Shown here piece by piece: positions 1 through 60,000 of a stretch of DNA of 60,000 bases; the first letter of the stretch is position 1; each line of letters opens with the position of its first letter. The notes below the pieces were generated by a model, which searched no databases, had not been told where the DNA came from, and was given only the letters and a program-made list of their open reading frames with translations. The position numbers and the translations under genes are program-made. This DNA is from Bolinopsis microptera (Eukaryota > Ctenophora > Tentaculata > Lobata > Bolinopsidae), in NCBI RefSeq assembly GCF_026151205.1, contig NC_087082.1, positions 4,011,408 through 4,071,407 of the forward strand. Reading direction: 5' to 3'.

Positions 1-243
1 GACCAATCATCGGACGGGTTAGCTGCCACGTGACTTGTACCAACCACTCAGGTGCACGGAACGTGGCTACCTCAGGTTTCAATTATGGGAAATCCCTCCT
101 GGAAGATGGGAACTAATTCTAAAGTGCCGCCATTCCGCTGATTGATTTATTATTTTCCGTGGACTACAAGCTTTAAACTTCACGCAGTATTTTTGAGAAA
201 AGTTTTTCAAAGTTTGATCGATCGTTTGTTGTTTTGAGTCATT
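1..243. other. Upstream region of the homeobox gene
   Basis: No coding exon is visible. The stretch presumably holds the 5' UTR and proximal promoter of the homeobox gene starting at 244. A CACGTGAC box lies near position 27. I see no clear TATA box. Confidence 0.35.
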
Positions 244-2468
244 ATGGCAAGTCATTCCATCGATAACATTCTCGGTTCAAAAAGGAAATTTTCAGCATTT
301 TCCAACATCATAATGGCAGGTAAGACAGAACATTTTTGATGGTATAGTCAGACCATTTCTAACTGCAACTTAAATCATCAATTAGAATTCCCTCTTAGTT
401 TTTTAGTGGAGCACTTTGTTGGAGCCTATCACCCAATTAACAAATCTTAAATTAAAATATTAACATGCATTTCAACTTAGATCACAGTTTTAATGACGCA
501 GGGTAACAGGGTAAAACTTTCAGGTGAGCTTACTGCAAAAACGAGAAGAGAGGAAAACAACATAACCTCACCTCGTTCACAACCAGCATTCTCTATATCA
601 CAAACAGAGACATATGCAGTGAGATCAGATGACAATACAGTGAGATCAGATGACATTGATATCGGAGTGAGCTGTAAACAAGAGACTGAACCCTTATCTC
701 CGTGTTACAGAGATAACACCGAGAAACAAGCCGCCCTTATCTCCCTCTCTTCAACCTTGCCCAGTCTAATCCCAGCAAACACCTTCACACAACACCACAC
801 CACCCATCTCCCTATCACCTCCACTAACCTTACCAACACTATCACTACAAACCTCATAACTTCAGTCCTCAACTCAACATTTGCCTCCCATATGCCAGTC
901 TACCAGCCTTTAGCAAGCAAGTTAACTCCTCAATCTCCTAATCTATCATCCTCACCTCACTCAATAACCAACACACTCGCAGTTCCACCTCACTCCACAC
1001 CACAGAGTGTTGAGACTCCAAATGTGTCCTCCGGGGACCAAGTCCTGGTTACGTTTGATAAAAGTAACGCTGCAAACATGACCTTCAAGTCGAGGAGCAA
1101 CAGTTGTAAACGTACGATGAGACATCGAACCAGGTAACAACCTTTCACTCGATACTTGGGACTTAGTATTCAGCACTGTTCAGTATCATTGCAATTATGT
1201 TCAAATTTATAGAATACTTGAATACTCGGATGAATTAATACCTTATTACGGAGCCTAGTAATGATATGTTGTGTTCATCACCCTAAATCTTAGATCTTAG
1301 TAACTTAGATAAGTTAACAAAACCTCTCAATTCTAACTCACTCAGGTTCAACAGTGGTCAGCTGGAGAGATTAGAGGAGGCGTTTAATGACACTCAGTAC
1401 CCTGACCTGGGAAACAGGGAGAAAATAGCTAGAGATATCGGATTATCAGAGAGCTGCGTTCAGGTGTGTTTATAGTGTGTTTATAGTGTGTTTATAGTGC
1501 GTTTATAGTGTGTTTATAGTGTGTTTATAGTGTGTTTATAGTGTGTTTATAGTGTGTGTTTATCAGTGTGTTCGCTCGTGTTTATAATTCTACATTTAAC
1601 TCCAACTGTTGTCATATCAATCATATTATCATTGTTTTCCTCCCAACCTCAGACAAGTAATCTAATAAAACTCATGCTCCACAATCCATATTATTATGTT
1701 CTTCATATTGCGGAGGGGACGGCTCACAGTACTGCCACCTCAGCAATCACAACAATCATGCTGCTCCAAACATCCTTATATTAGTATCCAGGCTGCTTGT
1801 CAAGTTGTGCTTGTCAGTTAGTATTGGTTCCGTTACACTAACGAGCATGGAATGAGCAAATCAGTGATTTGACGTGTGGGAAACTTTCATAACAAGTGTT
1901 CTAAAAGTTACTTAAGTTACTAACTAAATTTTATAGTATCATGCAAACGTTCAGTCTGTAACCTACTTCATCCAGGATTATTGACAACCAGGCAAATTAC
2001 AGAATACAATATGATATTCAACACTCTATTCGTTATATTCTGCAGAAAAGCAGTGCCAAGCATTATGTTTGTTCATTCCAGTAATTCTGACAATTTCAGG
2101 TGTGGTTTCAAAACAGGAGAGCACGTTGGAGAAAGTCTCTGAAAGGAACAGAACAGAGCAGCAAGGGGCAGTACAAAGGGCCCGCCAGTTGGATTGCCAG
2201 GTTAGTTATACAACAGGGCACATGTTCAGCAGTGTTTTTTTTTGAGGTTGTGACTTATCTCGAACTTTAAGTTGCACGGATCATACTTTTAATATACGGA
2301 TCTTAATATACCCAAAATGTAACGAAACGTTCATTTAAATTCTTCAGATACCTCGAATATCAGGAGCTGTACAAGAAGAAAGTTATTGATTTACTCGTCG
2401 AAAAATCCCTGTCAGAAACCAATTTAGCAGATGTTTTAGATACTTTTCCCAGTATATCTACAGCTTGA
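244..2468 (+). CDS. Paired-like (PRD class, Q50) homeobox transcription factor, 5 exons
   Basis: Exons are 244-319, 488-1133, 1346-1463, 2100-2200 and 2348-2468. All junctions are GT-AG and the phases join without a break to give 353 aa. The protein starts [11 protein letters not shown]: residues 4-11 match the octapeptide/eh1-type Groucho-binding motif found in Rx-, Arx- and Pax-type proteins. Exon 2 encodes about 215 residues of Ser/Thr/Pro-rich low complexity. The homeodomain spans about residues 234-293 and shows R5, F8, L16, F20, YPD at 25-27, R31 and WFQNRR at 48-53. Q50 places it in the paired-like group. An intron between homeodomain codons 46 and 47 is the classic PRD-class position and supports the model. 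A basic/amphipathic tail follows, ending at 2468. The homeodomain diverges too much from Rx, Vsx or Otx to name a subfamily. Expected role: nuclear DNA-binding regulator, probably able to repress through the octapeptide. Confidence 0.88.
1464..1551. repeat. 11-bp tandem repeat at the homeobox splice donor
   Basis: About eight copies of GTGTGTTTATA, one with GTGCG, start exactly at the exon 3/intron 3 boundary. Every copy therefore repeats a GTGTGT donor-like sequence. It lies wholly within intron 3. Confidence 0.85.
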
Positions 2469-5022
2469 AGACTGAAGAGACTTAAATGTCGTGCATGGTA
2501 AACAAATATTCATGAACGTGTTGAACAGTGGAAAATATTTGAGTTTCACCTTTTTGGTTTTGCTGATAGAAAGATGATAGTAAAACAAAAACTATGATGA
2601 GAGAATATAATTTTTAAAGATGAACGCTCCAAATTAGTTAAATAGATTTATTACGAATTCATTTAATTATGCAGTTTATGACCTTTTCTATTGATAAAGA
2701 CCAGCGGAATAATTGTTGCAGAATATTTTGTATATACTTAACTTGGTGATTTAACGAGATACAATTTTCGTCTCAATTAATATCAAGAAACTTACCCGCA
2801 TTCACAGATCTGACATATGCACAATGGTTTGCCATTTGCTGGTAACGGCATGCTAGGGAAAAATGTGTGTTAAGTACAGCCAACCCTGGAGAGAGTATAT
2901 CACAGATTGGAGGATACATAATATGGCTTCAAAACTCTGCATTGTGGATATTCTATTGTAAATTTAAAAAACAAAATAAACGTAGTTTGAGATCCTTGTC
3001 AAACGATAAAACAGCAAACCCAGCAACACATACAAGGACCAATCGGGGGAGCCATTTGCTGCATAGTCGAAGATGACATCTTAACGGCACCATAGAATTT
3101 TTGCTAAGCTGCAATAGACTGTCAGTTGCAGATAAAACTGTCTGCCAAGAAAGGAGGTTGTGTGCACAAGTCACAAGGTTTTTCATCAGGATAACTTTAA
3201 GAAAGAAACAGAAAAAGACATATATGCTATAAAAGTATGTTGAGCGATCTGTACAGCAGGTATATTCCATTGTAACAAAAATCATGAATTGAAACTATCT
3301 CATGAAATCAAGTCACAGAAAACACCGTACAAACGTCATGGACAATGGAGATCAGGTTCATAAATCAATATCCTCTCCATTTGCCTGGATATGCCAACTA
3401 ACATGGTAGTGTAAAGCAAAGAAATAACTAATAATAATAAGGGAAACAGAATTTTTAATTGTTATTTAGAACTGTCTGTAACTATCTTTTGATATTCTGA
3501 CAGTTAAGTCACGACGTCAATAAAACACACAACTTCGAAATTAAAAATAAATTTTACAGTACTGGTAATACAAGTTGTTATTTATCATATGGAGTTAGAT
3601 CCGTCATCGAAAGCGACAATTATGCCAGCAGAGCCGGGGTTTATTGAGCCATTCTACTCCTGTCATAACACTTTTAAAAACTTGACCATACTTACTTGCT
3701 TACTTAGAATACATTAATTTAAACTGTCGTGGGAAAGCAAATTTGCATGGAGGGTTTCACTCTTTGGCAATTAATTTTATGATCATGAAAATAAATATAT
3801 AACATAAACAAAGGGAACACGTTTCACACCGCTACACTCTAGCAAGTACTAAAACAATTATTATATTAAGAAAATATTGAACAAATGATTTTGAACAACC
3901 AACATTGAAATAAAGTAAGATCAGCTTTCAAACTGCACATTGAATAAGTGGTTAGATAATTAAAATCAGTTTCTGCTCGCATAGCAGCAAATTTTTATTA
4001 AGATCAGACGCTCGATTTGATCGTATTATATCGTATGCGCGGCGCAAAGAAAATAATTTAAAAGTCCATATTTAATATTAAACTCTTGTAAAAAACAAAT
4101 ATTCATTTATAATATAAACTACATATAATGCTATAGAAACTTATCTTATTTTTAATTTTTGTGTTGATTTACAATTTAAATAGATGCATTAGTTTATTAT
4201 TTATATTATCTAATTTCAAAATTTTTAAAATGTTTGTTTTTTATTACACATTGAAATTACATTTTTTTATTACAAATATAATGATTTCGAATATTCAAAA
4301 TGTAAGTTATTTATAAGAAGCAACTAATCTGTTCACAATTGAATGAATTCACGATATCAAAGAAATTTGTTTTGCCACTACTATACAAGACTACTATACG
4401 CACGGTTGCAATATTTGTGCGCCGCGCAGCTAGTCTTATTTCTTGTAAACAATTTGAGCTCCAGTTTGCGCACTTTGGTGTCGCGTTGGATCAAAGTAAC
4501 TAGGGTGACTTACTTTATTCGACGACTGATGTATCGTTAAAAAGTTATATTGTAGGTAATGTTTCCAGTGAAAGTGTTGACCTTGCTTCAGTTTATATAT
4601 ATACTCAGTTTACAGTGGGTTGGCCTCTTTGTGTTGTGCCCATACTCTTACAATTGAAATGTTCGTGTTAACGTGTTGATCAGTTTTGAATTTGATTTTC
4701 GAATACATTTGAAAAATTAGTGTTTTAATACGGAATCGAGCAGCTCTATATTCGCTCGGATTCAGTTGATTGTGCCTTCGCTTGGTCTATGACAAACCAT
4801 GAAATTAATGAAACATTTGGTTAACATTTTTAAAGATGGCATATTTTAAGAAAGTTCACGGGACTGAAATTAACGGGACGGCACAGTGATATTACACAAT
4901 ATTTGTACTGCTCGACATGTTCGATTTTGTAGCTTTTTTTCGCTCTACCAGCCTTCGGACTTAATTCGTTTGAACTTTGATAAGCTACAATTATTGCAAA
5001 TGGTTCTTGTGAAAATCATATA
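2469..5022. other. Gene-free AT-rich intergenic stretch
   Basis: No convincing exon is visible; the short ORFs here have no homology I recognise. A 20-30 bp stretch around 3718 resembles one at 18896 and looks like a dispersed repeat. GC-rich words TGCGCGGCGCA near 4036 and GCGCCGCGCA near 4419 are in inverted orientation, which hints at an old transposon. The part nearest 5022 may hold upstream control DNA for the gene at 6713. Confidence 0.4.
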
Positions 5023-6534
5023 GGAAAGGAAGCAGTTCTAACGAGCTCTTCTCAAACGCAGGGATGTGTCTTGTGAACTCGGCTAGTATATATGAAACAT
5101 TTGTCATGGAGTTGTGGAGGGAGTTATGTGCCTCGCCGGGCTAAAGTAGTGGATGACCTTGCTGTACGGCAAGTTAAACAAGGATCTGAAACTACTAGGT
5201 TCCGTACAGACTCAACTCTGCACCCGTGTCAATATGTTCATTATATGCAAGCCTCTTGATTTATAATCACCGAGTCTAGTAATTGTTTAAGAGAGTTCTC
5301 TGGCAGTTACGAAACTCGAGAGACTGTGGGATACTGAAGGGAAAAAAAGCAGTTCTAACGAGCTCTTCTCAAACGCAGGGATGTGTCTTGTGAACTCGGC
5401 TAGTATATATGAAACATTTGTCATGGAGTTGTGGAGGGAGTTATGTGCCTCGCCGGGCTAAAGTAGTGGATGACCTTGCTGTACGGCAAGTTAAACAAGG
5501 ATCTGAAACTACTAGGTTCCGTACAGACTCAACTCTGCACCCGTGTCAATATGTTCATTATATGCAAGCCTCTTGATTTATAATCACCGAGTCTAGTAAT
5601 TGTTTAAGAGAGTTCTCTGGCAGTTACGAAACTCGAGAGACTGTGGGATACTGAAGGGAAAGGAAGCAGTTCTAACGAGCTCTTCTCAAACGCAGGGATG
5701 TGTCTTGTGAACTCGGCTAGTATATATGAAACATTTGTCATGGAGTTGTGGAGGGAGTTATGTGCCTCGCCGGGCTAAAGTAGTGGATGACCTTGCTGTA
5801 CGGCAAGTTAAACAAGGATCTGAAACTACTAGGTTCCGTACAGACTCATCTCTGCACCCGTGTCAATATGTTCATTATATGCAAGCCTCTTGATTTATAA
5901 TCACCGAGTCTAGTAATTGTTTAAGGGAGTTCTCTGGCAGTTACGAAACTCGAGAGACTGTGGGATACTGAAGGGAAAGGAAGCAGTTCTAACGAGCTCT
6001 TCTCAAACGCAGGGATGTGTCTTGTGAACTCGGCTAGTATATATGAAACATTTGTCATGGAGTTGTGGAGGGAGTTATGTGCCTCGCCGGGCTAAAGTAG
6101 TGGATGACCTTGCTGTACGGCAAGTTAAACAAGGATCTGAAACTACTAGGTTCCGTACAGACTCAACTCTGCACCCGTGTCAATATGTTCATTATATGCA
6201 AGCCTCTTGATTTATAATCACCGAGTCTAGTAATTGTTTAAGAGAGTTCTCTGGCAGTTACGAAACTCGAGAGACTGTGGGATACTGAAGGGAAAGGAAG
6301 CAGTTCTAACGAGCTCTTCTCAAACGCAGGGATGTGTCTTGTGAACTCGGCTAGTATATATGAAACATTTGTCATGGAGTTGTGGAGGGAGTTATGTGCC
6401 TCGCCGGGCTAAAGTAGTGGATGACCTTGCTGTACGGCAAGTTAAACAAGGATCTGAAACTACTAGGTTCCGTACAGACTCAACTCTGCACCCGTGTCAA
6501 TATGTTCATTATATGCAAGCCTCTTGATTTATAA
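5023..6534. repeat. Tandem array of about 4.8 copies of a 317-bp unit
   Basis: The anchor AGCAGTTCTAACGAG recurs at 5031, 5348, 5665, 5982 and 6299, exactly 317 bp apart. The last copy breaks off at about 6534 after TTGATTTATAA. Copies differ at only a few bases: AAAAAAAGC for AAGGAAGC in unit 2, and ATCTCT for AACTCT and TTAAGG for TTAAGA in unit 3. Each unit has a TATA-like TAGTATATATG and a short hairpin CTTGC-TGTACG-GCAAG. There is no ORF of note and no Sm-type T-run, and it does not look like 5S rRNA, U1-U6 or 7SK. It ends 180 bp before DNAAF11. It could be a satellite, an amplified regulatory segment or an unknown ncRNA gene array. Confidence 0.95.
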
Positions 6535-6712
6535 CAAGCTTCGGTATCGATGATGAGCTTTAGCTTTACACCCTCAAGTCTCTGATACAAGTTAAGCACG
6601 GATGATGTATTTTATTTGTAGATACTGATTAAAGACACCAAATGCTTTTAACTTTTGCTTTTATTAACCATTCGTAACTTTCACATTAAATTTTTAACGT
6701 CCACCATCTAGG
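6535..6712 (+). promoter_or_regulatory. Leader region of DNAAF11 with acceptor-like site
   Basis: A pyrimidine-rich stretch ends in CTAG at 6708-6711, one base before the ATG at 6713. This looks like a splice acceptor, either of a 5'-UTR intron or a trans-splice site. No TATA box is evident in this short interval. Confidence 0.4.
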
Positions 6713-8056
6713 ATGGTTTTTATAACTGAAGGACTAATCCGGAAACGAGCTGAACACAATGAAGGTTTGATATACTCCCTTGAAGAAATCAGTTTACATC
6801 AGAGTGACATCGAGAAGATTGAGAACATCGACAAATGGTGCCGTGATCTGAAAATTCTTTACCTTCAAAGCAATCTGATCGACAAGATCGAAAACGTCGG
6901 AAAATTAAAACAATTGGAATACCTCAACCTAGCCTTGAACAATGTTACTAAAGTGGAAAATCTTGAAAAATGCGAAAATCTAAAGAAACTAGACCTGACC
7001 GTCAATTTTATTGCAGAGCTAACATCAATAGAGTCTCTTCAGAGTAATGGGTTTTTGCAAGAAATGTACATGACAGGCAATCCTTGTGCTAAATTCGACA
7101 ACTACCGCGAGTACGTGATTGCGACTCTTCCGCAAGTTGAACGGTTAGACGGAATAGAGGTCACCAACACTGAAAGACTCGAAGCAATGCAAAGTTTGAA
7201 ATCGATCAGAGAATCTATCGTGTGGCAGCAGAAAGACTACTTCATTAAGCAACAGAAAACTAAAGAAGGTGCTGGTGGTCGTTGGTACACTGACATTGGG
7301 GCAGAGGCACCTGAAACAGCGACCATCGAAGAGTTGAAACCGGACAGTGAACTTACGCCAGAGGAAATAAAGCAAAAAAATGATGCGTTTTGGAAATCGC
7401 CGGCTGAAAATACTCCGGAGACAAGGAAAGCAATACACAAAAAGTTGGAGGAGGAAAAGGCTGCAGTTGAGGAACAAAGAAAGGGGATAAGAACGAATAA
7501 AGTTCCTAAAAGAGAAACTGTTCTGGAACGTGAAGGAAAAAGATTAAATCTGAATCAAGCGAAGTGGCCATTTAAATTGGACGATTCGACTAACGAGAAT
7601 TCAGTAAAGTTAGAAGTAAGCATACCAAAATATCTTTCTACTCATAGCGTCGATGTTGATGTACAGCCGACATACGTAAAGATAGTAGCAGAGAACAGGC
7701 ATTTCCAGCTTGTGTTAAACGATGAAATATGTCCAGATAAAAGTTCGTGTCAGCGGTCTCAGATGACAGGTATTCTAGTGTTGACCATGCCTACAGCAAA
7801 ACAGACAATTGTTCCTGAGAAGGTCAATAACAAACCATCCTTCAGAGATGAAAACTCTAACTTAGTTAAGAAAAAACCCTCAAAGACGACTGGTTATCTC
7901 GAAGTTGATCCTTCTAAAAAGTCAAATCTTGACTTCAGTAACATTGTTAATGATTCATCAAAATCCAGACCGATTGTGGCCAAACGTACCGTAGTTAAAG
8001 AAAAAGTTGTTTCAGCTGATTTTGTTGATGATCTTGATGTACCTCCTCTGTTTTGA
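6713..8056 (+). CDS. DNAAF11: DNAAF11/LRRC6, dynein axonemal assembly factor
   Basis: A 447-aa uninterrupted ORF; human LRRC6 is about 466 aa. The N-terminus (ITEGLIRKRAEHNEGLIYSL) and the leucine-rich repeats at about 20-130 follow the family closely, including IDKWCRDLKILYLQ and NLALNN. An LRR-cap segment with GNPCAKFDNYREYV follows. The middle is charged and carries the family RWYTDI motif. A p23/CS-like domain lies at about 285-360, with DVDVQPTYV and FQLVL. This cytoplasmic factor works with HSP90-type co-chaperones to preassemble outer and inner dynein arms before transport into motile cilia. It is the first of four ciliary genes in a row. The ATG fits the family N-terminus and lies one base after an acceptor-like CTAG. 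The lack of introns is unusual for this gene in animals. Confidence 0.96.
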   Translation: MVFITEGLIRKRAEHNEGLIYSLEEISLHQSDIEKIENIDKWCRDLKILYLQSNLIDKIENVGKLKQLEYLNLALNNVTKVENLEKCENLKKLDLTVNFIAELTSIESLQSNGFLQEMYMTGNPCAKFDNYREYVIATLPQVERLDGIEVTNTERLEAMQSLKSIRESIVWQQKDYFIKQQKTKEGAGGRWYTDIGAEAPETATIEELKPDSELTPEEIKQKNDAFWKSPAENTPETRKAIHKKLEEEKAAVEEQRKGIRTNKVPKRETVLEREGKRLNLNQAKWPFKLDDSTNENSVKLEVSIPKYLSTHSVDVDVQPTYVKIVAENRHFQLVLNDEICPDKSSCQRSQMTGILVLTMPTAKQTIVPEKVNNKPSFRDENSNLVKKKPSKTTGYLEVDPSKKSNLDFSNIVNDSSKSRPIVAKRTVVKEKVVSADFVDDLDVPPLF

Positions 8057-8334
8057 TTTTTTGGGTCTATTTGAGGATTGATGACTTCAGATTGGTGTGT
8101 TATGGGTCTAATTTGAAAATTTAGTGTTTTGACTGGGTGTTAAATTGTGTATTTTCTGATTTATTTCATGTTTTATTACTTCTTCTTGATTTATTCTGAA
8201 TCTCACCTTATTCAAGTTATAAATAATGAGATCTTCATCTATTTTTAATATTTCGTGGCATTCATTATTTATTTTTAGATTCGAATATATCTACTGTGCC
8301 AAGCATATTCTAATAACATAACCTCTCAGTGAAC
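8057..8334. other. Spacer between DNAAF11 and CC2D2A
   Basis: A 278-bp AT-rich gap. Just before the CC2D2A start is an acceptor-like CCTCTCAG (8322-8329), five bases ahead of the ATG. No separate promoter element is recognisable, so read-through transcription cannot be excluded. Confidence 0.4.
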
Positions 8335-11300
8335 ATGATAGAAGTACAAAGACCAGAAACTCAGCTGTCGCTCAAGCAGCAACTAGCGCAGCGGCGCCGG
8401 GACCTCAATGTCACCACCGACACCATAGCCAGTGAAGCAGCGCTGCGCGAGAAGGAGATACTGGAGGACTCGTTATCGAAATCACGTAGCTTAGAAAGCA
8501 GTAAACTTGTAAGCAGTATGATGCAGAGACGACAAGTGCGAAAACAAAACTTAGATCAGAGTATGGGTAAAAGTATGAGAGGTGATGGAGAAATTCCTAG
8601 TATACCCACAATAAATGTGGACGATCAAGATTTGGACAAATCTCAATTGAAACCTCTATCTTCCTCAGTAAATCTCAGTACATCGATACGGGATCGGTTA
8701 AAGGACAGAGCTAAGATTCAGCAAGATTCTGCCATGCAGAAAGAACCAGCTAGAAAGTTGCGTGGTCTGAGGAATCGTGACTTACAAACGAGGTTTGATA
8801 TTGAGTCTGAGGACAGCGCGCCTCCTGAAGAAAAACATTCAAGGGATGATGAAATAACTGAAGATCATACTGACTCAACTAACCAATTGTCTACATCCCT
8901 ACGCTGGAAGATGTTGGCTAAACGGGGCAAAATTGCTGAAGAACCGGAAGAGAAAATAGACGAGTACTCTTTTTTTACAAAAGTCTATGAACCCGTTGGT
9001 GGACACGAGAAACAGCCCAAGAAGTCAGCCCTCATAATACCAGAAGTCGACGACACGAACTTTGCCCAATACGACAGTTTGTACGTGGTCACAAAGCCAG
9101 AGTTACCGAAGCACAATGCTTCCCCCATATTGTTTGCCCCCACCTCGGCACCTGCTGAAACAGTGACACTACACGGTGGTGCACCCTGCTTTCTTGACGA
9201 TGAGGGGATTTATGTTGGAGAACCACCGGGGGTTAACTCTAGTAACTGGAACAAAATGGAGCAACGGCTTATCCAAACTGAGAGTGGGAAGAAGTGGTTT
9301 GGTATTGATGGAAATATGATTGTAGCTCCGGATCCTCTGAAGCAGATCTCCTCCCGTCCCATGATAGATTTCGACGTGGACCCCACAATTCAGAGAACCG
9401 CTAAATGTATCTCTCTTTCTCAGACTGGTAAGTTTATTGGGGAGAGTAGTGTAAATCAGTTGTCTGTTAGCATCACCCAGGTACAATTCTCTCATCATCC
9501 TCTCTTTTCAAAAGAACACGTGCTTGTGTCACAGCTGCGCGACTTACACATGCAGTACACCAGCCGCCAGCGCCACAATCTCGCCTCCCACCTGGGAGAT
9601 CGGCTTCAGTCGCTGCGGAACGCAGTTCAGGAGTTGCAGTACACTCTGGGAGCCAAACCTTGGGATATGAGCAAACCATTCAACAAGGACTGTGTTGCAA
9701 ACCTTGAGGATTACAGCGAGGAGATCAGGAATGTAAGAGAAATGTGGGATATTGAGTGTATGAAGGATAAAACCATGATAAGAACCATTCTCACTGTTTG
9801 GAAAGAGATAAAAACCCTTCGTGAAACTCAGGGATTTATTGCAACAAATGCAAAGATTCTAGTTTACAAAGAGCAAACTAACTTTGCGAAGGAGGACAAA
9901 GAATGGCAGAAACAGATCAAGAGCACATTTGAAGAGAGCAAAGAGGAAATGATGGCTGAATATGACGAAAAAATGAAAATTCACTACAACGAAATGGCTG
10001 AATGGAAGATGCAAGCTCGAGAAATAAAGAAGAGGATGAAAGCTAGTAAGAGTAAGGAAGTAATAACAGAAGAAGGCGAGGAAGCTACGACGGGGGTTTT
10101 ACCTCCAAAACCAGTTGCTCCAGCCAAACCCCAGACTAGCAGTTTGTTAAACGAAATTCAGAGCAACGCTGTTAAATGTAGGAAAGTTCCTGGGGATCCC
10201 ATTCTGAGAATTGAGCTGACCCACACTGTGACCATTACGCCGATAGAAGAGTGTCCACCAGTCGAGCAGAAACGTCGTAAAGATATCCTGAAATCCTCGT
10301 GCTACGGCAAACTTTTCTACAACAACTCTGAAGTAACCAGGTCACCAAATATCAATCTCACTTCTGATTTCACTCTGAATTTTGGGGAGAGTGTGTGTTT
10401 GCAAGTTGTTCACTGGCCGGAAAGCATCAAGTTTGAACTTTGGTCCATCTCAGAGAAGCTTTCTGAAATATTCCTTGTCATACCACCAAATGATAGACAT
10501 ACCGGAAATGCTGAACTGGATTCTTTGGAATTCAGTTCGAGCCACAAAGTTACATATCCTAACTCAACCGCTGTTGGGAGTGGTGTTCCAGAATCAGTCG
10601 ATGGAAAGATTCTCCTGACCTCAGGAAAGTTGTTTGGATCCACTGCATGGGTTAAAGATGCGAGTGGCAAGATCCTCGCTCCTGTTCGTCACGACATTGC
10701 TGCAACATTCGGCCGTGCTGATCCGATCCATGCTATTGGCGCAAGAAGTTTGAACGACATGGAGAAAGTAATCCAATGGATTAGCGAGGCTAAACTGGAC
10801 CCAAACGATCCCCGAAATGCTCCCTTGCTCCATCTCATGAACAGAACCAGGAAAGATGCTCCAGGAGATACAAAATACTTCCGTCTTGACCACCTGGAAA
10901 AGAGCACATATTTCGTATCTACCGAGGAGTTGGAAAACGACCGCAGATTCAGCCTCCTGTCTCTCCGTAACCAGGGTGTCCCGGAATACAAACCCATGAA
11001 AATGGTGCCCATGTACTCCTCCGAGGTGACCCATTTCGAGTATGCTCAGACGGAGAAAGAAGAGAAAGTGTCGCTGAAAGAGGAGGGTGACGTATTTGAG
11101 CACCACCGAGCAGCAGTGGTACGCTTCATGCAGGAGATACAGGAGAAGATCGCGTCCAGGTCTCGGAAAGTCAGACCGATGTTGGAGCTTTCTGATGTTG
11201 TGGTTGAGGATCAGGTTCCTGACATCAGCACCCTTGGAAGAAGCATCGCGAAACTTCTAGAACCAAGACATCCACTGAGACCACAGCGGAAAGAGAGAAA

Positions 11301-13038
11301 GAAAGTCACAAACCAAGCTGTGGGTATCACTAAGGTGGATCTCCTCGTTAACGTTTCTCAAGCTCAATGTCTACCTATCAGAAGTAGGACCACAGCTTCG
11401 GAGCAAAGGATGACTCTCGATCCAAACACCGCTAGATCCACTATCCAACTCAGACCGTTTGTGGAGGTCACATTCCAGAGACAGAGCAGTGTTACTCACG
11501 TGGCAGACGGTCCCAATCCTCACTGGAACCAGGAACTTGTCCTTCCGTTAAACGTTATCAATAATGAGTTCTCCGCAAGCAATCTCAGAGAAATAACTGA
11601 CATCGTTTACTTCAACGTCTTCGACGAGATCATAGTTGATATTCTGGCAGATGACCGATTGAGAGACACCAACATTCATCAGAGACTGGAGAGAAGGTGG
11701 CTTGGTAGTTTCCAGATCCCATTCTCAACCATCTACATCAACTCTCGGATCGAAGGAAAATTCAAGCTCAACGTCCCCTCAACACTGATGGGCTACAACA
11801 AAGACCACGGCTTACTCCCTCATCTAATGACATCTGACATGTTGCTCTCCCAAACCAGCCTGACGGGTCAAACCGACAAAAACAGTTATCTAACCATATT
11901 CATAACAGTGGAACCACCACTAGCTCCACACCCAGCTCTCAGGGAGGTCTTTGATACGAACGAGGAGCCCAGGTTGATCAGAGCAGCTGCAGCTTGGGAG
12001 CTTCTCTACAACGGTGAACACGGATCACGAAGTGTCAGGAGTTTAGTTACTGATGTTAATGGTAAGAGTGTGTTCATCACGCGGTATATCGGACCTCAGA
12101 ACCCTCCTAATGAACTTGTTCCGGAGGATAGGAATATGAGGAAGAGTCTGGTGGAACTGCAGAAAATAGCCAAGTTCGTGTCCTTGATACCATACTATCA
12201 GGACAGTATCGCGTTCTCTGGATCATGTGATATCTGGGCGACATCTGAGCTCTTCCTCAAGATGCTAGCTGGAGACGAAGAGGAACACGCGATCTTGCTG
12301 TGTAACTATTTTTTGTACATGGGTATTGACTCGTACATTATAAAAGGTATAGGTATCCCAGAAGGGGAGACCTGTTACGTGTTGACCAAACAGATGGAGG
12401 GTAATGTTTTGTGGAACCCCTCTACTGGAGACTATCACCCTCAGTCACGACCTTATCACTCTCTGGTCAGCGTTCACTTCTGTTTTAATAATGAGAATAT
12501 CTGGGCCAATATTCAACCGTACGATGATCCGGGCAGGTTAGATTTCAACTTCAATAACACTAAAAACTGGAAAACTTTCTTCGCTGGAAAAGAAAGCCCC
12601 AAACTGTCCACAGTTCAAGTTTCCAGACTGGATTACACCGAGACAAACGTACCCGCCATCCAGACTCTGGAGAGTAACCTGGAGAAGATGCTAATGGACA
12701 AGATCATGGAGTGGAGGGAGCGTCACGTGACCCGCTGGAACAGACACTGTCGTGTTGTGATGCGCCAACTTCTACCCCAACTGGAGATGGGGAGTCTGTC
12801 CGAGGAGGACCAGGTGAGCGCCATGTCCGAGATAATGAGCTCCCATAATGTCACTGGGTTTCCTATTAACATGAGATACTCAGATGCCAGCACTATTATT
12901 GAGACTGTGTACAGTACTAATGTCCATGTTGCTGAGGACCCTACTGTCGAGTTTGCGCTGACTGTTTATATTCACCCTTATGCTAACAACGTACTCTCTG
13001 TTTGGATATATGTGGGAACACTCACCAAGAAATATTGA
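8335..13038 (+). CDS. CC2D2A: CC2D2A, ciliary transition-zone protein, single-exon
   Basis: A 1567-aa ORF; human CC2D2A is about 1620 aa, so this is essentially full length. The ORF is open from a GTG at 8329, but the first ATG is at 8335. The N-terminal half is charged and disordered, with coiled-coil segments at about residues 360-620. A C2 domain lies near residues 1000-1150, including RPFVEVTFQ and GPNPHWNQELVLPL. The C-terminal third is the transglutaminase-like/CEP76-type region: CDIWATSELFLKMLAGDEEE, HAILLCNYFL, then RHVTRWNRHCR and a terminal VEFALTVYIHPYANNVLSVW. These match vertebrate CC2D2A closely. The protein belongs to the MKS/B9 module of the transition zone and gates entry to the cilium; human mutations cause Meckel and Joubert syndromes. 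The vertebrate gene has dozens of introns, and this copy has none in the coding region. Confidence 0.97.
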   Translation: MIEVQRPETQLSLKQQLAQRRRDLNVTTDTIASEAALREKEILEDSLSKSRSLESSKLVSSMMQRRQVRKQNLDQSMGKSMRGDGEIPSIPTINVDDQDLDKSQLKPLSSSVNLSTSIRDRLKDRAKIQQDSAMQKEPARKLRGLRNRDLQTRFDIESEDSAPPEEKHSRDDEITEDHTDSTNQLSTSLRWKMLAKRGKIAEEPEEKIDEYSFFTKVYEPVGGHEKQPKKSALIIPEVDDTNFAQYDSLYVVTKPELPKHNASPILFAPTSAPAETVTLHGGAPCFLDDEGIYVGEPPGVNSSNWNKMEQRLIQTESGKKWFGIDGNMIVAPDPLKQISSRPMIDFDVDPTIQRTAKCISLSQTGKFIGESSVNQLSVSITQVQFSHHPLFSKEHVLVSQLRDLHMQYTSRQRHNLASHLGDRLQSLRNAVQELQYTLGAKPWDMSKPFNKDCVANLEDYSEEIRNVREMWDIECMKDKTMIRTILTVWKEIKTLRETQGFIATNAKILVYKEQTNFAKEDKEWQKQIKSTFEESKEEMMAEYDEKMKIHYNEMAEWKMQAREIKKRMKASKSKEVITEEGEEATTGVLPPKPVAPAKPQTSSLLNEIQSNAVKCRKVPGDPILRIELTHTVTITPIEECPPVEQKRRKDILKSSCYGKLFYNNSEVTRSPNINLTSDFTLNFGESVCLQVVHWPESIKFELWSISEKLSEIFLVIPPNDRHTGNAELDSLEFSSSHKVTYPNSTAVGSGVPESVDGKILLTSGKLFGSTAWVKDASGKILAPVRHDIAATFGRADPIHAIGARSLNDMEKVIQWISEAKLDPNDPRNAPLLHLMNRTRKDAPGDTKYFRLDHLEKSTYFVSTEELENDRRFSLLSLRNQGVPEYKPMKMVPMYSSEVTHFEYAQTEKEEKVSLKEEGDVFEHHRAAVVRFMQEIQEKIASRSRKVRPMLELSDVVVEDQVPDISTLGRSIAKLLEPRHPLRPQRKERKKVTNQAVGITKVDLLVNVSQAQCLPIRSRTTASEQRMTLDPNTARSTIQLRPFVEVTFQRQSSVTHVADGPNPHWNQELVLPLNVINNEFSASNLREITDIVYFNVFDEIIVDILADDRLRDTNIHQRLERRWLGSFQIPFSTIYINSRIEGKFKLNVPSTLMGYNKDHGLLPHLMTSDMLLSQTSLTGQTDKNSYLTIFITVEPPLAPHPALREVFDTNEEPRLIRAAAAWELLYNGEHGSRSVRSLVTDVNGKSVFITRYIGPQNPPNELVPEDRNMRKSLVELQKIAKFVSLIPYYQDSIAFSGSCDIWATSELFLKMLAGDEEEHAILLCNYFLYMGIDSYIIKGIGIPEGETCYVLTKQMEGNVLWNPSTGDYHPQSRPYHSLVSVHFCFNNENIWANIQPYDDPGRLDFNFNNTKNWKTFFAGKESPKLSTVQVSRLDYTETNVPAIQTLESNLEKMLMDKIMEWRERHVTRWNRHCRVVMRQLLPQLEMGSLSEEDQVSAMSEIMSSHNVTGFPINMRYSDASTIIETVYSTNVHVAEDPTVEFALTVYIHPYANNVLSVWIYVGTLTKKY

Positions 13039-14035
13039 TTATTAATGTAAGTGGGTGTGTTGTATTTGATGATTATTTTGTTTTGTATGTATTCAGTATT
13101 GATATATTAGTTTTCTAGTGCTGTGGTTGGTTTGAATAATATTGGTTATGACTCTGAGTGTTCTTTTAAGCTTTTTTGTACTAAATGTGCTAATAATGCT
13201 GCGATTTTCTTGCCGTAAAATATTATGAATTTTACCATAAATCGGCTAACTATTCTTAAGTTTTACCAATGTAAGTGTTTAGTACGATTTCTTTTAACAC
13301 AAACCTTTAATATGACAAATGCCGTGTACACTGTACAGGCTCATTATTTTAAATGGTTTCCATATATGGTATTAACTTAAACTGCTGTATATAATCCAGG
13401 TTTTATTGGTGGTTTTAAATACACCCTTTTAGGGAAAGTCGTAAAGACCCTACAGTTGACTCTGATTTAAGAAAGCATGGTTACAAATGCGAAATGACAA
13501 AGTAACAATTATAAAACTGATTAAATCTAAATTGATTGAATCAAATAATTAGTAAATGTTATAACATTCAACTTGAGCTGGGATGTTAGTGAAAATATGC
13601 AAATTTTTTTGCTTGACAATCTATAGAATGAGTTAGCAGATGCTTGATATGTTGATTGCTTTTTGCTGACATAGTGATATGTGTTAATACTTGATTTATT
13701 GAGTTTTGCTGAGGACTGATTTCGTTATGCTCCGTTTTTTGACTTACTATAACGTATTATTATTTGATATTATTCAGACTATGAAATTTATTTACTTACC
13801 ATGATGTATTATTGATCTCTCTTATTGTATCTTAATTAATGACTTTGTATTCTATTAAAGGGATTAAACCTTTCCATATTGATTTGTCTAAGCGAAGTCA
13901 ATCTTCAATTGGACTACAATCTGTAACTTGTACATCGTATGTACAATATGTACATCGTACACTGTATATTATATGTCTGTCATCATACATTGCATTACCC
14001 TCACTGACTCTAATGAACCCTCTCCCAGGCATAGA
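13039..14035. other. Intergenic region CC2D2A-CFAP45
   Basis: About 1 kb of AT-rich DNA with no supported exon. Near 13930-13965 there are interleaved GTACATCGTAC/GTACAATATGTAC palindromic words of unknown meaning. An acceptor-like CCTCTCCCAG ends at 14028. Confidence 0.4.
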
Positions 14036-14044
14036 ATGAAGTAA
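14036..14044 (+). promoter_or_regulatory. Two-codon uORF overlapping the CFAP45 start
   Basis: ATGAAGTAATG: a minimal uORF (Met-Lys-stop) whose TAA shares its last A with the CFAP45 ATG at 14044. Termination at this spot could favour re-initiation or leaky scanning. If a leader is joined at the AG of 14027-14028, the uORF stays in the mRNA. Confidence 0.5.
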
Positions 14045-15931
14045 TGAATATGTCACTAGCCTCCCGAGAATCTGTCCGGTCGACAGGGAACGTGAAGAGC
14101 TCACGTTACCGAACGGTCAGCCGGTACAGTGGTGCAGATGAAACTCTGTTTGGTTCCCCTAAAAAGGGCGCCAACAAGGCCGGTCCTTCCAACCCTGCCC
14201 CCAGGAAGGAGGAAGTGTCCGTCATTACAAAAGATCTGATCAGAAAGATAAAAGTTCCAGCAAAAGATCCGTCTGAACTGAGTATTGTTCTGACTAGCGG
14301 TGAGTATGCCCGGATCAAAGGGGCTGCCAAAGTACTGACTCCCGCGGAGAAAGCAGCACGTGCACAAGCAATCAAGGCGATGAAGGAGGAAGCACAGGCT
14401 GCATCTCAGGACAGGAAGAACTACATGACAGAAATGGAAGCACAGAGATTAAAACGAGAGAAACCTTCTGATCTAGAAAGAGAAGGAAAGGACAAGAGCA
14501 GAGTTCTGCTTGCTAAAGCAGAGGAACAGCTCAACGAACAGGAGGACGAGATCAAGAAACTGAACGAGATAATCCTGAATGCTAAATGTCACGCAATCAG
14601 AGACGCTCAGTTAGACGAGAAGAAAGAAATTAAGGACGAGCTAGCTGAAGAGAACAAGCGACTGGACGAGATGATGGAGATTGAGAGACTGAGGGCATTG
14701 CAGCAGTATGAACAAAGGGAACTAGATCGCCAGTACAAGCAGGTCGAGGGAGCTAACATCATCAAAACACAGATCAACGACAACGAACAGAGACGAATCC
14801 TGGAGGACGAGAAGCGGGAACAAGAGAAACTTGCTATGTTGAGATATCTTGAGAAACTCCAGAGAGAAGACATCAACCAGTTGGAGAAGAAGAAGGAGAG
14901 CCAAAAGAAGATCATGGCAGATGTCGCCAAGGCAAACGAGGAAATAAGGAGACAGAAGGAGGAACGAGTCCGACAGGAGAAATTCCAGGAGACCAAGGTG
15001 ATGGAATATTTAAAGGAGAAAGAGGCGAGAGAGATCGCATACCAGGCTGAGTTGGAGAAGCAAAGAATTGAGAAGGAGAAAGAGATCGCTCACATGAGGG
15101 CACTTCAAGAGAGGGCTAAAGATCAGCAGGCTGAGAAGGATGCTCTTAGAGCTAAACGTATCCAGGAAGAGGTACATTGTTTTTCACTGTCCCTGCATTT
15201 TTCAGTTTCCTTTTAGTTGTATTTTTAGTAAAATGTAAGGAACTTTGTCATTTTATTGATTTTTCAGTTCATTTTTTGATGCTTAGCAAAGATTACCTAA
15301 AAAAGTAGCATATTTATTATAAATGTTTCACTCTGTTCCCAGGTTGAGAGAGATCAGAGGAAGAAAGATAAGGAGACAGCCGTCAAGAAGGCTCAGACAG
15401 AGTCACAGCTGAGGCGTGCACGAGAACAACAGGTTTGAAGTTAAATCTTTTCGAATAATTCAACCTAGCCTACCTGATTAACTCATTTAACTTATGATTT
15501 AGTGAAATTTAATCAAATTTAATAAGCCAAAATCTCAACGTTGTCTGTTACAGGTACAAATGCAAGAGCACTTCCTTGCAATTGAGGCTCAGCGTGAGCG
15601 ACAGGAATTCGAACGAGTTCTCGCCGTTCAACAACAAGGACAGAAACAGGAAGAGGTCAAGGACAGTAACGCTCGTTCGAAGCGTCTCCAACATGCAGAA
15701 GAAGTACGAAACCAAATCAAGGAGAAGGAGTCCGAGCTTATCCAAGCGAGACAATGCTTCTTCGAGGAGGGAATAAAACTTGATCAGGAAGCACAGGAGC
15801 GTAGAAAGCGACTGGATGAGATCAAGAAGAAGAAGTTGGAGGAGCTTCAAGGAGCTGGAGTACCGTCCAAATACGTTAACGAAGTGTCACGTCGTGCCAT
15901 GAAACCTCAGACCTCTCTTATTACCCACTAG
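14044..15931 (+). CDS. CFAP45: CFAP45 (CCDC19), doublet-microtubule inner protein, 3 exons
   Basis: Exons are 14044-15171, 15343-15432 and 15554-15931, with phase 0 at both junctions. They encode 531 aa; human CFAP45 is about 551 aa. After a basic N-terminus (RYSGADETLFGSPKK), the segment VITKDLIRKIKVPAKDPSEL and the following LTPAEK region match the family. From about residue 100 to the end the protein is almost unbroken charged coiled coil. It closes with GAGVPSKYVNEVSRRAMKPQ, a good match to the conserved C-terminus. CFAP45 lies along the inside of the ciliary A-tubule and supports flagellar beating. A methionine follows at codon 3, so the exact start could be 14044 or 14050. Confidence 0.95.
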
Positions 15932-16476
15932 AACACGGACTGCTAGATTTGTGGAGTTCAATTGTTTCTGTTCAGCTCGGGACTTGGGTGTTTCGAATAG
16001 GTGATGTGGTTGTAGATAGACCGGTGTTTTGTGCAAACTTTACGCGCCAAACAATTTTATGAGATGTATTCACTGTTCGCTATAAGTTACTTTCTGTGGT
16101 ATAAAATACTAATTCAGAAAAAACTTTGCATGCAAATTTTCTGGCCTGGTGCTTTGTGAACACTTATGGTTACTAAGATTGTAAATATTTACCATGTTTT
16201 TCGTACGACCGTCCATTCTTTTAATATCATTAACCACCAAAGAAATGCCCTGGAATTATAAGCATGTGAGTCGTGTAAATGTGCTGTATAACTTAATGAA
16301 TTACAATGGTTTTATGTTTTTAATGATTGCGTTTCAATAACTTGAACAGCAATCAAGTCTTTCAAATATAACTTATTATGAGTAGATGGATCTCGTTTCT
16401 AATCTGATCGCAATCCTTCTAATAGTAACAGAATATTATCAGTTGACTAATCAAATGTCCTTATTTAGTAGTAAGG
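15932..16476. other. Intergenic region CFAP45-EFHC1
   Basis: About 545 bp, AT-rich, with no supported exon. An acceptor-like CCTTATTTAG ends at 16468, eight bases before the EFHC1 ATG. Confidence 0.4.
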
Positions 16477-19400
16477 ATGGGTGATTCAACAGCACTACCT
16501 TTCCTCCCGGGAAACACCTTCACTGACCCAACAAGAGTCAACTTTCACAGGTAAATATTAGTTCTGTTCGAAGTCACTTAGTGAACCTAGCCTGTAGTGC
16601 ACGTTATCTGCCCACTTTTCAGTAGATTTTAGCTTGACCATTGACCATCCCACTTTGGCTTAAGCTCTGTGAAGATGATATTATACATTATTTAATTTCT
16701 CTATCTTCAGGGCTCAGACGATGACCTACAAGAACGGATTTGCTATCCCCAAAACCGGCCCCATCGCGGGACTGACAGAAGCAGAAATTGATGAACTTGC
16801 CAACTTACAACCTACTCTTACTTACGGCAAGGCTAAAGCTGAACCTCCTCAAGACTTTGTACCTGCTCACGTAGCTTTCGATAAAAAGGTAAGACATTTA
16901 TAGTATTCATAGTATACTATAGTATGTGCATGTTGATTTTGCTATCGCTCATTCTCTGATTATTACAGATTGGTTTACACTAGACGTGTTTGTCTAAATT
17001 GGATAGATTTCTAAGATGTTACCTCTAAAAACTGAGCACTAAACTTTAAACTTAAATCATCAGGTCCTGCTGTTTAACGCGTACTTCAAACAAACCCTGA
17101 ACGAATCAGACAAGGAATACTACAGAGTCAGACCTGTCAAGATCTACTACTATCTTGAGGATGATAGTATCAGTGTTGTGGAACCAATTGTTGAGAACAG
17201 TGGCATTCCTCAGGGTAAACTTATCAAGAGACAGCGACTACCCAAAAATGATCAAGGTAAGGACTAGGAATATGAAATTTGGCATGTTTCTTTTGCGAGT
17301 GATTTCATTTACAATTCTGAATGACAATTGCTCTTCAGCACTGTATGAAAAGTGAGTCTGACGCACCATGTTGTGTTTCACGTGTAAAATGCTAGTGCAT
17401 GCTATTTACAGAGAATCTGAAGTTTAAAATAGAAAGATGACTGCTGCTCCAACTTTTTGTAGCGTGGAGCTAATTTCTGTAGTATATAACATGAGCAAAC
17501 ACAACACACCTTCTAACAGGAGAGCACTGGCAGTGGAAAGATCTGAATGTCGGCAACGATGTGGTCTTCTACGGCAAAACATTCCACATCAACGACTGCA
17601 ACAACTACACCAAAGATTTCATGGCAAGCGAGGGAATCATGCTTAATGCCCCTGAGGGATGTCCAGCGGATCCCTACACCCTCTCCCGAAAAGAGCCCCA
17701 ACATAGCTACGTTACACCTCCCACATTCGACAAACTCAAACAGTTCATCGACTTGGATCGTCAGGTGTTGAGGTTCAGTGCTGTTTGGGACGATAGGAAC
17801 AATATGTTTGGAGAAATGAGACCTTATACTCTGCACTTCTATAGAGTTGATGATACTATTGAGATTAGGGAACAGAGGCAGCCTAACGATGGACATGATC
17901 CTTTCCCTGTGCTTATTGGACGAAAGAAGGTTCCCAAATCTAGATCTAATATTCCCAGTAAGTTTCTTCAAAAATTTTAGTTATTTATTATCTCATCCAA
18001 TAGTATGTATCTTCTATCAGAGTATCATCAATATGATACTCCCGGGTGATGGTGGCGCAACTTTGTTTTAACGCCAGATAGTGAATTTGGTATTTATAGC
18101 TATGTTTTTCACTGTCACGTGTCAAAACAAACTTGCGCCTTTATCCACCACGTCTATCGCAAACAATTCAAAATCTGTCAAAGAATTGTATTATCTCCGT
18201 ATAAAGCTCCCAATATTTCCCATATGTTGTACATTGTACACTTTACCATGTAAACGATGCTATGTTATCGTTTCCATGGATACATCATACAGACAATATC
18301 TGTTCAGTAATACGATACAGTAACTTAAGGACAAGCCCACTTATTTCTTTTACCTTAATTTGACCAAAACCCATAATCATGGGTAGAGTGTACCGCTGCC
18401 AGTGTCTCTCTTTTCCAAACAAAAGGAAATGATATAATTAATTTGAATAACCGTCCGAAAATGCAAATTGATACCGAGAATGAAATCGGTCGCTCGCTTT
18501 TTCCAATCAATAAGCTTTATATTACAATTCGTAAGCCGTGATCGAATGGAAAAAGCGAGCGACCGATTTCATTCTCGGTATCAATTTGCATTTGCGGACG
18601 GTTATTCAAATTAATATCATTTCCTTTTGTTTGGAAAAGAGAGACACTGGCAGCGGTACACTCTACCCATGATTATGGGTTTTGGTCAAATATCATCTCT
18701 TTTTGATTATAATGTCAGGGTACTTTATAAAGTCGAAATATAAACTAATATCTTCATTAATAAGGAGGAAGTTTCAACAATTTCGAAATTTTTCCTTTAA
18801 AAACATTTCCTTGTGTTTAGGTAAGCATATCGGTCGATCACTGACTGAATATGCCACTTAATACTAATTCAAGTTGGCATTAAATTCATTTATAATGACA
18901 TTAAACTGTCGTGGCAAAGCAGAATTTGTTGGAAATCACGAATGAGCAAAATTCTCACCTTTCGCACGTGCAAACTTTGAGCGGACGTTGCGTGCGCATC
19001 CAATATTGAATCGCCGTAAATTTTTGCATGTAATTGTTTTATATATAGCTTGATAAGCACGCAAAGTTTCAAAGTATTTCAAGAAGAACTGTAATCACAA
19101 CGGCACTCTAAAGTTGACAGAAAATGACGAAAACAGCAATTTTCAGTGATTTTAGCAATTTTTTATAAATTTGGGCGTGTCCCCACGTGTGCAACTTTTC
19201 GATTTTTAACTTTAAAACTAGCCTAATGCACAATTTATACCTATAGGAAGCAGAACTGAGCTCCACAACCTAAGGCATGGCCCAACACCAGAGAATACTA
19301 AATCGCAAAATTGACGTTTTTATAAAATAATTCTTCAAAAAAGCACAAACTTCAATGACGAATATCTTTATGAAGGAGCAAGCTAGAAAAACTTTCCGGT

Positions 19401-22400
19401 AGATTTTCAGAATGCTTGAACAATTATCTAAGGTAAAAATTTCCTCAGATTTTGAATACAATTACTTTTTAATGGTGTAAAATCATTTTTAAAAGTTATT
19501 ACTTTGTCAAAAATCAAGTTTTAAAAACGGTTAACTTGATGACGTCATCAAGGGGTGTTCATGAGGTCAAATAATTTGTTTATACAATGTAAACTAAAGT
19601 GTAAACAATTATTTTCAAGACCTGTGGTCGGAAATGGCTGTATCTTTTATACTTTTGAATCTATGGACAATTAAATACAGGCTACAATTGACTGGCAAAG
19701 CGTCTATCCCTGAATATATATGTATATATTATATAGATAGATATCACGACAATCTGTCGTAAAACAGGGGTTCTAGAAAACCCACTTCCCGATGTTCCTG
19801 AAACCTGAAACTTTTTTTGCAGTCGATTTGGTCAACGTCTAGACGCCCTGAAAAATTTCAGATCTCTAACTCGATTTTAACATGGTTTTTAAGGCACCTG
19901 AATATGGCGATTTTGGGTTTTTTACCGAATTTCGTATAACAGTGCTGGCGAGTATTTTATGCAAATTTCTTAAAAATCTCAACATAACTATTTTTTATTC
20001 CTGTCATCTTTGACATCAAATTAGAATGTTTTGAACTAAAAATAAATCTGCTGAACGACTTCCGATGATTCTTAATGCCTGAAAAACTCCGCCGCCTCCG
20101 GCCGGAGTGCACGCTTCGCGTGCACGAAAGAGGCTTGTAACGTGTACCAAAGGGGGTATAATAGTAAAGGGGGTGTAATAGTAAAGGGGGTATAATAGTA
20201 AAGGGGGTACATAGTATACCCACAATAAATGCACCGGTCGTGCTTGCCAGCACTGTGATCACGGCTATTGCCGTCAAGGTAACTGTCGTGGTAACAATAT
20301 TTACCCCACAGGCAACTTCCCCTGCGCGGTGATGGAGATTTCCGAGCACGAAATAACTGAATGGCTGACCGAGAAAGACCTGAGAGTGGGCGAAACTGTC
20401 GTCATTATGGACCGACCATTCTTCTTGTACGATTGTGACGACTTCACTCAGAGTTACTATCAACAGAAATACAATCTCAACTTCAACAGGGTGCCAGTTG
20501 AGTTAGGTGAACGTAAGGTTGAGGTGAAACGTGAGATTCCTCCCTATAACGGATTTGGAAGTCCCCAGGATTCCAAACAGAACTGTTTATCATTGATTGC
20601 TCAGCCACCCAAGAAAGATGTCATGAAAATGCTGGAAAACGATTTGAAGATTTTGAGATACGCAGCAGTAATGGTAAGTGATAGTGGTAATCTTGGTTGA
20701 TTTATGGAAACAGCGAGTTTATTACAGATATCACATGACAATAATATCTTGAGGTAAACCTAAGGTATTTTAGTCGCATATGAATTATGATGGTATGATT
20801 GTCATGTTATCCAAGCGTCACTCACGATCTTTAAACCGCGTCCCTTTCACAAACTTTAATATGGATGTGTTGCATCTGAGATTTGAATTTAGTATCTTAA
20901 ATTCCCTAAAATTTCAGGAATCTCCCAACCCGGAGGATAAAAACAGGAAGTTCATTATTTCCTACAGCCTTGCTAAAGACGAAATGCAGATATACGAGCC
21001 ACATCAGAGGTACCCTTTCCTTCTAATCGATCACGTACAATTATGAATCCAATTTATGTACTCTTAAACATAAATTGTGGCTACATTTGAATTTATCAAT
21101 TCTCTACATTTGGATACTTGAATATTTATAATACTCCATTTCAGAAACGCTGGCATCATCGAGGGCAAATTCCTAGAATACAGCCAAGTGCGAAAACCTG
21201 GAAGTTCTATTGACAATCCTGAATATTATACTCCTGCTGACTTTGCCATCGGAGCAACCATCGAAGTATTCTCTCGGAAGTTCAAAATCGCAGGTATAGC
21301 AAGGGTCGGTGGAAATAATAACGAAACGGTCTACAGACTATTGCTAGTTTTGCGTAGCTTATTATGTAGAAAGCATCGATGTAAAACAGCGTGTTCAACG
21401 CGCGCTAGCTTTTGCGCTCGTTACCATGGTTACAAATGTAATTTGATAAAATCAAAACAATCCAGTGAAACTATTACGCAATAACAAGATACCCCATAAT
21501 ATTTGGACGCCTAATTAATATTTATGTAAGTAATGACAAGACAGATTCAAGAGTGGATTACGTAATTCTCAATTATATTAGTTAGAGTATGTATGCATCA
21601 TATTTCATTTATCGTGAGTCTAGAGCTGAGGTAAAACGTTTTTTCGAACGCAACTTATTTAACTTAATATTTCAGATTGCGATCTGTACGTTCTGAAGTA
21701 TCTTGAAGCTAATGGCTCAAGATTCCCTGCTGCTACCATCGAGTCAATCAGAGCTATCCACGCCGATAAATTGTGGTGAGTCCTGTTTTATGTTCGTTAA
21801 TTTCAGAGTTGATTTAGAATTCATAAGTTTGATTGCACTTAGAAAATAAAATTAATGATGATATACTACATTTTGTTTTAAACTATACCATCTACACATT
21901 ACATCATCATCTGGCTCCTTAGCCATGAGTCCATGACGAGAGTTTTAAAAATAAAACATATCACCCCTCAAACAACATGAACATCCCAAGAACAACGATC
22001 ATCGATAGTTTTACAACAAGACCAAGGATATTCTCTCATCACCAGAATTTCAATCAAATCACTAAAGTTGCACTAGTGTTTGCGGCATTTGATTATGACT
22101 TTAAAATTTTACAGAATAAGGTCATCATTAAAGTGATGAACAAATCACTCAGAGGAAAGACGGAGTCACTGAAAATCGCAGAATATCAGGACATAACATT
22201 GAAGGACTTTCCACACTACTTTGATCTTATTAATAACGTAGAAAACTGTTTTCAAAACGCTTTTCTGGGATAATTTATTGCAAATTAGGCTTCTTTTATA
22301 AAAACGAGCGGATGATATATTTTCAGTGAGCTGATTTTTGAGAACTTTATACTTTTCTCCTATGATTTGCTTTTTGCACACCTTTTAGGTCAAATTCCAA

Positions 22401-23060
22401 TTTATACTGTAAAGAATGCTGTGTATTAATGTGTGTATAGTTGTTTTACATAATCGGAAAATACGTGTCTGAACATTATATTGTAATCTCATACTCTCAA
22501 GACAACATAATATAATGAATATGTCACTTCACAGTTCACACCACTTCATTCACATTTCACTCAGTGCGCAAGAGAGCGAGGATCAGTCGGAATCAAATGA
22601 TAATTTCGATCAAAACGAGGATGATATAGCCGAAACGATAAAAGCAGTGATGAAAAAGAATAATTTTGAGCAGCATGCCAACATGCAGCAAGCCTTTCTT
22701 CACCTGGATGAGGACCGGTCTGGGTTTATCGACAAGGAAAAGTTGATGAAGACCCTTACGGATAATTTTAATCTCCAAGTTCCGGGCCATGTTATTGACA
22801 AGGTATTTAGGAGAATATATGTATTTTTTTGATGAGGTGAGATTTCTTTAGGTCTACGTTACTACTTCAATGGGTCTACCATTTTAACTTACTTTAAGAC
22901 GAGAAAATGATTGTGCACCAAATAAACATAAAAAGATACTAGATAAGACCAAAACATCACTCATTTCACTCACATTTCACTGTTACAGGCTCTGAAGAGA
23001 TGTGGGGCTAGCACAGAAGGGCATATAAGCTACGTGGACTTTTGTAAATTGTTCACTTAA
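16477..23060 (+). CDS. EFHC1: EFHC1/EFHC2 family protein: three DM10 domains plus EF-hand, 10 exons
   Basis: Exons are 16477-16550, 16711-16888, 17064-17256, 17520-17957, 20312-20673, 20918-21009, 21145-21293, 21676-21775, 22565-22802 and 22989-23060. All are GT-AG with continuous phase, giving 631 aa; human EFHC1 is 640 aa. DM10-1 spans about 85-190 ([18 protein letters not shown]). DM10-2 spans about 228-350 ([26 protein letters not shown]). DM10-3 spans about 410-520 ([19 protein letters not shown]). An acidic linker leads to one EF-hand loop at about 577-588 ([13 protein letters not shown]), with all the acidic positions and the Gly needed for calcium. EFHC1 is a microtubule inner protein of motile-cilium doublets, related to Chlamydomonas Rib72. 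The length favours EFHC1 over EFHC2, but the two cannot be separated by eye. Intron 4 (2.35 kb) is far longer than the others because of inserted repeats. Confidence 0.95.
18359..18690. mobile_element. Fold-back (inverted-repeat) element in EFHC1 intron 4
   Basis: The left arm 18359-18505 and right arm 18547-18690 are inverted copies. They differ only by a 3-bp indel and about one substitution, and are separated by a 41-bp spacer. The element has no coding capacity. This is typical of a MITE or fold-back transposon, or of a recent local inverted duplication. I could not define a target-site duplication by eye. The transcribed intron could form a hairpin of about 145 bp. Confidence 0.92.
19535..19552. 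promoter_or_regulatory. 18-bp perfect palindrome with CRE core
   Basis: CTTGATGACGTCATCAAG is self-complementary over 18 bp and is centred on TGACGTCA, the consensus cAMP-response/ATF site. It lies in EFHC1 intron 4. It may be an intronic control site or simply part of a repeat. Confidence 0.45.
20085..20216. repeat. GC-rich hairpins and 17-bp tandem repeats in EFHC1 intron 4
   Basis: A TCCGGCCGGA palindrome is followed by the hairpin GTGCACGC-TTC-GCGTGCAC (20107-20125). About four copies of AAAGGGGGTATAATAGT follow (20149-20216), the last one diverged. The abrupt GC shift inside AT-rich intron suggests the end of an inserted non-autonomous element. It stops about 95 bp before exon 5. Confidence 0.7.
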
Positions 23061-23545
23061 AGTAAATCTGGGTGTCATCGTTATCTTTTATTTCTTTTTG
23101 AGCCGGCTCTTATTTGATGAAAATATCTTGATTTTATGAGATGATGCATGATCCAATGTTATGTTTTATATTAGACCAACCAGCCAATTTTTGACTTCAT
23201 AGTTCATAATGTGATATTTCCTACTACAGAAGACGAAGCAAACACTTGATTGAGAATGAAATTAATAAAACAATAATTTATGCAAAACGTCTGCCTTATT
23301 CTTTTAAAACGGGATTTACACTTTAGCATTAAATAATATAAGTAAAATTTATCAATTGTTATACAGTTTATCGTACACATAATGTGCAAAAGCAAAATTT
23401 GCAAAATGGGAGGGTTAAAGTAATTTATCAAAATTCGTCAATTTAAATTAAACCTATCAAAATGTTGAAGAAAATAGCCCCACAGAATTTAAGTCAGCTC
23501 TGCAAACTTCAAAAAACCTTTAAACATGAACCGGTCCATGTTGTG
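23061..23545. other. Convergent 3' region
   Basis: Gap between the convergent EFHC1 (plus) and adaptor-like (minus) genes. It should hold both 3' UTRs. It is AT-rich, with several AATAAA-like words, and I see no exon. Confidence 0.4.
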
Positions 23546-26500
23546 TCACGAAACCTGTTCGGATTTTTCTTTTCTTCGTTTAGTAAAATCTCTTATGTTC
23601 TCATAATCATGGCTGAGAGCCAGCGGAGACATTACCGACCTCGGTGGTCTTCGCTGAGGTTTCAGAGGAGAGGATCCTGATGAAAATGAGAGAGGATCCT
23701 TCGAGAGTCTGGTGGTGGGGGTTTTCTGCCATTGTTCTGGAAGAACATACTCAGAGTGACCAGATGGGCTCGCCAGTTCCAGTTTTGAGGGGGTGTAAAA
23801 GAAGTGTTTCTTTGAGTATCTGACCATGGTATCGTCAGGACTGGAGATGGAGGAAGTTGGAGAATCAAAAACTGAGGAGTCTGCGGTTATTTCAGAGGGA
23901 CTGGGGCTGTGGACGCCGGATCTGGCCGTCAAGGAAGCGAAGCTGGTTCCACTTGACAAAAGCGAATCGTACAAGCTCTCCTCGCTAATATGATCCTCTT
24001 CATCAGAAACACTCCCTCCACAACGAAGATACTCTGATAGCCTTCTGAATCTGGACTTCTTCGTCCTGTTTTTCAGAACTCTCTGGTATCTTGAAATGAG
24101 GGAGACTTCATCGGAAGTCAGGATAGTGCTCGGATTACCGTACACCTCAGGCCGATCTGAAAAACCGGAGTCAGTCGACCGGTCATTCTCAGACCAAAGT
24201 TCGTCGATCCTGGCGTAGAGTGGCTCCTCGTATTTGCTCGAGGAAGAGCTCATAAAAAGTTTAGATCTGTCTTTGAATATGACATATTTTCCTGGTTGTG
24301 AGGCATGGCTTTCAGTAGAAGTGGTGGTAGAGGAGGGTTGGTCGCTGTAGTCAGGTTCTCGAGGGAGGGGTCGTCTCTTGATCGGGGACTGGCTGAGGTT
24401 CAGCTTTTCTATTTGTGGCAGCATCGTCTCATAGTCTGATTCAACCTGTAAGAATAGGTAGATTTTAGATGGTTGGAATGTACATCATGTGACTAACTTT
24501 AATTAAGTGACTAATCAAAATCACTAACCTCGCATTTTTGCACCATCATCAAATACAACTCATGCAGGATTAAAACCATTTTCAGAAAATCGGATCTTCT
24601 TTTTATCACCTAAAAACCGCAAATATATACAAATCATCTATAACACATGAGCAAGCATTTAGACGAACCTTAGAAACGGCAGGAGAACTTTTCCATATTC
24701 TTGTGGTGACTGTCCTCCTTGGAGAGGGATGTATGGGATATTCGTTGGTTTGCAGTGGCGAATGGCTCTTTGAAACCCCCATCGTATCTAGGACCTCCAG
24801 TAGGTTGCTTCTACATTCATATGCATCAACTCTGTCCTCAACGGAAACACCTAACAAATGAATGGGTTATAGTTAAACTATGGGATATGGAGGGGATGTG
24901 CAGCTGTGGGAATGGTGTTAGCAGCGCGCCAGCTATCATCACCTAAACATGTGGCTGTGGTGGGGTGTCAACTATAGAAATCGGAAAAGTGTTAAACGAG
25001 GAAATTTCTCAGGCGTCTGTCATCGTTAACTGTGCGGCTAGTTGAGAGCATGAGTTATGTGACTTATCGGGTAATAAAGCTTCCCTTCATCAGAATAGGA
25101 GTTCGATTGGGAACTGATTTCATGCGGCCCGTGCTGGACACTGGTGAATGGTGGAATCTCGTGCCGGTGGCAGCTTTTGATACATAATGCGACTGTGTTG
25201 AAGCTTTATAAAAGTTGTTATCTTCAAATATCAGTCTACACATCTCAATGCAGATAAAATATGGCAGCTAATCAAACTTGCAGTTAACTTTAAAACTATC
25301 ATTGATTTCATCAACGGCACTTGTGTTCAAAACCAACAAGGACCGTGTAGCATTTTACATGTCAAAGGGTTCGTTCACTAATATTATAGTTATAACGTAA
25401 GCAACGTAAAAAGGGAGGTGGTTTGAAAATGCTTATCAGGTGTAATTTCTACACAATAGCTCTAAAGTATGTGGAGAGGGGGTCTATAATGGTAGAATCT
25501 CATAGAATATGACGATCTCACATTAAAGTTTGTCTTCATCATAGACCATAGTACTGAATTACATCCATCTTATTGAAACAGTTTTAGCATCAAAGAAACT
25601 ATATTGCAATTGGTCAGATAAGTCACATCGAGCTAAAATGAAAAATCCGACTTCATAGTTCATCACATCAAAGAAGTTAACCTGATCCCAGAAATCAGAG
25701 TGTATCGTGATGGCACCAAATCAGAATCTATCTTGATGGCACCAAATCCAAATATGACTAGATCGCAGTTTATCAGGCTTTGCCTGGATCACAATCATAT
25801 CTGAAGTTCATCATGATCAAGTCAGAATCTGTTCGGTATACAATAAAGTACAATAAATAGTCAAGGAAGACAAGGAACCACGTAGCCTATCACCACATAC
25901 AACGTCTCGTATAACACAAAGGGTACAAATACAACTGTGCAGGGGTCAGATAACTATTGTACTTATATAGGAAGTTATCGATCATCGTAGTGGAGAAGTG
26001 ACGGGGCATAAACTGGTGCAAATTGGATAATTACAAGACCTACACGGGATACTGTTACAAACTAAAGCGTAACGCCATGGTTAGGATAATCTTAGATATT
26101 TATTAAATCATACAGATAATTCAACACAAATTCGCATCATGAATACTATATTGTGTATAGTGTAAGCCCAAAATAGCAATTGGAATTTTCTACAAAGAGT
26201 GAGGCCCTCAGGGATCGTTGTAAAACCTACAGTGCAAGTGTACAGGAAAAATTTACATTTTAATATTCCCTTCGATCCAGCAAGAAACTAAGAAAAACAT
26301 TACACTAAGAAGATTGTATAATTCCCAGAGAGTCCAAAAAATCTTAGTATTGCAAATGATCTGTTATTATTACATGTATCTTTATACATCACAATGCTGT
26401 CATTTGATAAAGGTCAGCTTATTAAATCAGGTAGAAACTATAACCTATCATGTGTATAATTATTGGCTAATTTTCCATAGATCATGTCCATGATTTTCAA

Positions 26501-27014
26501 TCTACATAACATGAAGTTGAGCTAATTAATGGAGTAAGTATTATAAAATTACCAAAGGTATAAACTCAAACTAGACAATCGTGTAATCTGCTTACCAATG
26601 GATTGATGATATAATGCCTCTGCTCGATGTAAAATATGTACAGAGTTCAGTACTATTAGAGATGTAGCAAATGCTCAGTATCGAAAATAAGCTAGTGGGT
26701 GTTTATGAATTATGATCATGAGTATGAAACTGAATACTATTGGTCGGTAATCGGTAGTCTGTAGCAGGTAAAAGGTGCGAAGTAAGCTAAGACTTCAGTA
26801 TAACTTGAGGATGCGGTTATGAAAACATCAAAATGTATTAGTGGTCATGTTGGTCAACTTTCAAGGAAATATCAGTTTTACAAAATAAATAAAACAATAA
26901 TTCGTAAGGAAACTCACCCTGTATTTTAGTTGGCGGCACTTGCGGGGGTGAAGGGAGATCGATCAAGTTGTACACAAAGTTCGAACTGTCAGTGTCACCC
27001 GAGCTCGAATCCAT
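23546..27014 (-). CDS. Ser/Tyr-rich adaptor-like protein, 4 exons, unrecognised
   Basis: Minus-strand exons are 27014-26918, 24850-24669, 24609-24529 and 24445-23546. Phases join to give 419 aa starting MDSSSGDTDSSNFVYNLIDL. I do not recognise the family. Most of it is low-complexity Ser/Pro/Arg with no membrane segment. The short exon 3 is more ordered, with an amphipathic helix (KMVLILHELYLMMVQKCE). The long last exon carries many tyrosines in acidic or SH2-type settings: DYSD, YEEPLY, EVYGN, SLYDSL and DYENI. The last fits a Grb2-type YxN site. A phosphotyrosine scaffold is therefore plausible but is inference. Intron 1 (2.07 kb) holds no other exon I can support. The start is the first ATG of exon 1; more 5' non-coding exons are possible. 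Confidence 0.72.
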
Positions 27015-28128
27015 CAACTATAGTAGAAAGTTATAAGGTTAATGAGGATAAATGGCTGCTCAAGTGACCCCCAGGGGCGTAACTACCATACAGTGCACGT
27101 GAAATACATGGTGGTGGCCTGCGACCCAAGGAGCATACATTTGGCTGAGTAGTTTCTGCCTCATCCGTCAATGTCTCTCTGACTGCAAACAAATAAAAAT
27201 ATTGTGTTTTGACGCAGGTCGCACGTTTTTAAAAACGAATGGTTTAGGGTTTCGTTCAGTACTGCCGTTGTGATTGTAAGCGACTCTGACAGCAAAACCT
27301 CAAGTGCATTTGTATGGGGATATGTTGTAGGACACGAGATTTTAAGTTTTTAATTAGAACGAAACCTCAGATAAAGTACCTGATTGCTTCGTGCTGGGAA
27401 ACGCCAAAATAACTGGACGTTGCAAGTTAGGTGCTTCACGCGACATCCAATGAGACATTGAGAACGAGAATCTCTATAATTTCCTGTAATCTGATTTATA
27501 AAACTTGAGTGATCCACGAAACCTGGTCTGAACTCTGGGCGTCTGACGACAAAAAAGGGATGTCTAGACGGACACGGGCAGAGACGGTCAGGTACCAACT
27601 TAGCAACTTTTGGAGAGTAGTGTTGAGATTTTCAATGATCTCACATTTACAAATGAAATATGGAGAAGATTGAAACATTTATGCCGTATACGGCATAACA
27701 GTTCGAGCGACAAAACCTCGCCCATACTCAATAAAAACAGACGATAAGCTTTACAAGTGGAGAAATAGATTTTTACTTAAACTTCCAAAGGTCATCAATC
27801 ATCAATAATTCGCGTAAAATTCATGGAGGGTGTGGGATATAGAACTTAAAATAGACCTGATAGAAATGGATAACCGATAAGTAGCACCAGTAAAGTGTCA
27901 GTACAAAATAGTACCTAGGTCTTTGTAACATATGGTAATCAGTGCATGTATCTTCGAGGCCCTCATTTTGAATTCGGACACAAATAGCGTCGCACTTCAC
28001 ACCTCATCCTTGTTCTACTGAGCCAAACCACGAAAACTTAAAGTTGAGATAGAGGGTCCTGCGTAGTGGGACAAACCTTAGTCTGATCTTGCTTCTATCC
28101 GTAAAGTTTAACTTAGACCCTTGGTTAG

Positions 28129-28187
28129 TTCAAACCTGTCGGTTCAATCCAAATATTGCATTACTTGGATTTAACCGACAGGTTTGC
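28129..28187. repeat. Short inverted repeat
   Basis: AAACCTGTCGGTT...AATCCAA is followed after about 15 bp by TTGGATTTAACCGACAGGTTT. It forms an imperfect stem of about 21 bp. This is possibly a terminal-repeat relic of a small transposon. Confidence 0.7.
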
Positions 28188-28904
28188 CATTACAAGTTGA
28201 GATCACTTACTAAGTGACGAGTGTTAGCTTATCATAAACGGGCAATATCAAGCTACAAAGCTACAATTTTAAAATCAAAACATGATAAGATCAGGATACT
28301 CGAAAAAACAACACACAACAACCTAACCAGTAACAGTAGCCTAACCAGTAACCATTAACCAAGGTTATAATGGATCATACAAGTAGATCACACAATTACA
28401 AGTATAGATCATACCATGTTTATAAAATGAACAAGAACACAACCAATAACATACTCAAATAAATCGATCTGACTAAGTAGTAAGTGTTCATAATATAATT
28501 TAAGAAATCAGCTCACATTGGTTGGAATGTATTTACATGGATCGGTAAATGAATATCATTAAATTACACAAAGAGTAAGACAATCGGTTACAATATTCTA
28601 CACACCACTTTAAGAGAGTGATTGAGATCGGGGCCACAAAATACTCTCGTCATTTGCAGACACTGAAATATTATGTAACCCGGTGTAGTCGTGATGTAAT
28701 GTACGTGCTGTTAAATGTGTAACTCAACCTGATCTCATATCCTGTAAACAGTGCCACCCGGAAGTCTAACTACCTTCTTAACCTAAAAGTTGATAAAACC
28801 TGTGTGTTTACACGGAATTGATTAGTAGCTGTTAAACCTAATAATCACACTCCACACAGGTGCCGGTCTATTTGATTGGTATTAGCACTGAATAGCTGTG
28901 AAGT

Positions 28905-28997
28905 AGTGGTAGTGGTAGGTATCTACTGCACCTCTAATACTCTAATACTCTAATGCTCTGAAGTAGTGGTAGGTATCTACTGCACCTCTAATACTCC
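28905..28997. repeat. Imperfect tandem duplication
   Basis: A block beginning GAAGTAGTGGTAG and continuing through GTATCTACTGCACCTCTAATACTC occurs twice. A CTAATACT microrepeat lies between the copies. Confidence 0.8.
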
Positions 28998-29109
28998 TTC
29001 TGGTTGAGTAAACTTTCCATCTCCATGCTCCGAACACACGTCATGTTTGAAGAGGTAAAAGTTAAAAACTCCCTACTTGTACTCTTAAAACTTCGGAGTA
29101 ACTTATACG

Positions 29110-29315
29110 AGTGATCCGATGAGTTAGTAACTGTTAGTTCTCAGTTAGTAACTGTTAGTAACTGTTAGTTCTCAGTTAGTAACTAGTTAGTAACTGTTAG
29201 TGATCAGTTAGTGACCTGCTGCCTAGTTACCGATGAGTTAGTAACTGTTAGTAACTGTTAGTGATCAGTTAGTAACTGTTAGTGATCAGTTAGTGACCTG
29301 CTACCTAGTTACCGT
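29110..29315. repeat. GTTAGTAACT minisatellite with higher-order repeat
   Basis: Many copies of GTTAGTAACT and GTTAGTGATCA. They are organised in two larger blocks, each ending in GTTAGTGACCTGCT(G/A)CCTAGTTACCG. Confidence 0.85.
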
Positions 29316-31598
29316 GATACGGCTATCCTGGGCTCGGGTGACAAGTTAATGTCCTGGTGCCGGATGTCGTGAACAATCCATTGTAAAAGAGTAACTGACA
29401 GTGACAATGATCTCAGTAGGTTAAGTTACAGGGGAGATACCCTAAAGTTAGCCATGCGAGTGATCCTGACATTGTTGTAGCAGTAATCCCGCTGTACCTA
29501 GAACTAGAACTGCAGCTGGATTATGATGGGGATACAAGTGATTTAGTGCCATGTTAATCCCCGACAATTGACTTTGCCTCGCCTTAAAGCGGCGGTCTCT
29601 TTTTGGCTCTTATACTTTATAGTACGATCGACACAAGTTGTGACTGTCGGCGATAGAGATAAGGAAAGAAAAAGGTTTCTGATCAGTGATCTGTACATAA
29701 TATGGTTATTTTCGGTCGTCTCTCCTCTGTATACGGTATAGATGGGAGACGTTAGGAAACAACAATTTGATACTTCACAAATCTAAATAAGCCTTTGACT
29801 AAGATGAAGAAGCCTTAAAGTTGACGAACTGCATTTGTAATTGTTCGTCTATCAACATCATGGGATAAAACTTAATTATTGTAGCAAACAGAGCTTTTAG
29901 AGCTATTTTTCATTCTGAATAAATTGTTATCACTAATTCAGTAATGATGGAATCCATAATACGGCTTACTGTAAGCAAAAGTTGACAGATTAAACAGTTA
30001 TTTTTGAAAATAAAGTATAGCATAAATAAAGCATAAACGCAAAATTCCTTTTAAGGTGAAACTAAGCGAAGTATCATCCATGTCATCGGACTTCACTGTT
30101 CAACAGCTTTCATTATCTATTAATATTATAGTTAGTGAAAAAGTGACACTTATGATAAACTTTGTGAAGAAAGCATTAAGAACACGGTAAGTTGTTATAT
30201 TTATAATCAAGATAGTTAACCCATTTCCAACAAAATGCTAGACTCCATTGGCCGAATATTTATGTACCAAAGAAAATCAGTGTTGGGTAATGGATATAAC
30301 TATGACTCTATGAGTATAGACTAGATATTGCACCATAAAGACTGATCTAGACTCTACAGCAAAGTGAACTCCAACCTTCAAGGAAGAAATAACAGCCCCA
30401 CCTAATTGCGACAACCTGGAGTAAAGATAGCAGCCCGACACAAACCGGGACCAGTATTCAGTTTTAACTGCTCAACTCAAGAATTGACGGATTACAAAGT
30501 GTCCGGTGTCCTCGCCTATCTGATTCTGAGTGCTGTTGTGGTAACTATTTTGCTACTCCTAGGAACAGTGCCTCTTTCTACTTTTAAAAACACTGCTGTA
30601 GCCAAGTTAAGTGTAGCACTAGCTTGAGGTTCTGCAGGGTTAAATAAACTTTAAAGCACAAATTTAACTGGACCAAAACATATCTACAGAAACTAACCGT
30701 TAAAACGTGGCGGCAATAATAAAGCAAGGAATATTGAATAAACGGCATAGTATAATGTTGGTAGTTTAAAAAATAAAAGCCTAGCAGTCAGTGTCATCAT
30801 TTAGATGTAGTAGTGGCTCATTCTTAAAACATTTAATTTTCGCAACAGCAACAAGCTTAAAATTCGTTAGAAATGATTCACAGACCTTGTGTCTACAACG
30901 GTTGACGCAGTGCGAGGAACACTCTCAAAAGATAGCACTACTACAGTATACGCCTAGTACAGGACACCGGACAGCATATTAACTCTCACAAGCTCCCTTA
31001 CATTCACAAGTCCAATACTGCACTAGGTGCAACAATCAACCTACGTCTGATCCATGTAATTCAAATAAAAAATTAAAAAGACAAGAATATGCATTACTGT
31101 GAGGAAACAAAACTATTCAGACATCTTACTTAAGGCTACTGAAGTATGACAGTTGCAGAGAACAACTTCGCTCTTCAAGTATTAGTATTACAGGTTGTGA
31201 TAAGGCGTCTTTTAGACGTGACAAGTTTTTACAGGCAAGCTGTTGAAATAGTAACGTCAAGCATTCGCATGCCACCCATTACATAATTTGTTTTATCAAT
31301 TACCAAACAAGGTGGGAGCTATGAATTTCGCTGACGTAGTTGGTGATTCGCCCAGTACCCTGCTAAGTCTAAGTATTACCTTCTGTATCCCGTCTTGATA
31401 AGGCTTCAAAACAAAACATTCCAGCCTATCTCGTATCCGAGTCAAAATGATTTTATCAATACCCAGTACCGTAGTGAGTACCTACTGCATATATTCGAAT
31501 TTTTGGTAGATCCCTTAATGTTAATATTTATATTTCTAATTTCTTGCAAGAATAATTAAATCTATAAAGAACAAAGAAGATCCGACGAAAGAAAGCTA

Positions 31599-32081
31599 CT
31601 AGTATGTAGTACTACAGTACTCAGAACTAGCTATGAAATACGCGTACGTCACGTAATCATGATTACAATTAATGGCTTCAAATTCCATCTTAACCCTGTC
31701 TAAACATCGGCAGAAATAATAAAAGAAAAATGTTTCGGTAATGATCTGAAAGGTGATGTCAGCGGTGGTGACAGAATTGAACCATTTGAGTGCTGAGAGG
31801 TTGACAGGTGAAGTCCCACGTAATTTGGTTGATTTCAAATTTGACCCCAAAATAATGGCACCATATACAATAGACAACAAACATAAACCCCGATAAAAAT
31901 ATAAAAGGAATCTATCAGGCACCGCCAAAATTAGGTCACCATTGATATTCGACTTTTGGACCTCAGCATTAACGAGCAACAGAGTACCAACACAAGTATA
32001 AATTAAGAAAGTTACTCGAATAATTAAGCCAGTGTCAGTAAGAGAGAATACTAGTGTATGCCATGCAATCCAGGACAAGGC
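31599..32081 (-). CDS. Last exon of a multi-span membrane protein (partial), unrecognised
   Basis: The minus-strand ORF is open to 32159 but has no ATG near its start and an in-frame stop four codons before that point. A strong acceptor (GTTTGTTTTAATTCAG) allows an exon from 32081 to the stop at 31599. It encodes about 160 aa with three or four hydrophobic segments: LIIRVTFLIYTCVGTLLLV, FLLYFYRGLCLLSIVYGAI and ITFQIITETFFFYYF. A short loop TSPVNLSALKW faintly recalls the segment joining the first membrane bundle to the core of ABCC-type transporters, but this is weak. No upstream exon could be tied to it, so it is either the 3' end of a gene whose other exons I missed or a relic. Confidence 0.4.
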   Translation of the reverse strand, partial: ALSWIAWHTLVFSLTDTGLIIRVTFLIYTCVGTLLLVNAEVQKSNINGDLILAVPDRFLLYFYRGLCLLSIVYGAIILGSNLKSTKLRGTSPVNLSALKWFNSVTTADITFQIITETFFFYYFCRCLDRVKMEFEAINCNHDYVTYAYFIASSEYCSTTY

Positions 32082-32159
32082 CTGAATTAAAACAAACAAT
32101 AAGCAAGATTGTACTCCAACTTCAAGGACATAAATTGGCCCAATTAACGCTGGACTCAC

Positions 32160-34406
32160 AAACTCTACTCACTGAGTATTGTGGAAGTTTGACTAGGTTA
32201 ATCTAATTAGAGCACCAGCCCTGCCCTGCAACGACAGCAGTCAATTAAAGCCCTGAATATGAGCAGAGGTGGTGGGTTGTGTTTCACAATGGGTTCAACG
32301 GACAATGATAACAGGAAGTTTTATTGTTTGATGCTAACAGTTCAGGGAAACTTCCATTCCGTTTAATTGTTAAGGAGTGTCTCGTGAAAAGGTGATATTT
32401 ATTGAATTGAAAAGTTGGTCATGGTGAAAAGTAAAAGCTGGAGCTGTTGAACTTGAAGGATACAATTTGGTGTTCCAACGAAATTCAGGAACCATGATTT
32501 CATGAATTGTTTTATACATAACACGTTCAATGAAAATACTGAAGACATTTAATTGTCATCACTCAGCATATAAACAATGGAAAGATATAATATCAAACAT
32601 CAATCTACCTTATCGACGAAAATGTGAGCGGACCAAATTATTAATTTAATTATGGCACGCCCTAGTTATAAGCAGAGAAGGACAATTTGCTGAAATTAGA
32701 GCCGCTCACAAGTTTTATTTTTGTAGTTTTTAACAATGATCCTTGACAAGATAAAGATCTAGTTCTACACACAAATGAAGATGCAACAAATCGCAATGGA
32801 TTGAAATTGACTATCGTACTATAAATAAAACTAATTACACTTATAATGAGCGTTACCTGACGTTTGATATGAAATAAAAAGTCAGCTATGATGGTATTCA
32901 GCCGCAGTCGACCCATGAATATGATAAACGAGTGTAAAATGTTTAAGATTATACACTCGAGATACGTCGTTTTCGTGTGTACATGACTACCAGTACCATC
33001 AATTATAACATTTGTCATTTACAATATAATATTATATTTGTGTTATAGTTATGATAATTGTTCTAAATTTCTTGTAGCGGTTGCGACAAATGATATGCAG
33101 ATCTTTTTTGTTATGCTAAAAGAGCAGTTTATCATTTGTCGCAACAACGAGTTATTGAAACAAAATTCGAGCAATTATCATAACACGATGAGACTAATAA
33201 TTAATGTTCCGATCCGGATATTGCATTTACATAATTCGATTGTAAATTGATCGCCTTGAAAGAACTGAAATTGCTTGTATTTAATTGTTTGACTGGTCGG
33301 CTATAAGTTAAAATGCAATCAGACGTAAAAATACCAGAGTACCATTGAATACTAAAATGTTTTATTTAAACTTTGGATTGGACACAGTGAGCAGCCCTAA
33401 TTATGAGCAATAAATATCATTTTGCTAAAATAATGGCTGTCTACTGTATGCTATAATTTGTTCGGTAGACCAGTTTTGTGAATATGTTTTAAGAGCAAAC
33501 GCAAATAAACTTCTTGGACCTATTTAACTGTCTATTAGCAACAAAAGGCAGCACGTATCATTGCCTACTACCATTTAAAATTGCGTGTAAATTCGCTGTG
33601 TTTTATCAATAAGTCTTATCGTGCAGTCCTTTCTGTCTTATCAGTGATGATACACTTACAGTCGTGATATAATGAGAATATCATAGCCCTGGTTTTCAAT
33701 TTCAATATAATTACCTGCTGAAGATTTGACTTAATCGATCGACATGGATAAATTTTCTTGATTTTCAGTGATACATCCCAAGTTGCAGATCTAGAGGTTG
33801 ATTAATTTTTGAGGTATTATTATCATACTGTTATTTTTAGTGGTCAAATCTTAAGGTAAAATCTAAACAAGTTTCTTAAATAATTTGTAACATTTTTAAT
33901 TATATACACTATAATACATGACATAAAATATAATACTTTCATGATTGATAATACTGCTTTGTTGGTTTGGAAGCAGTTCGATCTGAAAATATCAGAAGTA
34001 AGTGAATAAGATTGAAAGAGGGTAGGGGAATAAGATTCTGTATCAACAAATGAGTCATTTGTAAAAGAAAATTATGATCAGACAATTAAGTCATAAGATA
34101 ATTAATATGAAGTTGGGCGTAAGAAAATCAATCAATTGGAATCCATAGCAGATTATAGATCTGTAATTAATCACGGGGAATTTGATCAAAACGTAAGGGC
34201 TCCTTTGCCATAAATAATAACCAGTGTGCTGATATCTTTCCTCAAAAACTGCTCAATAAATGTACGATCAAAACGGTCCTATAATCATTATCGTTATTAA
34301 TAACCATCAACAATATCAATAACCAAACCACAAGTTTAGAGATCATAATATTATGTTCAAGATAATCCTAGACAATTCTTGAAATTTCCAGAAAAATGCA
34401 CAAATC
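32160..34406. other. Intergenic, no supported gene
   Basis: About 2.2 kb of AT-rich DNA between the membrane-protein exon and the headpiece gene. It contains one fold-back structure near 33045-33190. Nothing else is recognisable. Confidence 0.4.
33045..33190. repeat. Imperfect fold-back repeat
   Basis: GTTATGATAATTG at the left and CAATTATCATAAC at the right end are inverted copies. So are the inner GTTGCGACAAATGAT and ATCATTTGTCGCAAC. Spacing between these words differs in the two arms, so this is an older, degraded MITE-like element. Confidence 0.8.
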
Positions 34407-34595
34407 TTAGAAGAGTCCGAGCTCCTTTTTGATCTCCTGCTGTTTCCACTCGCTGAAAGTATCGTACTCTCCCCGGGATAGGCCCAGAGTTCTGCGGAAT
34501 TCCGTGTCCGAGATGTATTCCTCCAGTCTGGCCTTGTCAAGCTCTGGGGGGAGAAGCGCTTTGGGACACCTCTGTAGATCCTTTACTCGGACCAT
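34407..34595 (-). other. Alternative terminal exon B, canonical headpiece
   Basis: A 189-nt exon behind the acceptor CTCTCTCCACCAG. It starts MVRVKDLQRCPKALLPPELD and ends with WKQQEIKKELGLF and a stop. The C-terminal LKK-x-x-GLF-type end, which contributes to F-actin binding in villin, is present (IKKELGLF). Confidence 0.88.
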
Positions 34596-37500
34596 CTGGT
34601 GGAGAGAGGGAGAGTTAGAATAAAGATCGAGGTTTTGTTAAAAATCAGTGCTGTTTGCTTATCAGATAGTTTCATATCAAAAATTTGTTTCACCGTTAAA
34701 TCTACAATTAAAACTGAACATTTAAATGCATAAATTATATTAGTATTACTACGAGTGCTTCATTACTCGAATTTTCGGATAGCAAACGAAGAGGAACATT
34801 CCGTTGATGAACGATCTGCAGCACAAATATTTAGACTACACGGTGCCCAGGAATCCATTGACCTCCAGATAGTTGGTGATACGAGGATATGAAGACAGGA
34901 GACAACTGTTGAAGACAGGAGACAACTATTTAACAATATTGATGGTAGCAACATCCACGAGCTGAACACGCCAATTTAGCATTCATTATAAGCAAGACTG
35001 ACTGACCAGATCAATGAGACGAAGCCAAAGGAGACTTCGCCACAGTGCTTTACAATAGTCGATATCGAGATTTGCGAAACAATTTTACTGTACGTGTAAA
35101 ACAGGAGACTCCTTGACGATAAACCAGACATTAAACTCAAACAAAAGACTCGAACAAAAGACTCGAAATAACTAGCTACGTTGAACACGTGACTCCGAGA
35201 AAAGCGGCCCATCAAGCCTACCCTAATCTAAAACATGTCCATGCGCTTTTTGATGAGACACTGCCGCCAGAATGGCAACTCCGCGTATTCTCCTCGAGTC
35301 ATCCTAAAGTTTCTCAAGAACTGAGAATCTGTAACGTAGTCTTCGAGTCTACATCGGTTCAACTCCGGGGGAAGGAGGAACTTGGGGCACCTTTGTAGGT
35401 CGTAAATACTCAAGACCTAGAAGATTCTCTCTCATTTCTATTTCTAGAGCACTAAAAAAAGCTGCTGGTAGCCTTTTTCGATTTTTCATGAAGATCACGT
35501 TACACGTTTTGTATCAAAATAATTCAACCCACGCAATACAGCAGCAAAAACAGGGCACGTGATACTTACAATGCAGTCGGGTGGACAATCAGCAACCTCC
35601 TGGGCCAGCTTTCTGGCTAGTCTAAAGGCGTCAGTGTCAAATGGTTTTACTGGAGATGGGGCTGAAAATGAATCGAGGTTACTCCTGAGAATTTTCAACT
35701 ATTTAACTATTCGGAAATAAAACAGAAATTAGAGATTTGACATTTGAATTAGACGGTGAAAAATTGACATAAATAGGGTTTTTATATTTAAACCTTGAAC
35801 ACAATGTTAAACTTACATCTTGGTTTAGGAGGAGATTTTACTCTGGAAGGAGATTCGATCGTGTTCCTTATCTTATTGACGATATCCTTGGGAGGGCTCT
35901 CTTTTATCTTGGGGTCTATCTCTCCGGAATGTTTGTAAGCAGTTCCAGCTGGTAGACCGTTTGATACTCGTACCTGAATAAAGAGGATATTAGTTCGGCA
36001 GTTCATTGAATTTTAAGTGAGACTTATTCATTGAATAAGTCTCGCTTAAAGTTGAAATCGATAATACAGCCAATATAAAAACCATGGAATCTAATAGAAA
36101 AAAGGACAAATATAAGCTGTGAAAATGAGCCTTACCCTAGGGCCCCTGTCCGGACTCTTGAATCTCTGAGGACTTGGTGTTCTGTGCCTAACCGGACTTG
36201 TGTTCTTGTTTGAGCCTCCCTTGGTGATCCTTGGCGGTGAAGATCCCTTCTGTGACCTGTTACACTCCCAACGGATAGGCTGGGACACCACTGGCGACAT
36301 GGGTCGTCGAGTGGTGGGGTGGGCCTGTAAATCTTCACCCAACATTACAGGTACCTGAAAATAGTTATATTATTTTAGATTTACTCCGGGTTGGCCTAGC
36401 TATTAAAACTGGTTTAAATTGGTTTAGCTTTTAAGTTTTACTGTCAAATAGTACGTTGCTTTATATTTTCTCTCCTTTTCTTAACTTGAACTACTACTAG
36501 TTAATTGAAAACAGATTTATCATGTATGGGCATTGGGCGGGGTTTCTTTTTTTCTTAACACAAAGTTGAGTCAAGAGTCTAAAAACTCTTTTATAAATAA
36601 ATTGCAATTTTCTACGGTCATACTTTTAAACTTTTTGAGATATAATCTGTAACCAGTACCTGAGTATAATTTCCGTGTTTGTTGACAGCTTTAGGAGTGT
36701 GGAAGTTAGAAATTGCGTTGGGACTGTCCTCGGGATCATACGCAATGCTTTCCTTTCTGTCAACTCTAAAAGGAATGTTTACTAGTCAACTCTCTGTTGT
36801 ATGGGATACTTTGGTGGATTTTCCATTTTATTACCAAAATATCATTCAACAGGATTGACAAACAGATATTTCTGTTTCTTAGGAAGAATAGTAACACAAC
36901 ACTCTACTCACGGTTTTTGAACATCACCAGGTTCTTCGATTTGGGGTGGATCTGGCATTCTGCAAATTATAGCACAGCTTAGCATCATAGCGATAGCAAC
37001 CTTTTTCATTCAATCAAAGCATCATTTTATTTAGAAGTAATTTTGCTATTTAAGAAAATCTAAAATAAGATGTGAGGTCTTGAGTTTCTGCTTTGCACAC
37101 TTAGAGACGTAGGAATCGAATCCTTTTATAGTAAGACCGCGTCTCTAGAGGGTTAGAGACCGTGTCTCAACATAGTACTAGAGACATTTAGAGCGCACCA
37201 ACCTGTCCCTCTCCTCATCACACTCAGCCGGGGGTGGCAGGTCAGAGTCTTCACACAGCGGTGTGCTTAGCTCACCCGAGATGCTGTCCAAATCTTTGTT
37301 ATCAGCTCTACACAGCAGATTAGCAAAATTAGCAAAAAGGGCAGGTATTTAGTGTAATCCCCAACGTCGGGAGATAGCATTAGCATTTAGCGTCATGCAT
37401 ATTGGAACTTCAATTCGGGCGATTTCGACCTTTAAGCCGAGCCGCGCGGCTCCTGCCAGCCGAATTTGGCTGGCAACGTGGGCAGCGAAGTGTAATTGTT

Positions 37501-39295
37501 ACTTGCTAGTGCTTGGAAACATTTTTTAGAGCCGTGCTGCTGTATAGGTTTGGTAGCATGAACCTACTTCCAAGGCAAACGGTAAGGTTTTGCAAGCTCC
37601 TCAGTAATGCTATCTTTGTCACTAAACATAAAGACATTGAACATTAATTAATATAGTATGGAATGCGAGTGCAACACATGTAACTGGCTAAAAAGGAATA
37701 ACAGTGCGGTTAGATTTCACACATAATCCAAATGCTTTACTACGATCGATTAAAAATTACACCATGAAGAAATATCTAAAATTTGATAAAATGTAATTAC
37801 CCGGCGTCGTCTTCTTTTTCTGAAATGGGGGCAATTAAAGAATAAGATCTCAATACTGTTAAGATTCTAAAAGCACAATATCTTTTGCGAATTCGTGTTT
37901 ACATAATAGCTTTTGAATGAAGTTGGCTAAACTTCGCAAGAAGCCAATTAAATGGGATTTTAAGTGCTGAACATTTATAATTTTATGTTCATTCAATGAC
38001 AAATCCTTCGGTAGTTTTCAGTGTACTTGAAATTGAATCCAACAAAAGTAAAGGTGCAAAACATCTTTTATAAACACAATAACAGGTTTGAGGACGAAAG
38101 ATTTTTCTCTCAGTTTAAATGGTCAACAAATAATAGTACGAACACTGATACATGGATTATTTAAATGAAAATGTTGGCGGATCCTCCTTGTTTGGTTGTG
38201 AAAACCAACATGAAACTGAGATTTCGGAAGGACAAGACTTGAAGCTAATATCAAGCCTTCAGCGAACGGGTGCCTTGGAGCTGGAAAATACGACCACAAA
38301 CAGACCATGTTTAGACTTGGAGGCCAGGGCTTTTCGTTTCCAACTCATAAGACCAGAAGCTAACTTATAGACGTTAGCGCGTGGTGGCGATGAGGGCCGG
38401 GCCGGGGATAGATTGTCTACCTGTTTAGAGGGCCCCGGACCGTCGCAGCCACACAGTGGCCCTAAATTGCGGGGTTGTGTGGGAAGTTTCAACAATCCAA
38501 CGACGCTTTATCAGAAAGTTAGAGCATTATAAAACTCATTATTAAAAACATTTTGGAGGACAACTGATATTTTTCTCAAAAAGGCCTCCTAAAGCACTTG
38601 GCCCATCACTTACCTTCTTCTGCTGCCTCCTCTTCGGCCGCTTCCTCCTCTGCTGCTACTTCCTCCTCCTTATCCTCCTCTGTCTGCATGGCTGTTTCTG
38701 ATAACTGGGGTACCAGGAACTTGAGAGTACCCTGGTCGTTACTCAGGCGGATCAGTGTAGTTCCGTACGCGCCCTGAAGTTGAGAGGTATTTACAATATT
38801 AATTAGGAATACTGGACTTGTCAGCGGTTGTTAACTCATTCTGGCAGTTAGGACTTGGAAATCTAAGAGGATTAATTATAATATACTTATAAATCATAGA
38901 ATATAGATATCGTAAGTGTAGCAAGAATTTATTAATATTCAACGGTCGGTGTCATAAAATGATCAAAATACAAAGGCCTAAACATTGATTGGAGACGAAC
39001 GTAAATGTATCTGACTTTGGGTCTCTTTTGTCAGAGCAGATTCTGCTATTATGGCAACTCAACGGTGGATTATGAGAAAACCTTTACGACCCGACAACCT
39101 GAAATCAGGAGGTAATCACAGCACTTTAGACTAAAATACCTGAAGAGACAGTGCGTAGAAACCAGCCAGTAAAGAAGCCTGTTCTGGTGGCTGTTCTGGT
39201 GAACAATCTGGCATAGAAGAGTCATAGCATGGGGCTGGAAGGGGGACAACCTCGCCCAGAGGGGCCGGTGGAGGCACAACTTCAACAAGAGACAT
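34407..39295 (-). CDS. Villin-headpiece (dematin-like) actin-binding protein with two alternative last exons
   Basis: Minus-strand exons are 39295-39140, 38773-38614, 37819-37801, 37307-37203, 36959-36912, 36765-36660, 36354-36136, 35973-35817 and 35661-35570. They are followed by either 35416-35228 or 34595-34407. Phases agree at every junction, giving 416 aa with either end. The start is MSLVEVVPPPAPLGEVVPLP. A Glu/Ala-rich stretch follows at about 85-110, then a long Pro/Ser/Arg linker with SNFHTPK, RRPMSPV and TPSPQRFKSPD. A helix FRLARKLAQEVADCPPDCI precedes the headpiece. The headpiece (LLPPELD, EEYIS, WKQQEIKKELGLF) is clearly of villin type and should bind F-actin. Size, a disordered body and a C-terminal headpiece resemble dematin, but no gelsolin or LIM domains are seen and true orthology is not shown. 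The gene includes a 19-nt microexon. Confidence 0.85.
35228..35416 (-). other. Alternative terminal exon A, divergent headpiece
   Basis: A 189-nt exon in the same phase as exon B, starting VLSIYDLQRCPKFLLPPELN and ending FWRQCLIKKRMDMF and a stop. The core Leu/Phe pattern is kept. The WKQQEIKKELGLF tip of exon B is replaced by WRQCLIKKRMDMF, so actin affinity may differ. The two exons must be alternative ends because each carries a stop. Confidence 0.88.
37420..37500. repeat. GC-rich hairpin island in headpiece-gene intron
   Basis: GAGCCGCGCGGCTC and GCCAGCC-GAATTT-GGCTGGC form two adjacent hairpins inside an otherwise AT-rich intron. It resembles the hairpin block at about 20085-20125 in style and may be the end of a similar small mobile element. 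Confidence 0.55.
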
Positions 39296-42203
39296 GGCAC
39301 ACACTCGAATCAGAGAAGAGAGTGAGGGGATAGTGAGGGGAGGGTTGTTACAACAACGCCACCTGGACCAAGGTCCCTGGAGAGGGGAGTGCCACCTGTG
39401 CTCCTATCTCCTTGGGAACGTGATGCTGGTTGTGGGGTTATCTCCTCGTCTGCTTGTTTAAATTCCTGATAGCCAGAGGTATTTTCTAGTCGTGCTACAT
39501 TTTAATACATGAAGTTCATGGAGGAAGTAAGTGACCTTTTCTTGCTTGAGTTTGACTTAATTTTTGACAGGATTAGTCTCAGCCCATCAATTCTCAAGGA
39601 TCTTTCCCAGGACCCGTCTAATTGGATTAGGAATCGTATTGTGCGGGGTTTGGGTCACTTTGAAATAATTACAATCTGAGTTGCGGGGAACGACCTCTGC
39701 AACGACCTGGCAAGTAATGCCATTAGAGGAGACCGTTAATTGTACCAATTGCATGAGCTGAACGGTGGAAAATGTCCAGAATTTTTGGTAGCCCATAGCA
39801 ACAACTGCATGAGGGAAACTTGATGCGACGGTTTAAAGCAGAGTCGTGACGTTGTGCCCTGGTGGCACTGAGTGTTACGTGGAGTCGCAGTTACACAACT
39901 TGTCATACTTGGGAGATTGCCAGAGTAAAAACTTAATAGTATGTGAGAATAAATTCCGAGAAAGTTGGAAAAAGGGGAGCATCTTATGGAAAAACCATGG
40001 AGATCGGTTGTGATAAACAACCATTTGCTAATCAGCAGTTCAATAAGTGGAGTCAATGTAAATTAAGAGAAGAAAAGCTTGTTTTTTATAAATTAAATTA
40101 AAATATGTCTATTAATGATGCAAATGATGAACAGATTATAAATAAAAAGGTCAAAAAGCTTGTCACGAAAATACACATATTCGCTGGTAAGTTTCCTTCC
40201 CTTCTCACCGATTATTAAGCTTACCCTAAATGCCTGATCACCACAGGGATGATTGCACACATCTGCTGTGTAGTATCCGGGAGTAGACTGATCGGGTTCG
40301 TCCTTGATGCCGTGTCTTCTCATGTACCGACTTATCATAACCTTCATCAACGCTGACCGGGTTGAACCGACCGATTGAGCCATGTTCAGGCACTCTATTG
40401 GGGAGTCGGAAAGGTTGACTTTATGTGGGATATTGCCTTTAGAGGATTGTGTTTTCGGAAGTTGTGTGGTAAGGAAGAGTTTGAGCAGACAAGCTAGAAA
40501 ACCGACGGTGAACAAGATAACGAGAAGAGCTCCAAACAGGTTTGCGTTTAAAGAAGTAGAAAATATCGCGTGGCAAGCAAACCAGCAGCTATTCGGTGTA
40601 GTACATCACTGTAATTAAATACCACTAACTCGGCAGACTCAACCTCTATTGGCAGACTCATCCTCTCCCAAGCAGACTCACACGATGTACCAATGAGGAA
40701 GAAGCACCACTCCAGCTCGAACTAATCAGAGAACATAAGCAGAACCTCGTGACCCTGTGGTTAACAGACTACAGGACAGGTCCGTATTGGACCGTTCCAA
40801 GCTAGCCAGAGCCTTAATTGGAGACAGTTACCGGGGTAATGGACCAGGTTGCCCTGGATACCGTACCTGGATCATCCACCTTTTCCGGGAGCAAGTTAAA
40901 ACAGAGCTAGGAGATGTAGACTGTCTCTTAGCGGGGAATTGTGGGAATACAACGTTATAATGAGATCATTAGCTCATTATTGTGAACTCATTACAGCTAA
41001 TTATAGATTCGTTTACAACAAGTTGGGATGGAGTATGAGATTGGATGGAACTGGTAATTTGGAGGGAACTTGTGGTATAGAACTAGATAGCTAGAGTAGG
41101 TATAATTCATTTCTGGTCCAGTGGCATATAGGTTGGCTTGGGATCTTGTAGTTTTACTTACTGCTGGCAAGTAGAACTACAAGAACTCATGAGTATGAGC
41201 TGGTATAAGGATGTGTTCAAAGGGAACCCACCTTTTATAAACTGGTGATAATTTGTCATATATTACTTTAGACGTTTCTATCAAACATAAAAACCATGGT
41301 AGATCTAGAACTGGTGGAAAATTCTAAAAGTGCAATCACCTACAAACTACATTGGGCAATTCAAATTTCACTAATATAGATACTAGATACATAATATATT
41401 TCGAACCTTCACTTCAAGGACGGAAGAATAAACTTTGGATTTAATAATTTTACATCCTATTTTGATCGCTACGTAGAGGATCGTGCAATAATAATAATCT
41501 TACTATATGTAAAGCGAGACGATATATGTGTATATATCTGTACCATTTTACTGACACCATGGCTTCAACTTTAACACGACGTTCCGCAAAAACCGTAAAA
41601 GATATAAAACTGAAACTTTATGACTGGCTCAAATGCCTTAATGACCTTCAAATCAGCATGAAAAAATAAAAAATTGGCCAAGGAATAATAATTTTAGTGC
41701 CCAAAATTTGGACCCCAAGACGGTGTAAAAACGCGAATTAAAATTAGGTAATAATTATTTTAGTCTCTTGACTCTTCAGTCTTGACAACATTTTAGGATT
41801 ATACGGGTTCCTGCTAGTATATATAGGTGAAAGGTGCTTTGGTATATTCACAGTATCTAAGTGGAAAAATGTTGATTGATATCTTGCCAAAAACTTTCCA
41901 TACATAGTAAAATTGGCCTCTTAGATTTGAGGTTGTTGAATTGCAGCATTCAAAATAAAGATGATAGACAATAGGTGGATTTTTTTCAGCGATGAGTCAA
42001 CGTCAATTCACAATATTGTGCTTGTGGTACAGCGTAACGGGTGTTGTCTCTTGGTACAAAATTCAGGTTATTCACACGTTATTTTACACGCCATAGCTTC
42101 TCTTTCAAGGATAGAAAATTTAACACAAGATTGTGCACGGTTTAAATTTACCAAATCATGCCAGACAGCTCAAAACATCACACCGAGCAAGGTGATATCT
42201 TAC
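39296..42203. other. Upstream region of the headpiece gene
   Basis: It should contain the promoter for the exon at 39295. Apart from a candidate exon at 40383-40225 I see no supported coding sequence. The DNA is AT-rich without conspicuous repeats. Confidence 0.35.
40225..40383 (-). CDS. Candidate coding exon of 53 codons (possible alternative first exon)
   Basis: The minus-strand ATG at 40383 opens MAQSVGSTRSALMKVMISRY and runs 53 codons, with GYYTADVCNHPCGDQAFR before a good donor (AGG|GTAAGC) in phase 0. The open frame also extends upstream through a strongly hydrophobic stretch (GALLVILFTVGFLACLLKLF) that has no ATG. Phase 0 would allow splicing to headpiece-gene exon 2 at 38773, making this an alternative first exon. 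It could also be the visible part of an independent gene. The product family is not recognised. Confidence 0.35.
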
Positions 42204-42314
42204 CGTATTATCACAACCATGAGGACACTTCTGTTGATTTTCATTTTCAACATCATTTTCTAGTTGTGTGTCATCTGGCACATACATCATATCAGCATAC
42301 TCTTCGGTGGCCAT
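42204..42314 (-). CDS. Candidate first exon, 37 codons, acidic
   Basis: The minus-strand ATG at 42314 opens MATEEYADMMYVPDDTQLEN and reaches a donor (ACG|GTAAGA) in phase 0. No AG occurs in the 60 bases upstream, so this is a first coding exon, not an internal one. Its partner is unknown; exon 2 of the headpiece gene at 38773 is phase-compatible. Confidence 0.4.
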
Positions 42315-43259
42315 AATCGTCAAAGTCAAAGGAGAAGGATAAAAACGAAACCCAAAAGAAAAGGTAAGTGGATGGATGAAAATACAAGGATACAGGAAGA
42401 GGTATAGTCTACGTTAACGAGTCTGTCTCTACCAGAGATCATATATACAAGCTCATAACACGTGGGCTAGAGATATTTCTTATTGGCCGCATTTCCTGTT
42501 AGAGTACGCAATAATTTAATGACTTAATCATCTTTTAATTTAGAAGACGAGAGTGAATCTTTTGTTGCTGGTCAGAGTTACAGCCAATAATTCCAGGACA
42601 CTCAAGTTTAATCCAGGTCATTACTCTCGGAATGTTTGACCCAATCTCCACCATTCCGCTGCAGGATTTCCAAAATCGAGCTCTGATTATTTGTCAGAAC
42701 ACTCGGCTGGTCTGCCTAAATGGACTAAGCTACATGATCTGAGAGTCTGTTGCTAGGACGACCAGTATTTAGGTATTTAACAGGAATGTTTGCGGAGGAC
42801 ATAGTCCGGCAATTATTCAGGTGTTTAAATTTAGCGAGGTTTACCAGATAAGAGCAGGAAGTTGAGTTATTATTACGTAGCTGAAAGTTTGAAATTATAA
42901 AGCACGTTTTAAACGCGTGACGAATATATTCGTGAGAAAACAGTAAACAATTGCGAGGATGACATCGATCTAGAACATGTAGAAGAGTCTAAAGCAAATG
43001 GGTCATTAGCAATTTATCTCATTGACGTTTCATGACATCTAAATGTTCACGAGCCGGATCGGAAGAGCAGTAACTAAACGAAGATAATCGACCGACTAAA
43101 CAGTCAGGATAAAAACTTACAAGGATCATGATCAAAAGAGCCCGCATACATGGTTAAATAGCAAGGGTTGTTAGGGAAATGTAACATGTATTTTCTGAAT
43201 ATTATCAATTATAAATACTAATCAAACAAACTATAAATCTTTGGAATTATAGAACCTAC
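42315..43259. other. Non-coding gap
   Basis: I see no exon here. It lies between the candidate first exon at 42314 and the last recognised exon of the acidic gene at 43260, and may hold that gene's 3' UTR or a missed terminal exon. Confidence 0.35.
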
Positions 43260-46200
43260 CTCCAAGAAAGCGACGAGTTTGTCCCTGGTGTGTTCGTCAT
43301 CATTACCGGTGTTATCGGACATTGACTCTGCGACGATCCTTCGTGCGGCGTGTTTTATAAGCTCCTCTCTTCTGTTTGCTAGTGACTCCTGGTGGTCGGA
43401 TTATATTAATTATTCGTATTAACCTTCATATTCAGGAATAAATAGATGCTAGAGCTGTTAGACGAGCAGTTTTAAGTTTCATGAAATCAAAATTATTTTG
43501 TACGGAAAATTAAATTACATTTAATTTTGGGGAAAAGGCCTATTTTGAGATTTCGACGTAATTATGTTGACGACTTACCATGCACGGAATGAACAGAGAT
43601 TGTCTGTCAGATGATATCAGAACTTGTGTCTCAAGATCCGCAGCATTGGCTTCTATCTCAAGAGTCATTCTGCTCACCTGAAAACGTCCTCGGTAATTTG
43701 GAAAATAATGTTAAATTAATGTTATTTATTATCGACTGAGTGATTAAAATTTGCTATTCCAGACTACAATTCTCACGCCACCCACCAGTGAAACGTAGAT
43801 CACGTGACTGGGAGGTTGCTGGGAGGCCCATAACTTCAGATAGTGACTGACACTCGATCCTCATTAGAAGAGATTCGGGAGTGATTTGACCTAGCTATAT
43901 GGTCACACAGTCAATTACCACTCAGATGTGAGGCCAGGAGCAGTAATTATTGCGTGAGAAAGAAATCGGATCTGATAAGCAATCTGCCTTACTTAAGTTG
44001 GCAGGGAAACTTAAACTTATCATTTCTGGAATTCAACTCTGTGAATCGTTTTATTCCTGTTTTTCAACCCCATCCCACTTTCTACTGTTCGTGTTAAGGC
44101 AGTTACCTCAGACGGAACTTCAATAGGAGGAGGGGGAGGAGGTAAGAGAGCTTCACCCTTCACTTCCAGATCCAAGTCTGTCACTGTCTCATCCATTTCT
44201 CCTGAAAACAGATTGTTCGGATGATGAAACTTAAATACATCCGGATAAAACATTTCAAAATGGGTCAATTCACTTACAAAAATCACTTATCAAGCTTTCA
44301 AACAAATTCCAATTACCAGCTGGTGGATTATCTTCAACTTCATCTTCTTTTTCTTCTTCAACTTCTTCTTCCTCATCCTTTTTCTCCTCATCTCCAGGCG
44401 TATTTTCTTCTTCGTTACCTTTAGATGAAAATAGTAAACTAAGGGAAGAGTCAAATTTGATTTAATATTAAATTAGTGGGCACATTTTTAAGATCTAGAC
44501 TAGACCTATGTAACTGTGTAGTTAGTGATTATCAAACATATTCAATTTCACTGTCACTACCTCTTATGATGCGACATATAACAGTCTCGATTTCTTTAGT
44601 CTACTTAAATTTAAGATCCTTAGACCAAACCATTTTGATTTGACATATCTGAAATTTCAGAACCGGTGTTTAGCCAGATCACGTGATCACATGTCTTGAC
44701 ACTCCTACAGGCTCAGACATGTCCTCAGTCTATCACGTGATCTTCAGAAACAAGATCACGAGCACAACATTCCATCCTGCACGTGACTGTCTCCCAACAA
44801 CACGTGACCTAGTTAGACGAGAATACCCCTCATGCTCTCATATAACTGGGGGACTAGAGGTATAAAAGCTGATGACGTATCACTGGAATCAAATGTCCTT
44901 TGTTACGAATACGGAACCACAGATTCCTTCTCAGTCTAACTACTGGTGAAACATCATCTGACGTACACCTACGATGCTCACTAATACGGAAGTGATACCT
45001 AACACGAAACGGATGTGGTCTAACGAGGATGAGAGTATATATCACAGAGCTGGAGGTTGGATGCCATCAGTTCTATCTCCCATCAAACGATACATCTACT
45101 CAGCTTTCACCAGAAAACCTCACAAACTTTCAACTTATCTTTCAACTGCGTTTTACGAACCCCGAAATTCCTCCGACAAGATGTGTAACCACAGCATTAC
45201 CACAGTTGACAACTCCAAACCTCTTTGTTCCCGGGCTGCTATCCCATGCTGCCTTCACTTTGCTCAAACGTCAGATACTGGAACACAGATGGACCAATCT
45301 TTCCTCTGCCCCACTGAAACCAGCTGTGACTACCTCAGTTTCGCCCCTCTGAGTCCTCAGACCAGCTACCGTGAAGCTCACTACGAACAAATGAGGACCT
45401 CTACATCAGACTCCTACTACACCAAGATCACCACTGAGGAGACCTTTATGGAGAGAACCTTTGTCCACCACCCATCATCTGGAGTGACCTCTCCAGATGC
45501 GACCCAATCCTCCTCCCAGATTGCTGTCTACTACCCTCATATGGGTATCCGTATGATGAACGTCTCGCAGTTTGTGGTGGAAGTTAACGTCGGAGCCCAG
45601 TTCCTGGATAAGCCCAAGAGAACGAAGGCAGCGGTCTTCAGAAGATCCCTGAAGACAATCTTGAAGCAGAAGTTGAGGAAGATTTTCTCCAAGAAGAGCA
45701 GACAACCTAAACACCTGGAGATCGTTCACGGAGAGAGCTTCTTTGAAGACTTCTAAATCTTGCTCTGTTCTGTGTATTTTTACTCATTGTTTTGTATATA
45801 GATTTGTACATAGATTTCATTGACTATAATAGTTCTAAACTTTATTTCAAATTCAATGTAGGCTTTATCTTATCAACAGTATCACTCAGTGATCCAAATT
45901 ATGACAACAGTTGAGGTGTAAAACACGTTCTAATATACATTCAATACGGCCACGCGGTCGCCAATTTTAGTAGTTTACTGGTCATGAATTTGACTGCAAG
46001 ACTAGTTTAACATCATTGTAGCGGTGCTCTAATCAAAGACTTTCCCAAATAATTAGTACCATCAACCGGAAAATAAACGCTGTAATTTATTTTTTAAATT
46101 ATTAACTTTGAATATATGATCGGCTAATTTGCAGGGTCAGGAATGTTGAATCGTATCGATAAGGCTCAATAATCTCTGAAATTAATTTTCAGCCCGGAAA

Positions 46201-49200
46201 AATAATGATCGAGATCGTTTAACTGTTTAATGACCCGATTTGCTGCAAAATATTTCTGTCTCTTTTGAACTAACAACACTGAAATCTATCTTGATTTTTC
46301 ATTGCATGATCAGTTTACTAATCAGTAAAGTTTCCCGATTATTTCATTACGCGTCCTCTTGATCCACCAGTTTCTTATGCTTAGCGTCCGAATACAGGTC
46401 CATGAGCTCTTCAGGAGTCGACGGTATCGGCTTACCAGTGCTATCACTGTTGAAGTAGGTAATGAATGAAGCCAGGGCGGCGATGCCTCCGAATATCGCC
46501 AGAACAATTCGGGGATCCATAGTGTTGTAGAGAAGGGACATGTAGGGTCCAACAATCGCACCGACCCTAGCACCAGCAGAACCCATACACAATATAGTTC
46601 CCCTGTGAGATGTTGGAGACAACTCTTTGGTAAGAAGTGATATGGAACCCCAAACCCCTGAAAGGAAGGGAGCAGCACAAAGACAGACAACATGGTCCAG
46701 ATTCCAGGTATCCGAGAGACGGACCCCGAAGCTGGGAATAGAAATGAAGAAGACTACAGCTATCCCAGCAAAGGATATCATCACAGCTTTTTTTCGGCCA
46801 AAGTAGTGAATCGTAAAATATATCATTCCAGATCCCTTAGCGATGAAACCACCGAGAGAACCAAAAAATATGGTGGAGTAGATATCTGCCCCTAGTTTAC
46901 CCCAGCTGAAGAGCAGACCGTAGGATATGCAGGCTATCACGAAATAGCAAACAACCAATAACAAAGTGTTCTTCAGCATCAGAGGATACTTCCAGAAGTC
47001 TTTGATTTGGGCCAAATAGCTCTGATCATAATCTTTGTAGGTCAACTCGGCTTTTTCAGATACTTCTTGGGTGTTGAAGATTTTGGACATTCTTCTGAAC
47101 GTGGCTCGCGCTTCCTTCTCCCTTCCTTTTATAAGTTGAAATCTTGGTGACTCTGGATAGATGAGGACAATTATGGTTGTGATACTCGCGAAACACCCCT
47201 GAATCAAGAATATATGATGCCAGTCCGTCACACCATAGGAAACACCTACAATCATAAAAGCTCCAAAAGTCCAGCCACAAGATGCGAAGATCTGACAGAG
47301 GTTTCTAAGCTTGGATGGGGTAAACTCAATTGAGAGCAGTTCAATTCCGTTAAGAACTGTGAAGGTGCCCATACCCTGTATTATCCTGACAGGAAGCATC
47401 ACGTTGTAGCTGTTCACAAAGTATCCACCAAGAGTTGAGAGACATGTTATCACCAGTGCTATCACAGTAGTTGGTTTCCTACCGAATCTATCAAATGCAG
47501 CAATCCCTAAGACGAGACCTATGAAAGACCCGATGAAGAAAAAACTCTTTAGATTGGATCCCATGCTCTCGTTGGAACATATGAGACCCCACTCCATGGC
47601 GTAACTCGTCCTCTGCAGCGTCCAAGTGAAATCAACATTAGGTTGCAGAGCATTATCGCAGATCGTGTCACGACTGAAAAACAATTCGGGTTTGTCCGTG
47701 AAGTTTGTCATCAGTTCAATGCATTTTCCTGACGCACATTTCCAGTCCTTGTAGTTCAAAAAACCCGCGAAGATCGGCATATACGCTAGAGCCGGAGCGG
47801 TCATCTTTACCATCATTAAAATGATGTAAAGTCCAAGAAATTTGAAAAGGTTGGCTCTAGAGTTATCAGCTCCAATCGTCTTATTCACCATCTCTTCCAC
47901 GGTTAGTCTTTCAGAGGCACTCTCCTTCTCCTCAGACTCTTTATTTTCCACCTCTTCCTCTCCCTCCAAACGCTTGTACTGTTCATCCGGCTCCGGGCTC
48001 ATTTTCTAATAATTATAATTATCATTTCTAGGACCAATGACTACTCGCCAATACGAAAGTTTGGAAGGAAGATATAGATCATGCTTTCTTTTTCACTACG
48101 CGGTGTATAGCGGAGGAATTATCTGGCTCGTGATCTAAAGGCCGCGAGTTTGCACCCCAGTGTTGATCTACCTGGACCCCATAGCTCACTCTAGGGACTG
48201 AGAATGCAATCGGAAATACCAATGTAAATAAATATGAAATTGAAGTCTTAGATTCTATGAATAGTGACGAATTAGTTCCGTGCTAATAGTGCTCGTAAAA
48301 TTGATTCTTGTAAGTGAAGGTGCTGGACCTACTGAGTGCTGGTGTAAAAATTTTAAAATACAGAAATTAAAAAATGCATTCGTTTGAAAATAAACTACGA
48401 TTCAGAATAAACTGCAAGATTATCATGGCATGATAACTACGTCCTACGTATCACTATCATATATGACGAAACTGCAGCTGCAAAACTTTAACTCTAAAAA
48501 TAACTCAGTCACATACACTAAAATCTGTCCTAACCCCAATCTGTAATTTACACTCGATAGCTAATCTGATGATTCGTGGTACATTTTCTCTGTCCCGTTA
48601 TAATGTTACAGTAAGACCGAAATTCTGTAAATAACCCATTTCAGTTCAACTCTATCCGTCATAATTACAAAACACTGACATTAACACGTACATCCATTTA
48701 ATGTAAAGTAAATTAAGCTAGGACCCAACAAATAGGCACAATGATAACATTAACATACTATGTTCGGAAACGAAAAAAATGGTTTTCAAATTTGTGCGAT
48801 AATTTTAGTTCCGACTTTCGAAGGTTCGTTCGAGCTAGTGGTGCACTGTGTAGGATGTTTAACAGCATTTTAAGCGTTTAAGTTTAACTCCTCTCAAATA
48901 TGAAACAAATAGTAAATATAGCTCTCACCTTCATCTGGTTCCTCGGGCTCGTCAGGTTTATCGTCCTCTTCTGAGGGTTCTGGCTCTGCGGAATAATTTA
49001 GGTTAGAGAACGCTGAACGTCCAAAACTGGAAATGAGCCGAACCGAACTTTTAGCAGCCATCGTATGAGCATTATGTAACCCTATTTAATGTGAAACTGC
49101 AAATGATTTGACGTGTAGACACTGTACAGGAAATGATCATTATCTCGATAGTTTCATGTTAATTGACAAAAGGGGACATTTATGCAATATTTGTATTATT

Positions 49201-51822
49201 TTAGTCCCGGAAAGATTTGGCAGAAGTTCGTTGAAAACTTTGCCGAACGCGGACTAAACCAGCCAAAACCCGGATAAATAGTACGCGTTTAATTCCTACC
49301 TTAAATACCAAAATTTCAGAACAAACAGCTAAGCGCATCTAGGCGGACTATTTCGCAACCAAATAAGAGACATAAGATTAAGAAGATAATTTGGATAACA
49401 CTCGGAGTTTAATTTAGACTGTAATTACACTCCAGGTTAATTGTAGTGAGCAGACCCACGACTCTAGAGACAATGTTGTAATGACATCAGACAGTAACAC
49501 CCAGTACAGACCTTCCTTCCCCCCTCCATCCTCTTCCTCTAGCTCCCCTTTTTCTTCTTCAACCTCTTCTGCTTCCCCTTCATCATCTCCATCGTTTGGT
49601 TCCTCCCCCTCTTCTATTTCTCCTGCAGATGCAGAATGCTCTCCATCTTTTATATCCTCTGTCCTATCTTCTTTTTCTGGGTTTTCTGCATCCTCTACTG
49701 TTTCAAGATCTTCGTTTTCTACCTCTGTTTTGTTAGTAAAATTAGCTGCTCGAAAAAGAGACTTATCGAAGACACACCGAAGAAACTACAACGGTTTCGT
49801 GCAACACAATTTTAAGAAATGGTTAATGCAAGGATGGATTCGCCTGATTATAAAGGTGCTAAAAGGTCATTTAAAGATAAACCCCACGAGTCATGGAGAA
49901 AAGATGGCACATTTTGCTATGCAGTAGACCAGCAACAATTGACAAACGATAATTAGTAAGGTCAAAAACCAGCAAACGAGACTGGAGACTGCCGACTTCC
50001 TTCGTCGCGTAGACTGTGAACTCCTATTCCCAAACCATCATCTGACAAATATATCCAGTCGGAAGAAAGCGGATTGCTGACCACACTACAGAATTTAAAG
50101 AGGAAGTTTTTATTAAACAAACGAGTTTAATAACGAAAATCTGTAGCCGAGTTTGCTTTCGAAGAACAAAAATCATGCGAAACACAGCGACACTTAACAC
50201 GTAGTTTATCCGAACCTTCGTCATCGTCAGTGGCAGGTTCACCATGCTCAGCGTCAGTGTCCGACGTATCTGGTTTGTTTAGAATTTATTTTTATTTCTC
50301 TTATTTAACTTCTCTTAGATCGCAGAGGCTTGAGAACCCTGACAATTTTCATTTAAAATCAGCAATACACGCCAGCGAACGTAACACACGAGACGATAAT
50401 AGAGGTATTTGAATTTTGTCCACCTCGGCACATTTGTACCACTTAAATGCAGTTTACCGCTCACAGACATACATTTAGGCGAACCTTCTTCGTCGGGGTG
50501 TTCTTCCACGGGTTCTTCCACATAAAATGTGGGGAGGTGATCTTCTGATTCTGATTCATTTCACAGTCACAAAATAGTTCGCATGGTTGATATATTTAAT
50601 CTTGATTCTTTTGACCAGTTTTAGTTTATAAGTTTATAGTTATAACCGAACATTTCTTATTTCTCGATTAGTCTGTGGTGTGAATGTACAAGTTGAGAAA
50701 AAAAAGCTCTATGTAATGACAGATCGTGTACGAATCAATTAACTAACCGCCTGATGAAATAAAATATCTAGAATACCTAATCATCGATTACAAAAACCAG
50801 ACCAGTATAAAACCATGCAAACATACCTTCCATGATTGTGGGTTCGTCCAGCTCTTGGAATAGATTTCTACTAGGGTTGACGATTTCCTCGATATAGCTC
50901 GTTTCTTCTGGGTCCATGTCCTCGTCCTTCTTTGTTTCTGGGAGTTTAATTGTTGTAATAGTGATTAATGATTAAGTAATCGTCCGCGGTCAATTAACAA
51001 ATTGGATTGTCCGATCATCATGTCAATATTATTTTTGTATTACAATTACTGTACGTCAACATATCGAGCCTCAAGGGAGTACATTTCTAAACTTATAACA
51101 AAAGACTCCTTTACTTGTGGCAAGAATGTTGCTTACATTATCACATTATGTCAGTGCTAAAGTTTAAAACAGAGAAACGTTTAAAATAAATACTCTCCTT
51201 ACCTATAGTTATGCGAATGGTGCAAGGTGAATTTTCTGGGTCTTCAGGTGTGATATCATCTACTTCCACTTGTGAAAACTTAGTGGGGGACTTCCTACCC
51301 TGAAATAAATAAATATTAAAGATTATTTAGTTATTTTAGGCCCCTTTGACCGGGCTTTAGGAAAACCGCCCGTCTTTGACAGTGAAGGTGTCAGATGATG
51401 GACGGGTTATTTTCCCGTCACTAATCCCGCGATGAAATGTGTGACCTGTCGTCCTGTGACATGTTTTCTCGATTTACAATCCACCTCCGCATCATAGCAC
51501 TATTGCACTTGCAGTATAACAGCCTAATTATCATCCCAAGCTTTTAACACATAGTTCTATAGGTATTGTACGAACAGGACTTTTTATTTTATAATTAATA
51601 AATCTACATTTTTTGTGAGTAGCAGCTTTCCTGTCTCGTTTGGCGGGGAGATTTTACAGTTTACTTTTTCACACGTAGATGTGAGAAATTTGTTTAAAAT
51701 TTTAAGAATATATTTCGCGTTTCTTCTCATGCGACAAAACCACCCGAACCTTTCTTCGTAGAGTGATGAAACAAACATGATGTCTAGAGAAGAAAACAGA
51801 CCTTAGAAACTGTCATCGACAT
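43260..51822 (-). CDS. Highly acidic protein built from phase-1 exons, 11 exons (3' end uncertain)
   Basis: Minus-strand exons are 51822-51802, 51299-51203, 50937-50827, 50544-50485, 50269-50216, 49724-49512, 48985-48929, 44418-44317, 44201-44107, 43677-43579 and 43388-43260. Phase is continuous, giving about 346 aa. The start is MSMTVSK, then GRKSPTKFSQVEVDDITPED. A run of Glu/Asp-rich segments follows, then PPPPPPIEV and a better ordered C-terminal part (VSRMTLEIEANAADLETQVL, RQSLFIPCMESLANRREELI) that looks helical. Six consecutive exons (50937 to 44317) begin and end in phase 1, so each can be skipped or duplicated without a frame change. The family is not recognised. After 43260 either a missed exon follows or the frame reads on for 13 codons to a stop. 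The 4.5-kb intron 48928-44419 holds two other genes. Confidence 0.65.
44677..44868 (+). promoter_or_regulatory. CACGTG cluster and TATA box before the 260-aa ORF
   Basis: CACGTG boxes occur inside the 12-bp palindrome GATCACGTGATC (44677-44688), in TCACGTGATC (44733-44742), and as CACGTGAC at 44780-44787 and 44801-44808. TATAAAAG lies at 44861-44868, about 106 bases before the ATG. Such E-boxes are bound by bHLH-zip factors of the USF/MITF/TFE/MYC type. Confidence 0.7.
44974..45756 (+). CDS. Intronless 260-aa protein with basic C-terminus, unrecognised
   Basis: An uninterrupted plus-strand ORF from MLTNTEVIPNTKRMWSNEDE to a stop at 45756, with a TATA box and E-box cluster in front. It lies inside an intron of the minus-strand acidic gene. 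There is no signal peptide or membrane segment. The middle is Ser/Thr/Tyr-rich (TSYREAHYEQMRTSTSDSYY). The segment GIRMMNVSQFVVEVNVGAQF looks like a beta-rich patch. The last 50 residues are strongly basic (RRSLKTILKQKLRKIFSKKS) and then end acidic (HGESFFEDF). The basic tail could bind nucleic acid or membrane lipid; this is inference. Nothing identifies the family. The promoter layout and ORF length make a real gene likely. Confidence 0.7.
   Translation: MLTNTEVIPNTKRMWSNEDESIYHRAGGWMPSVLSPIKRYIYSAFTRKPHKLSTYLSTAFYEPRNSSDKMCNHSITTVDNSKPLCSRAAIPCCLHFAQTSDTGTQMDQSFLCPTETSCDYLSFAPLSPQTSYREAHYEQMRTSTSDSYYTKITTEETFMERTFVHHPSSGVTSPDATQSSSQIAVYYPHMGIRMMNVSQFVVEVNVGAQFLDKPKRTKAAVFRRSLKTILKQKLRKIFSKKSRQPKHLEIVHGESFFEDF
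45757..46346. other. Convergent 3' region inside the intron
   Basis: AT-rich 3' flanks of the 260-aa gene (plus) and the transporter (minus). No exon is seen. Confidence 0.4.
46347..48002 (-). CDS. SLC22-type organic ion transporter (MFS), single exon
   Basis: A 551-aa minus-strand ORF, the usual SLC22 length. A charged cytosolic N-terminus of about 50 residues precedes TM1 (FLGLYIILMMVKMTAPALAY). A large extracellular loop follows, with cysteines and NFT/NES glycosylation sequons. Family signatures are MEWGLICSNE before TM2, DRFGRKPT after TM2, YPESPRFQLIKGREKEA after TM6, FGRKKA in the second half and ELSPTSHRGT near TM10. Twelve membrane segments can be counted. The product should carry organic cations or anions across the plasma membrane; the substrate cannot be told. 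It is nested in an intron of the acidic gene on the same strand. On the minus strand an AT-rich stretch ending in TTATTAG lies three bases before the ATG, so a 5'-UTR intron or trans-splice site is possible. Confidence 0.93.
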   Translation of the reverse strand: MSPEPDEQYKRLEGEEEVENKESEEKESASERLTVEEMVNKTIGADNSRANLFKFLGLYIILMMVKMTAPALAYMPIFAGFLNYKDWKCASGKCIELMTNFTDKPELFFSRDTICDNALQPNVDFTWTLQRTSYAMEWGLICSNESMGSNLKSFFFIGSFIGLVLGIAAFDRFGRKPTTVIALVITCLSTLGGYFVNSYNVMLPVRIIQGMGTFTVLNGIELLSIEFTPSKLRNLCQIFASCGWTFGAFMIVGVSYGVTDWHHIFLIQGCFASITTIIVLIYPESPRFQLIKGREKEARATFRRMSKIFNTQEVSEKAELTYKDYDQSYLAQIKDFWKYPLMLKNTLLLVVCYFVIACISYGLLFSWGKLGADIYSTIFFGSLGGFIAKGSGMIYFTIHYFGRKKAVMISFAGIAVVFFISIPSFGVRLSDTWNLDHVVCLCAAPFLSGVWGSISLLTKELSPTSHRGTILCMGSAGARVGAIVGPYMSLLYNTMDPRIVLAIFGGIAALASFITYFNSDSTGKPIPSTPEELMDLYSDAKHKKLVDQEDA

Positions 51823-51881
51823 ATCAGTGCTTTTCAGTGCCTGGATTCATTTTTCTGTCAGGAGTCTTCGTTGATAGATAA
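51823..51881 (-). other. 59-nt junction between two same-strand genes
   Basis: The SAM-like gene stops at 51882 and the acidic gene ATG is at 51822. Between them, read on the minus strand, lies an acceptor-like CTCCTGACAG followed by AAAAATGAATCC, which opens a seven-codon uORF. There is too little room for a conventional terminator and promoter. Confidence 0.5.
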
Positions 51882-54800
51882 TCAGAAATATTCAGATTCT
51901 TTTTCAGTTCCGGTGTTTGTATCAAGTATTTTGGATTCTTTCGTTTTCTTTGAAACTGTGCGTCGGTTGTCTAATCTACCACCACTGAACGTTTTCAGGC
52001 CCTAAGATAAGAAACAATTTCTCACAACTCTACATTTCTCACATGTCTACTTTTAAATAAATGTTATTACGAAATATCGAACAATTACATCAGTCAACTT
52101 GACTCGGTCGGGGTTGTTCCATCCTGATAGCATTTTTTTTCAAAGAGAATACAGTCCAATGGAATTTAGCTCAAAAGAATTTAGTCCAAAACACCTCCTT
52201 CTGAAATTTGTCATAGCACTGACTTCAACAGCAAGATACTGAATACTGATCATAGCAAGATACCACAATTATAGTATTATATCCCGAAATAGAGCTAACA
52301 GCATCATTCCTTATTCCTCATTTCTTATTCCTTGTCCAGCGTACATAGAGTTGTCTGTATTATAGGCGTATAACATTGTACACTGCCCAGTTTATTTATC
52401 TAGTTTGCTACTTTAGTCACCCACTTAGACACTTGGTTAACATATATATTACAACATTATTATATATATTACAATATTATTATATTTATAACAATATTAT
52501 TATTCGGTTGGCGGTTAATTAAGAGTAGCACAAAGAGTGTAATATTCAACACCGACTTTACCTCAACAATACCAATTAATATCAACTGATGACCTCTAAC
52601 TCGCTAAATATGTACTGAGACAAAATGAAACCTGAACTTTCTCGTTGTTGAAGCCTGAAGTTTCCGATTGATTGACATGGAATTCCGATGCGCATCGGAA
52701 TGTTTCCTGAATTCCGGAAAGTTTCTGACTTGGTCAAGCCCCAATACTTATAACACCTCACTAGGTGCTAGGCACTGTGCACAACAGATGAGTTTAGCTA
52801 AAAACTGTTAAAATTGGTTAATTGTTGGTTTTTATAGTAGAGATAGCCGCTTCAGGTGTCATAATATCTGTTAGCGTGTTGTTCAACATTTTTGTAAACC
52901 GTACATCCTTGTGTGTAAAGTCTGTAAACTTGTACGGGCAAATAAAAGTACGCTGCCACTTCTAACTTACTTAGCAAATTAACCTGAACAAGTTTATGCT
53001 ATGATGGTTCATTGGTTCAGCATATCTTGAATAATTTACCCGCTACCGATAACTTAGAGAAGCACTGTAACTACAATATTCCCACTCACATTCCGAGTCT
53101 GTATTTGACGTTTCCTCTAACCACCTTCTAAATGCCTGACATAGTTTATAATGAGCGCCTGGTTCAGCGTGCGTTTAATCTCACCCGCTGGTATTTTAGT
53201 TCTGGTCAAACAGGTTTCTTTGAATATTAACTAATCCAAGCCCGTCCAGGAATAATTGATGTCCAGGAATAATTTGCTGTCTGCAGTTTATTAATATCCG
53301 AGTATTACTATTATTGCAGTTCCGCTTTCATCAAAGTTACGAAAATAGATAGTTTATTTTCTCCGTTGATCGTTTCTCTCGAATGTTCCAGATTTGCCAG
53401 ATCATGACTTGTTATTGGGTTCATATTGACTGAAATAATTGGCAATTTGAATCTATTAGGCCAATTTTTATGCCGGTTTGAGACAATAATTAGACGATTG
53501 ATAGATTTGATAAATGTTCTGCCATGTTCTTTTAAATCTAGTTTACAACGTCATTATAGTTAGTTTTGTCAGGTGACGTGTCTACTTCTAGTCTGTAGTG
53601 TTTACTGTATTTCAGTATCGTAATTAAGTGTTTTCTGTAAGTGCAATATTGCATGTTGTTTATTGTTCGTTTGTGTCATTATGCAATATGTCCGTAACTA
53701 TTCTAAGCAATGTTCTCAGAGCCAACATGTTTCGATGACGGTTTCTAGGGTGGCCTCCCCCGCCCACAATAATTCACTGTTGTTTCTTGCTTCGATATAA
53801 TAGACTTCGTGGTTTTCTCTGTGTGATTACTGATTTACTGCTTAAATAGGGTGCAGATATTCGATTTCAGATTGGAATAAAGTTGAAAGATTATATTATT
53901 CTAATATGAAGAACAATTCTTACATTACCTCGTATTTAACCCAGCATTTTGTAGTGGAAAAAGAACTCTGAGAACCAGAGACTAGGTATGAGATACATGT
54001 CAGATACCTCCACATTACTCACCGTATTGTTGCTGACCACCTTGACATCACATGTTGTAACCAGATCAGCCCACACCAGAAAAAAACGAAGTGATGAAAT
54101 CAAATGTCCCACCCTGTGTGTAATCGATCAAACCCAAGGTCGCTTTCTCAGACGAGTAGAAGGAACCTACCTGCCCGAGCTCTATCTGGAGAAATGTGAG
54201 ACTCCGTGTAACCAGGAGTGTTATGTCAGTCAGGATCCTCAAGTGCCCCAAATAGTGGCTCACATATGTGCTCCGGAAAGTGAACTGTGTGATTTCAAGC
54301 AAGATGCGAGCTGTAGGAGACATGTGGTGGTGGGCATGGATCACAGGATAGATTTTAGTGTAGGAGTACACGCGACGGACGGGCCACTGTCTACCTTGGG
54401 CTCAACAACACTCTACACCGAGTTCAACTTCCCGACAGGCTTGGTCAGGGATCTGGGTACTACTACAAGTTGGACCATGAGTTCTTCAGCGACAACCGTG
54501 TCTCATGTGAACTTCGACGCAACAGATCCGCCGGAAGAGTACGTCACAGCGACCCAGAGACCCACGGAGGACTGCAGTGCGTTTTCCCACAGGTGTCCTA
54601 TCCGGGGTGAGTTCTGTTTTGGACTGGTTTCAAAAGTTGGTGTCTCCTACGGTTGTTATCCTGACAAACCTGTTTGTTCCACTTTTGAGGGTTGCGTCAG
54701 AGTATGTTTACCGTCTGTGGAGTCTTGTGACAAGACGGTGTCTCCGTCTTCTTCCTGGGGTACTGTTACCCATACACCTGATCCGACCAAGGAACCTAAA

Positions 54801-57800
54801 GTTGACGAAGAAGACACAGACGAAGAAGTGAATTTGACTCCGGAGGAAGGACATCCGGATAAGGAAGATAAGGAAGATTCAAACGATGAAGATAATACAA
54901 CTTCGGAGGAAACGGATCTGAAGAATGACTCGGAATATGATGTAGATGACCCAAGTATAAATGAGACTGAGAAAGATACAGATAGCGCCACTGTGGGAGT
55001 TACATACTCAGTTCTGATTTATCTAGCCTTAGTGCTAAGAGCTACAATGGGATGAATGTCGAACTTGTTAATACGGCCTTCCGTTGTAAAACCCGAGATT
55101 TCATCATAAAACTGAAAGATTACGCCCCACGATACTGCATTGACAGTTGACACAGACAATGCAAGGGTCAGGATTCAGGAATGAAATTGAAGATCGCAGT
55201 GATATTGATGTTTTAATTGAAAGCTTAAATTGAAAGCTGTTGTGTCAAGCAGCTTAAGACGATCGAATGTAGAAATTCAAGCCTGACCACTCGTGAAGAT
55301 TGAAACTCTGCTCCTTTAGAAACTCTACTTTAGAATTTTAAACTGGCAGAGCCAGGATAATTTGTTTTTTCCATTTTTTTTACAGCGAATTCTAGATTTT
55401 AAGATAGTACGTAGTTGTCGTTGTTTTGTGAATTTTTTTTATTGAATTTGATGATAAATTGTTGAACTTCATTTTTTACTGCTACTTATTTTTCGAGTTC
55501 TTCGAAGTGAAGTGACATCTCATCGTGAACAGTAGCTTAACAATTTTAAATTATTGAAAACATTAATTTGCTGCAGGGGCCGAAACCATTTGAGGATATA
55601 TCCAACCGCACTAGAAATCAATTTCGATAAGATAAAATGTATTTTATTGGCCACATATTGACAGCAAACACGGCCATTTCGCGACAGAATTCCAGGGATT
55701 CCAGCGCACATTCAACACTAACCTTATGGGGAGAAGGAACGATGTAGAAGCTGTCTGATTTAGATCTGTCCGGGGAGGAACCGCGGGAGTAGGATGTTTC
55801 TTTGCTGTTGGAAAGATTACTGAGTTACTGTTTAGTTACCAAGGTATTATTCAGTAACCAAGTTAAGATTTACAGTATGGGCAAGAATAGTTCGTACGTT
55901 GGATGTCAGTTATAGTTAAGGCGGCGGTGGTGCTCAATTACAAGTCAGCAATAAATACTAGCTATCTAAAGCTAGCAATTTGAAGCTAACAATCCCGACA
56001 GGAAGACGATGTGGCTACTTCAATGAATTAATTGTTGATTCTGACGGTAACAATTAAAATAAAAACATCAAGAAAAGTATTTAGTGTTGCTACAAGTTGA
56101 AATGCTAATATATCCGTAAAGCATGACCAAGACAATTGGTACATACAATAAGGCCGTTCAGTCTTCGCCGTTTTGCCTTAGACAAGTACATCAGATGTCC
56201 AATTTATTGAAGATAATCGATCATGTTAAACGACTCACTGAACATTGAAACCCTTCCTGGATCCAATATATAACTATATCTAGAGTTTATACATACTTAC
56301 AAACTAGTGATGAACCGTATCAGTTTAAATGTACTCAATATAAGTTGACATTTACTGACTATTTAGGCTTTCTACCTATGAGCGAATCGCTGTACAGTCT
56401 AAAAGTAGATATATGTAGGTATCGGATCATAAATGAACAATTTAGCGATATCAGAGCGTAGATTTAATAGTTCTACGCTTGAAGAAAATATTCACACTGG
56501 GTGTTACGAATTAATAATTAACGGCAAAAAACAGACCATGATTGAAATGAACCTAATTCATAAACCTGCCAGATTCTATAGAGTAAGGTTGAAAGAAACG
56601 ACCACAAGCTCCGTAAAGAAAATTACAGCTTGTACCTGATGTACAAGGCACTGAGGTAAAGCTGGTTTCATATTGGCCTCGTTATGTCATTTACTGGACT
56701 TTATACACAATTAGGGACCGTATTTAGGGGCTTAGGACCTGTTAGGATCAGTGTTTGAGATTAATAAAATATGTGGTTGGTACTCAATATTTATCTCATA
56801 AATTATATGAATAAAAGTTACAAAATTTCAACTGAACATAAAGTATTAAACTCAAACGGGAGAAGTGTATTTTTATTATCCAACAAACAGCTGTTGTATT
56901 CAGTAGTTAGACTCAGGAAAATGTGTTGGTAGTCTCATCTCTGCTGGATGGTCCTCTGTCCGGTCTCTCCCATCATCTCTCCGCTCAGCTCGTTTACAGA
57001 CATCCCCACAATCACCGGCTCAGCAACAAGTCTCATCTCCGCAATAGTTGGACTAATTTCCAAAACTGCTTCAACATCACAAATAACAGCAGGATCTGCA
57101 GCACCACCAGCCAGACTAATCACCATTTCCATCTGGGTCTCCATCATCTCCAGCTGTCTCTCCAGTTCCTGGACCTGTTGTCTCTGCACCTCTATTTCAG
57201 CCCTCAAAACCCGTCTGGTTCCAACATCCTCATGTTCGTAGACAGCTATTTCCTGCTCAGTGTAGTGACCGTCATTGTAGTTGTGGGATGAGACTTGTTG
57301 TGCTGCTGAGTGGAGGGAGGTGACAGCATTGGAGAGGGAGGAAGTGAAGGTGGAGAGGAGTTGTACTTGGGATTCAGTCATCTGGAGGAAGATAGAGGAG
57401 GTGGAGTGAAGATCCATCAGAGGGTTCATTATTATAGTCAGGAGTTTTTTGAGTTAGTTTTAAGGAAGTAGTGTTGGAAGGAGTTGTTTGGTAAATACTT
57501 GTAGTTTTGATGATGGTATAAAAAGTAGATGTAATTATCCAGGCTGTGGCCAGTATATATACCTTATCTACACTCTACAGTTATAATGTTCTGCTTGATG
57601 GCACGAAACAACAAGGTGTCGACTGTCTGCTCGCATTCCAATCTAGTGACATGAGATTGAGACACGTGATACCTTGGAGGTATCAAGCAAGATTAGGTTC
57701 TAACGTGACCAGCAACCGATCTCCACCTCTGCGATCACGTGATCTCATATGTAGGACACGTGATCTCATTTAGCGACACCCTTCTCATATTTGTCCATTA

Positions 57801-59650
57801 ATTGACGATCCCCTAGGTGCAGCATGCCCTGAGGAGTGACAGGAGGTTGCAATCTAGGGTATAATAATGACCCCGTCCGCCATAATCAGATGTCTTTCGT
57901 GCCCAGTTTAATTTCACATTCTACAAGTACAACCCACTTGACAACGTTCAAGCAAGTTTCTGATTTCCTCTCGATCTAATCAACTGTAATTGATAATGAT
58001 GTCCTCAATGAATCATACTAAGCGCAGCAGATCTACAATCCTCTCTGCCTTGTCAACCCTTGTCAGAGCTCAGACTCGTCTTCATCTGATGGTGTCCAGG
58101 CTGTTAGACGCCCGGATCCTGGTGGACAAACGTCTCCAGATCATATCTTCGTCAGGGAAATGTTACGAACCACAGAAAACTTCTGCAACATCAAGTCAAA
58201 AATCGTACATCATAGCTGATAAAAGTCAGACCAAACTTTGCTCAACACCATCACCTACTGTTCCCACTAAAAGCAGATGTTCAGGTCACCTTAAAAACAC
58301 CAAACACGATTTAAAATCATGTGATAGAACGAGACTACTGGAGAAGAGGGACGGTATAGAACGTGAACTGGACCTTTGTTTTGCTGCTCTGAAAGTTGTG
58401 GCCGTCAAGTTCACCAGAATGACCCAGATTTTGAGGGAGATGGAACATGGACAGATCAGTTCTAGTTACAAACCTTCGTACGAATACAGCGACTGAGAAC
58501 TCGACCTATGGCCGGAGGAGTTATTTGGAAACGTTTATATTTGCTTCATTGCGTTTTGTATTTCATGATTTCATACTTATGTCATTTGAATAATTTATTG
58601 AATCGTATCCCTTCACTTTGTACAGTTATTTTCTATAAGACGAGATAATTTCAACATAGAAAATCTAAGTAATCTAACCGACTGCAATATTAATACGAAT
58701 TGGTAATGTAAGGAAATCCAACTAAATGTGTTATATTGTGTAATTACAATAGACTTTACCGTACAAGTCAGATCAATCTCGAAACCGAGCAGCTGTTAGA
58801 AAATTATAAGCAAACCGGGATTTCTCTTAGGTACAGGAAGTATCCAGGTTGAGGCTCACTAGACACTCAAGATATTCTCCAGTGGGGCCAGTTTTATTTC
58901 GGGAAAATAGTATCGAACAAATTAAAAAGCATTAAAGATGTTTACCTGGTATTGAGCGATGCATCAGACCGTTTTAATTTCTTCACAGCATACTCCAGTA
59001 ACTTGGCCTGGCCTAACTTGATTGGTAATTTCTGAAATACGATAATTTTATTTATAAGTTAGCGCATGTCATTACATAAATAACTTCAAAGTATGGTCGC
59101 AAAAGAATTAACATTTTTCCTGTATTGTAAAAGTATGGATATACAACAAGCTTATATATAGAAATGATCGTGTAAACAGAGCAGGATTATAACCTTGATG
59201 TCGTCAGCGTTTAGTAATCTAACAGTGCTGAGATCATCAATCTCGTTACTCCGAAGCACCTCTAGTGTGCTGTCCTTGAGGTGGGAGAGGGTGGCCCACT
59301 CTTCAAACGTCTCACCGTGCTGTGGGTACGCTATCTGAAAATAAGGAGATGTTAGGGTAGGAGTAAACTGTAAAGTTTATTATCAACATGAGTACCTAGC
59401 TCTGTAAAACAAACATTAACACCAAAGCACCTCGTGATACATTAAATTCTATAAAAAACAGCAGATAACGTGATGGTTTCACAGAGTGCGAAGTCCGGAT
59501 CTACGCTAAGGTATCGGGTCTGCAATGTGACATGACCAGATCCTCGAACCCGTTACGGCCGCGCAGTAGAAAAAAAAGTGGACTAAAAAAAGCTAAACAC
59601 CATAGGATCCTTACTTCGCTGGACAAATTGGTGACATCTTCCTCGTTCAT
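51882..59650 (-). CDS. Small SAM-like-domain protein, 5 exons over 7.8 kb
   Basis: Minus-strand exons are 59650-59615, 59334-59194, 59031-58946, 55804-55723 and 52001-51882, phase-continuous, giving 154 aa. The start is MNEEDVTNLSSE. Residues 20-85 (ETFEEWATLSHLKDS, EIDDLSTVRLLNADDIKKL, then IKLGQAKLLEYAVKKLKR) follow the SAM-domain pattern of a mid-domain Asp-Leu helix and a C-terminal LG-x-x-K-LL helix. The tail is Ser/Lys-rich (SYSRGSSPDRSKSDSFYIVP) and ends EKESEYF. SAM domains mediate protein or RNA contacts, and the partner is unknown here. Exons 4 and 5 were joined on phase and splice signals only; their assignment is less sure than exons 1-3. Introns 3 and 4 contain three single-exon genes. 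Confidence 0.6.
52440..52505. repeat. AT-rich simple repeat
   Basis: Imperfect copies of ATATTACAA(C/T)ATTATTAT in the last intron of the SAM-like gene. It is a microsatellite-like tract with no other signal. Confidence 0.75.
53988..55055 (+). CDS. Secreted or GPI-anchored Cys-rich protein, single exon, unrecognised
   Basis: A 355-aa ORF. The N-terminus has a signal peptide (LLTVLLLTTLTSHVV), soon followed by a dibasic furin-type site RKKRSDE. The ectodomain has about 20 cysteines in two clusters: residues about 40-110 (CPTLCVID, CETPCNQECYV, CAPESELCDF) and about 195-250 (CSAFSHRCPIRGEFCFG, CSTFEGCVRVCLPSVESCDK). They are separated by a Thr/Ser-rich spacer. A Glu/Asp-rich stalk follows. The protein ends in a hydrophobic stretch (VGVTYSVLIYLALVL) with only RATMG after it, as expected of a GPI-attachment signal. 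It should be displayed at or shed from the cell surface. It matches no domain I know. It is nested on the opposite strand in the last intron of the SAM-like gene. Confidence 0.78.
   Translation: MRYMSDTSTLLTVLLLTTLTSHVVTRSAHTRKKRSDEIKCPTLCVIDQTQGRFLRRVEGTYLPELYLEKCETPCNQECYVSQDPQVPQIVAHICAPESELCDFKQDASCRRHVVVGMDHRIDFSVGVHATDGPLSTLGSTTLYTEFNFPTGLVRDLGTTTSWTMSSSATTVSHVNFDATDPPEEYVTATQRPTEDCSAFSHRCPIRGEFCFGLVSKVGVSYGCYPDKPVCSTFEGCVRVCLPSVESCDKTVSPSSSWGTVTHTPDPTKEPKVDEEDTDEEVNLTPEEGHPDKEDKEDSNDEDNTTSEETDLKNDSEYDVDDPSINETEKDTDSATVGVTYSVLIYLALVLRATMG
55056..55722. other. 3' flank of the Cys-rich gene
   Basis: Non-coding, AT-rich. It presumably carries the 3' UTR of the gene ending at 55055. No exon of the opposite-strand host gene is seen until 55723. 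Confidence 0.4.
55805..56934. other. Host-gene intron, no supported gene
   Basis: AT-rich intronic DNA of the SAM-like gene, including the 3' flank of the 164-aa gene. The small ORF 56433-56639 has no supporting signal. Confidence 0.4.
56935..57429 (-). CDS. Intronless 164-aa coiled-coil protein, unrecognised
   Basis: A minus-strand ORF from MNPLMDLHSTSSIFLQMTES to a stop at 56935. A central helix (VLRAEIEVQRQQVQELERQL and on through EMMETQMEM) shows heptad hydrophobics over about 45 residues and should form a coiled coil. The flanks are small-residue-rich and acidic. There is no signal peptide or membrane segment. It faces the plus-strand gene at 57996 head to head across a 566-bp interval with E-boxes, so the two may share control DNA. 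It lies in intron 3 of the SAM-like gene, on the same strand. Function unknown. Confidence 0.62.
   Translation of the reverse strand: MNPLMDLHSTSSIFLQMTESQVQLLSTFTSSLSNAVTSLHSAAQQVSSHNYNDGHYTEQEIAVYEHEDVGTRRVLRAEIEVQRQQVQELERQLEMMETQMEMVISLAGGAADPAVICDVEAVLEISPTIAEMRLVAEPVIVGMSVNELSGEMMGETGQRTIQQR
57430..57995. promoter_or_regulatory. Divergent promoter interval with CACGTG cluster
   Basis: CACGTGAT occurs at 57663-57670 and 57757-57764, and the 12-bp palindrome GATCACGTGATC lies at 57733-57744. TATAATAA is at 57860-57867, then TAATCAGATGTCTTTCG, which resembles GGAATCAAATGTCCTTTG downstream of the TATA box at 44861. TATATATA near 57552-57560 could serve the minus-strand gene. Confidence 0.65.
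57996..58496 (+). CDS. Intronless 166-aa basic protein, unrecognised
   Basis: The frame opens at a TTG at 57990, but the first ATG is at 57996 (MMSSMNHTKRSRSTILSALS). The N-terminal 50 residues are Ser/Arg-rich and helical, with LVRAQTRLHLMVSRLLDARI. A Ser/Thr/Lys-rich middle follows, with cysteines (CSTPSPTVPTKSRCSG). A second helical part follows (LLEKRDGIERELDLCFAALK, then VKFTRMTQILREMEHG), and the tail is YKPSYEYSD. There is no signal peptide or membrane segment. It has the same E-box/TATA promoter design as the intronless gene at 44974 and lies in an intron of the SAM-like gene on the opposite strand. Function unknown. Confidence 0.62.
   Translation: MMSSMNHTKRSRSTILSALSTLVRAQTRLHLMVSRLLDARILVDKRLQIISSSGKCYEPQKTSATSSQKSYIIADKSQTKLCSTPSPTVPTKSRCSGHLKNTKHDLKSCDRTRLLEKRDGIERELDLCFAALKVVAVKFTRMTQILREMEHGQISSSYKPSYEYSD
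58497..58945. other. Host-gene intron
   Basis: AT-rich, no exon. It holds the 3' flank of the 166-aa gene. Confidence 0.4.
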
Positions 59651-60000
59651 AGCGCTTCCCTCGCTACAGATATAATAGTAGTCGTCAAGCTTAAGTTAAC
59701 TTGATCATTCATTATTTTTGTGTTTAATCTGCACACAAATTTTAATAACACAAGAAACGGCAAGTTCTGTTGGTGCGCAAATAAATTCCGATCACTAGGT
59801 TTGAAAATGGGCTCAACTACCAGAAAATAGTGAGGTTGCAAGCAATTCAAATAGATTAAACGACACAAAAGGTTGCTTCAAAACTAAGAGTAACAGAGCA
59901 CCTATATTTCATAAACAGTCAATAACTCGGCAACTATGACTTGCTATAAATCAGGTCTATAATAACTTCAGAATATGTTACACAGGCCAGGCTCCGCTGT
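59651..60000. other. Upstream region of the SAM-like gene
   Basis: AT-rich DNA expected to hold the promoter and 5' UTR of the gene starting at 59650. No exon is recognisable up to the window edge. Confidence 0.35.

Follow-up and report, generated by a model that had tools for sequence, protein, structure and literature searches.

A head-to-tail block of four ciliary genes in a ctenophore as a candidate operon-like unit resolved by spliced-leader trans-splicing

Why do four genes for cilium proteins follow each other on one strand of a ctenophore genome, and do they share more than an address? In the window analysed here (the whole stretch of 60,000 nucleotides of Bolinopsis microptera DNA, positions 4011408-4071407 of contig C11, from an assembly of 264.65 Mb in 232 contigs), DNAAF11 (LRRC6), CC2D2A, CFAP45, and EFHC1 stand in this order, head-to-tail and all on the plus strand (Table 1). 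Pfam matches, PDB matches, splicing, and coordinates bear out the initial annotation, which had placed the four genes head-to-tail on one strand in 16 kb. Besides the domains listed in Table 1, the CC2D2A product carries CEP76 C-terminal domains (Pfam), and CC2D2A has one match in the whole assembly. CFAP45 is identified by the Pfam family TPH (3.8e-50) and by phmmer against PDB, which returns CFAP45 at 9.5e-81. The fourth gene has a Pfam DM10 match (4.1e-30) and, in its last part, a weak EF-hand match (7.5e-5, below the cut-off), and in phmmer against PDB its match to EFHC1/rib74 (1.6e-72) beats the best match to EFHC2 (1.8e-43). DNAAF11 acts in dynein-arm assembly, CC2D2A in the transition zone, and CFAP45 and EFHC1 as doublet inner proteins. 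Since CC2D2A is a transition-zone protein of cilia generally and not specific to motile ones, the block is better described as ciliary than, as first proposed, as strictly motile.

Table 1. Features of the four-gene block and of two further ciliary runs. Positions are those of the window, except for the two runs, for which the contig is given; spacers were measured from the stop codon to the next ATG.
Feature	Position	Strand	Details
317-bp tandem repeat x4.8	5023..6534	.	directly 5' of DNAAF11; many contigs carry copies
Acceptor-like stretch	6698..6711	+	ends TAG one base 5' of DNAAF11 ATG; weak by cis-intron matrix
DNAAF11 (LRRC6) CDS	6713..8056	+	single open frame, 447 aa; Pfam CS_DNAAF11_C 1.6e-34, LRR_9 1.7e-14
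Spacer DNAAF11-CC2D2A	8057..8334	+	278 bp, GC 0.28, no AATAAA/ATTAAA; acceptor-type CAG ends 8329
CC2D2A CDS	8335..13038	+	single open frame, 1567 aa; Pfam CC2D2AN-C2 5.9e-41, CEPT76_peptidase 2.1e-36
Spacer CC2D2A-CFAP45	13039..14043	+	1005 bp, GC 0.30, three ATTAAA, no AATAAA; acceptor-type CAG ends 14028
CFAP45	14044..15931	+	exons 14044-15171, 15343-15432, 15554-15931; 532 codons including stop
Spacer CFAP45-EFHC1	15932..16476	+	545 bp, GC 0.34, no AATAAA/ATTAAA; acceptor-type TAG ends 16468
EFHC1	16477..23060	+	ten exons; nine in-frame GT-AG introns
EFHC1 exons 1-5	16477-16550, 16711-16888, 17064-17256, 17520-17957, 20312-20673	+	
EFHC1 exons 6-10	20918-21009, 21145-21293, 21676-21775, 22565-22802, 22989-23060	+	
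First AATAAA 3' of block	23264..23269	+	203 nt past EFHC1 stop
CFAP210-DRC1-SPAG6 run	C5	+	PDB 9.9e-42, 1.2e-64, 9.4e-68; spacers 612, 499 bp
IFT46-DRC8-RSPH4A/6A run	C7	-	PF12317 2.9e-16 (IFT46); PDB 1.2e-14 (DRC8); spacers 612, 496 bp

No further gene was recognised between the four, in keeping with the earlier remark that no non-ciliary gene was found there; a 98-codon open reading frame in intron 8 of EFHC1 (21977-22273) has no Pfam or PDB match, and an acyl-carrier-like reading of it was dropped for this reason. To the left lies a plus-strand gene with a homeodomain exon at 1287-1472 (PF00046, 8e-10), and to the right a minus-strand coding-like frame at 23549-24484 with no Pfam match, followed on the minus strand by villin-headpiece exons (34410-35416) and an MFS transporter (46350-48005), so that the block is bounded on both sides by genes not recognisably ciliary. 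The 317-bp tandem repeat was considered as a block-specific element and rejected, having at least 163 matches across many contigs, and likewise as an SL RNA, there being no Rfam hit anywhere in the window.

The arrangement is not unique to this block. Searches with five families (PF06565, PF13868, PF14772, PF13870, and PF04712) gave eight unlinked ciliary loci outside it, seven of which served as anchors (a weak PF04712 hit at C7:8613016 was left out), and about 10 kb was read on each side of every anchor, with a further 10 kb for C5 and 14 kb for C7. Two of the seven anchors sit within further head-to-tail ciliary runs, CFAP210-DRC1-SPAG6 and IFT46-DRC8-RSPH4A/6A. In the latter, a second RSPH4A/6A-like stretch follows RSPH4A/6A, the spacers in Table 1 being the first two gaps, and DRC8 contains, on the strand opposite to its own, a fragment resembling a 7TM receptor (4.1e-5, below the cut-off). 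Over the three runs, seven ciliary pairs are separated by 278-1005 bp, and genes in a single open frame occur in the other runs too. That two of seven anchors should each have two or more ciliary genes among their four neighbours has a probability of about 0.0006-0.008 with an assumed ciliary share of 3-6%, and of 0.022 with one of 8%. The other five anchors showed no clear ciliary neighbour in a codon-usage scan by eye with 19 segments compared with Pfam, a survey that a ciliary neighbour outside any Pfam family could escape: beside an EFHC2-type gene (C13) stands an ARMH2-like gene on the same strand (6.5e-5, below the cut-off), an MNS1-type gene (C2) adjoins a same-strand MFS transporter, and no clear ciliary neighbour was seen for a DRC2-type gene (C2) or for CCDC113/96-type genes (C9 and C1). 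Pfam matches around these five comprised, besides the ARMH2-like protein and the transporter, a reverse transcriptase, FLYWCH, and one anchor's own segment, with weak matches to Ras, Psq, and a glycosyltransferase. (MNS1, EFHC2, DRC2, ZFR, DIS3, FAM98, PCBP, HNRNPK, and the proteasome subunits are our labels for family hits.)

Proteasome loci served as controls: five were taken in list order, a small sample, skipping a duplicate and the locus at C2:12.917 Mb. Fifteen of their 20 coding-like segments matched Pfam. The named neighbours are tropomodulin and PIG-L; RRP15 and lipin; a DUF2465 protein, an RNB/PIN nuclease, a DZF/zinc-finger protein, and VDAC; and, in the remaining locus with named neighbours, a PCI protein, PEN-2, and two KH proteins whose adjacent genes may be tandem duplicates. 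None of these named neighbours is ciliary. Adjacent Pfam-named pairs are co-directional in all 12 cases (2, 2, 4, and 4) in four of the five loci, the fifth being without a named neighbour; an unnamed coding-like minus segment directly upstream of RRP15 would be a counter-example if it is a gene. Gaps of 546, 666, 760 (up to the first coding segment observed), 867, and 3375 bp were measured in these loci. It therefore seems that co-directional runs are a general feature of the genome, with the ciliary block as one case, and that each consists largely of one functional class: cilium genes run with cilium genes, and proteasome genes seem to run with other non-ciliary, mostly housekeeping-type genes.

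The genome also contains spliced-leader (SL) RNA-like genes. A search pattern taken from the published Hormiphora leader (PMC8527503) has six matches in the genome, compared with one for a reversed control. Two of the six (loci L001 and L006) lie within tandem arrays on C13 whose repeat unit measures about 0.9 kb, and in both of these loci the SL RNA-like genes are linked to 5S rRNA (Rfam gives seven hits, of which six exceed the gathering score). The layout is leader, GT donor, hairpin, a T-rich stretch that we read as Sm-like, and a last hairpin; one copy gives a fold z-score of -5.35. A query with a single copy matched all 40 candidates scored, from a total of 270, at 12.78-12.95 and 15.24 Mb on C13 and at 21.34-21.35 Mb on C5. 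In four copies, 37-38 of 45-46 aligned columns are identical to the Hormiphora leader; ctenophore SL trans-splicing is described for Hormiphora and Mnemiopsis in the part of PMC8527503 consulted. The leader match speaks for a ctenophore source and not for a chaetognath, which had been considered on account of the SL operons in that phylum.

Gene starts carry a corresponding mark. In all 19 genes with a placed start, a YAG lies within 12 nt 5' of the ATG, whereas among 614 ATGs taken from non-coding sequence in the window the share is 28.5% (P = 4.4e-11); among these genes, the internal genes of the ciliary runs account for six of six. The set comprises nine ciliary genes, eight from the proteasome control loci, one ARMH2-like gene, and the MFS gene of the window, and the SPAG6 start in it was chosen after the acceptor had been seen. 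Genes with unplaced starts were left out (MNS1-type, DRC2-type, CCDC113/96-type, EFHC2-type, tropomodulin, lipin, FAM98-type, DIS3-type, ZFR-type, PSMB3, PEN-2, PCI, and tubulin), and RSPH4A/6A, with a YAG 2 nt before its ATG, is outside the count. Before CFAP45, the acceptor-type CAG is followed by a two-codon upstream open reading frame. Scored with a matrix from 11 cis introns, the acceptor of CC2D2A (11.1 bits) and that of CFAP45 (8.4) are strong, that of EFHC1 (1.5) is modest to weak, and that of DNAAF11 (0.7) is weak. CAG closes every one of the 11 cis introns, but TAG stands at several of the gene starts, which may make the matrix a poor guide to trans sites; it favoured two of the four starts, and the YAG-distance test with its control was used afterwards. 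YAGs at starts with near-zero 5' UTRs are the mark expected of trans-spliced mRNAs, and they fit monocistronic trans-spliced genes as well.

The initial annotation had suggested either a polycistronic unit or a co-regulated chromatin domain, and it is the polycistronic idea that gains support from the SL RNA system, the YAGs at gene starts, the two further ciliary runs, and the co-directional controls. Judged from these sequence features, the block is probably, though by no means surely, one SL-resolved, operon-like transcription unit. A promoter region upstream of DNAAF11 would drive a shared pre-mRNA through to EFHC1, SL would be trans-spliced onto the acceptor just 5' of each ATG, and four capped mRNAs would appear together; co-expression of the four genes and selection for grouping by pathway would be part of this reading. 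With ciliary runs and an SL mark at gene starts in the same genome, cilium proteins may come from operon-like units. Several observations count against this: the spacers exceed those of C. elegans and tunicate operons; the acceptor is weak at DNAAF11 and modest at EFHC1; five of seven anchors lack a clear ciliary neighbour, one standing beside an MFS transporter; and the opposite-strand fragment in DRC8 and the minus segment upstream of RRP15 may interrupt the strand pattern.

Joint control through a common chromatin domain, with no common transcript, we regard as rather unlikely. Here four separately promoted genes would lie in one co-regulated domain of ciliated cells, with SL only trimming the 5' UTRs of monocistronic transcripts. 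The YAGs at the first genes of runs and at the MFS gene of the window, which belongs to no known run, suit this reading, as do the spacers of 0.5-1 kb, which can fit compact promoters, and the three ATTAAA within the 1005-bp spacer. It does not require the 12 of 12 co-directional named pairs of the control loci. In other animals, the RFX/FOXJ1 ciliary regulon places many scattered genes under joint control through sites in their promoters; the genes here would likewise be jointly controlled ciliary genes, but they are adjacent, and the check for shared RFX or FOXJ1 sites that had been suggested for this locus turned up neither an X-box, strict or inverted-repeat, nor a FOXJ1 site in any of the four upstream regions. 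Only weaker matches appeared: at 8367 an X-box of the loose form (expected number 0.47), 5' of EFHC1 two half-sites (expected number 0.33), and one match with three mismatches at 14079. RFX and FOXJ1 were accordingly dropped as candidate shared regulators, although the animal's own sites may differ. TATA-like matches upstream of the four genes number 3, 1, 0, and 1 (0.6-1.1 expected for each). The seven ciliary spacers hold two AATAAA in 4047 bp, compared with 5.3 expected (P = 0.10). Leaving out the DRC8-RSPH spacer gives none compared with 4.4 expected (1.4% of simulated sets), but since the seventh spacer raises P to 0.10, the depletion of poly(A) signals is not significant, and the absence of AATAAA is not used as proof of polycistrony.

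Coincidence, in the sense of a gene-dense, strand-biased stretch with four ciliary genes that was noticed because many windows were read, we hold to be improbable. Hundreds of animal genes are ciliary. With the approximately 16,500 genes of a ctenophore and an assumed ciliary share of 3-6%, a genome should hold 0.0017-0.027 same-strand runs of four, a low figure for one genome though not a negligible one once many windows are scanned; the initial annotation had called the run unlikely to be chance. Were 8% of genes ciliary, 0.68 four-gene runs would be expected irrespective of strand, and the five anchors without a clear ciliary neighbour also agree with chance. Against it stand the two more ciliary runs found from only seven unlinked anchors. 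Least probable of all, and very unlikely in our view, is retroposition: DNAAF11 and CC2D2A are adjacent and intronless, each a single open frame, so they could stem from reverse transcription of a multi-gene read-through RNA and insertion of the copy. This is opposed by the lack of a second CC2D2A match in the assembly, by the introns kept in CFAP45 and EFHC1, and by the single-frame genes of the other runs, which seem common here.

If the block is an SL-resolved, operon-like unit, it has counterparts elsewhere. In the portions of PMC7986045 and PMC12460157 consulted, SL-resolved operons are reported from nematodes, tunicates, chaetognaths, and Hydra, and the runs described here resemble them in their co-directional genes, short spacers, and SL RNA system. 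The median intercistronic distance of 517 bp in predicted Trichuris muris operons, as given in the same portion of PMC7986045, falls inside the range of the spacers here, whereas the C. elegans and tunicate operons treated there have spacers shorter than the 278, 1005, and 545 bp of the block. Chaetognath operons, in the part of PMC12460157 consulted, are annotated as genes less than 250 bp apart, a cut below all block spacers, are related to nitrogen and protein metabolism, and belong to a phylum other than Ctenophora. The clusters described in PMC8527503 and the runs seen here may be the same thing; the part of that report consulted suggests that the shared exon is possibly a mapping artefact and holds no mention that we found of ciliary content, and the word "operon" is absent from its text. 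In the titles and abstract openings searched, with few subscription journals covered, there was nothing on ctenophore operons or cilium operons; among the papers listed, the literature on gene clusters has no title on ciliary gene clusters, and no title or abstract opening concerned gene order for Mnemiopsis cilia or for SPAG6 together with DRC1 and CFAP210.

The block is real and more than a local curiosity. A wider reading, tentative and with chances that we put slightly below even, is that a large part of this ctenophore's genome is organised in operon-like tracts, resolved by SL and grouped by function, several cilium operons included. On such a genome-wide reading, the cilium operons would couple assembly factors with transition-zone, transport, and axonemal parts. 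Ctenophores are a lineage that has been proposed as sister to all other animals. If the operon-like reading is true, an early-branching animal would group the genes of an organelle into units transcribed together; judged by the titles and abstract openings searched, this would be a first for ctenophores. The purpose of SL trans-splicing would become testable with existing long-read data, as would the selection of gene order by pathway in animals, and candidate cilium genes could be obtained from position alone.

Further features of the window and of other loci in the genome (window, the 60,000-nt stretch; C, contigs; L, stretches read from them)
Feature	Location	Strand	Context
Tandem repeat, 317-bp unit	window 5023-6534		
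Nested palindrome, near-perfect	window 18358-18691		EFHC1 intron 4
98-codon ORF	window 21977-22273	same as EFHC1	within EFHC1 intron 8
SAXO1/2-like axonemal protein exons	L013 (C11:4001408-4011407)	minus	~5-6 kb left of window
7TM-receptor-like fragment	L021:5700-6074	opposite to DRC8	inside DRC8; 4.1e-5, below cut-off
SL RNA-like genes in tandem arrays	C13:12.78-12.95 Mb (L001, L006), C13:15.24 Mb, C5:21.34-21.35 Mb		

DNAAF11 starts 178 bp beyond the end of the 317-bp tandem repeat, copies of which are dispersed over many contigs. Its arrays often stop near position 244 of the unit, as though the repeat were an element carrying internal tandem copies. The palindrome in EFHC1, with arms of 78 nt (100%) and 75 nt (96%), is perhaps a young fold-back element, and Pfam and PDB searches with the intron 8 ORF returned no match.

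Many genes of the runs have single-frame coding sequences (window 6713-13038, L009-L010, and L024-L028), among them CC2D2A, DNAAF11, CFAP210, PSMA5, PSMA4, and VDAC. Where the reading frame of DRC1 shifts, at L010:2641-2648, either the assembly has a small indel or the gene could have a very short intron. Neighboring units of the SL RNA-like arrays differ by many small indels, perhaps through assembly error, and 5S rRNA is linked to the SL RNA-like genes in both loci read (L001 and L006). The EFHC2-type DM10 gene occurs in two copies with identical scores, 114 kb apart on C13 (7.077 and 7.191 Mb), and a proteasome gene is likewise present twice on C2 (14.176 and 14.664 Mb); each pair would be either a recent duplication or an unmerged haplotype.

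The 7TM-receptor-like fragment is possibly a nested gene, and the SAXO1/2-like exons, whose PF05217 match (1.3e-5) falls just under the cut-off, may mark a further ciliary gene close to the block, on the opposite strand.
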